DNA from: Candidatus Moraniibacteriota bacterium
Lineage (GTDB): Bacteria; Patescibacteriota; Minisyncoccia; Moranbacterales; UBA1568
Direction: 5' to 3'
Assembly (NCBI GenBank): GCA_013334245.1
Contig: JAAXXZ010000012.1
Span: 1 to 43,293 of the forward strand
DNA length: 43,293 bases
Shown: piece after piece, positions 1 to 43,293 of the stretch
Layout: each line of letters opens with the position of its first letter
Numbering within the stretch: the first letter of the stretch is position 1
Program-made: the position numbers and the translations under genes
Notes under the pieces: model-generated
What the model was told of the DNA's origin: nothing
What the model saw: the letters and a program-made list of their open reading frames with translations, nothing else
Databases searched by the model: none

Positions 1-11
1 AACACCTCCAT
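1..11 (-). CDS. 5' end of a minus-strand gene running off the window
   Basis: An ATG at 11 reading leftward is preceded by AAAGGAGG with a 7-nt spacer, an ideal Shine-Dalgarno in a window where such signals are rare. Only the first codons (Met-Glu-Val) are visible, so no function can be given. The same frame stays open upstream to about 197 and includes ATGs at 185 and 149, so a longer protein is possible. The strong ribosome site argues for 11. A weak promoter candidate (TTGCGA, 16 nt, TATTAA on the minus strand, 176-149) lies upstream. Confidence 0.4.
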
Positions 12-209
12 CTCGTATCCTCCTTTCCTCGTTCCGTATACGGATACCTCGTCCACTATGTCCGTATCCTGCTCGGGTATCAGGTCTTGGCTTTGTACTG
101 CTGAGAATGAATTTCTGGTTTCACGGTCAACGAGGTTGCTAACACACATTAATAAAACCGATGCGTTCGTTCGCAAATACCTCTTAAGACACATCCATGT
201 CGTGCCTGC

Positions 210-1280
210 TTAATTTCCCGCGATAATTTCGAGGTATTTTTTCGCTATGCCGTCCCAAGAAAACTTTTCATCAATATACGAGTGCGCGTTCACTCCGAAA
301 GACTTGCCGTCGAATGACTCGGCCAGCAATTCCAGGATCATCGAGGCCCAAGCCGATGGATTCTCCGGGTCTACCAGAAAACCGTTCTTACCGTCCTGAA
401 TGGCGTCCGGCAGGCCTTCAAGGTTCGATGCGAGCACCGGGACGCCGGAGCTTGCCGCTTCGAGTACGGTCAATCCGAAGCCTTCCATCGTTCCCGGTAT
501 GCGGATATTCGGTTGTACGAACAGATCGCACGCGTGAAAGAGCGTATTGCGGACCTCATCGGTAACGTAACCGAGTCGGAATACCCTCTGCGCGGAATCG
601 GTTTCGGACACCGCCGCGGCGATATTTTCCCGATCGGGTCCGTCACCTGCCACCACGTAGAGGATATTTCCGGGGAGTTTGGGGAGGACATGACGTATAA
701 ACCACGCGACGCCTTTCCGCCGGGCGAGTCTTCCGGAAGTCAGTATGACTTTTTTGCCGTCAAGCTCCGTTCCGAGAATCTTTTCGAGTTCCGAGCGCGG
801 CACATCCGTCGGGGCGAAGGCTTTCGTGTCGACGCCATTAGGAATAAACATGAACTTCTCACGCGGAATGCCGAGCTCGACGCCGGTTCTGATAGTCTCG
901 TTTCCGACGGCGATAATCCGATCGCACGACGGAATGAACAGTTTGACCCAAAAGATCGAATATAGAGGCATCTTGAACGTCAAATCGAGGCCGTGCGTCA
1001 CGACGACAACCTTTTTCCGGTTCCCGTAGACGGTCTTCACCGCCCATCCGACGATTCCGAGGACTCCGTCCCCAAGCAGCAGAACGTCGTATTTGCGCAT
1101 CGTAAACAAGGCGACCAGCAACGCGTACGGCAGGAAGTATGGCAATGCCATCTTCCCCTTCCGATTCGCGATCGTTCTCGTTTTCGCAAGTTTCGGAAGC
1201 TGTCGGGACAGTTCCCAGTTCTGATTCTCCATGCCTCCTACGACCGGCGGAAAGGCCCGGGAAATGAAAAGGATCTTCAT
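210..1280 (-). CDS. GT4-type glycosyltransferase (GT-B fold)
   Basis: A 356-residue retaining glycosyltransferase that would add a sugar from a nucleotide-sugar donor to a growing lipid-linked glycan at the cytoplasmic face. The N-terminal half starts MKILFISRAFPPVVGGME, a classic GT4 opening with a glycine-rich loop. The C-terminal donor half has GRLARRKG near the middle, GDGPDRE, and the E-x7-E signature EGFGLTVLE near residue 270. Length is usual for the family. It is the last gene of a minus-strand series with a GT2 and a nucleotide-sugar dehydrogenase, which supports a surface-glycan role. A hairpin with a T-run at 1299-1330 separates it from the preceding gene. The sugar specificity cannot be read from sequence. 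Confidence 0.85.
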   Translation of the reverse strand: MKILFISRAFPPVVGGMENQNWELSRQLPKLAKTRTIANRKGKMALPYFLPYALLVALFTMRKYDVLLLGDGVLGIVGWAVKTVYGNRKKVVVVTHGLDLTFKMPLYSIFWVKLFIPSCDRIIAVGNETIRTGVELGIPREKFMFIPNGVDTKAFAPTDVPRSELEKILGTELDGKKVILTSGRLARRKGVAWFIRHVLPKLPGNILYVVAGDGPDRENIAAAVSETDSAQRVFRLGYVTDEVRNTLFHACDLFVQPNIRIPGTMEGFGLTVLEAASSGVPVLASNLEGLPDAIQDGKNGFLVDPENPSAWASMILELLAESFDGKSFGVNAHSYIDEKFSWDGIAKKYLEIIAGN

Positions 1281-1298
1281 ATGAATTTCTTAGCCTAT

Positions 1299-1330
1299 AA
1301 AACGACGAACACCTCCAAAGAGGCGTTCGT
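1299..1330 (-). terminator. intrinsic terminator after the GT2 gene
   Basis: On the minus strand ACGAAC and CCTC pair with GAGG and GTTCGT (305-310/325-330 and 312-315/320-323 of the 1300s, one mismatch, 4-nt loop). TTTT follows two bases later. It lies between the stop of the gene at 1360 and the start at 1280, as expected for a leftward terminator or attenuating hairpin. Confidence 0.5.
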
Positions 1331-1359
1331 ACGATCCGATAATCCGTACTCGGATTGCC

Positions 1360-2274
1360 TCAGCGTTCGATTTCCTGCTTCCGGAGCCGATAGAGGACCT
1401 CCTCGCTCAGCGCGCGATTCGACTTGATCATATCGGCGATGAGGCCGAAGACCAGGAACTGTATGCCGACGAGGAAGAACGCGAGCGTCGTCAATGGGTA
1501 TCGGCCTTTGAGGAAGAAGAACCATACGACTGCGGCAGCCATAAAGACAAGCCCCGGTACCGAGAAGAACTTCATCGGCTGGATATCACGGAAGGCTCGA
1601 ACGATGATTCGGGCGCTTGAAGAAACGTATTTCCAGATCGTTTTCACTACACGCGACTTCCGTCCCTCGTGATACGTGACTACGACCGGTATCCAGGTAA
1701 GTTTGAGGTTTTTCCCGATCGCGTCGATGATCGTTTCCTGCGTATAGGTGAACCCGGTCGGATCGGACAACCGCAGGATCGCTTCGCGGTTATGGGCGCG
1801 GAATCCGCAGGTCAAATCGACCACGGGCTTTCCCGTAGCGCGCGCGACCAGCCAGGCACCGAGCCGGTTGAGTTTGTCCTTGAGGAACGGAATATTCTTC
1901 GCGGTCGACCGGGAGAACCGGTCTGCGATGACGATATCGGCCTTATGTTCGAGAATAGGTCGGATAATCAGCTTGATGTCTTCCGGATCGAACTGGCCGT
2001 CGGCATCTATGTTTACCAGTATATCGGCCTTCTGCTCGATGGCGCTTTGTCGCATGGTCCGGAACATGACGCCGAGGCCGCGATTTCCGTCATGCGATAT
2101 GATGATATCCGCTCCTCCCTTTTTCGCTTCTTCGACCGTACGATCCTTCGATCCGTCGTCGACGACCTGTACCAGAACCTCGTCAATGCCATCAATCTGC
2201 CGCGGCACTCGCCGGATGGTTTCGGCTATCTTGTCTTCCTCGTTATACCCCGGCATGTTTACGATAAGCTTCAT
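1360..2274 (-). CDS. GT2 polyprenyl-phosphate glycosyltransferase (DPM1/GtrB-like) with C-terminal membrane helices
   Basis: This 304-residue protein matches the dolichyl-phosphate-mannose-synthase/GtrB group, which moves a sugar from a nucleotide donor to polyprenyl phosphate at the inner membrane face. The N-terminal GT-A domain has MKLIVNMPGYNEE, VVDDGSKDRT and the DxD region NIDADGQFDP. Two hydrophobic segments near the C-terminus (FFSVPGLVFMAAAVVWFFF and TLAFFLVGIQFLVFGLIAD) form a membrane hairpin as in GtrB and ArnC. The start was set at 2274; the open frame extends upstream, but alignment with the family begins at MKLIV. Its product would feed the GT-C transferases elsewhere in the window. 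Confidence 0.85.
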   Translation of the reverse strand: MKLIVNMPGYNEEDKIAETIRRVPRQIDGIDEVLVQVVDDGSKDRTVEEAKKGGADIIISHDGNRGLGVMFRTMRQSAIEQKADILVNIDADGQFDPEDIKLIIRPILEHKADIVIADRFSRSTAKNIPFLKDKLNRLGAWLVARATGKPVVDLTCGFRAHNREAILRLSDPTGFTYTQETIIDAIGKNLKLTWIPVVVTYHEGRKSRVVKTIWKYVSSSARIIVRAFRDIQPMKFFSVPGLVFMAAAVVWFFFLKGRYPLTTLAFFLVGIQFLVFGLIADMIKSNRALSEEVLYRLRKQEIER

Positions 2275-2325
2275 ACGGCAGCGCACGGTTATTATGCTGT
2301 TTAGCTCCGTTTCCCTCCTGCGTAC

Positions 2326-2354
2326 AGGATACAACGGTTTACGGTTTTCGTAAA
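2326..2354 (-). promoter_or_regulatory. candidate promoter for the GT2 gene
   Basis: On the minus strand TTTACG (2354-2349), a 17-nt spacer and TATCCT (2331-2326) resemble a sigma70 promoter, with 4 of 6 matches in each box. It would start about 45 nt before the ATG at 2274. It sits immediately after the upstream gene's terminator, which is why a separate promoter is plausible. Confidence 0.35.
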
Positions 2355-2355
2355 G

Positions 2356-2381
2356 AAAACCCCGCTGTCCCACGGGGTTTT
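2356..2381 (-). terminator. intrinsic terminator after the nucleotide-sugar dehydrogenase
   Basis: A perfect 9-bp inverted repeat, AAAACCCCG (2356-2364) with CGGGGTTTT (2373-2381) and an 8-nt loop. Leftward transcripts end with a U-run after the GC stem, so it should terminate the gene ending at 2410. The symmetric A/T flanks make it potentially bidirectional. Confidence 0.8.
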
Positions 2382-2409
2382 CCGATTGCCGCCAAGCTTA
2401 CCGATGCCG

Positions 2410-3726
2410 CTACTTTCTGCCGATTCCGCGATACGTGATGCCCTGCTTCTTGATAGCTTCCTTATTAAGACAGTTCTTGCCATCGACGATGACCTTGATT
2501 CCGTGCTTTTTGAACACGGCCGGGTCAATTTCCTTGAACGCGTCGTGATCGACGGTGACGAGCAGATGGTCTACCTTCTTAAGAAACGCTTCCAGCGTCT
2601 TTACATCGCTCTTTCCCGGGATATGCGGATCGAACGTGATGACATCGGCTTCGTGGTGCTTAAGGTGTTTGATGATCTTAAATGCCGGTGATTCGCGGAG
2701 ATCGTCCACATTCGCCTTATAGGCAAGTCCCATGACGCCGATCTTCTCGCCTTTCATCGGCCGCTTGATCGAATTGAGAGCGTCCTGCATCCGCTCCACC
2801 GTATATTCGGGCATGAAGTTGTTCACTTCGCGCGCGCGACGCATGAACTTATGATCGAACCCGGCTTTCTGAGCCTGCTCGATAAGGTAATACGGATCAA
2901 CGGGTATGCAGTGCCCGCCGACACCGCACGACGGATAGTGTGCCATGAAGGAATAGGGCTTCGTCTTCGCGCCCTCGATGACGTCCAAGACGTCGATATC
3001 AAGCAGGTCAAAACACTGGGCTATCTCGTTTATGAACGCGATATTGATATCCCGGAACGTGTTCTCGAGAATCTTCACCGCTTCCGCCTCGCGGATGGAT
3101 TTCATCGGACGGACTTCGGCGTCGATGATGGACCGATAGAAGCCAAGGGCACGTTTCGTACCGTCTTTCGTGAACGAACCGACGACGCGTGGCGTATTGC
3201 CGATGTGCCACCCCTTGCTGAAGACCGACTTACCCGGATCGATCCGCTCGGGTGAGTGCGCTATTTCGACATCACGTCCGACCTTCAGGCCGCGCTCTTC
3301 GAAAATGGGTCGGACGATCTCTTCGCAGGCTCCCGGGTTGACGGTCGACTCGAGCACGACAAGAGCGCCTTTCTTCAGATTGTCGGCAGACAACGTCGCT
3401 GCGCCGACCACGTAGTCGTACACGGGGTTCTGCATCTCGTCCACCGGGGTCGGAACGGCGATGAGAATGATATCCGCTTTCGCCAACACCTTCGGGTCGG
3501 TCGTCGCCGGAAAACGGTTTTCCGCGAATTTGGAGACAACTTTCTCGTCGTCCGGTATCGGGCAGATGCCGTCGTTTATCTTCCGAACGAGCTTCTCGTT
3601 GACATCGAAACCGATCACCTCGAATCCGCTTTCGCGACTGAGCAACGCGAGCGGAAGTCCGACATACCCGAGTCCCATGACGGCAACCGTCTCTTTGTGC
3701 GGAGCGCTCTCTTTCGTATTTTTCAT
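2410..3726 (-). CDS. UDP-N-acetyl-hexosamine 6-dehydrogenase (WecC/WbpA/TviB-like)
   Basis: About 438 residues of the UDP-glucose/GDP-mannose dehydrogenase family, which oxidises C6 of a nucleotide sugar to a uronic acid using two NAD+. The N-terminal Rossmann motif is VAVMGLGYVGLPLA. Mid-protein HSPERIDPGK is typical of the UDP-GlcNAc/ManNAc/GalNAc branch rather than UDP-glucose dehydrogenase. The catalytic Cys lies in YPSCGVGGHCIPVDP, followed by a C-terminal NAD-like domain beginning GLAYKANVDDLRES. The start at 3726 is the first ATG; the frame can open at an upstream TTG (3741). A second, Ugd-type dehydrogenase is at 36000-37325, so the glycan probably contains two kinds of uronic acid. 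The exact substrate is inferred from motif resemblance. Confidence 0.85.
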   Translation of the reverse strand: MKNTKESAPHKETVAVMGLGYVGLPLALLSRESGFEVIGFDVNEKLVRKINDGICPIPDDEKVVSKFAENRFPATTDPKVLAKADIILIAVPTPVDEMQNPVYDYVVGAATLSADNLKKGALVVLESTVNPGACEEIVRPIFEERGLKVGRDVEIAHSPERIDPGKSVFSKGWHIGNTPRVVGSFTKDGTKRALGFYRSIIDAEVRPMKSIREAEAVKILENTFRDINIAFINEIAQCFDLLDIDVLDVIEGAKTKPYSFMAHYPSCGVGGHCIPVDPYYLIEQAQKAGFDHKFMRRAREVNNFMPEYTVERMQDALNSIKRPMKGEKIGVMGLAYKANVDDLRESPAFKIIKHLKHHEADVITFDPHIPGKSDVKTLEAFLKKVDHLLVTVDHDAFKEIDPAVFKKHGIKVIVDGKNCLNKEAIKKQGITYRGIGRK

Positions 3727-3776
3727 ACCGTAATGAAACAAATTACTCTTCGGCCGATTTTCGCCCGTTCCCTGTC

Positions 3777-3804
3777 ATGATACGACTCCGACGCTAAAAT
3801 GCAA
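3777..3804 (-). promoter_or_regulatory. candidate promoter for the dehydrogenase
   Basis: On the minus strand TTGCAT (3804-3799), 16 nt, then TATCAT (3782-3777), about 50 nt upstream of the ATG at 3726. The -10 matches 5 of 6 bases and the -35 only 3. The divergent interval 3727-3873 also holds short palindromes such as ATGATATCAT at 3844-3853 that could serve the plus-strand operon. Confidence 0.35.
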
Positions 3805-3873
3805 GGTCGCCTCATGACGAGGCTGTGCTTCGGGCACTCAAGTATGATATCATGCATGCAGGATATTCCCCAT

Positions 3874-4113
3874 ATGTTTCACCTTTTACGGGTTGCTATC
3901 TGGATTACCGGGACCGTCACTTTGGTAGTCTTCGGACTCAGATATTTCGGTTTTGAGCCAAATTGCAATTACTGGAACCAGCAGGCCGCGCTTTGTGAAG
4001 GCGCCTTTTCTTCCTGCAAGGGAACGCTGTTTTGGAAGGGAGTGGAGGGCGTCCAGACGGAGTGCAGATGGAATTGTATCGATCCCGAATTGCTCATTCG
4101 AAAGTCGGAATAA
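3874..4113 (+). CDS. small cysteine-rich single-pass membrane protein, unknown function
   Basis: A 79-residue protein I do not recognise. Residues about 4-24 form one hydrophobic segment (RVAIWITGTVTLVVFGLRYF). A polar tail of about 50 residues follows with five cysteines in the pattern NCNYW, LCEG, SSCKG, ECRWNC. If the tail is extracytoplasmic, it could be disulfide-bonded. It ends 11 bp before the large GT-C gene starting at 4125, which suggests cotranscription and translational coupling. An alternative upstream ATG at 3856 would add six residues. The position suggests an accessory subunit for the GT-C protein; that is inference only. Confidence 0.55.
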   Translation: MFHLLRVAIWITGTVTLVVFGLRYFGFEPNCNYWNQQAALCEGAFSSCKGTLFWKGVEGVQTECRWNCIDPELLIRKSE

Positions 4114-4124
4114 TCCTTGCCGAT

Positions 4125-6083
4125 ATGACATTTTTTCTTTTCCTGGTCGCGACGCTTGCCATACCGCTTTCCGGTTACCTGCTGCTCCGCGGCCTATTCG
4201 GTCCCACACTCCCCCTTTCGTCGATTGAATCATCCGCATTCTCGCTGGTGTTGGGGATCGGATCGCTTGATTTCTCCATGATCGCCCTAGGGAAAGCCGG
4301 GATACCCCTGTCGGGCCCCATCGTCCTGATCGCCCTTTTCGCGATTCCCATCCTGTCGTATGCACTTCGTTTCGCATATGAGCGGTTTACACGGAAGCGA
4401 AGCGGCCCGAAACGGAGCCTTTTCCCGCGAACGGCCCTCACTCCGCCTGCAAGAACCCTTTTGTTACTTCTCGTCGGACTAGCCGTGTTTCTGAAAGTAA
4501 TTTTTCTTGTCGATGCCGGCCTGCCGACCGCGACCGATCTCGGGCATCACATGTATTGGTCGAAGATCGTCGTCGATACTGAACGGCTTCCCGAGTACTC
4601 TAAGCGCGAGATCGTCGATACCGGAGACGGTCACGTCGCACTTTCCGATGCCGAGTCGATTTCCGACTTCATCATCGGCGAACATCTGCCATTTGCGGCA
4701 ATCTCGAAGCTTTCCGGGGCGTCTTTTTTCTCGGCGTTCCCGGTCGCGTTCCTGTTACTCATCAACATCGCGACCCTTCTGGCGCTCTTCGTCCTGTCTG
4801 TCCGCATAGCCGACGTTCTTTTTGCCGATAAAGCGATATCGCCGGTCTCCGTCGGCCTGGCAGTACTCTTCTTTGTCGGTCCCCTCTTCGCCTTTTCCTC
4901 GCCGGAAGCGAAATTCGTCTCAGGCGGCGTGGTCGGGAATTTGCTCGGCAACCTGATGATCCCGCTCGTTCTCCTGTCCTTTTTCAGGGCGTACGTCGAA
5001 ACGGAGTCACGATTCTTTGCTCTCGGCATACTTCTTTCCCTGATACTCGCTTATACGCACCATCTTTCGACCCTGGTGCTCGCGTTCATTCTGCTCGGTA
5101 TCGCGCTGTCGATGATAGCGATAACTTTCAGGGATTTGCCGTCCTTCGCGAAGCGGGTTTGGAAACTGTTCGCATCGCCATATCCCTGGTCAATGTTTGT
5201 CTTCGCCGCGCTTTTCTTCTTTCTTATCGCCGCGCCGACCTATATCGAGACGAATGCCGTAAGTACGGCCGTCGGAACCCCTTCAAAAGTGACCCGTACC
5301 GGCCTTTCGCTGTTGCAGGCGTCGGAATCCGCCGGAATGGTCCGAATGGCCATCGGTCTCGCCGCACTTCTGGTCGCCCTTTTTATCCGTGCTGTTCGTC
5401 GTTCTCCCGCATTCCCGTTCGTTTTCGGCTGGGGGTGTTCCCTGCTTATCATGGCGCTCAGGCCGCGCTGGGTATTCCTGGATATTCCCTCGAACAGGAT
5501 CGGCACATACCTCTCCTTCCCGTTCGCCATTCTTTCGGGCATGTTTCTTGCCGCATTCCCGATATTTTATCGCGACCGCTCCAAGAAGCCGGCGGGCGTT
5601 TTCGTCCCAGGCAAACTTTTTCTCTTCGCTTCGCTCGTGCTGTTTTCGTTCGCGACGTGGAACGGGTCGCAGGACAATCAGTCTTCCCTTCCGTCCGCCG
5701 GTGAGGCGCAGGATACGCTCGAGGTATTTTCCGCGACGAACTATCTCGCGAACCACTCCCTTCCCGAAGACCTGTTTCTCAAGGACCACAATTATCTCGT
5801 CGCGGATTCGTGGATGAAGCTTTTCTTCATGCGTGATTACGCATACCCGCTGTCCCGCGGTTACTTCAAGCGCTACGAAGACGAGGCGAATCCGCGCGAG
5901 CAATGCACGCTTCGTATGATTTCGGTCCCGAATCTTCCGGAAGGCCGTTCATGCTATTCGGATCTCGGAGTGAATCTCGTCGCGATCAATCCCGCCTACG
6001 ACATGGCACAATTCGAAAAGTCGAATGATTTCTCGCTGATATATTCCGGTACAACCGTCCAAATCTATGAAAGAAACCGCTAA
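4125..6083 (+). CDS. large GT-C-type membrane glycosyltransferase-like protein
   Basis: A 652-residue polytopic membrane protein with alternating hydrophobic segments through about residue 510 and a hydrophilic C-terminal domain of about 140 residues. The first large loop carries TDLGHHMYWSKIV, an Asp/His-containing motif in the position of the catalytic loop in GT-C enzymes that use polyprenyl-phosphate-linked sugars. A soluble extracytoplasmic C-terminal domain is also common in this superfamily. I chose ATG 4125 because the first helix begins right there (MTFFLFLVATLAIPLSGYLL), although the frame is open from 4032. It overlaps the next gene by 17 nt. The family assignment is by topology and motif, not a named family. 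Confidence 0.7.
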   Translation: MTFFLFLVATLAIPLSGYLLLRGLFGPTLPLSSIESSAFSLVLGIGSLDFSMIALGKAGIPLSGPIVLIALFAIPILSYALRFAYERFTRKRSGPKRSLFPRTALTPPARTLLLLLVGLAVFLKVIFLVDAGLPTATDLGHHMYWSKIVVDTERLPEYSKREIVDTGDGHVALSDAESISDFIIGEHLPFAAISKLSGASFFSAFPVAFLLLINIATLLALFVLSVRIADVLFADKAISPVSVGLAVLFFVGPLFAFSSPEAKFVSGGVVGNLLGNLMIPLVLLSFFRAYVETESRFFALGILLSLILAYTHHLSTLVLAFILLGIALSMIAITFRDLPSFAKRVWKLFASPYPWSMFVFAALFFFLIAAPTYIETNAVSTAVGTPSKVTRTGLSLLQASESAGMVRMAIGLAALLVALFIRAVRRSPAFPFVFGWGCSLLIMALRPRWVFLDIPSNRIGTYLSFPFAILSGMFLAAFPIFYRDRSKKPAGVFVPGKLFLFASLVLFSFATWNGSQDNQSSLPSAGEAQDTLEVFSATNYLANHSLPEDLFLKDHNYLVADSWMKLFFMRDYAYPLSRGYFKRYEDEANPREQCTLRMISVPNLPEGRSCYSDLGVNLVAINPAYDMAQFEKSNDFSLIYSGTTVQIYERNR

Positions 6084-6489
6084 AAAGAAGTCGGGCGTCG
6101 GCATGCGACCGGCCGTATCATTGAGAGACCTTTCCGAAGAGGCTCTTGCGGTCATATTCGTGGTCGTGTTGTTCGTTGCCGCTTCCGGCTGGTTGTTTTT
6201 TCACGTGAACCGTGAGCTCGATCCGGACAATGGAAAGAACTGGTGGACTCTCGCTTTCGAAAACCGCGATACGGGTTCCCTTTCATTCGTTATCGAGAAT
6301 CACTCCGCTTCGACGATATTCACATTCAACGTCTCCCACGACAAGGACGTCATCGATGCGGGCAACCTGACCATCGAAAGGGGCGGACGGAAAGCGATAT
6401 CGCTCCCCGCGAATGCCGCGGAAGGACGAACTATCGTTACCGTCACGTCTTCTGACGGCTCGAAAAAGGAAATTTATCGAAATCACTGA
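6067..6489 (+). CDS. small single-pass membrane protein with an extracytoplasmic beta domain
   Basis: A 140-residue protein. A basic, polar N-terminus of about 28 residues precedes one hydrophobic helix (AVIFVVVLFVAASGWLFF). A domain of about 85 residues follows, rich in alternating Thr/Val/Ile/Ser (SLSFVIENHSASTIFTFNV, RTIVTVTSSDGS), the look of an Ig-like or DUF1616-like beta sandwich. It overlaps the preceding GT-C gene by 17 nt, so it is translated from the same message and may work with it. No enzyme motif is visible. The fold guess is weak. Confidence 0.65.
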   Translation: MKETAKKKSGVGMRPAVSLRDLSEEALAVIFVVVLFVAASGWLFFHVNRELDPDNGKNWWTLAFENRDTGSLSFVIENHSASTIFTFNVSHDKDVIDAGNLTIERGGRKAISLPANAAEGRTIVTVTSSDGSKKEIYRNH

Positions 6490-6535
6490 GCACTCGGCTG
6501 TCATTTCGAACGTTGTCGGCGTTTCGTTTTTTACA

Positions 6536-6580
6536 TTGACAAAATAGGCATTGCAGACCATGATTAAAATGTCTATTTTG
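6536..6580 (+). promoter_or_regulatory. promoter overlapped by a 13-bp inverted repeat (operator-like)
   Basis: TTGACA (6536-6541) is a perfect -35, with CATGAT (6559-6564, 4 of 6) at a 17-nt spacing. Superimposed is an inverted repeat, CAAAATAGGCATT (6540-6552) with AATGTCTATTTTG (6568-6580), in which 12 of 13 positions are complementary and the remaining one is G-T. The arms straddle the -10 and the likely start, so binding there would block the polymerase. No T-run follows, so a terminator reading is unlikely. It lies 50-100 nt before the gene at 6634. Confidence 0.55.
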
Positions 6581-6633
6581 CGTTCATTCAGACGTCATTT
6601 TAACAACCACATATAACCTCAGGAGCAGTGGCC

Positions 6634-7389
6634 ATGACTCATTTTCCCAAGTCACATATTTGCATAGCGGGTATAACGCGGCCGGAACACTGGAAACAAA
6701 TCGTTTCCCATATCCCGGAAAAGCCAAATCAGATCGTCATCATCGAATCGATGGTCTGTCATGAGACGTTGCTGGGTAAGGCTTCCGAATATCCGAAACG
6801 GTTTGTCTCACTTTCTGAACTCCGTACTCTTTTAGGAAGGCATCCGAACGTGCTCAATCTCGTCAGATACAGTACCTCGGAGAGATCGTCTGTGGATTCG
6901 CAGCTGCGTCGGATCATCGAGCTATGCGGTCCGGGAATCGACGGATTCCAGCTCGAACTCGCATGGCCGGATATCGAACAGCTGCGGCGATTTCTCGCAA
7001 TGTTTCCGAAAAAGCTCGTGCTGAAAATCGGACGACAGGCGTATGAGGACGTCGGTCGTTCAAAAATCAGACTATCATCCAGATTGCTGCGATATCATGG
7101 ACTCATACAGGATATTCAGCTGAACCTGACGGAAGGGAGCGAAGATCAATTTGATCCCGATCAGACGCTCGATCTCCTGAAAACGCTCCACGTTCTACCG
7201 TTCGGCGTCGGCATTTCGGGACGACTTTCCGACTCTACGGATTCGAGGGACTTGGAAAGGGTTCTTAGGCTGTATCCCGGAGTGAATATTTCGGCTCTCC
7301 GAGACCTTCGGAGCGAAGCGGATGATTTTCTGCCGGAAAAAGCGGGCCATTTTCTTGACCGCCTCTTCAGGATAATCCCCGAGGAATAA
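6634..7389 (+). CDS. TrpF-like TIM-barrel protein, function unassigned
   Basis: A 251-residue protein. The start at ATG 6634 is set by AGGAG at 6621-6625 with an 8-nt spacer; an upstream in-frame GTG at 6628 would be too close. The N-terminus HICIAGITRPEHW resembles the strand-1 motif of phosphoribosylanthranilate isomerase (KICGITRPED). The repeating strand/helix rhythm (IDGFQLELAWP, KLVLKIGR, LPFGVGISGRL, VNISALRDLRS) fits a TIM barrel. The TrpF catalytic Cys is not clear: the equivalent position reads CIAGITRP, with Ala where TrpF has Cys. It stands alone between its own promoter and a strong terminator. It could be a tryptophan-pathway relative or an unrelated barrel. Confidence 0.5.
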   Translation: MTHFPKSHICIAGITRPEHWKQIVSHIPEKPNQIVIIESMVCHETLLGKASEYPKRFVSLSELRTLLGRHPNVLNLVRYSTSERSSVDSQLRRIIELCGPGIDGFQLELAWPDIEQLRRFLAMFPKKLVLKIGRQAYEDVGRSKIRLSSRLLRYHGLIQDIQLNLTEGSEDQFDPDQTLDLLKTLHVLPFGVGISGRLSDSTDSRDLERVLRLYPGVNISALRDLRSEADDFLPEKAGHFLDRLFRIIPEE

Positions 7390-7396
7390 GTAACAG

Positions 7397-7442
7397 ACGG
7401 CGCGAGATGCCTTCATTCGTCTTGAAGAGCTCGCGCCGTTTT
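7397..7442 (+). terminator. strong intrinsic terminator
   Basis: ACGGCGCGAG (7397-7406) pairs perfectly with CTCGCGCCGT (7430-7439), followed by TTT at 7440-7442. The loop folds further through CTTCA and TGAAG. It begins 7 bp after the stop of the TIM-barrel gene. Confidence 0.85.
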
Positions 7443-7525
7443 CCTATCTTTTAGCCATAAGTCGGTGAGACATTTTCGTTATACCTGACGCCAGAGCCGT
7501 TCTTTCTGGAACGTCGGAAACAGGG

Positions 7526-7531
7526 TATAAT
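7526..7531 (+). promoter_or_regulatory. -10 box for the GT4/Nudix pair
   Basis: A perfect TATAAT lies 17 bp before the ATG at 7549. The -35 position (TTTCTG, 7503-7508) is poor. The predicted start near 7538 leaves a 5' UTR of about 11 nt. Confidence 0.5.
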
Positions 7532-7548
7532 GCCCATATCAGAAGCTT

Positions 7549-8688
7549 ATGTCGTTCCATATCGTTATGTCCGATGCAAAGAACGTTCTGCTCGTCACCC
7601 GCCCTCTCTGCCCGCCGTGGGACGAGGCATCTAAGAACTTCGCGTATTTTCTGGCGAAGGCACTTCGCGGACCGGCCGTTTCCATTCTGACATATGGTAA
7701 GCTCGACGGGTTGCCCGACTCCGTTTCACAGAAGCAGATCTACGGTTCGGGCCGGTTCGATCTCAAGGCGAAGATACGACTGTTCGTATCGCTCTTCGGT
7801 TTCCGCGGATCATACGACATCACGCACTATCTTTTCACCCCGACGAAACTGAATTCGTCGATAATCCGAAACTTTCTTCGCCCGAGCCGCGGGAAGACCA
7901 TACAGACGGTCGCGACATTGCGTGAGGATCTTTACTCGGAGGACGATCTCAAAAAGATGCTGTTCGCGGATAGGATAATCACGTATGCGGATCAGCCGAA
8001 ACGCAGACTCGAGGAGATGGGATTTGCCGGAGTGGAGCGTATATATCCCGGAATAGATCTCGACCATTTCCGTCCGGCACCCAAGAATCCGGAACTGTTG
8101 AAACGCTTCGGATTCACGACGGATGACTTTATCGTGTCGTACGTCGGTGAATACGCCCGGTTGGGCGCGACCGATATGCTCGCAGACGCCATGATCAGAT
8201 ATCATCGCGAACACCCCGATTCTCCCGTTCGATTCTTTTGGGCACTCCGGTTGAAGAACGAGGCCGACATTGCGAAGAAAAAAGAGGTCATGGGGAAATT
8301 CACGGAGGCGGGTCTCGGCAACCGGTTTCACTGCTCCGATACTTTCGGCGATGTTCTCGGACTTTACAATCTTGCGGACGTGATCGCTTTTCCGGTCAGC
8401 GATATGAAGGGAAAGTTCGATGTTCCGCTGGCCGTCATCGAACCGTATGCATGCGCCAAGCCAGTCATCCTTTCCGACTTCCCACTTTTTAAGGAATTCT
8501 CGGACGACTCGATATCCGTCACGATCCCCCGCGGTGACGGCGACGCGTTTTTGGCGGCCGTCCAGCGATTCGAAAACGATCGTACGTTGGTTAATACGAT
8601 GGGGTTGGCCGCCCGCGCCTATGTTGAGAAGGAGTTCGATCTCAAGCAAACGGCAAAGCAGTATGCTGCGGTGTACGAAAACCTCTGA
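7549..8688 (+). CDS. GT4-like glycosyltransferase (GT-B fold)
   Basis: A 379-residue GT-B protein. The N-terminal half includes NVLLVTRPLCPPWDEASKNFAY, the usual GT4 opening with a flexible acceptor loop. The donor half shows RIYPGIDLDHFRP at the domain junction, then DDFIVSYVGEY and DVIAFPVSDMKGKFDVPLAVIEPYACAKP. The first Glu of the E-x7-E motif is replaced by Phe, but the second Glu is kept, as in some active family members. ATG 7549 follows a TATAAT box; ATG 7567 (MSDAKNVLL) is an equally likely start. It ends 9 bp before a Nudix gene, so the two are probably cotranscribed. Specificity is unknown. Confidence 0.8.
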   Translation: MSFHIVMSDAKNVLLVTRPLCPPWDEASKNFAYFLAKALRGPAVSILTYGKLDGLPDSVSQKQIYGSGRFDLKAKIRLFVSLFGFRGSYDITHYLFTPTKLNSSIIRNFLRPSRGKTIQTVATLREDLYSEDDLKKMLFADRIITYADQPKRRLEEMGFAGVERIYPGIDLDHFRPAPKNPELLKRFGFTTDDFIVSYVGEYARLGATDMLADAMIRYHREHPDSPVRFFWALRLKNEADIAKKKEVMGKFTEAGLGNRFHCSDTFGDVLGLYNLADVIAFPVSDMKGKFDVPLAVIEPYACAKPVILSDFPLFKEFSDDSISVTIPRGDGDAFLAAVQRFENDRTLVNTMGLAARAYVEKEFDLKQTAKQYAAVYENL

Positions 8689-8697
8689 CACGTCACT

Positions 8698-9255
8698 ATG
8701 ACCGACGAACTGATAGACATTTACGACGAGAATAATGTGCCTCTTGGTATCACCGAGCTGAAAAGCGAGGCTCATCGGGACGGATTGTGGCATCATACGG
8801 CAAGCATCTTCGTTATCGATGAAAACGGACAAATCCTACTGCAGAAACGCTCCAAGAATATGCCGTCGAACGGTGGGAAATGGAACCCATCCGGTGCCGG
8901 ATACGTGGAACCGGGAGAATCGGAACGATGTGCCGCCAAACGCGAATTGTTGGAGGAGACCGGCATCGATATTCCGACTGACGAGCTCGGTACGCCGACG
9001 GTTTTCTCAAGCCGGGACACGTGTCCCGATGGATCCATCAAGGCGCAATTCAAATACATTTATTTCGTGCGCAGGAACGTCGACCTAGGAGAACTGAAGC
9101 TTCAACGGGACGAAGTCGATGAAGTACGTTTCTTTCATCTGAAGGAATTCGAAGAGATGATATCGTCAGATCGGGGCAACTTGGCATCGGTAGGACGCGG
9201 CTTTTGGGAGCTATCGTGTTCGAAGATCAAAAGCATGCTAAATAACACGCCATAA
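8698..9255 (+). CDS. Nudix hydrolase, isopentenyl-diphosphate-isomerase-like subgroup
   Basis: A 185-residue Nudix protein. Residues about 68-90 match the Nudix box exactly: G, five residues, E, seven residues, RELLEETGI. The N-terminal ELIDIYDENNVPLG and the HHTASIFVIDENGQILLQKRS strand resemble the YfcD/IPP-isomerase-like branch, whose members hydrolyse nucleoside or nucleotide-sugar diphosphates or isomerise IPP. The box favours hydrolysis of an X-diphosphate. It follows a glycosyltransferase by 9 bp. The substrate is unknown. A second, more degenerate relative is at 33842-34357. Confidence 0.85.
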   Translation: MTDELIDIYDENNVPLGITELKSEAHRDGLWHHTASIFVIDENGQILLQKRSKNMPSNGGKWNPSGAGYVEPGESERCAAKRELLEETGIDIPTDELGTPTVFSSRDTCPDGSIKAQFKYIYFVRRNVDLGELKLQRDEVDEVRFFHLKEFEEMISSDRGNLASVGRGFWELSCSKIKSMLNNTP

Positions 9256-9257
9256 AC

Positions 9258-9263
9258 TATAAT
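9258..9263 (+). promoter_or_regulatory. -10 box just before the TM1266-like gene
   Basis: TATAAT lies 13 bp before the ATG at 9277, without a convincing -35. A start near 9270 would leave about 7 nt of leader. Confidence 0.35.
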
Positions 9264-9276
9264 CGTAATATATAGT

Positions 9277-9546
9277 ATGAATGAGATGCAAAAAAACCAT
9301 ATCGCGACGGTGACCATTCTCGTGAAGGAGCGCGAAACGCACGCCGGAAAAGTCAACGAGATACTTTCCAAGCACGGGAACGGCATCATTTCGCGACTCG
9401 GCGTAAACCTTGGACGGGCCGGGGTGCAAAATTACAGCGGCCTCATTACGGTTGTCATCGAGGGGACAAGCGCGGATATCAAGGCGCTTACCGACGAGCT
9501 GGACGGACTGTATGGAATCGTCGCAGTGGCAAGCATTCTGGATTAG
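9277..9546 (+). CDS. TM1266-like ACT/NikR-C-type ligand-binding protein
   Basis: An 89-residue protein of the TM1266 family, often annotated as an iron-only hydrogenase system regulator. It is a stand-alone ferredoxin-like ACT fold related to the C-terminal domain of NikR. Features are IATVTILVKERETHAGKVNEILSKHG, an IISRLGVNLG strand, ITVVIEGTSADIKALTDELDG and a final strand VAVASIL, giving the beta-alpha-beta-beta-alpha-beta order and usual length. It has no DNA-binding domain, so it would act as a small-molecule sensor or oligomeric partner. No hydrogenase genes are in view. Confidence 0.7.
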   Translation: MNEMQKNHIATVTILVKERETHAGKVNEILSKHGNGIISRLGVNLGRAGVQNYSGLITVVIEGTSADIKALTDELDGLYGIVAVASILD

Positions 9547-9673
9547 AGTCCGTAGTCGGAACGACTCTGGGACTCGGGCGACCGTGAATCGGCAGAGCGC
9601 TTTTTGAGGTAGTCCGTCATGGCATTCCTTGGTGATACGGTGTGGTTTTGATCCGACATACTTACAACCCCCT

Positions 9674-10339
9674 ATGTTTGAACTCCGTTTCCTCGGTCAC
9701 GCCGCATTCGAACTGAAGATCGGCGGAAAGACAATCCTGTTCGATCCGTGGATCAACGGGAACCCGCAAAGCCCACTCGCGTCTCCGAACGATATCGATT
9801 CGGCGGATATCGTACTCGTCACACATGATCACGCCGACCACGGTTTCGACGATGCCGTATCGATCGCGAAGCGCACGCGGGCGACCGTCGTAGCGGTCGC
9901 TGAACTCGCGAACCGTTTCCGCGATGAGGGAATTGCAAAGGTTGTTTCCGGAAATATCGGCGGGACGATCGGAACCGGTGGAATCCGCATCACCTTCGTT
10001 CCGGCAATCCATTCGTGCGGAGTCGGCGTGCCGTGCGGATTCATCGTGCGACACCCTGACATATCGCTGTATCATGCGGGCGACACCGCTCTTTTCAGTG
10101 ATATGGCGTTCCTTGCCGATGAAAAAATCGATGTGGCTCTGTTGCCAATCGGCGGCACGTTTACAATGGACATCCGTGCCGCCGCGAAGGCGGTCGAGCT
10201 TATCCGACCGAAAACTGTCATCCCGATGCACTACGGCACTTTCCCGGCTATCGTCGCGGATACGATCGAATTTTCCCGACTGGTCGGAACCCGGGCAAGA
10301 ACAAAGGAATTGGTTCCTGGATCCGTATTAGCCCTTTGA
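9674..10339 (+). CDS. UPF0173-type metal-dependent hydrolase (metallo-beta-lactamase fold)
   Basis: A 221-residue YtkL/UPF0173 family protein. The start MFELRFLGHAAFEL matches the family. Metal-binding motifs are THDHADHG (HxHxDH type) near residue 56, a following His in FVPAIHS, YHAGDT with the bridging Asp, and PMHYGTFP with the last His near the C-terminus. These predict a dinuclear-metal hydrolase in the cytoplasm. The natural substrate of this family is not established. The frame opens upstream at 9629, but homology begins at ATG 9674. It is monocistronic as far as spacing shows. Confidence 0.9.
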   Translation: MFELRFLGHAAFELKIGGKTILFDPWINGNPQSPLASPNDIDSADIVLVTHDHADHGFDDAVSIAKRTRATVVAVAELANRFRDEGIAKVVSGNIGGTIGTGGIRITFVPAIHSCGVGVPCGFIVRHPDISLYHAGDTALFSDMAFLADEKIDVALLPIGGTFTMDIRAAAKAVELIRPKTVIPMHYGTFPAIVADTIEFSRLVGTRARTKELVPGSVLAL

Positions 10340-10351
10340 TAAGCCATGGTG

Positions 10352-10357
10352 TATAAT
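10352..10357 (+). promoter_or_regulatory. -10 box for the acidic-protein/rtcB pair
   Basis: A perfect TATAAT lies 29 bp upstream of the ATG at 10387, 12 bp after the preceding stop. No good -35 is present at 16-18 bp. Confidence 0.45.
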
Positions 10358-10386
10358 TAAATCTGATAATCAAATAGTGAACGAGT

Positions 10387-10773
10387 ATGTCAAAACCGGA
10401 ATTTCCAATGTGGGATACTTCATCTGAGAAGGAGTCTGAAAATCGTTTTTATGCGTCACTCGAATCCTTTCTTCGAAAGGCGTATTTGTCGTCGGACAAC
10501 GTCGAGTCGGCTTCCACGGACGTATCCGTGATACGCGGGATATTGGATAATCACGCGAGAGACGAGAACGCGGACCCGGACGAACTGCCCACGATGGATT
10601 TCTCGGCATCGGAGTTGACTGAAGTGACCACTCCGGAGCACGAGATCAAACGAGCGCTGTCCCTCGTACTCTCCGAGTATGCGACGTCCGTCCCGCCGGA
10701 GACCGCGGAACGCTTGCGGCGTATTTTCGATTCGATCGAACCGGACGTCGAAGACTCAGACGATGCGTCCTAA
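10387..10773 (+). CDS. acidic hypothetical protein upstream of rtcB
   Basis: A 128-residue protein I do not recognise. It is strongly acidic (many Asp and Glu, ending in an acidic tail EPDVEDSDDAS) with predicted helices around residues 18-32 and 85-118 and no hydrophobic segment, so it is soluble. Its stop codon overlaps the Shine-Dalgarno of the RtcB gene, which starts 11 bp later. The two are therefore almost certainly cotranscribed, and translation may be coupled. It is not archease by any motif I can see. A partner or regulator role for RtcB is inference from position. Confidence 0.7.
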   Translation: MSKPEFPMWDTSSEKESENRFYASLESFLRKAYLSSDNVESASTDVSVIRGILDNHARDENADPDELPTMDFSASELTEVTTPEHEIKRALSLVLSEYATSVPPETAERLRRIFDSIEPDVEDSDDAS

Positions 10774-10784
10774 GGAGCTGATCC

Positions 10785-12305
10785 ATGAACAGGAATATGA
10801 TCGACGAAAACGATTTCACGAGAACCGGCGGCTTTCGGAGCGAGATGAAGACCGACCGGATGAAGGTTCCGGTCGTGTTTCATGTGCAGGATGAATTGCT
10901 GCCGGCCGACAGCACGCTTGCCCAATTGGAATGCGTCGCAAGCAATGACGGCCTGTTTCGTCATGTCGCCGCGATGGCAGATGTCCATTCGAAGCCCGGA
11001 CGAAAGAACGCGACCGGTACGACCATCGCCTCGGAAAAATTCATACTCCCCCAGGTCAACGACACGGATCCGGCCTGCGGAATGCGACTCATTCGGACGA
11101 ACATGACGGAAAACGACCTGTCTTCAGAAGATATCGACAAGCTGTTTCAGAAGCTCGTGGAGCGAGTTCCGACTAAATCCCTTATCGGCACGGTTCTTCC
11201 CTTCCGTGTCATCGTGGATATCTGTCGCAAGGGTGTCGGTGCTGCGGTCGATTATCTGGGCATCGAAACGAAGTTTGAACGGGAAAATTCCCTCGATCGT
11301 GGAAATTTCTTCGGAAAGGAAGTCTCCAGAAAGAGCATCTACGAGGTCATTCCGAGATTGTTTCTCTTTTTTGCCAAGTTCCGATCGGGCATTCTCGGCG
11401 CCGCAGGAAATCATTTCCTCGATCTGATGAGGGTGACCGATCTCGAAGATCCCGTCCTGGCACAAAAACTCGGAATCCGAAAGGGGCAGTATCTGTTCAT
11501 GGTCCACTGCGGGTCCGGCATTCTCGGCCAGTACACCATGTACATGTATACGGCCAAAAAGCGGGAACACCGCTCGCAAGCCCTCATGGCGTGGCTCGGC
11601 AGGATGACATTCTTCACGCCCCGAAAGCGCGTTATCGACGCGATCGCGAAGAAGATCAAAGACTTCGATTTCGGCGCCAAGGAAGAGCTGTTTACGTTCG
11701 AGGGCAACGGCGAGGACGGAAAGATGTACATGGAGGCCCGGAACGCGTGCTCCAACTTCGCGCATGCGAACCGTGCCATCATCGCGCACAACGTATCCGA
11801 GACGATCAAGGAAGTGTTGGGACGGGATCCTGGATTCGAGTTGGTATATGACATGCCGCATATCCTGGTCTCCGAGGAAGAACATTTCGGTAAGAATGCC
11901 TGGATCCATCGGAACGGGACCAGCCGAGCCTACGGACCGTCTCGCATGTCGGATCATCCCCTTTTCCGCGAGACCGGCGAGCCCGCGTTCATCCCGACCT
12001 CGATGTCGACGGAAGGCTATCTCTGCGTCGGTACGGACGGCAACGAGTCTACGTTCTTCTCATGCAACCACGGCGCCGGAAAGCCGAAGGCCGCGGCCGA
12101 ATCGGTCGTCCCACAAAGCCGAGAAGAACTCGACAAGAAACTCGCGACACGTGGCGTGAAGCTCTACAACGGCCGCTCGTCGAAGGTCATCGAGCAGGAC
12201 AGTGCCCACTATAAGAACGCGGATGCCGTCATCGCGAGCGTCAAGGAAAACGACATCGTCAAACCGGTCGCCAAGATGCAACCGGTCGCGGTGATCATGT
12301 ACTGA
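10785..12305 (+). CDS. rtcB: divergent RtcB-family RNA-splicing/repair ligase
   Basis: A 506-residue RtcB protein, which joins 2',3'-cyclic-phosphate or 3'-phosphate RNA ends to 5'-OH ends using GTP and Mn2+. The metal ligands are all visible: DPACG gives D95 and C98, GNHFLD gives N209/H210, VHCGSG gives H241 and DMPH gives H359. The guanylylated His is H429 in NHGAGK. Several flanking positions deviate: HSGSRGLGH reads HCGSGILGQ, HGAGR reads HGAGK, and the early motif reads ADVHSKPGRKNATG. AAGGAG at 10772-10777 sets the start. It is preceded by an acidic protein in the same operon. I expect an active ligase of a divergent clade; a changed substrate is possible. Confidence 0.88.
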   Translation: MNRNMIDENDFTRTGGFRSEMKTDRMKVPVVFHVQDELLPADSTLAQLECVASNDGLFRHVAAMADVHSKPGRKNATGTTIASEKFILPQVNDTDPACGMRLIRTNMTENDLSSEDIDKLFQKLVERVPTKSLIGTVLPFRVIVDICRKGVGAAVDYLGIETKFERENSLDRGNFFGKEVSRKSIYEVIPRLFLFFAKFRSGILGAAGNHFLDLMRVTDLEDPVLAQKLGIRKGQYLFMVHCGSGILGQYTMYMYTAKKREHRSQALMAWLGRMTFFTPRKRVIDAIAKKIKDFDFGAKEELFTFEGNGEDGKMYMEARNACSNFAHANRAIIAHNVSETIKEVLGRDPGFELVYDMPHILVSEEEHFGKNAWIHRNGTSRAYGPSRMSDHPLFRETGEPAFIPTSMSTEGYLCVGTDGNESTFFSCNHGAGKPKAAAESVVPQSREELDKKLATRGVKLYNGRSSKVIEQDSAHYKNADAVIASVKENDIVKPVAKMQPVAVIMY

Positions 12306-12443
12306 TCTGCAGCAAACAGTTATCAGAAAACGGACAGCAAGGAACGATGACAGGATCGGATCTCCTTAGGGCGCATTCGCAGCGGCTTGTCGCGAGGAGT
12401 ATTCATTTTTGATTTCGTATTTCGAACGTCGAGAGGAGCGTAT

Positions 12444-13937
12444 TCATTCATCGGATCCCGATTCGGCGATAATACCGAGCAGAACGAAAAGAAACAGCAG
12501 TCCAAAGCTCGATGTCCACAGGAAATGGTCCAGCAACAGGCTTGGTGCCAACACGAACAGCGCTCCGATATGTATCGGGGCGTTTTTTGTTTCGAATACG
12601 CCCATCAGGTACGTCGCGGCGAAAAGGAACGACAGAACGAAGCCGACGAGTCCGAGTTCGGCAACGATGAGGAGTGGCACGTCGTGTGCCGGCTGAAGGG
12701 CCCAAATGGGACGATTCGGATTCATACGTATCAATTCGACGGTGTAATTCCCCGCTCCCACGCCGAGAGGCGGATGATCTTTGATGAGCTTTACGGCGTC
12801 CGCATAAGTCGACATACGGTCGATCACCGATCCTTCCCGCCCGACAGTCGTTCCGTCGAAACGAGGAAAGACCGTTTCATGCAATATACCGGTGAATATT
12901 GCCATTGATATGATGATGGTGGCGGAAATAGCGAGCGGATATCTCCACGTCTTGTCCTTCGATTTCCGAAACCGCGAATATCGTTGCCATAAAAAGAATG
13001 CGAACCCGAGCGAAAATCCTCCCCACGCCAGACGGGAAAAGGACACGACGAGTCCGAGAAGAATGATAAGGATGCCGGAGAGTATTCCAATCCGTATGTA
13101 CAATCCCTGTGCCACCGCTATAGCCATTGGAGACACGCGGTCTCCTCGCAGACTCGGTATTCCCTTTACGAAAATGAGACGCAACGTTTCCCCTATCTTG
13201 GAAAGGAGTGACCGTTCTTTTGAAGATCGAGCGTCACGAGGATGTTTCCCCCTTTGAAAAAGGGGGAACGAGGGGGATTTTCCTCCGATCGACAACATCA
13301 CAAGAACAAGAACGACGGCGAGAAACAAGCCGTACATATTCGGATGGGGAAAGGTGCCATAGGCTCGCAGGAACCGACCCGAATCATTCTTCAGTACCGA
13401 CGTTCCTGCCTTCCAAGATTCATGCACACCTGTCCCCAAAAGGGTCGACGAGAAGGTTTCCTGTGTGAGAAACTGGCTGATGCCGATAGCGGACTGAATC
13501 ACACCCGCCACGAAGAGTATCATCACGATTCGCTTCCCCTTCCCTCGTCGCACCAGTACCCGCGTCAGGACGAACGCATCCGCAGCGAGGAGGATCTTTA
13601 TGAACGTATACCCGGCCAAGACAGCATCTTGTGCCCATATGATCGACAGACCTGACCAAAGAACGAAGAGAAGAAGAAAAGCATCAGCTTTCCGATCCCG
13701 CCACATTTTTCGTAACCTGACGTCGATCGGTTCGTTCTTCGATGTTTTCAATTTCAACGCCGCCCCGATCATAACCGCAAACGCCAAAATCACAGAGGAC
13801 AGATATATCCCGATCGTGCCGTACTGCCACTTTTCCCCGCCGATCAATGGCTCACGCAGCAAATATATCGTCTGAAAAGGTAGCAGGAAGAGAAACGACA
13901 GGAACAGACCATCCGAATATCTTATCAGCCGATCCAT
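12444..13937 (-). CDS. O-antigen ligase/polymerase family protein (Wzy_C domain)
   Basis: A 497-residue polytopic protein of the O-antigen ligase/polymerase family (PF04932 type), which links or polymerises lipid-carried glycan units on the outer membrane-leaflet side. Signature regions are YGTFPHPNMYGLFLA near residue 195, GVGAGNYTVELIRMN in the large extracytoplasmic loop, and PAHDVPLLIVAELG shortly after. Residues about 219-232 are encoded by a GC-rich palindromic repeat inserted in frame (see the repeat at 13244-13283), and a hydrophilic stretch of about 50 residues around it looks extra for the family. It has its own promoter (13963-13990). The following locus (kinase, flippase) is divergent. 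Confidence 0.85.
   Translation of the reverse strand: MDRLIRYSDGLFLSFLFLLPFQTIYLLREPLIGGEKWQYGTIGIYLSSVILAFAVMIGAALKLKTSKNEPIDVRLRKMWRDRKADAFLLLFVLWSGLSIIWAQDAVLAGYTFIKILLAADAFVLTRVLVRRGKGKRIVMILFVAGVIQSAIGISQFLTQETFSSTLLGTGVHESWKAGTSVLKNDSGRFLRAYGTFPHPNMYGLFLAVVLVLVMLSIGGKSPSFPLFQRGKHPRDARSSKERSLLSKIGETLRLIFVKGIPSLRGDRVSPMAIAVAQGLYIRIGILSGILIILLGLVVSFSRLAWGGFSLGFAFFLWQRYSRFRKSKDKTWRYPLAISATIIISMAIFTGILHETVFPRFDGTTVGREGSVIDRMSTYADAVKLIKDHPPLGVGAGNYTVELIRMNPNRPIWALQPAHDVPLLIVAELGLVGFVLSFLFAATYLMGVFETKNAPIHIGALFVLAPSLLLDHFLWTSSFGLLFLFVLLGIIAESGSDE
13244..13283. repeat. dispersed GC-rich palindromic repeat inserted in a coding sequence
   Basis: CCCCCTTT (13248-13255) pairs with AAAGGGGG (13259-13266), followed by a second GGGGG block and TTTT. 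Read on the plus strand it encodes PPLKKGERGGF, a peptide I recognise from small dispersed repeats found in many unrelated bacterial genomes (from memory, not searched). Read on the minus strand it encodes GKSPSFPLFQRGK inside the O-antigen ligase, keeping the frame open. No other copy was found in the window. Confidence 0.7.
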
Positions 13938-13962
13938 AGGATGTATCTCATCAGGTTTGCCT

Positions 13963-13990
13963 ATTATACCATTTTCTGATACTTTATGAA
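13963..13990 (-). promoter_or_regulatory. promoter of the O-antigen ligase gene
   Basis: On the minus strand TTCATA (13990-13985), 16-nt spacer, TATAAT (13968-13963). The -10 is perfect and the -35 matches 4 of 6. The ATG at 13937 lies about 25 bp downstream. Confidence 0.6.
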
Positions 13991-14071
13991 CAGTATTTCC
14001 CTATTTCAAGCGCTTTTCATTACGCGACACTCGGCGAGCCTACCTGATTTCATATTCATGATTCATTTCGC

Positions 14072-14671
14072 ATGATACTTATCACCCTTTCTGGAACCGA
14101 TGGTTCCGGAAAATCCACACAGCTTTCGCTTTTACGCGAGCATTTCGAAAACGACGGGAAGAGAGTCGCCTATTTTCATGCCGTCGAATTTTCTCTGGCA
14201 AATCGGCTCAACCGGAACACGCGCGGGAAAAGCGAGTTTAAACCGGGCGAAGAAGTAGCAAACACGAAAGCGTCGACCCTTGCCATGCTTCTTCGTCGCA
14301 TATTTTTTGCCGTCGATCTCGTCCGTTTCCGATTCTTCCTTCGTTCTCTTCGAAAAAAAGGCACGGATATACTGCTGTCGGACCGATACTTCTATGATAC
14401 GTTCATAAACCTCGCATATCTCTCAAGGCCGCGCGTTTTCCGTTGTCCTGGCGAGCATTTCATACCCAGACCCGATGCCGCATTCTTCCTTGATATCGCC
14501 CCGGAGGCGGTCATGCGGCGTGAGCGGGTTCCGGAGCAGGGAATCGAATACATCGAAGACAAGCGCCGCCTTTTCACATCGATGACAAAACGATGGGGAC
14601 TTGTCCGCATCGACGCCGATCGGTCGAAGGAGGACGTGTTCTCATCGATCCTGACATCATTGAACTCCTAA
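14072..14671 (+). CDS. thymidylate-kinase-like P-loop kinase
   Basis: A 199-residue P-loop protein of the thymidylate kinase group. The Walker A motif is GTDGSGKST at residues about 8-16. SDRYFYDTFINLAY matches the DR-Y/F motif of dTMP kinases, and a lid-like segment (RRERVPEQGIEY) follows. Length is typical. It begins the plus-strand pair with the flippase gene, 9 bp away, within a glycan locus. It could supply dTDP for dTDP-sugars or be a paralogue with another substrate. The strand-4 and lid regions are not close enough to call dTMP specificity firmly. Confidence 0.7.
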   Translation: MILITLSGTDGSGKSTQLSLLREHFENDGKRVAYFHAVEFSLANRLNRNTRGKSEFKPGEEVANTKASTLAMLLRRIFFAVDLVRFRFFLRSLRKKGTDILLSDRYFYDTFINLAYLSRPRVFRCPGEHFIPRPDAAFFLDIAPEAVMRRERVPEQGIEYIEDKRRLFTSMTKRWGLVRIDADRSKEDVFSSILTSLNS

Positions 14672-14680
14672 TCAATTCAC

Positions 14681-16144
14681 ATGAAGAATTTCTCACGCGC
14701 CCTCGTCTGGCTGACCTTATCCGAGATCATTTACAATATCTCGGGCTATGTCATTCATGCCGCCTTGGGGCGGACACTCGGACCGGAAGGGTACGGCCGG
14801 TACGGTCTCGTCGTTACCATGACGACCATGATCATCATACTGATCGGTAACGGCATTCCGACGGCGATGTCAAAATATCTCTCAGAAGTCTTCGAGAGTG
14901 CGCCGGACAGGATCCAGGGCATCAAACGCAAAACGATCCTGCTGCAGGCGGCTATCATGGGCGGCGTAACCGTGCTCTTTTTTCTCGGTTCCCCCCTCCT
15001 TTCCGCCGCGCTCGGCGATCCGTCGCTCACCCCTTTGTTCAGACTTTCTTCGTTCATCATCCCCTCCTTCGCCGCCGCCTCGTTCTACTTTTACTATTAC
15101 ACGGGCCTGCATTTCTTTCGACTGCAGGCCGCTTTAAAAACGCTTCGATCCTTCTCTCGCGTCGTGTTCATCGTCTGGTTCGCTTACCTCTTCGGCGTCG
15201 AGGGCGCTGTCTCGGGTTATATAGTCGCCCCGTTGCTCGTCTTCCTTGTCGCGTGGATCGCTGACCGTATCTCGACGGGGAATTTCTTCCCGAAAATGCG
15301 TTCTGCGGATTCACCCGATTTCCCTACGAAGAAACTCGTCTCCTACGCATGGCCGCTCACGCTGTTCCTTCTCTTCTACGAACTCGTCTCGACGATCGAC
15401 CTCTATCTCATAAAGGCCATGCTCGGGAGTGACCATCTTGCCGGGCTGTATAACGCAGCCATTACCGTCGGTCGCATCCCGTACTACCTTTTCTACGCGC
15501 TGACTATCATTCTGTTGCCGGCAGTATCGAAATCCGTCTCCGACCGAAGCGGCGAAGCGACAAAAGCGCTCGTCGCCAAAGCCATGCGCCTGCTGGCCCT
15601 CGTCCTGTTTCCCGTCGTTACCCTGCTCGCGCTGTATGCACCCCAGGTCCTTCTGCTTTTCTACGGTGAGAAGTATGCCGACGCGGCAACCGCCATGCGG
15701 ATATTCGCCGTCGGTGTCGGATTCCTCACTGTTTTTTACGTCCTTGCTTCCGCGGTGAACGGAGCGGGACTCGTCAAGATTCCCATGTACCTTTCCTTGG
15801 GCGGACTCGCCTTCTCGCTCATCCTCAATGTTATCTTCATCCCCCGATACGGTATCGAGGGCGCGGCATTCGCGACGACGATCACTTCATTCATACTTAT
15901 GCTTGCCATGCTCGTCTCGGTCGAGCGTCATTTTTCGTCGCGACTTTCCGGTCGTCTCTGGTTCGTCTCGACCTTTTCCGCCGTACTGATCATCGCGCTC
16001 TCATTCGTATTGCCTGGAGGGCGCATCTCGTTTCTCGTTTCCGGAGCCATCCTATTCGCACTGTATTTTCTTCCCCCGGGGCTCTTCGGCGTCCTCACGG
16101 ACGACGACCTCGCCCCGTTTCGAAAACTCCTTCCGAAGGGATAG
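14681..16144 (+). CDS. Wzx-type polysaccharide flippase (MOP superfamily)
   Basis: A 487-residue membrane protein of the polysaccharide-transporter branch of the MOP/MATE superfamily, which flips lipid-linked glycan units from the inner to the outer membrane leaflet. Long hydrophobic segments run throughout, consistent with the usual 12-14 helices. Typical features are an N-terminal LTLSEIIYNISGYVIHAALGRTLG helix pair (GRxLGPEGYGRYGL) and a mid-protein STIDLYLIKAML segment, the usual hallmark of Wzx/RfbX-like proteins. It follows a thymidylate-kinase-like gene by 9 bp and ends 24 bp before a terminator hairpin. Confidence 0.88.
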   Translation: MKNFSRALVWLTLSEIIYNISGYVIHAALGRTLGPEGYGRYGLVVTMTTMIIILIGNGIPTAMSKYLSEVFESAPDRIQGIKRKTILLQAAIMGGVTVLFFLGSPLLSAALGDPSLTPLFRLSSFIIPSFAAASFYFYYYTGLHFFRLQAALKTLRSFSRVVFIVWFAYLFGVEGAVSGYIVAPLLVFLVAWIADRISTGNFFPKMRSADSPDFPTKKLVSYAWPLTLFLLFYELVSTIDLYLIKAMLGSDHLAGLYNAAITVGRIPYYLFYALTIILLPAVSKSVSDRSGEATKALVAKAMRLLALVLFPVVTLLALYAPQVLLLFYGEKYADAATAMRIFAVGVGFLTVFYVLASAVNGAGLVKIPMYLSLGGLAFSLILNVIFIPRYGIEGAAFATTITSFILMLAMLVSVERHFSSRLSGRLWFVSTFSAVLIIALSFVLPGGRISFLVSGAILFALYFLPPGLFGVLTDDDLAPFRKLLPKG

Positions 16145-16167
16145 GAGACCTCCCCGTATCAAAGAGT

Positions 16168-16197
16168 GTCTTTCGCGTAAACGCGCAAGACTTTTTT
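16168..16197 (+). terminator. intrinsic terminator after the flippase
   Basis: GTCTT (16168-16172) and CGCG (16174-16177) pair with CGCG (16182-16185) and AAGAC (16187-16191), with a TAAA loop, one mismatch and TTTTTT at 16192-16197. It lies 24 bp past the flippase stop. Confidence 0.85.
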
Positions 16198-16234
16198 GGT
16201 ATCCCCTTCCGGATTCCGGCATTCGGACTTTCAT

Positions 16235-16337
16235 CCGCCGTAACGGCGGGTACGTACCGCTTGATATCGCAAGTACGATCGATCTTGATTCCGAAATGAC
16301 ATATCATCTCGCGATATGACACGCGGAGCGTCATTTC
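16235..16337. repeat. cluster of palindromes in a convergent intergenic gap
   Basis: Between the convergent genes are CCGCCGT/ACGGCGG (16235-16249), the perfect palindrome GGTACGTACC (16249-16258), and GAAATGAC/GTCATTTC (16293-16300 and 16330-16337) enclosing CATATC/GATATG (16300-16305 and 16313-16318). None has a T-run. They could be a back-up terminator for the minus-strand gene, a small repeat element, or chance. Confidence 0.35.
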
Positions 16338-16345
16338 TAACAGGC

Positions 16346-18166
16346 TTATTGTCGCCTGAATAGGGCTGGGATATCTCGAACGCGACATTTTTCTCGAAAT
16401 TCGATATCGATATGTAGATCATAACAGTTCGGCTGCTCAAAGGACAGGGGCTCTGAAACGTCCGGCAGGGAATTTAGAACCTCTTTCTTTATTTGGAGCC
16501 CGATTAGTAGCACCGAGCCGAAATCATCAATGCTTTTGACGTCAAAGTTTCTCCCTAAATTTTCAGGAATCGGATCATCGGTCTCATAATCGACCGCTTC
16601 CCGCAGAACAAAGTACATACCTTTCGGATCAAGTTTTTCAACGTCAATTTGTCTGACAGACAGGCCTTTCTCTATTTCAAGAAGATAAGTAAATGGACGG
16701 ATATGATATGGTGTCGACTGAATATATATCACCCCTGTGAATCCCTCGATTTTGCTGGCGACTTCGTCCATAATATGCTCCCATTGACCAAGGGTCACGA
16801 CGAAATACGGTTCCAGTATATATTCCCCTCCTTTTTTGTACCCGGTATTTCCGTAGCCTCCAACGTAAGAAAGCCATCTTACGGTAGCCTTGATATTGAG
16901 AGCGAACAACGCGGCAAAAAGTGTGAAGGCTATCATCTTCCCAAAACGAGGAATCCTATCAAAATAATTAAGGAATATTCCAATCATGACGACCGGTATG
17001 ATCGTCACTGGTAAGAAGAGGCGTGAGTCCATCTCATTGGCAAGCGGATAATATATAACAAAGAATACTATCTGCGTTATGAGAACAATTCGGAGAAAGT
17101 TCGCCTTTCGTTCCCCTTCCTTCGTTTCGTCCGGTTTTAGCATAAAGCATTCCCGAAGCATAAGCACGAAAGAGGCACATAAAAGCATTCCTACTGCGGC
17201 TGCCCGTGCGAGACTCTCTCTCATGTGTGTGTCGGACAGGTTTTTCCGAATCAAATCATGAACATCGCGGCTGCTTGCCACTCGACCCAGTTCACGTACC
17301 TGATTGTGCGAAGTGAGAACGAGAGAATAAAAACGAATGGAATTATAGGTATCCATAAATAGATGCTTTCCCAGACTGTCGCGTTCGTCTTGTTCGCTTC
17401 TCGAAACAACTGCCTTCAGGAATGCCCGGCTATTCTCTCCGTTCGTGAGGGCATCGTTCGCCATCCACGGAGAAAAGAAAATGAATATGATGAAAAGGGA
17501 CACGAGAATATCCTTGAAACGCACGTGTGAGCGGACTGAAAGCAGGTAGACCGTCATAATCAGCGGCATGCCGACGAACGCTATCGTATGCAGCTGCATG
17601 CCAACTCCAAGAGCCACGGCTGCGACGATGCTCCAGGCGGTTTTCCTGCCCGGGTATGACTCGCGGGAATAGCGAAGTGCAGCGTATGCCAATAGGATAA
17701 GAAAAAACGGTATTACGTTCGGATTCCATGAGAAATGCGCATACTCGACCAGGAAGAGGGACGAGGCAACGAGTGCTGAAAGATACATCGAGATTCGCCG
17801 ACTAAAAAACTCGTTCAAAAACACATACGAAAGCGGGATCATCGCTATTGAAAGGAGCATCTCTGGAAGCACGGTCAGATACGGGGTGATGTCAAATGCC
17901 AAAGCCAATAGGTATGACGGCACATAATACAAAGATCCTAATCGAAAGAGCGTTCCTCCAGCTTTCGGGCCAAGGAGCGGGAAATCAGCGACTCCGTTTT
18001 GAAGCAATTCAGCAATCAGGCGATAATCTCGCGCTTGGTCGATCTCAAAGAATACGAGGTCCGGAAAATGGTACAGACGCAAACAGGCCCCGAATGTTGT
18101 AGTGACGACGAGAGCGACAAGGACTGCGACTTTCTGACGGTTTCCGGACCACGATTCCATATTCAT
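16346..18166 (-). CDS. GT-C (GT39/ArnT-like) membrane glycosyltransferase
   Basis: A 606-residue polytopic protein. After the first helix comes EIDQARDYRLIAELL and then LLGPKAGGTLFRLGSLYY, a motif pair shared with the proteins at 22231 and 28357. The Asp after helix 1 is in the position of the catalytic acid/base of ArnT and PMT type enzymes, which transfer sugars from polyprenyl phosphate to an acceptor outside the membrane. Later HFSWNPNVIPFF repeats in the same relatives. A soluble C-terminal domain of about 150 residues follows the helices. It is the last gene of a minus-strand series but has a 202-bp upstream gap with its own TATAAT. The gene looks AT-richer than its neighbours. Confidence 0.8.
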   Translation of the reverse strand: MNMESWSGNRQKVAVLVALVVTTTFGACLRLYHFPDLVFFEIDQARDYRLIAELLQNGVADFPLLGPKAGGTLFRLGSLYYVPSYLLALAFDITPYLTVLPEMLLSIAMIPLSYVFLNEFFSRRISMYLSALVASSLFLVEYAHFSWNPNVIPFFLILLAYAALRYSRESYPGRKTAWSIVAAVALGVGMQLHTIAFVGMPLIMTVYLLSVRSHVRFKDILVSLFIIFIFFSPWMANDALTNGENSRAFLKAVVSRSEQDERDSLGKHLFMDTYNSIRFYSLVLTSHNQVRELGRVASSRDVHDLIRKNLSDTHMRESLARAAAVGMLLCASFVLMLRECFMLKPDETKEGERKANFLRIVLITQIVFFVIYYPLANEMDSRLFLPVTIIPVVMIGIFLNYFDRIPRFGKMIAFTLFAALFALNIKATVRWLSYVGGYGNTGYKKGGEYILEPYFVVTLGQWEHIMDEVASKIEGFTGVIYIQSTPYHIRPFTYLLEIEKGLSVRQIDVEKLDPKGMYFVLREAVDYETDDPIPENLGRNFDVKSIDDFGSVLLIGLQIKKEVLNSLPDVSEPLSFEQPNCYDLHIDIEFREKCRVRDIPALFRRQ

Positions 18167-18350
18167 ACGTCAAATTTTCGATCTATTCTGTCGGGATGCG
18201 AGATTACTGTTCGATTCGGTTGTCTTTGCGGGAATACAGCGAATTTGAAATTCCGAATGTCTTATCAAGGGCGGTTTCCAACTTCTAACGCAACGGGGTA
18301 CTCGAAAGAAAAATTCAATGCCCTTGTTGCAATAGAAGTCTGAACCCAAG

Positions 18351-18356
18351 ATTATA
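18351..18356 (-). promoter_or_regulatory. -10 box upstream of the GT-C gene at 16346
   Basis: TATAAT on the minus strand just past the stop of the upstream gene, giving a leader of about 180 nt if used. No clear -35. The 202-bp gap 18167-18368 otherwise shows nothing I can identify. Confidence 0.3.
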
Positions 18357-18368
18357 AATCGTTGCACA

Positions 18369-19928
18369 TCAATTAGCCGTTTTCCACCGATAAACGAGGA
18401 CGCTGCCGCGGAGAAGCGGATCGCTTTGCCGTTCCATGGTCCGGATGATATACGACTCTGTCTCACGCGAAACATAGTCCATGTCATTGTCGGAAGCGAC
18501 GAACCAACCGGTCGGATTCGTCCGCATGAACGCCTCGAGTTCCGCGACGGAAAGCTTCTCGGTCGAGAGCTCGCCACCATAATCGAGTACCCGTGCCTCC
18601 ATGCCGGAAAAATAGTAGTTCCGGAAATTGCGGGTGACGATCGCGTCGCCTTTGTCAGCGTGTTTTCGGACATAGGTGAAGACCTTGCGGTAGTTGGCGT
18701 TCGTTCCCGATGATGTCTGCCGGTAGGCGTTGTTATCCCGAAAGAAATATCCCCAGTCGGGAACGAGAACGGCAAGCACGATGGTCGCGATACAGGCGGC
18801 ATGCTTCCATTTTCCGGAAAGAGCTCCCTTTACTTCGCGAATGAGCGCATATCCGCCGGCAGCCACAAGCATCAGGAGGAACGACTGCGCGAAAAAGATG
18901 TACTGCTCCCCTTCGTTGCGACGCCAAAGAAAGACCGCCATGATAAGCGGCGTCAAAAAGGACGAGAGAAGCCAGACCGCCTCCCGTTTCCGGTCAAACG
19001 TATGAAACAACGACCAGGCACCGAATCCCGCCAGGAACACGGCAAGTATCGGCTGGACATAGTCCCGAACGACGTATCCGAAATAGGAATAGTGGTTCTC
19101 GAAAAATACGAGTGTTCCGGACAGGGGTCGGATCTTCTCCGGTACCGCAGCCCACATGCCGATCGCACCGACGAGGCCGGCGATCGCCGTCACAGAATAC
19201 CGATTCCGCATGCCCTTGCCGCTTCGTATCATGATTATCGCCATGGAAAGGACATAGACTCCGAAAATCGGCACGATATTTACGGTCAACTGATGTGTCT
19301 TCGCGGACAGTATTCCAAGTGTCAGTGTCGGAATCAGATAGGAAAGATTCACGCCGCTCCGCTCCCATATCTTTCTGATCGCTTTGAAACGCCCTTTGTA
19401 CTCCCGCTCATAGAGAAAGAAGAGACAGGTCGAGAACGCGAGAAACACAGGGAAGAACATCGCATACATCCGCAAACGACGGTCGAACCCGATACCGGAC
19501 ACCGACACCGCGCACAGGAATGCGGCGAACAGTCCGACCGTCCGACGACCGGACAGTTTCCAGCCGACGAGATACAGGAGCGCGACTGAAACGATACCCC
19601 ACAACGCGGATACCGTCCGTGCCACGCCTTCCGTCGGAGGTAGGAACCGGAACAGTTGGGATACCTGCCACTTGTATACGTTCGCACGCTCGTCGCGGGC
19701 AACGTTCTCGTTCACGATTGCCGTTTGTCCGTTGTTGAAATCCCAGGCCTTCCACTCGCCGGTACGGAAGAATCCGTACGACGAATTGATATCCAGGAAT
19801 TCGTCGGCGGTGAACGAAAGTGCCCCGATGCCGACGAATCGGAGGGCGGCGCCGAGAACAAGAATCCCGAACAGGACGAGGAGCGCATTCTTCTTGGTCA
19901 TACGTATATCTTTAGTCATTATGTTCAC
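18369..19928 (-). CDS. GT-C (GT39-like) membrane glycosyltransferase
   Basis: A 519-residue polytopic protein. Helix 1 (LLVLFGILVLGAALRFVGIGALSF) is followed by TADEFLDINSSYGFFRTGEWKAWDF, where DE is the GT-C acidic motif of GT39/PMT-like enzymes. GFDRRLRMYAMFFP, an Arg-Met-Tyr motif, also recurs in this group. The C-terminal part of about 130 residues is soluble. The start is GTG at 19928, chosen because it overlaps the upstream TGA as GTGA, a coupling arrangement; an ATG at 19919 is the alternative. Its acceptor and sugar are unknown. Confidence 0.78.
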   Translation of the reverse strand: MNIMTKDIRMTKKNALLVLFGILVLGAALRFVGIGALSFTADEFLDINSSYGFFRTGEWKAWDFNNGQTAIVNENVARDERANVYKWQVSQLFRFLPPTEGVARTVSALWGIVSVALLYLVGWKLSGRRTVGLFAAFLCAVSVSGIGFDRRLRMYAMFFPVFLAFSTCLFFLYEREYKGRFKAIRKIWERSGVNLSYLIPTLTLGILSAKTHQLTVNIVPIFGVYVLSMAIIMIRSGKGMRNRYSVTAIAGLVGAIGMWAAVPEKIRPLSGTLVFFENHYSYFGYVVRDYVQPILAVFLAGFGAWSLFHTFDRKREAVWLLSSFLTPLIMAVFLWRRNEGEQYIFFAQSFLLMLVAAGGYALIREVKGALSGKWKHAACIATIVLAVLVPDWGYFFRDNNAYRQTSSGTNANYRKVFTYVRKHADKGDAIVTRNFRNYYFSGMEARVLDYGGELSTEKLSVAELEAFMRTNPTGWFVASDNDMDYVSRETESYIIRTMERQSDPLLRGSVLVYRWKTAN

Positions 19929-22222
19929 TCCTGATTTTCGACACGCCGGATGCCGCCGTTACCGTCGAGCATCACGCGATGAACCGTGACGGAAGGCATT
20001 CCCGACTCATCCGTCGACAGCGAGATCAGACTGCGATCGGTCGTATCTTCCGCGGTCGCGTTCGAGGCATCCAGGAAAATGTTGCCAAGCGAATAAAATA
20101 CGCGCGCGTTCGCGATGGTCGCGGATCCGGCCGTTCGCGGAATGCCGGAGCCGATGATAAGGTCGGCGCCATGGTCGGCAAATCTGGAGACCAGCGCCTT
20201 GCGTGGTTCGGATAGCGATATATCGGTCGCGTTCCACGAGATCATGACCGCTACCGCCCCGCCTTCCGTATGTGCCTCGGAAATGCGCTCCAGGACGGAC
20301 TCCTCGGTTTCCGTGCCGCCTTCGGCATATCCGACGATCGTCACCGCATGACGGCCAATACCGATACGTGCCGAGACTTTGTCGGGGGAAACGATGCCGG
20401 ATCCCGCAAGATGATCATCGGTCCTTGATCGACCGTCTTCCGTAACCGTCTTGGGAAGACCGATCGAAACGACTCCGATCGCGCGGGACGCGAACAGGCT
20501 TGCAAATCGGGACGGGATAGGTGCAGATACGGAGGACGAAGAAGAAACAGGATCGGCATCCCGAAGCATCGGTGCCGTTATCGTTGCGGCAACGACATCG
20601 AAGCCACGCAAAATGTCGTCCGCACCTCCGAAATAGGCCGTGTCTCCGTGCGTTATCGCTCTGGATCGCTGTGATGCGACATAGGAGAGTTCGCCGACAA
20701 ACGCGACTGACGGTCGATATTCTTCGGGAAAGAAGGTTGCGGAGGTCGTTCCGGAAGCGGCATCGGTTCCGCGCCGGTCGAACAGCGACCAGGCCCAGCC
20801 GAAGAGTGAAAAGCCACCCGTCGCGGACTTCCTTTGATCCGCCGACGAGCGGAGTGTTGTCAACGATTCCGACCTCGCTTCCAGTAATTCCTCGGCATCT
20901 CTCCGAGCCGATTCGAAAACGAGCGATGGGATTTCCGCTGAAAGCGTCGTAATCGATCGTTCGACGGCATTCAGCAGATCCACCTGTTCCGCCTCGGCGG
21001 AGCGATCCGGACCAATCAGGAAATACGTCGTTTTCGAGCGATCGGAAAGGTCGCGCTCCGCTTGCTCGGCACGACGAAGGAGCGCGTCGAGATGATCGAA
21101 AGCCGACGATATCCGCTCCTTCTCCCGGGATTCGCGATCATCCTCGAATGCACGACGCTCCTGCGTAGCCTGTCGATTCCTCTCCGCGAGCTCCTGTTCA
21201 GTCATAGAGGGGGCCGTCGTGACGAGAGTCTCCTGTTTCGCTTTCGCCGCTTCTTCCTTCTCAAGTTCGGCCAGTTCCTCGTCTGTCAGGACTCGGCAGC
21301 GCTTCGAGATGTCCCCCTCCTTGTTGTTCGAATACGTATTTTCCGAGACCGTCATCGAATTGAGGAAATAATCACCGTTCTTAGGTCCTCCCTGCGGAAT
21401 CTTGCAGGCGATCCCGAAATTGTCGTTCCCACGAAGTATGTTGCCGGTAATGCGCACGTCTCCGGTTTTCTTGCTGACATCGACATACTGCGCGGCGATA
21501 CCGCTCGCTCCGTTTCCGGAAAACGTGCTCGACTGTATCCGAAATTCGGAACTCCCAAGGATGATCTCGATTCCCGATTCGCCGTTGTCACTGAATGTGG
21601 ACGACTTCACCCAGCCGGCGACGTTCTGACGGATATCGAGTCCTTCTTCGGAATTATTCATCACCTCGCAGTCCTCCATCTCAATCGTTCGGCCGGCCTG
21701 GATATACAGTCCCTTTCTGCCCTTCTCGATCACGCAACCGATCACCTCGACCGTCCCCTTTCCGGGATCGGCGTTTATTCCGATATTCGATACGTTTCGA
21801 ATCCGGACGCCTTCAAGTTTCGCATCGGCTCCGGACGGAACCGTCACGCCTCCGCCGGTCACGGTCAGTTTCCGAAGACCGCTACCGTCCTCCATGCGTA
21901 CCGAGCCGTCTATGATCGTTCCTTTTTCATCAGCTCCGACCACCGTCACTCCCTTGGGGAGCGTCAGCGATCCGCCATAGGTTCCGGACTTCACGAATAC
22001 CGTTTTTTTTCCGTGATCGGCAGCCTCGTCCAGCGCATCCCCGATGGAGCCGAACGGGTCATCGGAGGAGCCATCGCCGTCGTTCCCCTTCTCGACGTAA
22101 TAGTCATATCCCGATGCGGATACGGATCCCGCGTACAGACCCAGGAACACGGTCAAACAGACCATGGAAATCATCGCGGCAAACGCCTGCTGATGCGAAC
22201 GTGTCATAGTGTGATCGGTCAT
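19925..22222 (-). CDS. secreted beta-helix protein fused to a degenerate CapA-like domain
   Basis: A 765-residue protein. A signal peptide (MVCLTVFLGLYAGSVSASG) is followed by a right-handed parallel beta-helix at about residues 40-310: YYVEKGNDGDGSSDDPFGS is a DUF1565-like start and repeated rungs such as GIEIILGSSEFRIQSS follow. A charged, coiled-coil-like segment spans about 320-460. The C-terminal 300 residues resemble the CapA/PgsA metallophosphatase fold (VAFVGELSY at the start, RVFYSLGNIFLDA near the end). The CapA ligands are gone: GD is GE, the Asn of NLE is lost, NNH is lost, HW is SW, and GHHPH is GSGIPR. It is probably a non-catalytic, surface-exposed glycan-binding or glycan-handling protein within a GT-C operon. 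Confidence 0.75.
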   Translation of the reverse strand: MTDHTMTRSHQQAFAAMISMVCLTVFLGLYAGSVSASGYDYYVEKGNDGDGSSDDPFGSIGDALDEAADHGKKTVFVKSGTYGGSLTLPKGVTVVGADEKGTIIDGSVRMEDGSGLRKLTVTGGGVTVPSGADAKLEGVRIRNVSNIGINADPGKGTVEVIGCVIEKGRKGLYIQAGRTIEMEDCEVMNNSEEGLDIRQNVAGWVKSSTFSDNGESGIEIILGSSEFRIQSSTFSGNGASGIAAQYVDVSKKTGDVRITGNILRGNDNFGIACKIPQGGPKNGDYFLNSMTVSENTYSNNKEGDISKRCRVLTDEELAELEKEEAAKAKQETLVTTAPSMTEQELAERNRQATQERRAFEDDRESREKERISSAFDHLDALLRRAEQAERDLSDRSKTTYFLIGPDRSAEAEQVDLLNAVERSITTLSAEIPSLVFESARRDAEELLEARSESLTTLRSSADQRKSATGGFSLFGWAWSLFDRRGTDAASGTTSATFFPEEYRPSVAFVGELSYVASQRSRAITHGDTAYFGGADDILRGFDVVAATITAPMLRDADPVSSSSSVSAPIPSRFASLFASRAIGVVSIGLPKTVTEDGRSRTDDHLAGSGIVSPDKVSARIGIGRHAVTIVGYAEGGTETEESVLERISEAHTEGGAVAVMISWNATDISLSEPRKALVSRFADHGADLIIGSGIPRTAGSATIANARVFYSLGNIFLDASNATAEDTTDRSLISLSTDESGMPSVTVHRVMLDGNGGIRRVENQE

Positions 22223-22230
22223 GAATGTCG

Positions 22231-24048
22231 TTATTGTTCCTCGCTGTCATTATCGTCATCGTTCCGCCCTTCCCACCATTCCCGCCAGGTATATCGCGGA
22301 AGCGTCGTCGTGTTATCCTTCTTTCCGTATGCTTCGAACACCTGACGCTCTGCTTGGACATATTCCGGCTTCGGTACGAACTCGACCATGGTCAGCGTTC
22401 CAAAGGGGCGACGGTCGATCACGTCATATTTTTCCAGATATTTCCGGATGCCCTCTTCGAGATCCGACTGCGACCGGATGATGAGGACATAGATCCCTTC
22501 ACGGTATATTCCGGAAAACCCCAAGACGTCGTTTCGGACACCGGCACGTTCGAGAAGATATTTCAACGCCCGTCTATGTTCGGGTTCGCTGAACATATAT
22601 ATGGGGTATCCGGATTCGTCCGAACGTCCCTTCAGGTACGAGACGATGTCTGCCTGCAAGGCAAGGGGTACACGGATCTTCTCCTTGAGAATCCGATCCG
22701 CAGGCGTATCGACCGCTTCCGTCGACGAACGGGCCATCTCGTCGAATCGTGTGGCCAAACCGGACAAATTGAGCCCGACAAAGACTAGCAATGCGATCGT
22801 CGCGATGCGGGCGATTTTGGTACCGTGTGGCAGCGCGATTCTTATCGATTCGATCAGGAATCCGAGCAGAAGGAACGGGATCGGTGCCTGAACGAGAAAA
22901 AACCGCGGCGCGAACCCGTATGAAAGCGGGGTAAGGACGATGAATGAGACGGCAAACCAGATACCGGTGAGCAAAAAGACGTCGGAACGTTGTCGCTCAC
23001 GGACCCGAATCCACAAGAACGCGAGAGAAAGAAGTGAAAGACCCGTGATTGCCACTGCTGTCATCCCGACCAATTTCCCGTGCTGGCATCTCATGTCGCA
23101 GTCAAGCCGTATCGTCCCGTCACGGAGCAGTTCGACGTCGGGGAATCCTCCATCCTCGATGCCGGTGGTGACCACCAGGTATCCAAGCCCGTGCTCGACT
23201 CCGTTGCGGACCAGTTTCTCGACCGGAGACCGCGCCTCCTTATTCGATTTTTCCGTCAGCGCGGCGATGAACGCCTTCGAATTGGCGCCACCGGTCCCCA
23301 TCTCGTTGAGCGCGACCGGGATATAGAACAGCAGGAACGCACTTGCGGCGACGACCCACGATTTCCACGAGAATCGCGGACGACGGACGAGGATGAATAG
23401 AAGGGATGCCGATGGCAAGACCAGGAAGGCGATGAAGTGCAGATGGGTCGCGAATCCGATTGCGAAAGCGGCAAGGCCGAACCATCGGCCAGGATAGCGC
23501 TCATCGGAAGAAACCGACCGAAGAAGCGCATACAGACCGAGTAGCGAAAAGAACGGAAGTGGGTTCGGATTCCACGCGAACCGTCCGTATGAGACGAGAT
23601 ATTCCGACGTGGCGAAAAGCGCCGTCAGCACGAGCGAGAGCGGTACACGAAAGACCCGTCGGGCAAACAGGTGAAACAGGACGATCGAGGCTACGGACAG
23701 GATAGGAACGACCGTGGCGATACCTTGAGGAGTGTTACCGAACAGGAGCGCGGACAGGTACTCCAGATAATAGAAACCGGGGCCGAGTCGGAGTGACGTG
23801 CCGCCGGCCTTCATGCCGAGAAGGGTCAACTCGCCCGGACCTCCGAGAACCGCTTCTCGCACTACGAGCGCGTCGCGGGCCTGATCGAGTTCGAAATGCA
23901 GCCACTCGGTAAAATGATAGGATCTCAAAAACACTCCGACCGCCAAAATGACGACCAGCCAAAAAAACTCGGATCTGCATATCCTAGACATGGATTCCCT
24001 TGCGGAAAACGGCATATCATGATGACGATTAGAGTCTCTGTCGTCCAT
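22231..24048 (-). CDS. GT-C (GT39/ArnT-like) membrane glycosyltransferase
   Basis: A 605-residue polytopic protein and a close relative of the 16346 and 28357 gene products. The first loop contains ELDQARDALVVREAVLGGPG and LLGMKAGGTSLRLGPGFYYLEYL, with the putative catalytic Asp in DQARD. FAWNPNPLPFFSLLGLYALL follows at the conserved interval. The C-terminal soluble domain (about residues 455-605) ends in an acidic tail. It is the first gene of the minus-strand operon and ends 8 bp before the beta-helix protein. ATG 24048 is preceded by a weak GGGAAG; ATGs at 24015 and 23991 are alternatives, the last placing the start nearest to helix 1. Confidence 0.8.
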   Translation of the reverse strand: MDDRDSNRHHDMPFSARESMSRICRSEFFWLVVILAVGVFLRSYHFTEWLHFELDQARDALVVREAVLGGPGELTLLGMKAGGTSLRLGPGFYYLEYLSALLFGNTPQGIATVVPILSVASIVLFHLFARRVFRVPLSLVLTALFATSEYLVSYGRFAWNPNPLPFFSLLGLYALLRSVSSDERYPGRWFGLAAFAIGFATHLHFIAFLVLPSASLLFILVRRPRFSWKSWVVAASAFLLFYIPVALNEMGTGGANSKAFIAALTEKSNKEARSPVEKLVRNGVEHGLGYLVVTTGIEDGGFPDVELLRDGTIRLDCDMRCQHGKLVGMTAVAITGLSLLSLAFLWIRVRERQRSDVFLLTGIWFAVSFIVLTPLSYGFAPRFFLVQAPIPFLLLGFLIESIRIALPHGTKIARIATIALLVFVGLNLSGLATRFDEMARSSTEAVDTPADRILKEKIRVPLALQADIVSYLKGRSDESGYPIYMFSEPEHRRALKYLLERAGVRNDVLGFSGIYREGIYVLIIRSQSDLEEGIRKYLEKYDVIDRRPFGTLTMVEFVPKPEYVQAERQVFEAYGKKDNTTTLPRYTWREWWEGRNDDDNDSEEQ

Positions 24049-24056
24049 TCGCAGGC

Positions 24057-24085
24057 TTCCCTTACGTCTTACTGTCGGATATACT
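24057..24085 (+). promoter_or_regulatory. candidate promoter of the plus-strand GT-C operon
   Basis: TTCCCT (24057-24062), 17-nt spacer, TATACT (24080-24085). The -10 matches 5 of 6, the -35 only weakly. It sits in the 98-bp divergent gap, 61 bp before the ATG at 24147. Confidence 0.35.
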
Positions 24086-24146
24086 GTACGCGTATGGAAC
24101 CGGCGAGCTCCATTGAATTTTACCCCGACGACCCCCTATTTGCAAT

Positions 24147-26462
24147 ATGAGACGAATCATGACGTTCAAAGGCGTTCCGTGGCGGCATTTGGTACCGGAT
24201 GTTCTTCTTTCATCGCTTTTAGCCGCAAACACGGCGATCCTTCTTGAACGAAAGGCTGTCGATCCAGGATTCGTCCTGTTCGAGCGCGTATCGTGGCACT
24301 ATCTCATTTTTTTCGTCATCGGTGGCATTCTCGTATTCCGACTCATATCACGACTGCGGACCGTTTCCAAACCACGCTACGCATCCGCAATCGAATTCCT
24401 GTTTACGATACTGCCTGTCTGGCTGGTGCTTTATCACGGACTCTTTCTTTCGGGCAGGGAAACCCTGATTCATCCTTGCTTTCACTTTCTGGCCGGAATC
24501 TACCCTTTTCTTCTCGCATTCGCACTGCTACGTTTTCGTTCCGATGCCGTCGTGACGGACACGCCCGCATTGCCTCGGACACGGGTCATGATTCAGCGCT
24601 GGTTCGTCAAACAGGGAACCGACTTTTTGGCCGTCCTCACGATCGCAACCGTCGCTTCCGGATTTTTTTTCCTTCACGACATCGGTCGATTCGCCGGTGT
24701 CGACGAACCGCTCTGGACCTTTGACCGTATTCCGAGTTATTGGAAAAATATCGGCGAAGGCGACTGGGCCGGAACGAATATAAGTGACAAACCGGGAGTC
24801 ACTGTCGCGCTCTTCTCCGGAGCGGGCTTCTTCTTCATCGACGATCCCGCGTCATACGAAGCCGGCAAGGATAATTCCCAACCCAAAGACATCCTCCCGA
24901 TGAATCGCGCGTTGCGAATTCCAATCGCCCTGTTCGCGACCCTCTCGATACCCCTGTTTTATCTGCTCTGCGAGCGCCTCCTTGGTCGTCGTGCCGGTCT
25001 TCTTTCCGCAATTCTTATCGGCTTTTCTCCGATTCTCATCGGGATGAGCCGGCTTATCAATCCGGATGCGCTCCTATGGATCTTCGGACCCGCATCACTG
25101 CTCTCCTTCCTCGTCTTCGGCAAACGCCGAATGCCTGCGTTTCTTCATCTTTCTGGATTCCTTCTGGGACTCGCGCTCCTGACCAAATACGTCGCGAACA
25201 TCATGTTCCCGTTCCTGCTTCTCCTCATTCCGCTGTCATACCTGTTGAAGAACCGATCCAACAGGATTCCCGAAGGCATCTATCTTCGTGACGCGCTGAG
25301 AAACTTGTTCGGTCTTTCCACGACCGCGCTTCTCACTTTTTTTCTCCTGTATCCGACCACCTGGATGCGACCTATGGAGCTGCTCAAGGGAACCGTCCTT
25401 TCGGAAGCGTTCGCACCCGTGTGGCCGTTCTTTGCCGCCGCGGCGGCACTGCTGGTTTTCGACGGCTTTGTGCTCGACGGGAAGTTGCTTCGCATCATCT
25501 CCCGACCGTTCCCCGACGGATGCCTATTGCGAAGATTCGTCGGCGGCACTTTCCTTCTCATCATGCTGCTTGTCATCGGAAACACGCTTTCCGGAATGAA
25601 CCTGGCCGATTTCCAGTCGATCCTATCGTCACCGAAAAGCTCATACCGCGACGTCGGCACGCTCCCTTTTTTTCTTACGAACGTCTATCCGCTCCTGTTC
25701 GGCATACCGCTCCTGACCCTGTCCGGTCTCTTCATCGGTTCGATACTCCTCTTCCGCTCACCTGACGACCGGTACCCGGAACGCCCACTCGACGTCATTA
25801 CGGTCCTCTTCCTGTTCGTACTGACCTATGAAGCCGCAGCGACGGTGACACATGTGGCGTCAATGGCACGCTACCAGATCATGCTCTTTCCGATCGTCGG
25901 AATTATCGCCGGAACCGCGATAGCGCTTTCCATCAGGCCGCTCCTGCAGACCCTTCGATTTACCGGTACGACGTTCGCGGGTATCGCCTTCGTAATAGCA
26001 TTCGTCGCGTCGATCCCGCCCTTCCTTTCCGAACCGTTCTCCCTCAGCTATGCCTCCCCACTTCTTCCGAAGCGGTATTACCTCGACGTCAAGGACATGG
26101 GTTCCGGTTCGTACGAGGCCGCGACATTCCTGAATGCCCTGCCAGACGCGGAACATCTTTCCGTCTGGACGGATAAGAAAGGTCTCTGCACCTTTTTCGT
26201 CGGACAGTGTCATACCGAGCTCTCTTTCGAGGAGCTCGACGGCGTCGCTCTCGACTACGTCGTCGTCTCCTGGAGTCGAAAATCCCGTACTTCAACGGTC
26301 ATTTCGCGAGATCGCAGACTGTCCGGACATCCCGTACTCGACTTTTCGAACTACTATGATCGCGAGGATGGCCTTGCATATCGGCTCGACATCGGCGGTC
26401 GACCCGGACAATACGTGAAGGTGATTCCGGTCGATTCCACGCGTCCATCAGTCGTACGATAA
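24147..26462 (+). CDS. GT-C membrane glycosyltransferase, first of a tandem pair
   Basis: A 771-residue polytopic protein. An extra N-terminal region of about 170 residues with several helices precedes the GT39-like core. The core motif is FAGVDEPLWTFDRIPSYWKNI, then GDWAGTNISDKPGVTVAL, with DE as the expected catalytic acid. It recurs nearly residue for residue in the next gene (TTDEHLWKYDRIGRYW, GDWNGTYINDKPG). The end also matches (AYRLDIGGRPGQYVKVIPV). The two genes are 5 bp apart and are probably a tandem duplication, the first copy having gained or kept an N-terminal membrane module. Transfer from polyprenyl-phosphate sugar at the outer face is inferred from the superfamily. Confidence 0.78.
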   Translation: MRRIMTFKGVPWRHLVPDVLLSSLLAANTAILLERKAVDPGFVLFERVSWHYLIFFVIGGILVFRLISRLRTVSKPRYASAIEFLFTILPVWLVLYHGLFLSGRETLIHPCFHFLAGIYPFLLAFALLRFRSDAVVTDTPALPRTRVMIQRWFVKQGTDFLAVLTIATVASGFFFLHDIGRFAGVDEPLWTFDRIPSYWKNIGEGDWAGTNISDKPGVTVALFSGAGFFFIDDPASYEAGKDNSQPKDILPMNRALRIPIALFATLSIPLFYLLCERLLGRRAGLLSAILIGFSPILIGMSRLINPDALLWIFGPASLLSFLVFGKRRMPAFLHLSGFLLGLALLTKYVANIMFPFLLLLIPLSYLLKNRSNRIPEGIYLRDALRNLFGLSTTALLTFFLLYPTTWMRPMELLKGTVLSEAFAPVWPFFAAAAALLVFDGFVLDGKLLRIISRPFPDGCLLRRFVGGTFLLIMLLVIGNTLSGMNLADFQSILSSPKSSYRDVGTLPFFLTNVYPLLFGIPLLTLSGLFIGSILLFRSPDDRYPERPLDVITVLFLFVLTYEAAATVTHVASMARYQIMLFPIVGIIAGTAIALSIRPLLQTLRFTGTTFAGIAFVIAFVASIPPFLSEPFSLSYASPLLPKRYYLDVKDMGSGSYEAATFLNALPDAEHLSVWTDKKGLCTFFVGQCHTELSFEELDGVALDYVVVSWSRKSRTSTVISRDRRLSGHPVLDFSNYYDREDGLAYRLDIGGRPGQYVKVIPVDSTRPSVVR

Positions 26463-26467
26463 ATCCT

Positions 26468-28360
26468 ATGCGCCTGGAAACCTCATCTCTCCGTTACGCA
26501 CTCGCGATCGCGACCCTTTCGGTCATTTTCCTGCTGTTCGGGACCTACCATCTGGGGAAATTCGAGACGACCGACGAGCACCTGTGGAAATACGACCGCA
26601 TCGGACGATACTGGTCCGCTCTCGCACGGGGCGATTGGAACGGAACCTACATAAACGACAAGCCGGGCATTACCGTGGCCCTTATCTCCGGCATCGGGCT
26701 CCTTTCCGAACCCGATCCGAAAAAAAACGAGATGAAATCGATCGGTAACGACGCGCTCTATGAACGGTACGACGCTGACCATACGGCGATCGCGAACGTA
26801 CGGTTCCGACTTCCCGTTCTCCTGTTCGCTACCGCCTCCCTTACCGCCTTCTATCTTCTTTTCGCACAGGCGTTCGGTTCCCGTCGTGCGGCGCTTCTGT
26901 CTACCGCCCTGATCGCGCTCCATCCGATCCTTCTCGGCATGTCACAGATCATTAATCCGGACAGCTTTTTCTGGATCTTCGGAGGACTTTCGGCGGTCGC
27001 GTTCCTTGCGGCAGAGCGCACCGGACATCGAGCATTCATATTCCTATGCGGCATCCTGACAGGATTCGCCCTGCTTTCGAAATACACCGCCTTTTCGCTC
27101 TTCCTTTTCTACGGCCTCGTACTTGCCGCGCGGTTCATGTTCCCGGAACCGGTCCGACCTGAACCGAGATCCGCATTCCGAGGTGTGCTTGATATCGGTC
27201 TCGTCTTCGTCGTGGCGGCCGCGATATTCGCGCTCTTTCTTCCGGCGACATTCCTTCATCCCGAATATCTCTTCAGCGGTATCTTACAATTTTTCGATGG
27301 CGGCACAAAACCGGCAATCATACTCCTTTTCGTCGCCGTTCTGTCCGCGGTCATCCTGTTCGCTCTGCGTCGATACGCGTCCGCCCTGCTCGATCGAACC
27401 AGTCGTCTCGGCAGGCCAGCACTGCTCGCCTTATCCCTGGCATTCCTTGCGCTGATCGGGGTCTCGGTCCTGAACGTATGGACCGGTCAGCGGATATCGC
27501 CCGTCGAATCCCTCCGTGACGCCTCATACGCGAACGAGCCGAACAATTTCAGTTTCAAGCCCGTCATGGACCGGAAGACCGAGCCGGAACCAGGGCAGTC
27601 GGCGAAACTGTTCCTCATGGAAGCATACCCGTTCGTCTTCTCGTTGACACCGATACTGATGCTCTCCGTCATCTTCGCATCTGTCCTTGCCCTTCAGGGA
27701 ACGCTGACCCCGGCTCTTTCCCGAAATTACTTCGCGGTCATCGCATTCACGCTTTTTTACTTCGCCTCCACGCTCTCCGCCAAGGTAGTCACGAACGTCC
27801 GTTACTCAATCCTCCTCTACCCCTTGGCCGCCCTCCTTGGCGGTCTCGCGATCGATCACGCACTCGCGCGCTTCGCATCGCCGAAACGGCAACAGATCTT
27901 CTTTCTCACGACCATGTCGGTCACGATTGTCCTCGGCATCGCGACCCTCTGGCAGTTACGTCCCTTCCCGTTCAGCTTTACCAGCGTCCTGCTTCCGAAA
28001 ACATCCACGATCCATGACTCGTGGGGACACGGATCCTACGAGGCCGCGGAATACCTGAACGCTTTGCCGGACGCGGAGAACATCGTCATCTGGTCCAACA
28101 GCGATACCGTCTGCCGATTTTTTCGCGGAAAGTGTCTCAAGAGCCGCAAGATCGATCTGACTCGCGTCACCCCGGACTATTTTGTCCTTTCCAAGCGCGG
28201 GGTTCTCAAGAATAGCAACCGCTTCGTCCTTCAGAATGCTCCCGACCCGGAATTGTCCGCCGATCGATACTATGACCATATCGACGAACTCGCCGTCTGG
28301 CGACTCGACATCGGAGGAAGATCCGATAATTTCATAACCGTCATACCCTCGAACCTATGA
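26468..28360 (+). CDS. GT-C membrane glycosyltransferase, second of a tandem pair
   Basis: A 630-residue polytopic paralogue of the preceding protein, lacking its N-terminal extension. TTDEHLWKYDRIGRYWSALARG carries the acidic DE motif after helix 1. NDKPGITVALISG follows, and LHPILLGMSQIINPDSFFWIFG matches FSPILIGMSRLINPDALLWIFG in the sister protein. The C-terminal 110 residues are soluble with a conserved GSYEAAEYLNALPDAENIV stretch also shared with the sister. It ends with a 4-bp ATGA overlap with the next gene, so translation is probably coupled. Different acceptors or different sugars for the two paralogues are possible. Confidence 0.8.
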   Translation: MRLETSSLRYALAIATLSVIFLLFGTYHLGKFETTDEHLWKYDRIGRYWSALARGDWNGTYINDKPGITVALISGIGLLSEPDPKKNEMKSIGNDALYERYDADHTAIANVRFRLPVLLFATASLTAFYLLFAQAFGSRRAALLSTALIALHPILLGMSQIINPDSFFWIFGGLSAVAFLAAERTGHRAFIFLCGILTGFALLSKYTAFSLFLFYGLVLAARFMFPEPVRPEPRSAFRGVLDIGLVFVVAAAIFALFLPATFLHPEYLFSGILQFFDGGTKPAIILLFVAVLSAVILFALRRYASALLDRTSRLGRPALLALSLAFLALIGVSVLNVWTGQRISPVESLRDASYANEPNNFSFKPVMDRKTEPEPGQSAKLFLMEAYPFVFSLTPILMLSVIFASVLALQGTLTPALSRNYFAVIAFTLFYFASTLSAKVVTNVRYSILLYPLAALLGGLAIDHALARFASPKRQQIFFLTTMSVTIVLGIATLWQLRPFPFSFTSVLLPKTSTIHDSWGHGSYEAAEYLNALPDAENIVIWSNSDTVCRFFRGKCLKSRKIDLTRVTPDYFVLSKRGVLKNSNRFVLQNAPDPELSADRYYDHIDELAVWRLDIGGRSDNFITVIPSNL

Positions 28361-30822
28361 AGATTACCGACCTGCTCCGATATTCCGGATCGACCGGAAG
28401 ATTTCGGACGCTTTTCTCGCTTTTCCGCCGTCACGAAACGCATATCGCGCTCGCGGTCATCATCATCGCGGGAGCGATGCTCCGTCTTACGGATTTTTCT
28501 GACCTCGCGCGATTCAATGCCGATCAGGCGCGGGACGCCGCCGTCATAGACGTCATGTCCGAAGGAACCGTCTTTCCGCTACTCGGTCCAAAAGCCGGCG
28601 GAACGACCTTCAGGCTCGGTCCGGCATTCTATTATCTGCAGTTCCTGTCCGGTCTTTTCTTCGGTCACGACCCCGCAGGCATCGCCATCTTCGTTCCGAT
28701 ACTCTCGATACTCTCGCTGTTGCTTCTTTTTCGTCTCTTAACGATACTGTTTCCGGTCCGGCTCTCGCTTCCCCTGACCCTTTTGTCCGCCGTTTCCTTT
28801 TACGGCGTCAAATATGCTCGGTTCGCGTGGAACCCGAACCCGATCCCGTTCTTCGTGCTCGCCTTGCTATCGCTCTTGCTCCACCTTACGGACAAGAACG
28901 GAAAACGCTCCACGCTTTTCGCCATCCTCCTCGGTCTCGTCATCGGTATCGGAACCCAGCTTCATACCGTACTGCTGTTCCTTTTCCCGGCGATGCTCTT
29001 TCTGACGGCGGTGTTCCTTGTCGTGCGGGACCGGAAGCTGCCCATCTTCCGTTTCGCAATTATCATCGGTATCGCACTCGCGCTTCACGTCCCGGTCCTC
29101 GTTTCCGAACTGTCGACCGGCGGTGCCAATACGACCGCCTTCCTGAACGGTATCGACACCAAGACCGAACACCGGACATCCCTCGTGAAAACCGTCCTGC
29201 TCGACCTGGAATTCTTCGGACAAGGAACCGCATACGCCCTGACCGGTATCGAACCGGATCATGGCTGGACAAACCCTATCAAACTCATCGGAACGCATGA
29301 CCCGGTTGAGATATCGCTTTTTCTCGGCTCCCTCGCACTTCTTTCGGTCGGGCTCATCGGTTTCGTCTTCACGATATTTCGCCGGTCATCCGGTCAAAGA
29401 CGACGGCTCCTTGCGCTCATCGGATCGTTCTCCGGGCTCTCTTTCCTGCTCTTCCTGCCGCTCGGAAACGAACTCAATATCCGTTTCTTCATCATCCTGC
29501 TCTTCCTGCCGTACGTTTTCATGGGCATTCTTGTCGACTCGCTTACCACGCGACGCGAGTTCCGCCCTGTCGTTCTCATCGGGTTCACCACTCTTACGGC
29601 AGCGCTTCTTTTCACGAATCTTCGGTCCTCCTTCATGACGTACGACCTGTCCAAGTATCGAGCCGCCGAAAGCGCATACGGAGGTATTAGCCTTGGCGAA
29701 GCGCAGTCGCTCGCCGACTTCGTCCGGGAAACGGCGCACGAATCGGCTGCATCCCTTTTCCCGTTCGAATTCGCGCGGAGCGTGCGATACCTGGTCGAAC
29801 GGACCGGAATGCCGTTTCCGGAATACGATCAGAACAAGGCCGCTCCGGATTCCTTCGTCTTCGTCATAGAGCCCACCGATTCAAATATGACAGGCACGTC
29901 CGACTACGCCAGCCGCTTCGATCTCGTCTCGACGGCACGCTTCGGTCGGTTTACCGTTACCGCGATGCGCGTGAAGCCGTTCAAGGATATCCGAGTCGGA
30001 TTCATCACCGACATTCACGCGAAAACGACCTCGAAATCTACGGCAATCGAGGGCATCATTTCCGATTCCGGACGAGGGCTATCGGCATTCGTTCAAAGAA
30101 TGAATGACTCGTTCCACCCGGACTTCGTAGTAGACGGCGGCGACTTCATAGACGGCACCAACCGTCGTGGTCCGAAGTCCCTCGCGGATTTCGACGCGGC
30201 AGAAACGCTGTTCGATCGGACGGATTCGCCCCGCTATCACGTCATAGGCAATCACGACCTACGCGGACTCTCCGTCGCGGAATGGATCCGTCTTTCGAAT
30301 AGTCCGACTACCGATGTTCCCTATTATTCCTTCGACACGGACGACCTCCGCACGATCGTCCTCGACGGCATCGGCACCCCGACCGATTCCGGCACCTATG
30401 TCATCTCCGATGAACAGATCCGATGGTTCGAAGAAAGGTTGCGGGAAGCCTCCTCTATGAGAAAAATCGTCTTCATCCATGTACCGATCACTGGTGTCGA
30501 TATGCTTCGACCCGAACAGCTTCCGCCGATTGCCGACACTCCTTCAGCGGCCCTGTACGACCTGGCCAAGCGTTACGGCGTACTCGCGGTCTTTTCGGGG
30601 CATGTCGAGCTCGCCCGTTATTCGGAAGACGCCAAAACGAGATTCTTCACGTTACCGGGGCTCTATCGAAGCAAAAATAAAAACATCCTCTGGCTGGACT
30701 GCTACTACGAGGTCACGATCGGAAGAGCGACGGAGGTACGGATGTTCTACCGGAAAGACCCCGGGGATCCGTACCAGGAAGTCGATATTCCATCACCGGA
30801 GTTCGATGCGCTTACGAAATAA
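28357..30822 (+). CDS. GT-C glycosyltransferase fused to a calcineurin-like metallophosphoesterase
   Basis: An 821-residue two-module protein. Residues about 1-540 are a DQARD-type GT-C enzyme: NADQARDAAVIDVMSEG, LLGPKAGGTTFRLGPAFYYLQ, FAWNPNPIPFF. From about 544 a complete metallophosphoesterase follows: DIH near 551, GGDFID near 593, GNHD near 631, the lone His in FIHVPI near 706, and GHVE near 748, where the usual GHxH has lost its last His. Both GT-C C-terminal domains and this module should lie outside the membrane. A plausible job is to hydrolyse the (pyro)phosphate lipid or another phosphoester linked to the transfer; that is inference. It ends overlapping the convergent gene by 11 bp. 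Confidence 0.85.
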   Translation: MKITDLLRYSGSTGRFRTLFSLFRRHETHIALAVIIIAGAMLRLTDFSDLARFNADQARDAAVIDVMSEGTVFPLLGPKAGGTTFRLGPAFYYLQFLSGLFFGHDPAGIAIFVPILSILSLLLLFRLLTILFPVRLSLPLTLLSAVSFYGVKYARFAWNPNPIPFFVLALLSLLLHLTDKNGKRSTLFAILLGLVIGIGTQLHTVLLFLFPAMLFLTAVFLVVRDRKLPIFRFAIIIGIALALHVPVLVSELSTGGANTTAFLNGIDTKTEHRTSLVKTVLLDLEFFGQGTAYALTGIEPDHGWTNPIKLIGTHDPVEISLFLGSLALLSVGLIGFVFTIFRRSSGQRRRLLALIGSFSGLSFLLFLPLGNELNIRFFIILLFLPYVFMGILVDSLTTRREFRPVVLIGFTTLTAALLFTNLRSSFMTYDLSKYRAAESAYGGISLGEAQSLADFVRETAHESAASLFPFEFARSVRYLVERTGMPFPEYDQNKAAPDSFVFVIEPTDSNMTGTSDYASRFDLVSTARFGRFTVTAMRVKPFKDIRVGFITDIHAKTTSKSTAIEGIISDSGRGLSAFVQRMNDSFHPDFVVDGGDFIDGTNRRGPKSLADFDAAETLFDRTDSPRYHVIGNHDLRGLSVAEWIRLSNSPTTDVPYYSFDTDDLRTIVLDGIGTPTDSGTYVISDEQIRWFEERLREASSMRKIVFIHVPITGVDMLRPEQLPPIADTPSAALYDLAKRYGVLAVFSGHVELARYSEDAKTRFFTLPGLYRSKNKNILWLDCYYEVTIGRATEVRMFYRKDPGDPYQEVDIPSPEFDALTK

Positions 30823-31783
30823 TCGGCTCTTCCGGGTCGATATGGTATGTTTTCTTGTCACGAAAAAAGAACGAGGCGCCGACGAGACTGACCAGGATCT
30901 GGATGAAACGTCCCAGCAAGGCAACGGCAAGCGCCGCTTCGGGTCGGACGCCGATCAACGGGAAAAACGTATAATACGCCCACTCCTTGAGACCGATATT
31001 GTTGATGGATATCGGCAGGCTGGAGATAAGACTGATGAGGAATACGGTCGCCAGATACGGCATGATCGGCACGCGCTCTCCGAGCGCGAAGAATATCATC
31101 AAATTGAACAACCCGACGCCGACAATGGCGAACACCGCCGAAAGGATGAAGTTTTCCCGCAGGAACGGCCAATTCGCATACCCGCCGACCTCGCTGAAAA
31201 AATATCGGATCCTCTTCGGGAGCCATTCCACGAATTTCTTGAATCGAGGATGGGCGTAGACATATACGAGTACGATATCCGCGATCATGAACAGGAACAA
31301 TCCCAGACCGAATGCCGCGTAGAGCGGCTGCGCGAATATCTTTTTGAATCCGAGAAAACCGAAAATGAAAAACAGGACTATCGTCGCCCACAGTCCGATG
31401 AATCGCGTGAACATGACCGTTGAAATGGCCGCGGGATACCGCTTCTCGGACTTTCCCAGAATGTAACTCTGATACGCGTCCCCACCCAGAAATGACGGGA
31501 GAAAATTATTCAGGAACAGGCCCGCTAAATAGAACCCGGTCGCGTTCCTGAAAGTCATCGCGAAGTTCTTGTAATGCGCCGCACGCCACCAGCGTTCGAT
31601 ACACATGAACAACCCCATGAGATAAAAGCCGAGTGCGGCGAACAGGAACGGCAAAGATGCGTGAGACACCTCCGACCAGATGGTATACCAATCGACGTTA
31701 CGGATGAGGAGCGCTATCAGGACGACCGCCATCGTCAGCTTGAATACGAAAAAGGCCTTTTTCTTCAGGGGCTTGTTTTGCAT
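30812..31783 (-). CDS. LPG-synthase-type/AglD-like integral membrane protein (UPF0104)
   Basis: A 323-residue polytopic protein of the lysylphosphatidylglycerol-synthase transmembrane-region family (PF03706 type), whose members include flippase-like and AglD-like proteins found in glycan loci. Recognisable parts are LFLNNFLPSFLGGDAYQSYIL near residue 90 (the NxxxPxxxGGD motif), SAVMFTRFIGL-like helix (STVMFTRFIGLW), and SSLPISINNIGLKEWAYYTFF near the C-terminus (the PxSxxGxGxRE-like motif). The soluble LPG-synthase domain is absent. It overlaps tail-to-tail with the preceding plus-strand gene. Lipid-carrier transport or sugar transfer are both possible. Confidence 0.8.
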   Translation of the reverse strand: MQNKPLKKKAFFVFKLTMAVVLIALLIRNVDWYTIWSEVSHASLPFLFAALGFYLMGLFMCIERWWRAAHYKNFAMTFRNATGFYLAGLFLNNFLPSFLGGDAYQSYILGKSEKRYPAAISTVMFTRFIGLWATIVLFFIFGFLGFKKIFAQPLYAAFGLGLFLFMIADIVLVYVYAHPRFKKFVEWLPKRIRYFFSEVGGYANWPFLRENFILSAVFAIVGVGLFNLMIFFALGERVPIMPYLATVFLISLISSLPISINNIGLKEWAYYTFFPLIGVRPEAALAVALLGRFIQILVSLVGASFFFRDKKTYHIDPEEPIIS

Positions 31784-31888
31784 ACGGTATTGCCGGGTGA
31801 GTGCTCCGGTGTTACGATATCTTCACGGTGTATGGTAGCAGGAAGTACGGTAATCAGGAAGATATGGCCCACCTGACCTCGAAAACAT

Positions 31889-32257
31889 ATGCGGATCTAT
31901 ATCAGCCATTCCCGATCCTTCGATTTTGATAACGAGCTCTATTCTCCCATCAGAAAGCACTTCTCCGACAGCGCTCACGAGTTCGTTCTGCCGCACGAAA
32001 ACGGATCCGATGACGATACGAAATCGGTCATCGCGACCTGCGACCTCGTTTTGGCCGAGGTATCCTTTCCGGCGATCGGAGTCGGGATAGAGCTCGGTCG
32101 CGCCGAAGCCGCCGGCATACGGGTCGTCTACGTTCATAGGGTTGGAACCACACCCTCATCATCCATACGTCGCATAACCGATGACATCCGGGAATACGCC
32201 TCCGAGACCGGCCTGTTACAAATCATCGACTCCGCTCTCATTCGTGAAGAAATTTGA
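31889..32257 (+). CDS. nucleoside 2-deoxyribosyltransferase-like protein
   Basis: A 122-residue protein of the nucleoside-2-deoxyribosyltransferase-like superfamily. RIYISHSRSFDF opens the Rossmann-like fold. CDLVLAEVSFPAIGVGIELGRAEAAGIRVVYVHRVG carries the family's A-x-V-S-x-P-x-x-G-x-G-x-E-L-G motif, in which the Glu is the usual catalytic nucleophile. Family members cleave or exchange bases on deoxynucleosides or nucleotides; some relatives clean up damaged nucleotides. Length is at the short end. Its stop overlaps the -35 box of the trpB promoter, so the two transcripts are separate. Confidence 0.7.
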   Translation: MRIYISHSRSFDFDNELYSPIRKHFSDSAHEFVLPHENGSDDDTKSVIATCDLVLAEVSFPAIGVGIELGRAEAAGIRVVYVHRVGTTPSSSIRRITDDIREYASETGLLQIIDSALIREEI

Positions 32258-32282
32258 CAGTATGCGCGCGTACAAATATACT
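32254..32282 (+). promoter_or_regulatory. consensus promoter of the trp leader/trpB
   Basis: TTGACA (32254-32259), exactly 17 nt, TATACT (32277-32282). The -35 is perfect and the -10 is 5 of 6. The -35 overlaps the upstream stop codon. A start at A32289 would leave 3 nt before the leader ATG at 32292; a start at 32292 would make it leaderless. Confidence 0.85.
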
Positions 32283-32291
32283 GTTTTCACT

Positions 32292-32345
32292 ATGAGCAAC
32301 GTACCGTTCCGAACAAGCTTTATCGCGTGGTGGACCGCCTCCTGA
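32292..32345 (+). CDS. trpL: trp leader peptide (17 residues) with tandem Trp codons
   Basis: ATG AGC AAC ... ends TGG TGG ACC GCC TCC TGA. The peptide is MSNVPFRTSFIAWWTAS, with Trp codons at 32328-32333. The codons sit just 5' of RNA segment 1 (CCGCCT, 32335-32340) of a 1:2/2:3/3:4 hairpin set, and the stop codon overlaps the start of segment 2. This is the layout of ribosome-mediated trp attenuators in Proteobacteria. There is no room for a Shine-Dalgarno if transcription starts near 32289, so initiation is probably leaderless. Too short for ordinary gene finding; I rate it highly because sequence, position and structure agree. Confidence 0.88.
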   Translation: MSNVPFRTSFIAWWTAS

Positions 32346-32416
32346 AATAGGCGGAATTTGTTGATGATCCCGACGTCCCCGCCTATTTCACATACGAGGC
32401 GGTTTTTTATTTTTTT
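32335..32416 (+). promoter_or_regulatory. trp attenuator: alternative hairpins 1:2, 2:3 and terminator 3:4
   Basis: Segment 1 is CCGCCT (32335-32340); segment 2 TGAAATAGGCGG (32343-32354); segment 3 CCGCCTATTTCA (32379-32390); segment 4 AGGCGG (32397-32402). Segments 2 and 3 pair perfectly over 12 bp (antiterminator). 1:2 and 3:4 each pair over 6 GC-rich bp. Segment 4 is followed by T6-A-T7 (32403-32416), so 3:4 is a terminator. A ribosome stalled at the Trp codons covers segment 1 and frees segment 2 for 2:3; a ribosome reaching the stop covers segment 2 and lets 3:4 form. Confidence 0.9.
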
Positions 32417-32542
32417 CCCCGAACCATATGCGCATAAATCGACGATTTCTCTACCGCGGACTATCGACTCATTCCTGGCGACGCGCCATACCGTCATCAT
32501 TTTTCATCGGAAGCATCACCTAATATTCATCACATCAATCAT

Positions 32543-33775
32543 ATGACCAGCACGACGAACACCAGTCCTGATACGGCGCGGAACGGTTCGGACAACCTGC
32601 CCGACGAAAACGGCTTCTTCGGCGAATACGGCGGCCGGCTTGTCCCGCCCGGACTGATATCCGTACTACGGGAAGTAACCGAGGCATACGAAACTGCGAG
32701 AAAAGATCCGGCATTCATCGAAGAATATCGCGCTCTTCTTTCCGAGTACGTCGGACGGCCCTCTCCGATATATTTCGCGAAACGACTGACTGAAAAGCTC
32801 GGCGGATCGAAAATCTACCTCAAGCGCGAGGACCTGAACCATACGGGTGCGCACAAGATCAACCACACGCTCGGCGAAGCGCTGCTCGCGAAGCGGATGG
32901 GTAAATCCAAACTGCTTGCCGAAACCGGAGCCGGACAGCACGGGGTCGCCCTTGCGACAGCCGCGGCAATCGTCGGATTGCAGTGCGAAATTCATATGGG
33001 CGCGATCGACATCGAAAAGCAGCATCAGAACGTCTTACGGATGCGGATGCTCGGTGCGACGGTCGTTCCGGTCGAATCAGGCGGACGATGCCTCAAGGAT
33101 GCCGTCGACAGTGCTTTTACGACCTATCTTGCCGGACACGACCGCACATTTTTCGGCATCGGATCCGTAGTCGGACCGCATCCGTATCCGATGATGATTC
33201 GGGACTTCCAGTCGATTGTGGGCGAGGAAGCGCGCCGGCAGATGCTCGAACGCGAGGGAAGACTCCCGGATGTGCTTGTAGCCTGTGTCGGCGGCGGGTC
33301 GAACGCCATCGGCCTTTTCAGCGCATTCCTGAATGACGCCGTCGACATGATCGGCGTCGAGCCGGCCGGCAGAAGCTTTAAAAAGGGCGATCATGCGGCG
33401 ACACTGACATTCGGCAAGCCGGGCGCGATTCATGGCATGTTCACGTATCTTCTACAGGACGAAAACGGAGTGCCGGACCCGGTCCACTCGGTTGCCTCGG
33501 GGCTCGACTACCCCGGCGTCGGTCCGCAGCATTCCTATCTGAAGGATTCGGGCAGAGTGTCGTATGTTACGGCAAACGATGAGGAAACGCTGAACGCGTT
33601 TTCCGTCCTCTCGAAAACGGAAGGCATCATTCCGGCGCTTGAGAGCGCGCACGCCGTCGCGCACGCGATCAAAATCGCTCCGGATATGGATAGTGACGCG
33701 ATCATCCTCGTAAACCTTTCCGGTCGCGGTGACAAAGATATCGATTATGTTGCCGAACGAATCATGCCCAGTTGA
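32543..33775 (+). CDS. trpB: tryptophan synthase beta subunit (TrpB1 type), without trpA
   Basis: A 410-residue PLP enzyme that makes L-tryptophan from indole and serine. The PLP lysine is K105 in [23 protein letters not shown] follows, and the phosphate-binding GGGSN is at about 250-254. The N-terminal [10 protein letters not shown] and the ending [13 protein letters not shown] are standard for TrpB1. It contains no tryptophan residue by my reading. No trpA or other trp-pathway gene follows; a terminator lies 6 bp after the stop. It may use salvaged indole or act with TrpA encoded elsewhere. The gene lies 126 bp after the attenuator's T-run; no good Shine-Dalgarno is present. Expression should depend on tryptophan-sensed readthrough at 32335-32416. 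Confidence 0.95.
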
Positions 33776-33781
33776 TTCTTA

Positions 33782-33811
33782 AATGCCCGGCCCCTGATGG
33801 GGCCGGGCATT
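33782..33811. terminator. shared bidirectional terminator between trpB and the Nudix gene
   Basis: A perfect 13-bp stem, AATGCCCGGCCCC (33782-33794) and GGGGCCGGGCATT (33799-33811), with a TGAT loop. It lies between convergent genes and can stop transcripts from both sides, though the T-tract is short on either strand. Confidence 0.85.
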
Positions 33812-33841
33812 ATTCGTTCAAGCATATTCACCGCCAAGAAA

Positions 33842-34357
33842 TCACCCCGATACGATTCCATCCGACAGATCCAGGTATTCGTACATGTTCGGAACGAACT
33901 TTTCCGGAAAAAAAGCCGTTTCTTTTCGAAGTTCATCAATCGGAAACCAGCGGATATCCTCTATGCTTCCTGCTTCGGTTTCAAACGATTCCGCAGGAAT
34001 ATCGACGACAGCCACATACCATTGTACGAAAAAATTATGATCCCCGTACCTACGCACCTTTCTGCTCTTCCGAAACTTCATATCCGAGAGTCCGATTTCT
34101 TCCCTGGCCTCCTTGAGGATGTTCGAGTCATACGTTTCCCCGGCTTCAACCGTTCTGGATACGGCGGGGCCCCACTTCCCGGGATCATTCCGCTTGGTAA
34201 AAGCCCTCTGAACGAGCAGCGCATCCCCGCGACCGTTCGTCACCCAGAGCGCTGAAACACGATAAATGTCGGGGCTTCCGACCCCGACCAGGCCCCTATC
34301 CTTGATTCCGATGATATTGTCATTCTCATCAACGATGAGTATCGGCTCTTTTATCAT
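33842..34357 (-). CDS. Nudix-family protein with a degenerate box (IPP-isomerase-like)
   Basis: A 171-residue protein of the Nudix fold. ILIVDENDNIIGIKDRG and SALWVTNGRGDALLVQRAF match the IPP-isomerase/YfcD-like group. The box region RTVEAGETYDSNILKEAREEIGL keeps the E-E pairs needed for metal, but the first Gly is Arg and the usual Arg of REUxEE is Lys. Such changes are tolerated in some IPP-isomerase-like members. It overlaps the upstream GT4 gene by 4 bp (ATGA), so it is translated with it. It may act on a nucleotide-sugar or polyprenyl intermediate. Confidence 0.75.
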   Translation of the reverse strand: MIKEPILIVDENDNIIGIKDRGLVGVGSPDIYRVSALWVTNGRGDALLVQRAFTKRNDPGKWGPAVSRTVEAGETYDSNILKEAREEIGLSDMKFRKSRKVRRYGDHNFFVQWYVAVVDIPAESFETEAGSIEDIRWFPIDELRKETAFFPEKFVPNMYEYLDLSDGIVSG

Positions 34358-35508
34358 TTCTGTCCCAGTTTCGTGCTACCTTCGTACTCTTCCACGTATC
34401 GCATCGCCTGCGCGGTCCAATCCATCGATTCCGCCTTAATCCTGCTTGCGGCGCCCATTCGGGCGCGAAGCCCGGCGTCGGAAGCGAGCTTTCCGATTTT
34501 TTCCGCCAGGTCCTCGGGCGACTCCTTCTTCACAAAAAACCCGTTCTCGCCGTCGGTGACCAGCTCCTCCGTTCCGCCGGTCACCGTCGCCACGATAGGC
34601 AGTCCGGACGCGATCGCCTCGAGCACCGTATTGCTCATCCCCTCGTTCAAGGACGGGAGGCAGAAGATATCGCATTCACGATAGACCGCGGGCGTCCCGT
34701 CGTGCGGGACGAGACCCCGGAAATCGACACGCTCCGTCACCCCGCACTCCGCGGCGAGCGACTCGAGATATTCACGTTCCCCTCCGGCTCCGGCGATGAC
34801 GAGCCGCGCCGACTCAGGAAGCGACGCCATCGCACGCACCAGGAAGCGGACACCCTTGCGAGGAGTGAGCCGTGAGACTACCAATATGCGGACCATACCG
34901 TCCGATACGCGCTCATGATCGGGATGAAATTGACCGGTATCGACGCCGTTCGGAATGATTTCGATTTCCTGCCGGGCATCCGTCATGAGGGCGAGGTCGC
35001 GCAATCCCCGACTGTTCGAGATGACATCCGCCGATCTACGCCAGACGATGCGTGCAAGCGGCCTGAACACGGAGTAGAGGAGTTTGAACCGTTCACTGTA
35101 TCCGGGGACGTCGGCTCCCCGCAGCGACACGATATACGGCAATTTGAACTCAAAACTGAGCACCATCGCGAGAAACCCGCACGGGACCGTAAAAAAGGCG
35201 TGGATAAGGGAGAAATTTCCCTCCTGACGAATCAGCTTCCGAGAGAAGAAATACGCGCTCCAGGAATAGGCGAGCAGGTTCGCTCGGGACTGGTAGTGCA
35301 GGTTCCGGTCATCCTTGCCAATCGGCAACCGATGGACGACGACGTTCTTGCCGACGCGCTCCCGCGAATACTCGTCGCCGACCGCAGACGTCACCAGGTG
35401 CACCGTAAGATTCGCCATCTTCGCATACTCACGCAAAAGATACGCGGTCGCGTTCCCGGCGCCTCCCCCGAGCGGAGGATACTCATAGTTGAGGAATAAG
35501 ATTTTCAT
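34354..35508 (-). CDS. GT4-type glycosyltransferase (GT-B fold)
   Basis: A 384-residue GT4 enzyme. MKILFLNYEYPPLGGGAGNA is a textbook N-terminus with the glycine-rich acceptor loop. IVSLRGADVPGY, EIIPNGVDTGQFHP at the domain junction, SRLTPRKGVRFLVRAM, GAGGERE and the complete E-x7-E motif in NEGMSNTVLEA follow. It would transfer a sugar from a nucleotide donor to a lipid-linked acceptor in the cytoplasm. The frame opens at a TTG at 35523, but ATG 35508 fits the family start. It lies in a five-gene minus-strand operon with Ugd and GT2. Confidence 0.9.
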   Translation of the reverse strand: MKILFLNYEYPPLGGGAGNATAYLLREYAKMANLTVHLVTSAVGDEYSRERVGKNVVVHRLPIGKDDRNLHYQSRANLLAYSWSAYFFSRKLIRQEGNFSLIHAFFTVPCGFLAMVLSFEFKLPYIVSLRGADVPGYSERFKLLYSVFRPLARIVWRRSADVISNSRGLRDLALMTDARQEIEIIPNGVDTGQFHPDHERVSDGMVRILVVSRLTPRKGVRFLVRAMASLPESARLVIAGAGGEREYLESLAAECGVTERVDFRGLVPHDGTPAVYRECDIFCLPSLNEGMSNTVLEAIASGLPIVATVTGGTEELVTDGENGFFVKKESPEDLAEKIGKLASDAGLRARMGAASRIKAESMDWTAQAMRYVEEYEGSTKLGQK

Positions 35509-35573
35509 CGGTTTAGAACACAAATCTCAGAAAACAATAACCAAACGAAGCCCGAAACACGCATCCCAAACCG

Positions 35574-35936
35574 CTAAGACGTGGACTTTTTTATGATTGC
35601 GGAGAGAATGTTCCGAATCTGTCTACCTTCCTCATAGAGATCTTTCGTACGCTCCGAGAAATCAGGATTCGCTTCCAGTATGAGGTCGAGCCAATGTTCG
35701 GTCTCCTTGCATTCTTTTCGAGCGATCCGGAGGCGATACAGAAAATCCTTCTTACCGACCGCCTCATTCGCCTCCCGATAATTAGCCCCGACAGAACCGG
35801 ATGACCGTACGATTTGGCCGATAAGCTTTTCGTTCACTATGCCCTTCGGCAGAGCCCTGCATAGTCGAATAATGCGTTTCGCAAAATACGTCGTTCTCGT
35901 TTCGAATTCCCGGTATTTGTCCGTGCTTTTGGTCAT
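35574..35936 (-). CDS. four-helix-bundle protein (S23/bAvd-like)
   Basis: About 120 residues of the four-helix-bundle family originally seen in 23S rRNA intervening sequences and related to the accessory protein Avd of diversity-generating retroelements. The pattern is FETRTTYFAKRIIRLCRALP, then IVRSSGSVGANYREANEAVGKKDFLYRLRIARKECKETEHWLDLI. The SxSVxANxxEA and RIAxxExxExxxWL segments are diagnostic. It is common as a stand-alone gene in CPR genomes with unknown function. ATG 35936 fits the family; the frame extends to 35981. No rRNA or reverse transcriptase is nearby. Confidence 0.85.
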   Translation of the reverse strand: MTKSTDKYREFETRTTYFAKRIIRLCRALPKGIVNEKLIGQIVRSSGSVGANYREANEAVGKKDFLYRLRIARKECKETEHWLDLILEANPDFSERTKDLYEEGRQIRNILSAIIKKSTS

Positions 35937-35999
35937 CCGTGCTTTGTTTGGTTTTTGGGTACCGGGATTTGAGTTTTCCAAAGAGCTTCGCTCTTCGGC

Positions 36000-37325
36000 C
36001 TATCGTCCAATAGAATGATACTCGAACCCGAGTCCGTTCATTTTTTTCGGCTCATACAAGAGGCGTCCATCGAAGACGACCGGCTCCTTTAACAGCGCCT
36101 TGATCCGGTCGAAGTCCGGCGTCCGGAACTCCTTCCATTCGGTGACCACGAGCATCGCATCCGCGCCGTCGAGCGCATCGTATTTGTCCTCGAAATACGT
36201 AATCGACGGATTGTCTCCGAAATACTCCGGCGTTTTGGCCATTCTCATCGCTTCCGGATCATGCGCCCGGACGGACGCTCCCCGTTCGATCAACGCGTTG
36301 ACCGTCGCTATCGCGGGAGACTCGCGCATGTCATCCGTCCCGGCCTTGAATGCCAATCCCCATATGCCGAAGGTCTTTCCCGTCAAATCCTTACCGAATC
36401 TGTCTTCCACCATTCCTACCAACACGAGCTTCTGTCTCTCGTTGGTATCGAGCGTCTGTTTGAGCATGCGGGCCTCGTATCCGAAATCGGCGGCGGTCTT
36501 TACCAGCGCCTTCACGTCTTTCGGAAAACAGGAACCGCCGAAGCCGGCACTCGCATACAGGAACGCCTCACCGATGCGGGGATCCGCCCCCATCGCTTTG
36601 CGGACATTTTCGTAATCGGCTCCCGTCTTCGAACATATGTTGGCAAGTTCGTTCGAGACCGAAATCTTGGCAGCGAGGAAACAGTTCGACGCGTATTTGA
36701 CGATTTCTGCCGTTTTGGCATCCATGGCGAAAAATCGCCCCTCTCGCCTCATGAACGGCTCATACAGCTCACGCATCGTCTCGATAGCCTTCGGATCGTC
36801 TGAACCGACCACGACTCGGCTCGGCTGCAGGAAATCCTTGACTGCGGTCCCCTGTGCCAGGAATTCAGGATTGCTCACTACCTGAAACGGTATATCGACT
36901 CCACGTCGCTCCAGCTGCTCCGCGATCGTCTTCGCGACCTGGGCGGCGGTGCCGACCGGCACCGTCGACTTGTCCACAACGATGATCTCGTGATCCATAC
37001 AGCGCCCGAGATCGTTCGCGACCCCGAGCACATGGGAAAGATCGGCACTGCCATCCTCGTTCGGCGGAGTCCCCACCGCGATGAATACGATATCGCTTGC
37101 CTTCAGGGCCGCCTCGAAATCGGTCGTAAACGATAACGTCTTGTTCTTCAGATTACGAAGTACGATTTCGTCCAGACCCTTTTCATGCAGCGGAGCTTTT
37201 CCTGACTCGAACTGATCGATCTTGTTCCGATCCTTGTCGACACAAACGACGGTATTGCCCATTTCCGCAAAACAGGCTCCCGTGACCGAACCAACGTAGC
37301 CAGTTCCGATAACTGCGATATTCAT
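36000..37325 (-). CDS. ugd: UDP-glucose 6-dehydrogenase
   Basis: A 441-residue enzyme that oxidises UDP-glucose to UDP-glucuronate with two NAD+. MNIAVIGTGYVGSVTGACFAEMG is the canonical start. VSNPEFLAQGTAVKDFLQPSRVVVG holds the conserved NPEFLREG-like loop; KYASNCFLAAKISVSNELANIC and GFGGSCFPKDVKAL contain the active-site Cys. GLAFKAGTDDMRESPA opens the C-terminal domain. All family landmarks and the length are normal. It differs from the HSPERIDPGK-type enzyme at 2410-3726. It lies 12 bp after a GT2 gene, within the five-gene operon. Confidence 0.93.
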   Translation of the reverse strand: MNIAVIGTGYVGSVTGACFAEMGNTVVCVDKDRNKIDQFESGKAPLHEKGLDEIVLRNLKNKTLSFTTDFEAALKASDIVFIAVGTPPNEDGSADLSHVLGVANDLGRCMDHEIIVVDKSTVPVGTAAQVAKTIAEQLERRGVDIPFQVVSNPEFLAQGTAVKDFLQPSRVVVGSDDPKAIETMRELYEPFMRREGRFFAMDAKTAEIVKYASNCFLAAKISVSNELANICSKTGADYENVRKAMGADPRIGEAFLYASAGFGGSCFPKDVKALVKTAADFGYEARMLKQTLDTNERQKLVLVGMVEDRFGKDLTGKTFGIWGLAFKAGTDDMRESPAIATVNALIERGASVRAHDPEAMRMAKTPEYFGDNPSITYFEDKYDALDGADAMLVVTEWKEFRTPDFDRIKALLKEPVVFDGRLLYEPKKMNGLGFEYHSIGR

Positions 37326-37337
37326 ACGATGCGGTTC

Positions 37338-38279
37338 CTATGAGTTGACGAAATCCCGTACCGAATAGTTCATTCTTCCCCTTTGGCGATAGAAGGTCTT
37401 CACGGCCGTGTCCACGAGAATACCGAAGACGAACAACTGGACACCGACCAGAATCAGCAGCGTGCCGACCAGCGGCCATATCCGCTCGGAAAGGGACGCT
37501 TCGAAAAAGACCTTTTCGACGAACATCCACATCAGAACGAGGGAACCGAAAAATATCGACACGAGTCCCGTACCGCCGAACAGGTGCAGGGAACGATACG
37601 AGTACTTGCGCCAAAACCACAGGAAAACCATGTCGACAAACCCCTTTATACCCCGTTTCCAATTGTAGTTCGTTTTTCCATGAATGCGCGGATGATGAGA
37701 CACCTTCACCTCCGTCACCCTGAAACCGTCCAACAGGAGCAGGGCGGGAATAAACCGGTGCATCTCCCCGAACAGGTCGACGCCGTCGAAGCACTCCCGG
37801 CGGAACGCCTTCAGGCTGCACCCCGAATCGTGAATGCCGTCCTTGATGAGCAGTCCCCGGAGCAGGTTGGCCGTGCGGGAAAAGAACTTCTTCATGAACG
37901 TGTCCTTCCGCTTATGTCTCCACCCCGAAACGACATCATAGCCGTTATCGATCTCGGTGAGCAGCAGCGGAAAATCCGCCGGGTCGTTCTGCAGGTCGCC
38001 ATCCATCGTAATGATGACATCCCCTTTCGATGCCTTTATGCCGGCATCGAACGCGGCCGTCTGACCGAAATTCTTTCGGAATCTTATAAGCCGAAGCGGC
38101 GAAAGCCCCTTGCAACTTTCGACCGTCGCATCACTCGAGCCGTCATCGACGAAGACGATCTCGTACGGCTTTCCGATTTTTTCGAACGATTCCTTGATGC
38201 GACGATGCAGTTCCTGTACGTTTCCCTCCTCGTTATAGAGCGGAACCACTGCCGATAGCAACGGTTTCTGGTCTTCCAT
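37338..38279 (-). CDS. GT2 polyprenyl-phosphate glycosyltransferase (ArnC/GtrB-like)
   Basis: A 313-residue enzyme of the ArnC/GtrB group, which makes polyprenyl-phosphate sugar at the inner leaflet. LSAVVPLYNEEGNVQELHRRI, FVDDGSSDATVE and the DxD region TMDGDLQNDP form the GT-A site; a later RGLLIKDGIHDSGCSLKAFRRE matches the SGFRLYSR-like loop. Two C-terminal membrane helices (GLVSIFFGSLVLMWMFVEKVFF and LVGTLLILVGVQLFVFGILVD) complete the fold. It is first in the minus-strand operon and has its own promoter (38343-38371). Confidence 0.9.
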   Translation of the reverse strand: MEDQKPLLSAVVPLYNEEGNVQELHRRIKESFEKIGKPYEIVFVDDGSSDATVESCKGLSPLRLIRFRKNFGQTAAFDAGIKASKGDVIITMDGDLQNDPADFPLLLTEIDNGYDVVSGWRHKRKDTFMKKFFSRTANLLRGLLIKDGIHDSGCSLKAFRRECFDGVDLFGEMHRFIPALLLLDGFRVTEVKVSHHPRIHGKTNYNWKRGIKGFVDMVFLWFWRKYSYRSLHLFGGTGLVSIFFGSLVLMWMFVEKVFFEASLSERIWPLVGTLLILVGVQLFVFGILVDTAVKTFYRQRGRMNYSVRDFVNS

Positions 38280-38342
38280 ACTGAATTACTCACAAATAAT
38301 GGCCGAATCACTCGGCTTGTCCTTACTATCATGACTTTCCCT

Positions 38343-38371
38343 ATTTTAGAACGATTTCACCTTTCCGGCAA
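38343..38371 (-). promoter_or_regulatory. promoter of the five-gene operon (GT2-ugd-four-helix-GT4-Nudix)
   Basis: On the minus strand TTGCCG (38371-38366), 17-nt spacer, TAAAAT (38348-38343). Matches are 4 of 6 and 5 of 6. The ATG at 38279 lies 63 bp downstream. Confidence 0.55.
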
Positions 38372-38454
38372 CCGATTTTCAACCCGATTTCCTCCGAGCT
38401 CAGATAGCGAGTTGTTCCGACGGTTCGTGGCTTTTAGGAGGCATTTTTTGAATG

Positions 38455-38483
38455 TTGACGTATTCGAATTATTGGACTATTTT
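38455..38483 (+). promoter_or_regulatory. candidate promoter inside the gene-poor gap
   Basis: TTGACG (38455-38460, 5 of 6), 17 nt, TATTTT (38478-38483, 4 of 6). It would start a rightward transcript near 38490 across a stretch with no convincing ORF. Confidence 0.45.
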
Positions 38484-38489
38484 TGAAGT

Positions 38490-38815
38490 GAGGGGGAACG
38501 ACAAACGTTGTATTCGCAGTCACGCTTCATCGGCTCATTCACAACATGCGTTTTCTGAGACTTGGAGGTCATGGTTTCACGTGCCGTGGCCCATGCATGA
38601 ATCGACTACCAAATGGTCATGTAATTGTTTGGCTGTGATTATCCGTCGTTATGCGGCATAACCCTATACGACACGATAGGAGCCTTATCCACGTCTCATA
38701 AACCCCCTCCCAAATTGTTCCGCCGAAGTGACAAAAAGATGCCTGAGGTATCATCCTTGGCAATGTTATCTACATAACACATCTTTTTTGAAAATCACTT
38801 CGGCGGTTCTCTTTT
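38490..38815 (+). ncRNA. possible structured non-coding RNA with a nested terminal hairpin
   Basis: The 695-bp gap 38280-38974 has no supported gene. After the promoter at 38455-38483, GAGGGGG (38490-38496) can pair with CCCCCTC (38703-38709), closing a region of about 220 nt with small internal hairpins: CATGG/CCATG enclosing CACG/CGTG, GTTATGC/GCATAAC and CCTAT/ATAGG. It is followed by a large nested inverted repeat: CCGCCGAAGTGA (38720-38731) with TCACTTCGGCGG (38795-38806), and AAAAAGATG (38733-38741) with CATCTTTTT (38780-38788). Inside that is TGTTAT/ATAACA (38764-38779). A pyrimidine run TTCTCTTTTTCTC follows. It does not match RNase P RNA, tmRNA, SRP RNA or 6S motifs I know. Confidence 0.4.
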
Positions 38816-38885
38816 TCTCACCGACGACATCATCCGCGCCGGATCTGCGGCCTGCAAAGTTTTTCGTCGTTTCATCGTATTCAGA

Positions 38886-38959
38886 CCGATAGCGCGCATC
38901 TATCGGACAACTTGACGATTGATGGTATAATTTGCCCATGATAGTCGGTCGATAGCGCG
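38886..38959 (+). promoter_or_regulatory. extended -10 promoter flanked by direct repeats
   Basis: TGGTATAAT (38923-38931) is a perfect extended -10; the -35 region is weak. It is flanked by the 10-bp direct repeat CGATAGCGCG at 38887-38896 and 38950-38959. The first copy also forms CCGATAG/CTATCGG (38886-38892 and 38900-38906). The arrangement looks like paired operator sites controlling the GT2 gene at 38975. Confidence 0.5.
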
Positions 38960-38974
38960 AAAGATTCCTCACAT

Positions 38975-39724
38975 ATGAAGTATTCCGAAATCTCGATCGT
39001 TATTCCTTGCCACAAGGAAGCCGAGGTGATCGAAACGAATATCCTGACCGTCAACGAGTATCTATCCGGTCTTTTCGACCGGCACGAGATTATAGTCGTC
39101 ACGGACGGCAGCCCGGACGGGACGGACAACGCGATAGACGCCCTTATTCGGAGCCGATCCGACATACCGCTGACCCATATCCAATTCCCGGATAATCGCG
39201 GCAAAGGCGCCGCGGTCAAGGCTGGCATCCTTGCGTCCCGGTTCGAAACGGTCCTGTTCATGGATGCCGACCTGACCATCCCGATAGAGGAGCTGGGCGA
39301 ATTCATGTCCGCACTCGGTCAATCGGACATCGTGATAGCATCGCGTCTGGCCCCAGGCGCGAAATTCGAGGAGCCGGTCCCATGGTATCGCGTCCTTATG
39401 GCGCGTGGATTCCACCTGTTGCAGATACTCATTCTTGGAAACTTCGAGTTCTCCGATACGCAGTGCGGATTCAAGCTGTTCCGACGAAACGTCGCGCTCG
39501 ACATATTCAGACGTATTACCATTCGCAGATTCGCATTCGATGCCGAACTCATCTTCCTGGCAAAGCACCTTGATTATCGTGTGGCAATTCTCCCGGTAAC
39601 CGTGCGCAAGGATCCCCGTGATACGAACGTGCGCATCGTTCGAGATCCGATCGACATGCTCTTTTCACTGCTTCAGATACGCCTGAACGATCTTCTCGGC
39701 AGATACGAGAACGGACGGCAATAG
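38975..39724 (+). CDS. GT2 glycosyltransferase (dolichyl-phosphate-sugar-synthase-like)
   Basis: A 249-residue GT2 of the ALG5/DPM1-like group without C-terminal membrane helices. ISIVIPCHKEAEVIETNI, VVTDGSPDGTDNAI (with Thr replacing the first Asp of VDDGS), NRGKGAAVKAGIL and the DxD region FMDADLTIP form the catalytic domain; DTQCGFKLFRRNVA is the conserved C-terminal-side loop. It would make a polyprenyl-phosphate sugar. It has its own promoter with flanking direct repeats and a terminator after it, so it is monocistronic. Confidence 0.9.
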   Translation: MKYSEISIVIPCHKEAEVIETNILTVNEYLSGLFDRHEIIVVTDGSPDGTDNAIDALIRSRSDIPLTHIQFPDNRGKGAAVKAGILASRFETVLFMDADLTIPIEELGEFMSALGQSDIVIASRLAPGAKFEEPVPWYRVLMARGFHLLQILILGNFEFSDTQCGFKLFRRNVALDIFRRITIRRFAFDAELIFLAKHLDYRVAILPVTVRKDPRDTNVRIVRDPIDMLFSLLQIRLNDLLGRYENGRQ

Positions 39725-39732
39725 AAGCACCC

Positions 39733-39771
39733 AGAAGCCCGATATACGATGCCCTTCTCCGGGGCTTTTTT
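39733..39771 (+). terminator. intrinsic terminator after the GT2 gene
   Basis: AAGCCC (39735-39740) pairs with GGGCTT (39762-39767) before a T-run to 39771; AGAAG/CTTCT (39733-39737 and 39754-39758) is an alternative inner stem. It lies 8 bp after the stop. Confidence 0.7.
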
Positions 39772-39775
39772 CAGA

Positions 39776-39804
39776 TTGACACGAAATTGTAAACGTGGTA
39801 TCAA
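39776..39804 (+). promoter_or_regulatory. promoter of the lipoprotein gene
   Basis: TTGACA (39776-39781), 17 nt, TATCAA (39799-39804) preceded by TGG. The -35 is perfect. It begins 5 bp after the previous terminator. Confidence 0.7.
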
Positions 39805-39821
39805 TGTACCTTGTTAGTCCG

Positions 39822-39839
39822 CCGGCATAGCCGGTTTTT
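39822..39839 (+). terminator. terminator-like hairpin in the lipoprotein leader
   Basis: CCGGC (39822-39826), ATA loop, GCCGG (39830-39834), then TTTTT (39835-39839). It lies between the predicted start near 39811 and the ATG at 39866, so it may attenuate the gene. The stem is short (5 bp). Confidence 0.4.
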
Positions 39840-39865
39840 ACATCACCAAAAAACACCTGACATAC

Positions 39866-40270
39866 ATGACACTTCGCGCCCCAAAGCTACTGTTTGCCGG
39901 CATCATGTCGGCGATTCTGCTTTCCTCCTGCGTAGCGAAGCAGGAGGAAGTCGAAGCAAGGCGAACAACGTCCAGTACGCACGTCAACATCCCATCCAAA
40001 TGGGAAAATCGGGTCACCACATTCGCCAGCATGCCGATTCCCTGGCGACACAGAACTGTCGGTGACTCGATTATTGTCCAGATCTACAACCTGGACAAGA
40101 GTGCGGATCCCAGGCAGATACTGTCGCAAATCCAGACGGACATGCGATGGAATTACCGCCACCGTCCCATTAAGGAGACAGCCGGCGATATAGCTTTCCA
40201 AAATGCCGTTTTAAAAGTACACGCAACGCTGTATTCGAACGGCCAGTTCGTGGAAACAGCCCTGTACTGA
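39866..40270 (+). CDS. small predicted lipoprotein, unknown function
   Basis: A 134-residue exported protein. The N-terminus is basic, then hydrophobic (LLFAGIMSAILLSSC), ending in a lipobox LSSC with the Cys at about residue 22. The mature part of about 110 residues is polar and has an alternating strand pattern (DSIIVQIYNLDKSAD, AFQNAVLKVHATLYSNGQFVETALY). No named domain is recognised. It is isolated between its own promoter and a long hairpin, flanked by glycan genes. Confidence 0.75.
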   Translation: MTLRAPKLLFAGIMSAILLSSCVAKQEEVEARRTTSSTHVNIPSKWENRVTTFASMPIPWRHRTVGDSIIVQIYNLDKSADPRQILSQIQTDMRWNYRHRPIKETAGDIAFQNAVLKVHATLYSNGQFVETALY

Positions 40271-40293
40271 TCCCCCTCACCGCGACGTCAGGC

Positions 40294-40348
40294 AAACGAT
40301 ACCCAGATCCCCGGAAAACGCAGCGGCGCTTCCGGGGATCTATCGTTT
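40294..40348 (+). terminator. long hairpin after the lipoprotein gene
   Basis: AGATCCCCGGAA (40305-40316) pairs perfectly with TTCCGGGGATCT (40330-40341). The stem extends through AAACGAT (40294-40300) and ATCGTTT (40342-40348) across a 4-nt bulge. Only a TTT follows, so it is a weak terminator or an mRNA-stabilising 3' end. Confidence 0.6.
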
Positions 40349-40398
40349 CACGCACACGCAGAAAGACCTCACTCTTTCCATAAACCCGGAAATGCTGG

Positions 40399-40404
40399 TA
40401 TTCT
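40399..40404 (+). promoter_or_regulatory. extended -10 promoter of the GT2-DUF2304-SMR-DUF2142 operon
   Basis: TGGTATTCT (40396-40404) gives an extended -10; TTTCCA (40375-40380) is a weak -35 at 18 nt. The ATG at 40429 follows 24 bp later. Confidence 0.45.
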
Positions 40405-40428
40405 GAGGTTGCACCATTCACACGACAA

Positions 40429-41112
40429 ATGAATTCACCCCTGCCTCCTTCCGTTTGGATAGTCGTCCCGGTTTTCAATGAGGGCGACATCATACGAAGC
40501 GTCATTTCCGAAATCGCATCAAGCGGTTTCGGAAATATAGTCGTAGTCGACGATGGCAGCAGCGACGATACTTTTGTTCGCGCTTCGGAAATAGGAGGCG
40601 TTACAGCCGTCCGACACCTACTCAACCGGGGAAAAGGCGCCGCGGTGCGGACCGGCATAGAGGCGGCACGATTATCTGGCGCCGACGTCGTCGTAACCAT
40701 GGACGGCGACGGGCAACACGATCCCGCCGATATTTCTACCATGGTCAGACTCATCGCCGAAGGCAACGACGTCGTGCTCGGGTCCAGACTGAAGGACCAT
40801 ACCGGCATGCCGCTGTACAAGGTCATCCACAACCGCATAGGCAACCTCATCGTCATGCTTCTGTATGGTCTTTGGGTGACCGATAGCCAATCCGGATTCC
40901 GGGCATACTCGAAGCAGGCGATTTCAAAGATCCGCACTTCCTCCGACCGTTTCGCATACGATAGCGAGGTAATCCGTGAAATACGCCGAAACCATCTCAC
41001 ATTCGTCGAGATACCGATCAAGGTCAGATATACCGAATATTCCATGAACAAACAGGGTCGGATGACCATCGGAAAAGGCATCCGGACATTCATCCGTATG
41101 ATCATCTCATGA
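40429..41112 (+). CDS. GT2 polyprenyl-phosphate glycosyltransferase (DPM1-like)
   Basis: A 227-residue GT2. VWIVVPVFNEGDIIRSVI, VVDDGSSDDTF, NRGKGAAVRTGIE and the DxD region TMDGDGQHDP give a complete GT-A catalytic site. DSQSGFRAYSKQAI is the family's acceptor loop. It lacks C-terminal membrane helices. It overlaps the DUF2304 gene by 4 bp (ATGA), a pairing frequently seen in which the small membrane partner probably anchors or couples the enzyme. It is the first gene of the four-gene right-end operon. Confidence 0.92.
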   Translation: MNSPLPPSVWIVVPVFNEGDIIRSVISEIASSGFGNIVVVDDGSSDDTFVRASEIGGVTAVRHLLNRGKGAAVRTGIEAARLSGADVVVTMDGDGQHDPADISTMVRLIAEGNDVVLGSRLKDHTGMPLYKVIHNRIGNLIVMLLYGLWVTDSQSGFRAYSKQAISKIRTSSDRFAYDSEVIREIRRNHLTFVEIPIKVRYTEYSMNKQGRMTIGKGIRTFIRMIIS

Positions 41113-41465
41113 AAGACTTCATTCCCGGAATTTCCATATACCGTCTCATTCTCGGGATCGTATCCGTCGGTTTTCTCGTGGAACAGCTGTACCGAATCAT
41201 ACGCCGGAACGATCATACGTCTTTCCCGAGGCAACTCGGGATAGTACTCGTCTGGGCCGGAATCCTTCTGTTCTCGTTCTTTCCGGATACGGCGCGGATC
41301 ATATCCTTGCGGCTCGGTCTCGGACAAAATCTCAACACGCTCATATTTTCCGGATTCGTCATCGTCTTTCTGATCCTGTTCAAGCTGATCGACAAAATCG
41401 AACGTATCGATCGCAACCTGACGGAACTCATCCGAAAGGAGGCGCTTGAGAAACTCAAGAAATGA
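41109..41465 (+). CDS. DUF2304 small membrane protein
   Basis: A 118-residue DUF2304 protein. Three hydrophobic segments (IYRLILGIVSVGFLVEQLY, IVLVWAGILLFSFFPDTA, LIFSGFVIVFLILFKLID) are followed by a charged coiled-coil tail (KIERIDRNLTELIRKEALEKL). LGLGQNLNTLIFSG matches the family core. DUF2304 genes usually follow polyprenyl-phosphate GT2 genes; the ATGA overlap supports a joint complex. Function is not established. Confidence 0.88.
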   Translation: MKDFIPGISIYRLILGIVSVGFLVEQLYRIIRRNDHTSFPRQLGIVLVWAGILLFSFFPDTARIISLRLGLGQNLNTLIFSGFVIVFLILFKLIDKIERIDRNLTELIRKEALEKLKK

Positions 41466-41475
41466 CTTCCCACCT

Positions 41476-41823
41476 ATGTTGTATGTTCTTCTCGCGGTCA
41501 ACATCGCACTCATGGTCATCGGACAGATATGCTTCAAGAAAAGCAGCGTCTTCATCGAGGCGCATGTCGAACTTCCGCTTCTCCTGAGATACGCGCAAAA
41601 CGCGTGGTTCTATGCCGGGATAACCGCCTTCGGTACCGCGACCATCGTCTGGATCAAAGTATTGTCCATGGAACGCCTTTCCGCGGTCTATCCCATGCAG
41701 AGCATCGCGTACATACTCGTTGCCATCGCGTCATTTTTCCTCTTCGGCGAACGACTCAATGCCGTCAACATCGTCGGGATATTCGCGATTATCCTTGGCG
41801 TCATACTCGTCAGTCAGAGATGA
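41476..41823 (+). CDS. SMR/EamA-type small flippase-like protein (ArnE-like)
   Basis: A 115-residue, four-helix membrane protein of the small multidrug resistance/EamA superfamily. LYVLLAVNIALMVIGQICFKKSS carries the helix 1 Gly-Gln near a Lys pair, and AVYPMQSIAYILVAIASFFLFGERLN matches the YPL-S-Y-ERL pattern of ArnE/ArnF type subunits, which flip polyprenyl-phosphate aminoarabinose. ATG 41476 starts at helix 1; the frame extends upstream to 41446. By position it would flip the sugar-lipid made by the GT2 at 40429. The partner subunit is not visible; it may form a homodimer. Confidence 0.82.
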   Translation: MLYVLLAVNIALMVIGQICFKKSSVFIEAHVELPLLLRYAQNAWFYAGITAFGTATIVWIKVLSMERLSAVYPMQSIAYILVAIASFFLFGERLNAVNIVGIFAIILGVILVSQR

Positions 41824-41839
41824 TTCGAACTTTCCCCAT

Positions 41840-43293
41840 ATGATCGATCGTATTTTTCAGAACGCTCTTCCCCGCCTTAAGCAATGTGCCGGCACGGTCC
41901 TGAGCGCCCTCTCCAAACATCGACTTCGAATATCCGTTTTTTCGGTTACGATTATCGCGTTATCGCTTCTTACCGAGTATTGTTTCTTCGGAAGCACGCT
42001 GCGGTCGCTGCCTGGGTCCGATCGGAATATCCGAACCATCCAAGAATCCGACATCGTCGCGAATGGATTCGTAAACGGAAAAGACGGGGCATACGTCTCA
42101 GAGAATGAAAATGCGAGTCTCACGATACGCATCGGTTCGCGATACGTCGAGGATCTCGTGATCGGCTTGTCGGACACGCCGGCCTACGATTTTACCGTGT
42201 CCTTTGCCGATTCCCGCACCGGACAGGAAACGGTCATCGATAAGGATCTGAACAGCAGCATGATCAAGGGAAAGTTTTCGTTCCTGACTTCCGCCGTCTT
42301 TCATATAGGAACAAGTCCGGATTCCATAAGAATCGATGCCGAAATTCCCGGAGTTTCCATCTCCGAAATACAGATCGACAACACCTACCGCTTCAACCCC
42401 TTCCGATTCGCATTTTTTCTTTCAGTGGGCGCGATAGCCGTCGGACTCTTCGCGCTGAGGAAGACAGCCGGATCCCATCCGGAATATGCTTTTCTCGTTA
42501 TCGTCCTTGTTTCCGGAAGCCTGTTCGTCTTCTCCGAACCACGCTCGTATACGTCATGGGACGAATTCATCCACTACAAACGCGCTGACAAGGTCGCCCT
42601 CAAGAACGTTTTCACCAAGACCGTCAACGATATTTATGCGACGACGAACTCCGTACCGTACAGTTATTCCGCCAGCGAGCAGGCGAAGATCAACGACCGG
42701 TTCGATCACGATTATAAAAAAAACGTTGCGAAAAAAAACAAGGCGGCAAGCCGCAAAGAATCGTTTGCTGCGACGCTATCGACCGCTTATCAGCGAATCG
42801 CCTATCTTCCTTCCGGCATGGCCATTCTGGCGGGTCGAGCATGTCACATGCCGCGTCACGTGGTTTTCGCGATCAGCCAGTGGATCAACCTGCTCGTTTT
42901 CTCCGTCCTCATATTCTGTTCGATCAGGATCCTGAAAACCGGAAAATTGCTTCTTGCCGTCATTGCGCTTCTTCCGACATCCGTTTTTCTCGCCTCCAAT
43001 TTCAGCTATGATTCCTGGGTAACCGGCTTCATCGCGCTCGGTCTCGCCCTACTGTTCCGCGCCTTGCAGGAACCGAAACGACGATTATCAGACTGGGAAC
43101 CCGTCCTTATGGTCGGTTCTCTCGTACTCGGATGCGCTCCAAAAGCCATCTATTTCCCGCTCATGTCCCCCCTCTTTCTTTTGAAACCGTCGTCATTCCG
43201 GTCGCGGGAACACTATCGCCGCTTCAGGATAGCAGTCGTTGTCTCGACCTTGTTCGTGATTGCGAGCTTCGCGGTGCCCTTTCTCGTCTCCGG
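41840..43293 (+). CDS. DUF2142-type membrane protein (partial, runs off the window)
   Basis: ATG at 41840 opens a frame that stays open to the window end (484 complete codons, no stop). Helix 1 lies near residues 33-50. An extracytoplasmic beta-rich segment follows to about residue 185, then a helix and the motif SWDEFIHYKRAD near residue 240, where DE is the GT-C-like acidic pair. LPTSVFLASNFSYDSWVTGFIALGLALLF and APKAIYFPLMSPLFLL are characteristic of DUF2142 proteins, which sit in glycan loci and are believed to be GT-C-like transferases. It is the fourth gene of the operon and lies 16 bp after the SMR gene. The C-terminus is missing. Confidence 0.85.
   Translation, partial: MIDRIFQNALPRLKQCAGTVLSALSKHRLRISVFSVTIIALSLLTEYCFFGSTLRSLPGSDRNIRTIQESDIVANGFVNGKDGAYVSENENASLTIRIGSRYVEDLVIGLSDTPAYDFTVSFADSRTGQETVIDKDLNSSMIKGKFSFLTSAVFHIGTSPDSIRIDAEIPGVSISEIQIDNTYRFNPFRFAFFLSVGAIAVGLFALRKTAGSHPEYAFLVIVLVSGSLFVFSEPRSYTSWDEFIHYKRADKVALKNVFTKTVNDIYATTNSVPYSYSASEQAKINDRFDHDYKKNVAKKNKAASRKESFAATLSTAYQRIAYLPSGMAILAGRACHMPRHVVFAISQWINLLVFSVLIFCSIRILKTGKLLLAVIALLPTSVFLASNFSYDSWVTGFIALGLALLFRALQEPKRRLSDWEPVLMVGSLVLGCAPKAIYFPLMSPLFLLKPSSFRSREHYRRFRIAVVVSTLFVIASFAVPFLVS

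Follow-up and report, generated by a model that had tools for sequence, protein, structure and literature searches.

A gene of Candidatus Moranbacteria that joins a GT-C glycosyltransferase to a metallophosphoesterase predicted to be extracytoplasmic

Introduction

What might a single protein do with both a membrane-embedded sugar transferase and a phosphoester-cleaving domain? The question is raised by a gene in a 43,293-nucleotide contig of a Candidatus Moraniibacteriota bacterium (GenBank assembly GCA_013334245.1, contig JAAXXZ010000012.1, forward strand), the whole of which we refer to as the window. The host is a tiny uncultured bacterium with a genome of 1.12 Mb (95.5% complete), and the envelopes of Patescibacteria are poorly known biochemically. 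A sequence-only reading of the window had proposed that the gene encodes a GT-C glycosyltransferase fused to an extracytoplasmic metallophosphoesterase (MPE), an order known from no described enzyme. The gene and its parts are as follows:

28357..30822 (+), fused GT-C and MPE gene, 821 amino acids (ORF, translation, Pfam)
28357..29976 (+), GT-C module, residues 1-540, with 11 predicted transmembrane (TM) helices followed by a soluble alpha/beta domain at 431-540 (AlphaFold2, Foldseek)
28522..28536 (+), DQARD motif, residues 56-60, in the first extracytoplasmic loop between TM1 and TM2 (translation, model)
29977..30822 (+), calcineurin-like MPE module, residues 541-821, lacking a membrane anchor of its own (PF00149, AlphaFold2, Foldseek)
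30010..30018 (+), metal-ligand motif DIH, D552 and H554 (alignment)
30601..30609 (+), metal-ligand motif HVE of GHVE, H749 and E751, with Glu for the usual last His throughout the clade (alignment, 28/28 clade members)

The claim that this order is new held up in the open-access literature (most subscription papers lie outside it), where we found neither a described GT-C::MPE fusion nor a described MPE with a GHxE motif. Both halves are of known kinds; no description turned up there of their combination, of its repeated origin or of the Glu-ligand clade, the architecture having been surveyed within Patescibacteria.

Results

The fused gene is genuine and intact

The gene at 28357-30822 (+) is a single open reading frame of 821 amino acids, with an ATG start and no internal stops on translation. 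About five residues separate the GT-C part (1-540) from the MPE part (545-821), and the last strand of the GT-C C-terminal domain runs directly into the first MPE strand (RFTVTAMRVKPFKDIRVGFITDIHA). Free-standing homologues of the GT-C module, which occupy the third GT-C slot of the locus in relatives and which we term GT3, end a few residues past the last strand of the C-terminal domain. Close stand-alone MPEs carry an anchor of roughly 30-60 residues before their first MPE strand, and this has been deleted in the fused gene. Because the anchor-coding stretch is gone at the junction, a single sequencing error is excluded as the cause of the fusion. The GC content across the junction is even, at 55-58%.

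The surroundings of the gene are conserved in relatives, and the genes of the window that correspond to them are listed here:

24147..26462 (+), GT-C-like glycosyltransferase, 771 amino acids, operon gene 1 (PMT_2 4e-14; syntenic homologues)
26468..28360 (+), GT-C glycosyltransferase, 630 amino acids, operon gene 2, overlapping the fused gene by 4 nt (PMT 2.8e-9; syntenic homologues)
30812..31783 (-), flippase-like membrane protein (PF03706/TIGR00374), convergent with the fused gene (profile matches; syntenic)
34354..35523 (-), GT4 glycosyltransferase of the conserved block (profile match; syntenic)
36000..37325 (-), nucleotide-sugar dehydrogenase, UDP-glucose 6-dehydrogenase-like (TIGR03026 443.9 bits; 42-86% identity in syntenic loci)
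37338..38279 (-), polyprenyl-phosphate-sugar synthase, ArnC/GtrB/DPMS-like GT2 (ArnC 2.3e-42, GtrB and DPMS in PDB; 65-81% identity in syntenic loci)

In the relatives the order is a divergent GT-C, a GT-C of about 750-800 amino acids, a GT-C of about 630 amino acids and then, where present, GT3 and the MPE; the convergent part consists of the flippase-like gene, the GT4, the nucleotide-sugar dehydrogenase and the ArnC/GtrB-like GT2. At these orthologous loci of the same order (Candidatus Moranbacteria) the two modules are adjacent, separate genes. Genome G125 has a GT3 that is 40% identical to residues 39-540, with a separate MPE 4 nt downstream, and G030 has two MPE genes, of two types in one operon, followed by GT3. 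GT3 is present with no recognised MPE beside it in G074, G031 and G073, and in three genomes of the same genus (G001, G002 and G005) an anchored MPE fills the slot without GT3. Overall, the GT-C module is 37-42% identical to its free-standing orthologues.

Split genes in relatives might be taken as a sign of misassembly in the window. However, an assembly or frameshift artefact was ruled out by the loss of the anchor-coding stretch, the even GC content and the occurrence of fusions on other branches, and a chance motif match by the Pfam PF00149 match and the modelled MPE fold. In relatives, the locus has free-standing homologues of both halves as neighbours, and further GT-C::MPE fusions are found on separate branches; this too excludes chance and artefact. 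With the intact frame, the two folds, the metal ligands and the relatives all in agreement, the proposed fusion was borne out.

The GT and MPE trees each split the related fusions into four groups

Five further GT-C::MPE proteins were found: one in each of loci L089 and L090 (904 amino acids; genomes G098 and G041), one in L080 (831 amino acids; G042) and two in L092 (731 and 712 amino acids; G117). Two GT-C paralogues of the window that lack an MPE help to place them:

22231..24048 (-), GT-C paralogue without MPE, 605 amino acids, divergent from the operon (profile match, GT tree)
18369..19928 (-), X-type GT-C paralogue without MPE, 519 amino acids, with MPE-fused relatives in G042 and G117 (GT tree)

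The fused transferases occupy four places on the GT tree. The window fusion lies in the GT3 clade (support 100/97), the G098/G041 fusions in a clade near the 605-residue paralogue, the G042 fusion beside an unfused G087 protein (100/100), and the G117 fusions with the 519-residue paralogue (93/93). As the same four groups are also separate on the MPE tree, we estimate at least three, and probably four, independent fusion events. The split state of the G042 type is seen in G054, where a GT-C is followed 8 nt downstream by an MPE (L083). In L092 (4093-9975) the two tandem GT-C::MPE paralogues, of the GHWH type, flank a GT-C of their own clade that is not fused.

Adjacency without fusion was also enriched. 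Within the loci fetched for their MPE, to which the count is restricted, 12 of 46 stand-alone MPE genes had a same-strand GT-C within 100 nt, compared with 6 of 179 control ORFs of the same loci (odds ratio 10; Fisher p 1.06e-5, which is optimistic because the loci are related). Compared between the two trees, an MPE subtype is not tied to any one GT-C clade.

The window MPE domain matched 79 of 131 genomes of the order at E <= 1e-3 and the MPE profile 19 of 380 genomes of a phylum sample at E <= 1e-10, so that, thresholds differing, the clade looks concentrated in the window's order. Within the order, MPEs of this kind are patchily distributed. PF00149 matches nothing but the fused domain in the host genome (G000; E <= 0.001), and it has matches in all 14 control genomes. 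Spread by phage or plasmid found no support: no phage matched and no plasmid record spanned both domains; a scan of viral contigs gave one distant MPE.

The GT-C half is modelled as an ArnT-like transferase

In Pfam, residues 89-248 matched PMT_2 (PF13231) with E 3.1e-5 and 24.7 bits, under the cut-off of 26.1. AlphaFold2, run with 19 GT-C homologues, gave pLDDT values mostly of 75-96 over residues 23-540, and the best Foldseek match of this part in the PDB was ArnT (5ezm, E 3e-8), with further matches to oligosaccharyltransferases (OST), AftA, ALG9 and PMT. In the model, residues 1-540 thus adopt a polytopic, ArnT-like GT-C fold. Eleven TM helices can be counted in it (15-44, 112-131, 134-154, 163-177, 185-199, 204-223, 230-254, 316-342, 346-369, 375-396 and 400-429). 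D56, R59 and D60 of the DQARD motif are nearly invariant in the alignment, D56 and D60 being the acidic residues of the first extracytoplasmic loop that are a criterion of the GT-C superfamily. The modelled protein therefore resembles ArnT/PMT-type enzymes (GT83/GT39): it has the GT-C fold with at least 11 TM helices, an acidic motif in the first loop on the outer side and a C-terminal domain that is also outside. It differs in falling below the Pfam sequence cut-off and in carrying a C-terminal MPE.

From the fold and the ArnC-like GT2 in the conserved block, we infer that the GT-C half transfers sugar from a polyprenyl-phosphate-sugar; the GT2 at 37338-38279 is the probable maker of this donor.

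The MPE half belongs to a clade with Glu in place of the last metal-binding His

The Pfam family PF00149 (Metallophos) matched residues 545-750 with E 1.3e-11 and 45.7 bits, above the cut-off of 21.5. In the full-length AlphaFold job the MPE rows were aligned to the GT-C part, giving low confidence for the MPE, and the domain was therefore modelled alone, yielding a pTM of 0.81 and Foldseek matches to GpdQ, purple acid phosphatase and SMPDL3B. Among solved MPEs, those nearest in profile and fold are GpdQ, Rv0805, purple acid phosphatases and SMPDL3. The ligands that had been read from the sequence are present in the alignment (D552, H554, D596, N632, H633, H708 and H749), with E751 replacing the last His, and the domain conforms to the PF00149 pattern D-x-H, GD, GNH[DE], H, GH.

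The Glu had been read as a single altered ligand that might tune metal use. That view was not upheld: Glu occupies the last-His position of GHxH in all 28 members of the clade, which also rules out a damaged site. The other ligands are nearly always kept in the clade, the His of DxH being Gln or Ala in four members, and related MPE clades adjoining other GT-Cs have GHxH. With Glu invariant across the whole clade, the alignment marks out these proteins as a distinct MPE subfamily. In GpdQ the last His of GHxH binds the first metal, so that a changed metal preference in the Glu-ligand clade is plausible, and the clade offers a testable departure from the GHxH rule.

The fused MPE shares the D-x-H, GD, GNH[DE], H and GH motifs with GpdQ and the class III cyclic-nucleotide-type phosphodiesterases (GpdQ, Rv0805, CpdA). 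It differs from them in the clade-wide Glu, in being membrane-bound and predicted extracytoplasmic, and in its linkage to a GT-C. The class III signature ends in GHxH (PMC8366450), where the fused MPE has GHVE, and against the NCBIfam SpdA model it scored 35 bits, with a cut-off of 400.

A second, more derived type of MPE (type B) has GDHD for GNHD (Asn to Asp) and G[DE]xH for GHxH. It forms part of the fusions in G098/G041 and adjoins GT3 in G125; judged by its non-canonical ligands, it may be altered or inactive. The fused MPEs of L089 (4592-7306) and L090 (5167-7881) have DxDH, GDHD and GEAH for DxH, GNHD and GHxH, together with an insert, and a free-standing version occurs in L001 (7532-8551). 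Proteins of about 700 residues with an N-terminal MPE that lacks several metal ligands were seen in L083 (3360-5570), L091 (6368-8479), L093 (6488-8662), L094 (3721-5853), L095 (4314-6473) and L096 (4512-6602), near GT-C genes in some of these loci. In the L083 protein, repeats of the 'KKWDGKRWTDVSD' kind follow the MPE domain. By their sequences, these are possibly non-catalytic binding proteins.

Such losses of ligands in MPEs that adjoin or are fused to GT-Cs (L083, L091, L093-L096 and type B) could suggest that the MPE of the window is also non-catalytic, serving for binding or structure, or that its two halves are joined by a local pseudo-fusion or a sequencing error. We regard this as improbable: all predicted ligands are present in the window MPE and nearly invariant in its clade, and the anchor deletion at the junction goes beyond a single-base error.

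The MPE is predicted to lie outside the membrane

Given an N-terminus inside, the model predicts an outside position, as in ArnT/PMT, for the C-terminal alpha/beta domain and for two loops, one with DQARD (56-60) and one at 257-312. The fused MPE has no N-terminal anchor and hangs from the GT-C end predicted to be outside. Each of the 46 stand-alone MPEs has a hydrophobic N-terminal TM or signal segment, and 44 show a positive-inside pattern, with more positive charge before the segment than after it (mean net charge +3.9 before and 0.0 after). Since the GT-C C-terminal end faces outside in the model and the anchors and charges of stand-alone relatives point the same way, the MPE domain is predicted to be extracytoplasmic, in keeping with the sequence-only reading. 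A cytoplasmic MPE, which would have counted against that reading, was rejected on the predicted topology.

An anchored MPE of envelope synthesis has a known parallel in LpxG, a UDP-diacylglucosamine pyrophosphatase (PMC4807358). Like the MPEs described here, LpxG is calcineurin-like; it carries an anchor at its N-terminus and serves the synthesis of envelope glycolipids. Its motif, however, is GHxH, its substrate is a UDP-linked precursor of lipid A, and it has no GT-C link.

The MPE domain is also the sole PF00149 match in the genome (E <= 0.001) and GpdQ is its nearest solved enzyme, as might be expected of a general extracellular phosphodiesterase that scavenges phosphate, nucleotides or glycerophosphodiesters and is merely tethered by the GT-C. 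However, MPEs of this kind are specifically and repeatedly associated with GT-C genes and with a conserved glycan locus, and stand-alone relatives are already anchored, so that no GT-C tether is needed; scavenging is accordingly a doubtful role.

The two halves may couple extension of a lipid-linked glycan to its release

Because relatives carry GT-C and MPE as neighbouring genes and have fused them repeatedly, the two steps are very probably connected in the construction of the cell surface. Repeated joining of one pair of activities counts among the better signs of a shared pathway that sequence alone can give. The free pairing of MPE subtypes with GT-C clades suggests a substrate common to GT-C pathways, for example a carrier-linked glycan. 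Our preferred reading, to which we assign a probability of roughly 0.4, is that the protein is a bifunctional extracytoplasmic envelope enzyme whose MPE cleaves the glycan-carrier linkage of a lipid-linked glycan. We infer that both halves are active, that they lie outside (from the topology) and that they share a substrate; the precise bond cleaved by the MPE is a guess. The fold is common to phosphodiesterases, monoesterases and pyrophosphatases and so does not fix the bond.

In this mechanism the GT-C would extend a growing surface glycan by a sugar and would hold the MPE against the same outer membrane face; the donor would be a polyprenyl-phosphate-sugar, of which the GT2 (37338-38279) is the probable source. 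A two-metal centre, with Asp, His, Asp and Glu at one site and Asp, Asn, His and His at the other, would then hydrolyse a phosphoester of the lipid-linked glycan on which the GT-C works. The most likely single step would be a cut where the glycan is joined through phosphate to its polyprenyl carrier; glycan and polyprenyl-phosphate would both be set free, and elongation would thereby be coupled to release.

The host genome encodes one PF02397 phosphoglycosyl transferase, and UndPP-glycans should therefore exist. It also encodes one UppP; no PAP2, PF00884 or LicD was detected. Two points count against cleavage of the carrier linkage: with UppP present, recycling of UndPP needs no MPE, and a patchy distribution across the order is less expected of a core carrier step. 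With a carrier-linked glycan as its substrate, the MPE would offer a way of recovering polyprenyl-phosphate on the outside.

The sequence-only reading had suggested the spent carrier as one possible substrate. Removal of phosphate from spent polyprenyl-phosphate, or from polyprenyl-pyrophosphate, would suit a domain modelled beside the GT-C active site on the outer leaflet, and all GT-Cs share the carrier as a substrate. However, GT-C transfer from a polyprenyl-phosphate-sugar leaves polyprenyl-phosphate, the form that the cell must keep. The suggestion is weakened because the GT-C already releases this reusable form, whose hydrolysis would waste carrier, and because UppP for polyprenyl-pyrophosphate is in the genome; we consider it unlikely.

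Less probable than cleavage of the carrier linkage, yet the closest competitor, is that the MPE trims the acceptor glycan for the GT-C. It would take off a substituent attached as phosphate or phosphodiester, such as phosphoethanolamine, glycerol-phosphate or a phosphate cap, and so uncover or shape the place where the sugar is added. PGAP5/MPPE1 offers a likeness by description, in its action on GPI anchors: it is an MPE of the eukaryotic secretory pathway that remodels a GT-C-built glycan, with phosphoethanolamine as substrate, although it is eukaryotic and a separate protein. The closest solved relatives of the fused domain are phosphodiesterases (GpdQ, Rv0805, SMPDL3), the patchy distribution and the two MPE types in one operon of G030 fit a variable decoration, and the extracytoplasmic placement also fits. 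On the other hand, neither a PF00884 enzyme of the phosphoethanolamine/glycerol-phosphate transferase type nor LicD was detected in the genome, leaving no known installer among these families, and the GT-C partners of the MPEs come from more than one clade. For these two reasons we prefer cleavage of the carrier linkage.

That preferred reading has a precedent in B. subtilis UpsH (YpbG), an MPE thought to free polyprenyl-phosphate from UndPP-linked polymers, which was reported on the cytoplasmic face, without shown enzymatic activity (PMC11898649). The likeness to the fused MPE is one of description, and UpsH is not described as fused, whereas the window MPE is predicted to be outside. More speculatively, GT-C and MPE pairs, fused or adjacent, might form a module of the outer leaflet in Candidatus Moranbacteria, where a Glu-ligated MPE would release or edit polyprenyl-linked glycans during extension. 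Such a module, assembled by repeated and independent fusion, would be an extracytoplasmic counterpart of UpsH. The findings predict a phosphoester-cleaving step on the outer face in a surface-glycan pathway of Patescibacteria.

Other genes of the window

The gene at 19925-22222 (-), which overlaps the X-type GT-C gene (18369-19928) by 4 nt, encodes a protein of 765 residues. A hydrophobic segment lies at its N-terminus, a beta-helix spans 148-303, and a C-terminal PGA_cap (CapA-like) match at 634-716 looks degenerate; the window may thus contain a second calcineurin-type fold beside a GT-C. A trpB gene (tryptophan synthase beta; 32543-33775, +) lies inside the otherwise conserved surface-glycan block. 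Finally, the product of the gene at 4032-6083 (+), 683 residues long, is predicted to have about 14 TM segments and matched no Pfam family up to E 0.01.
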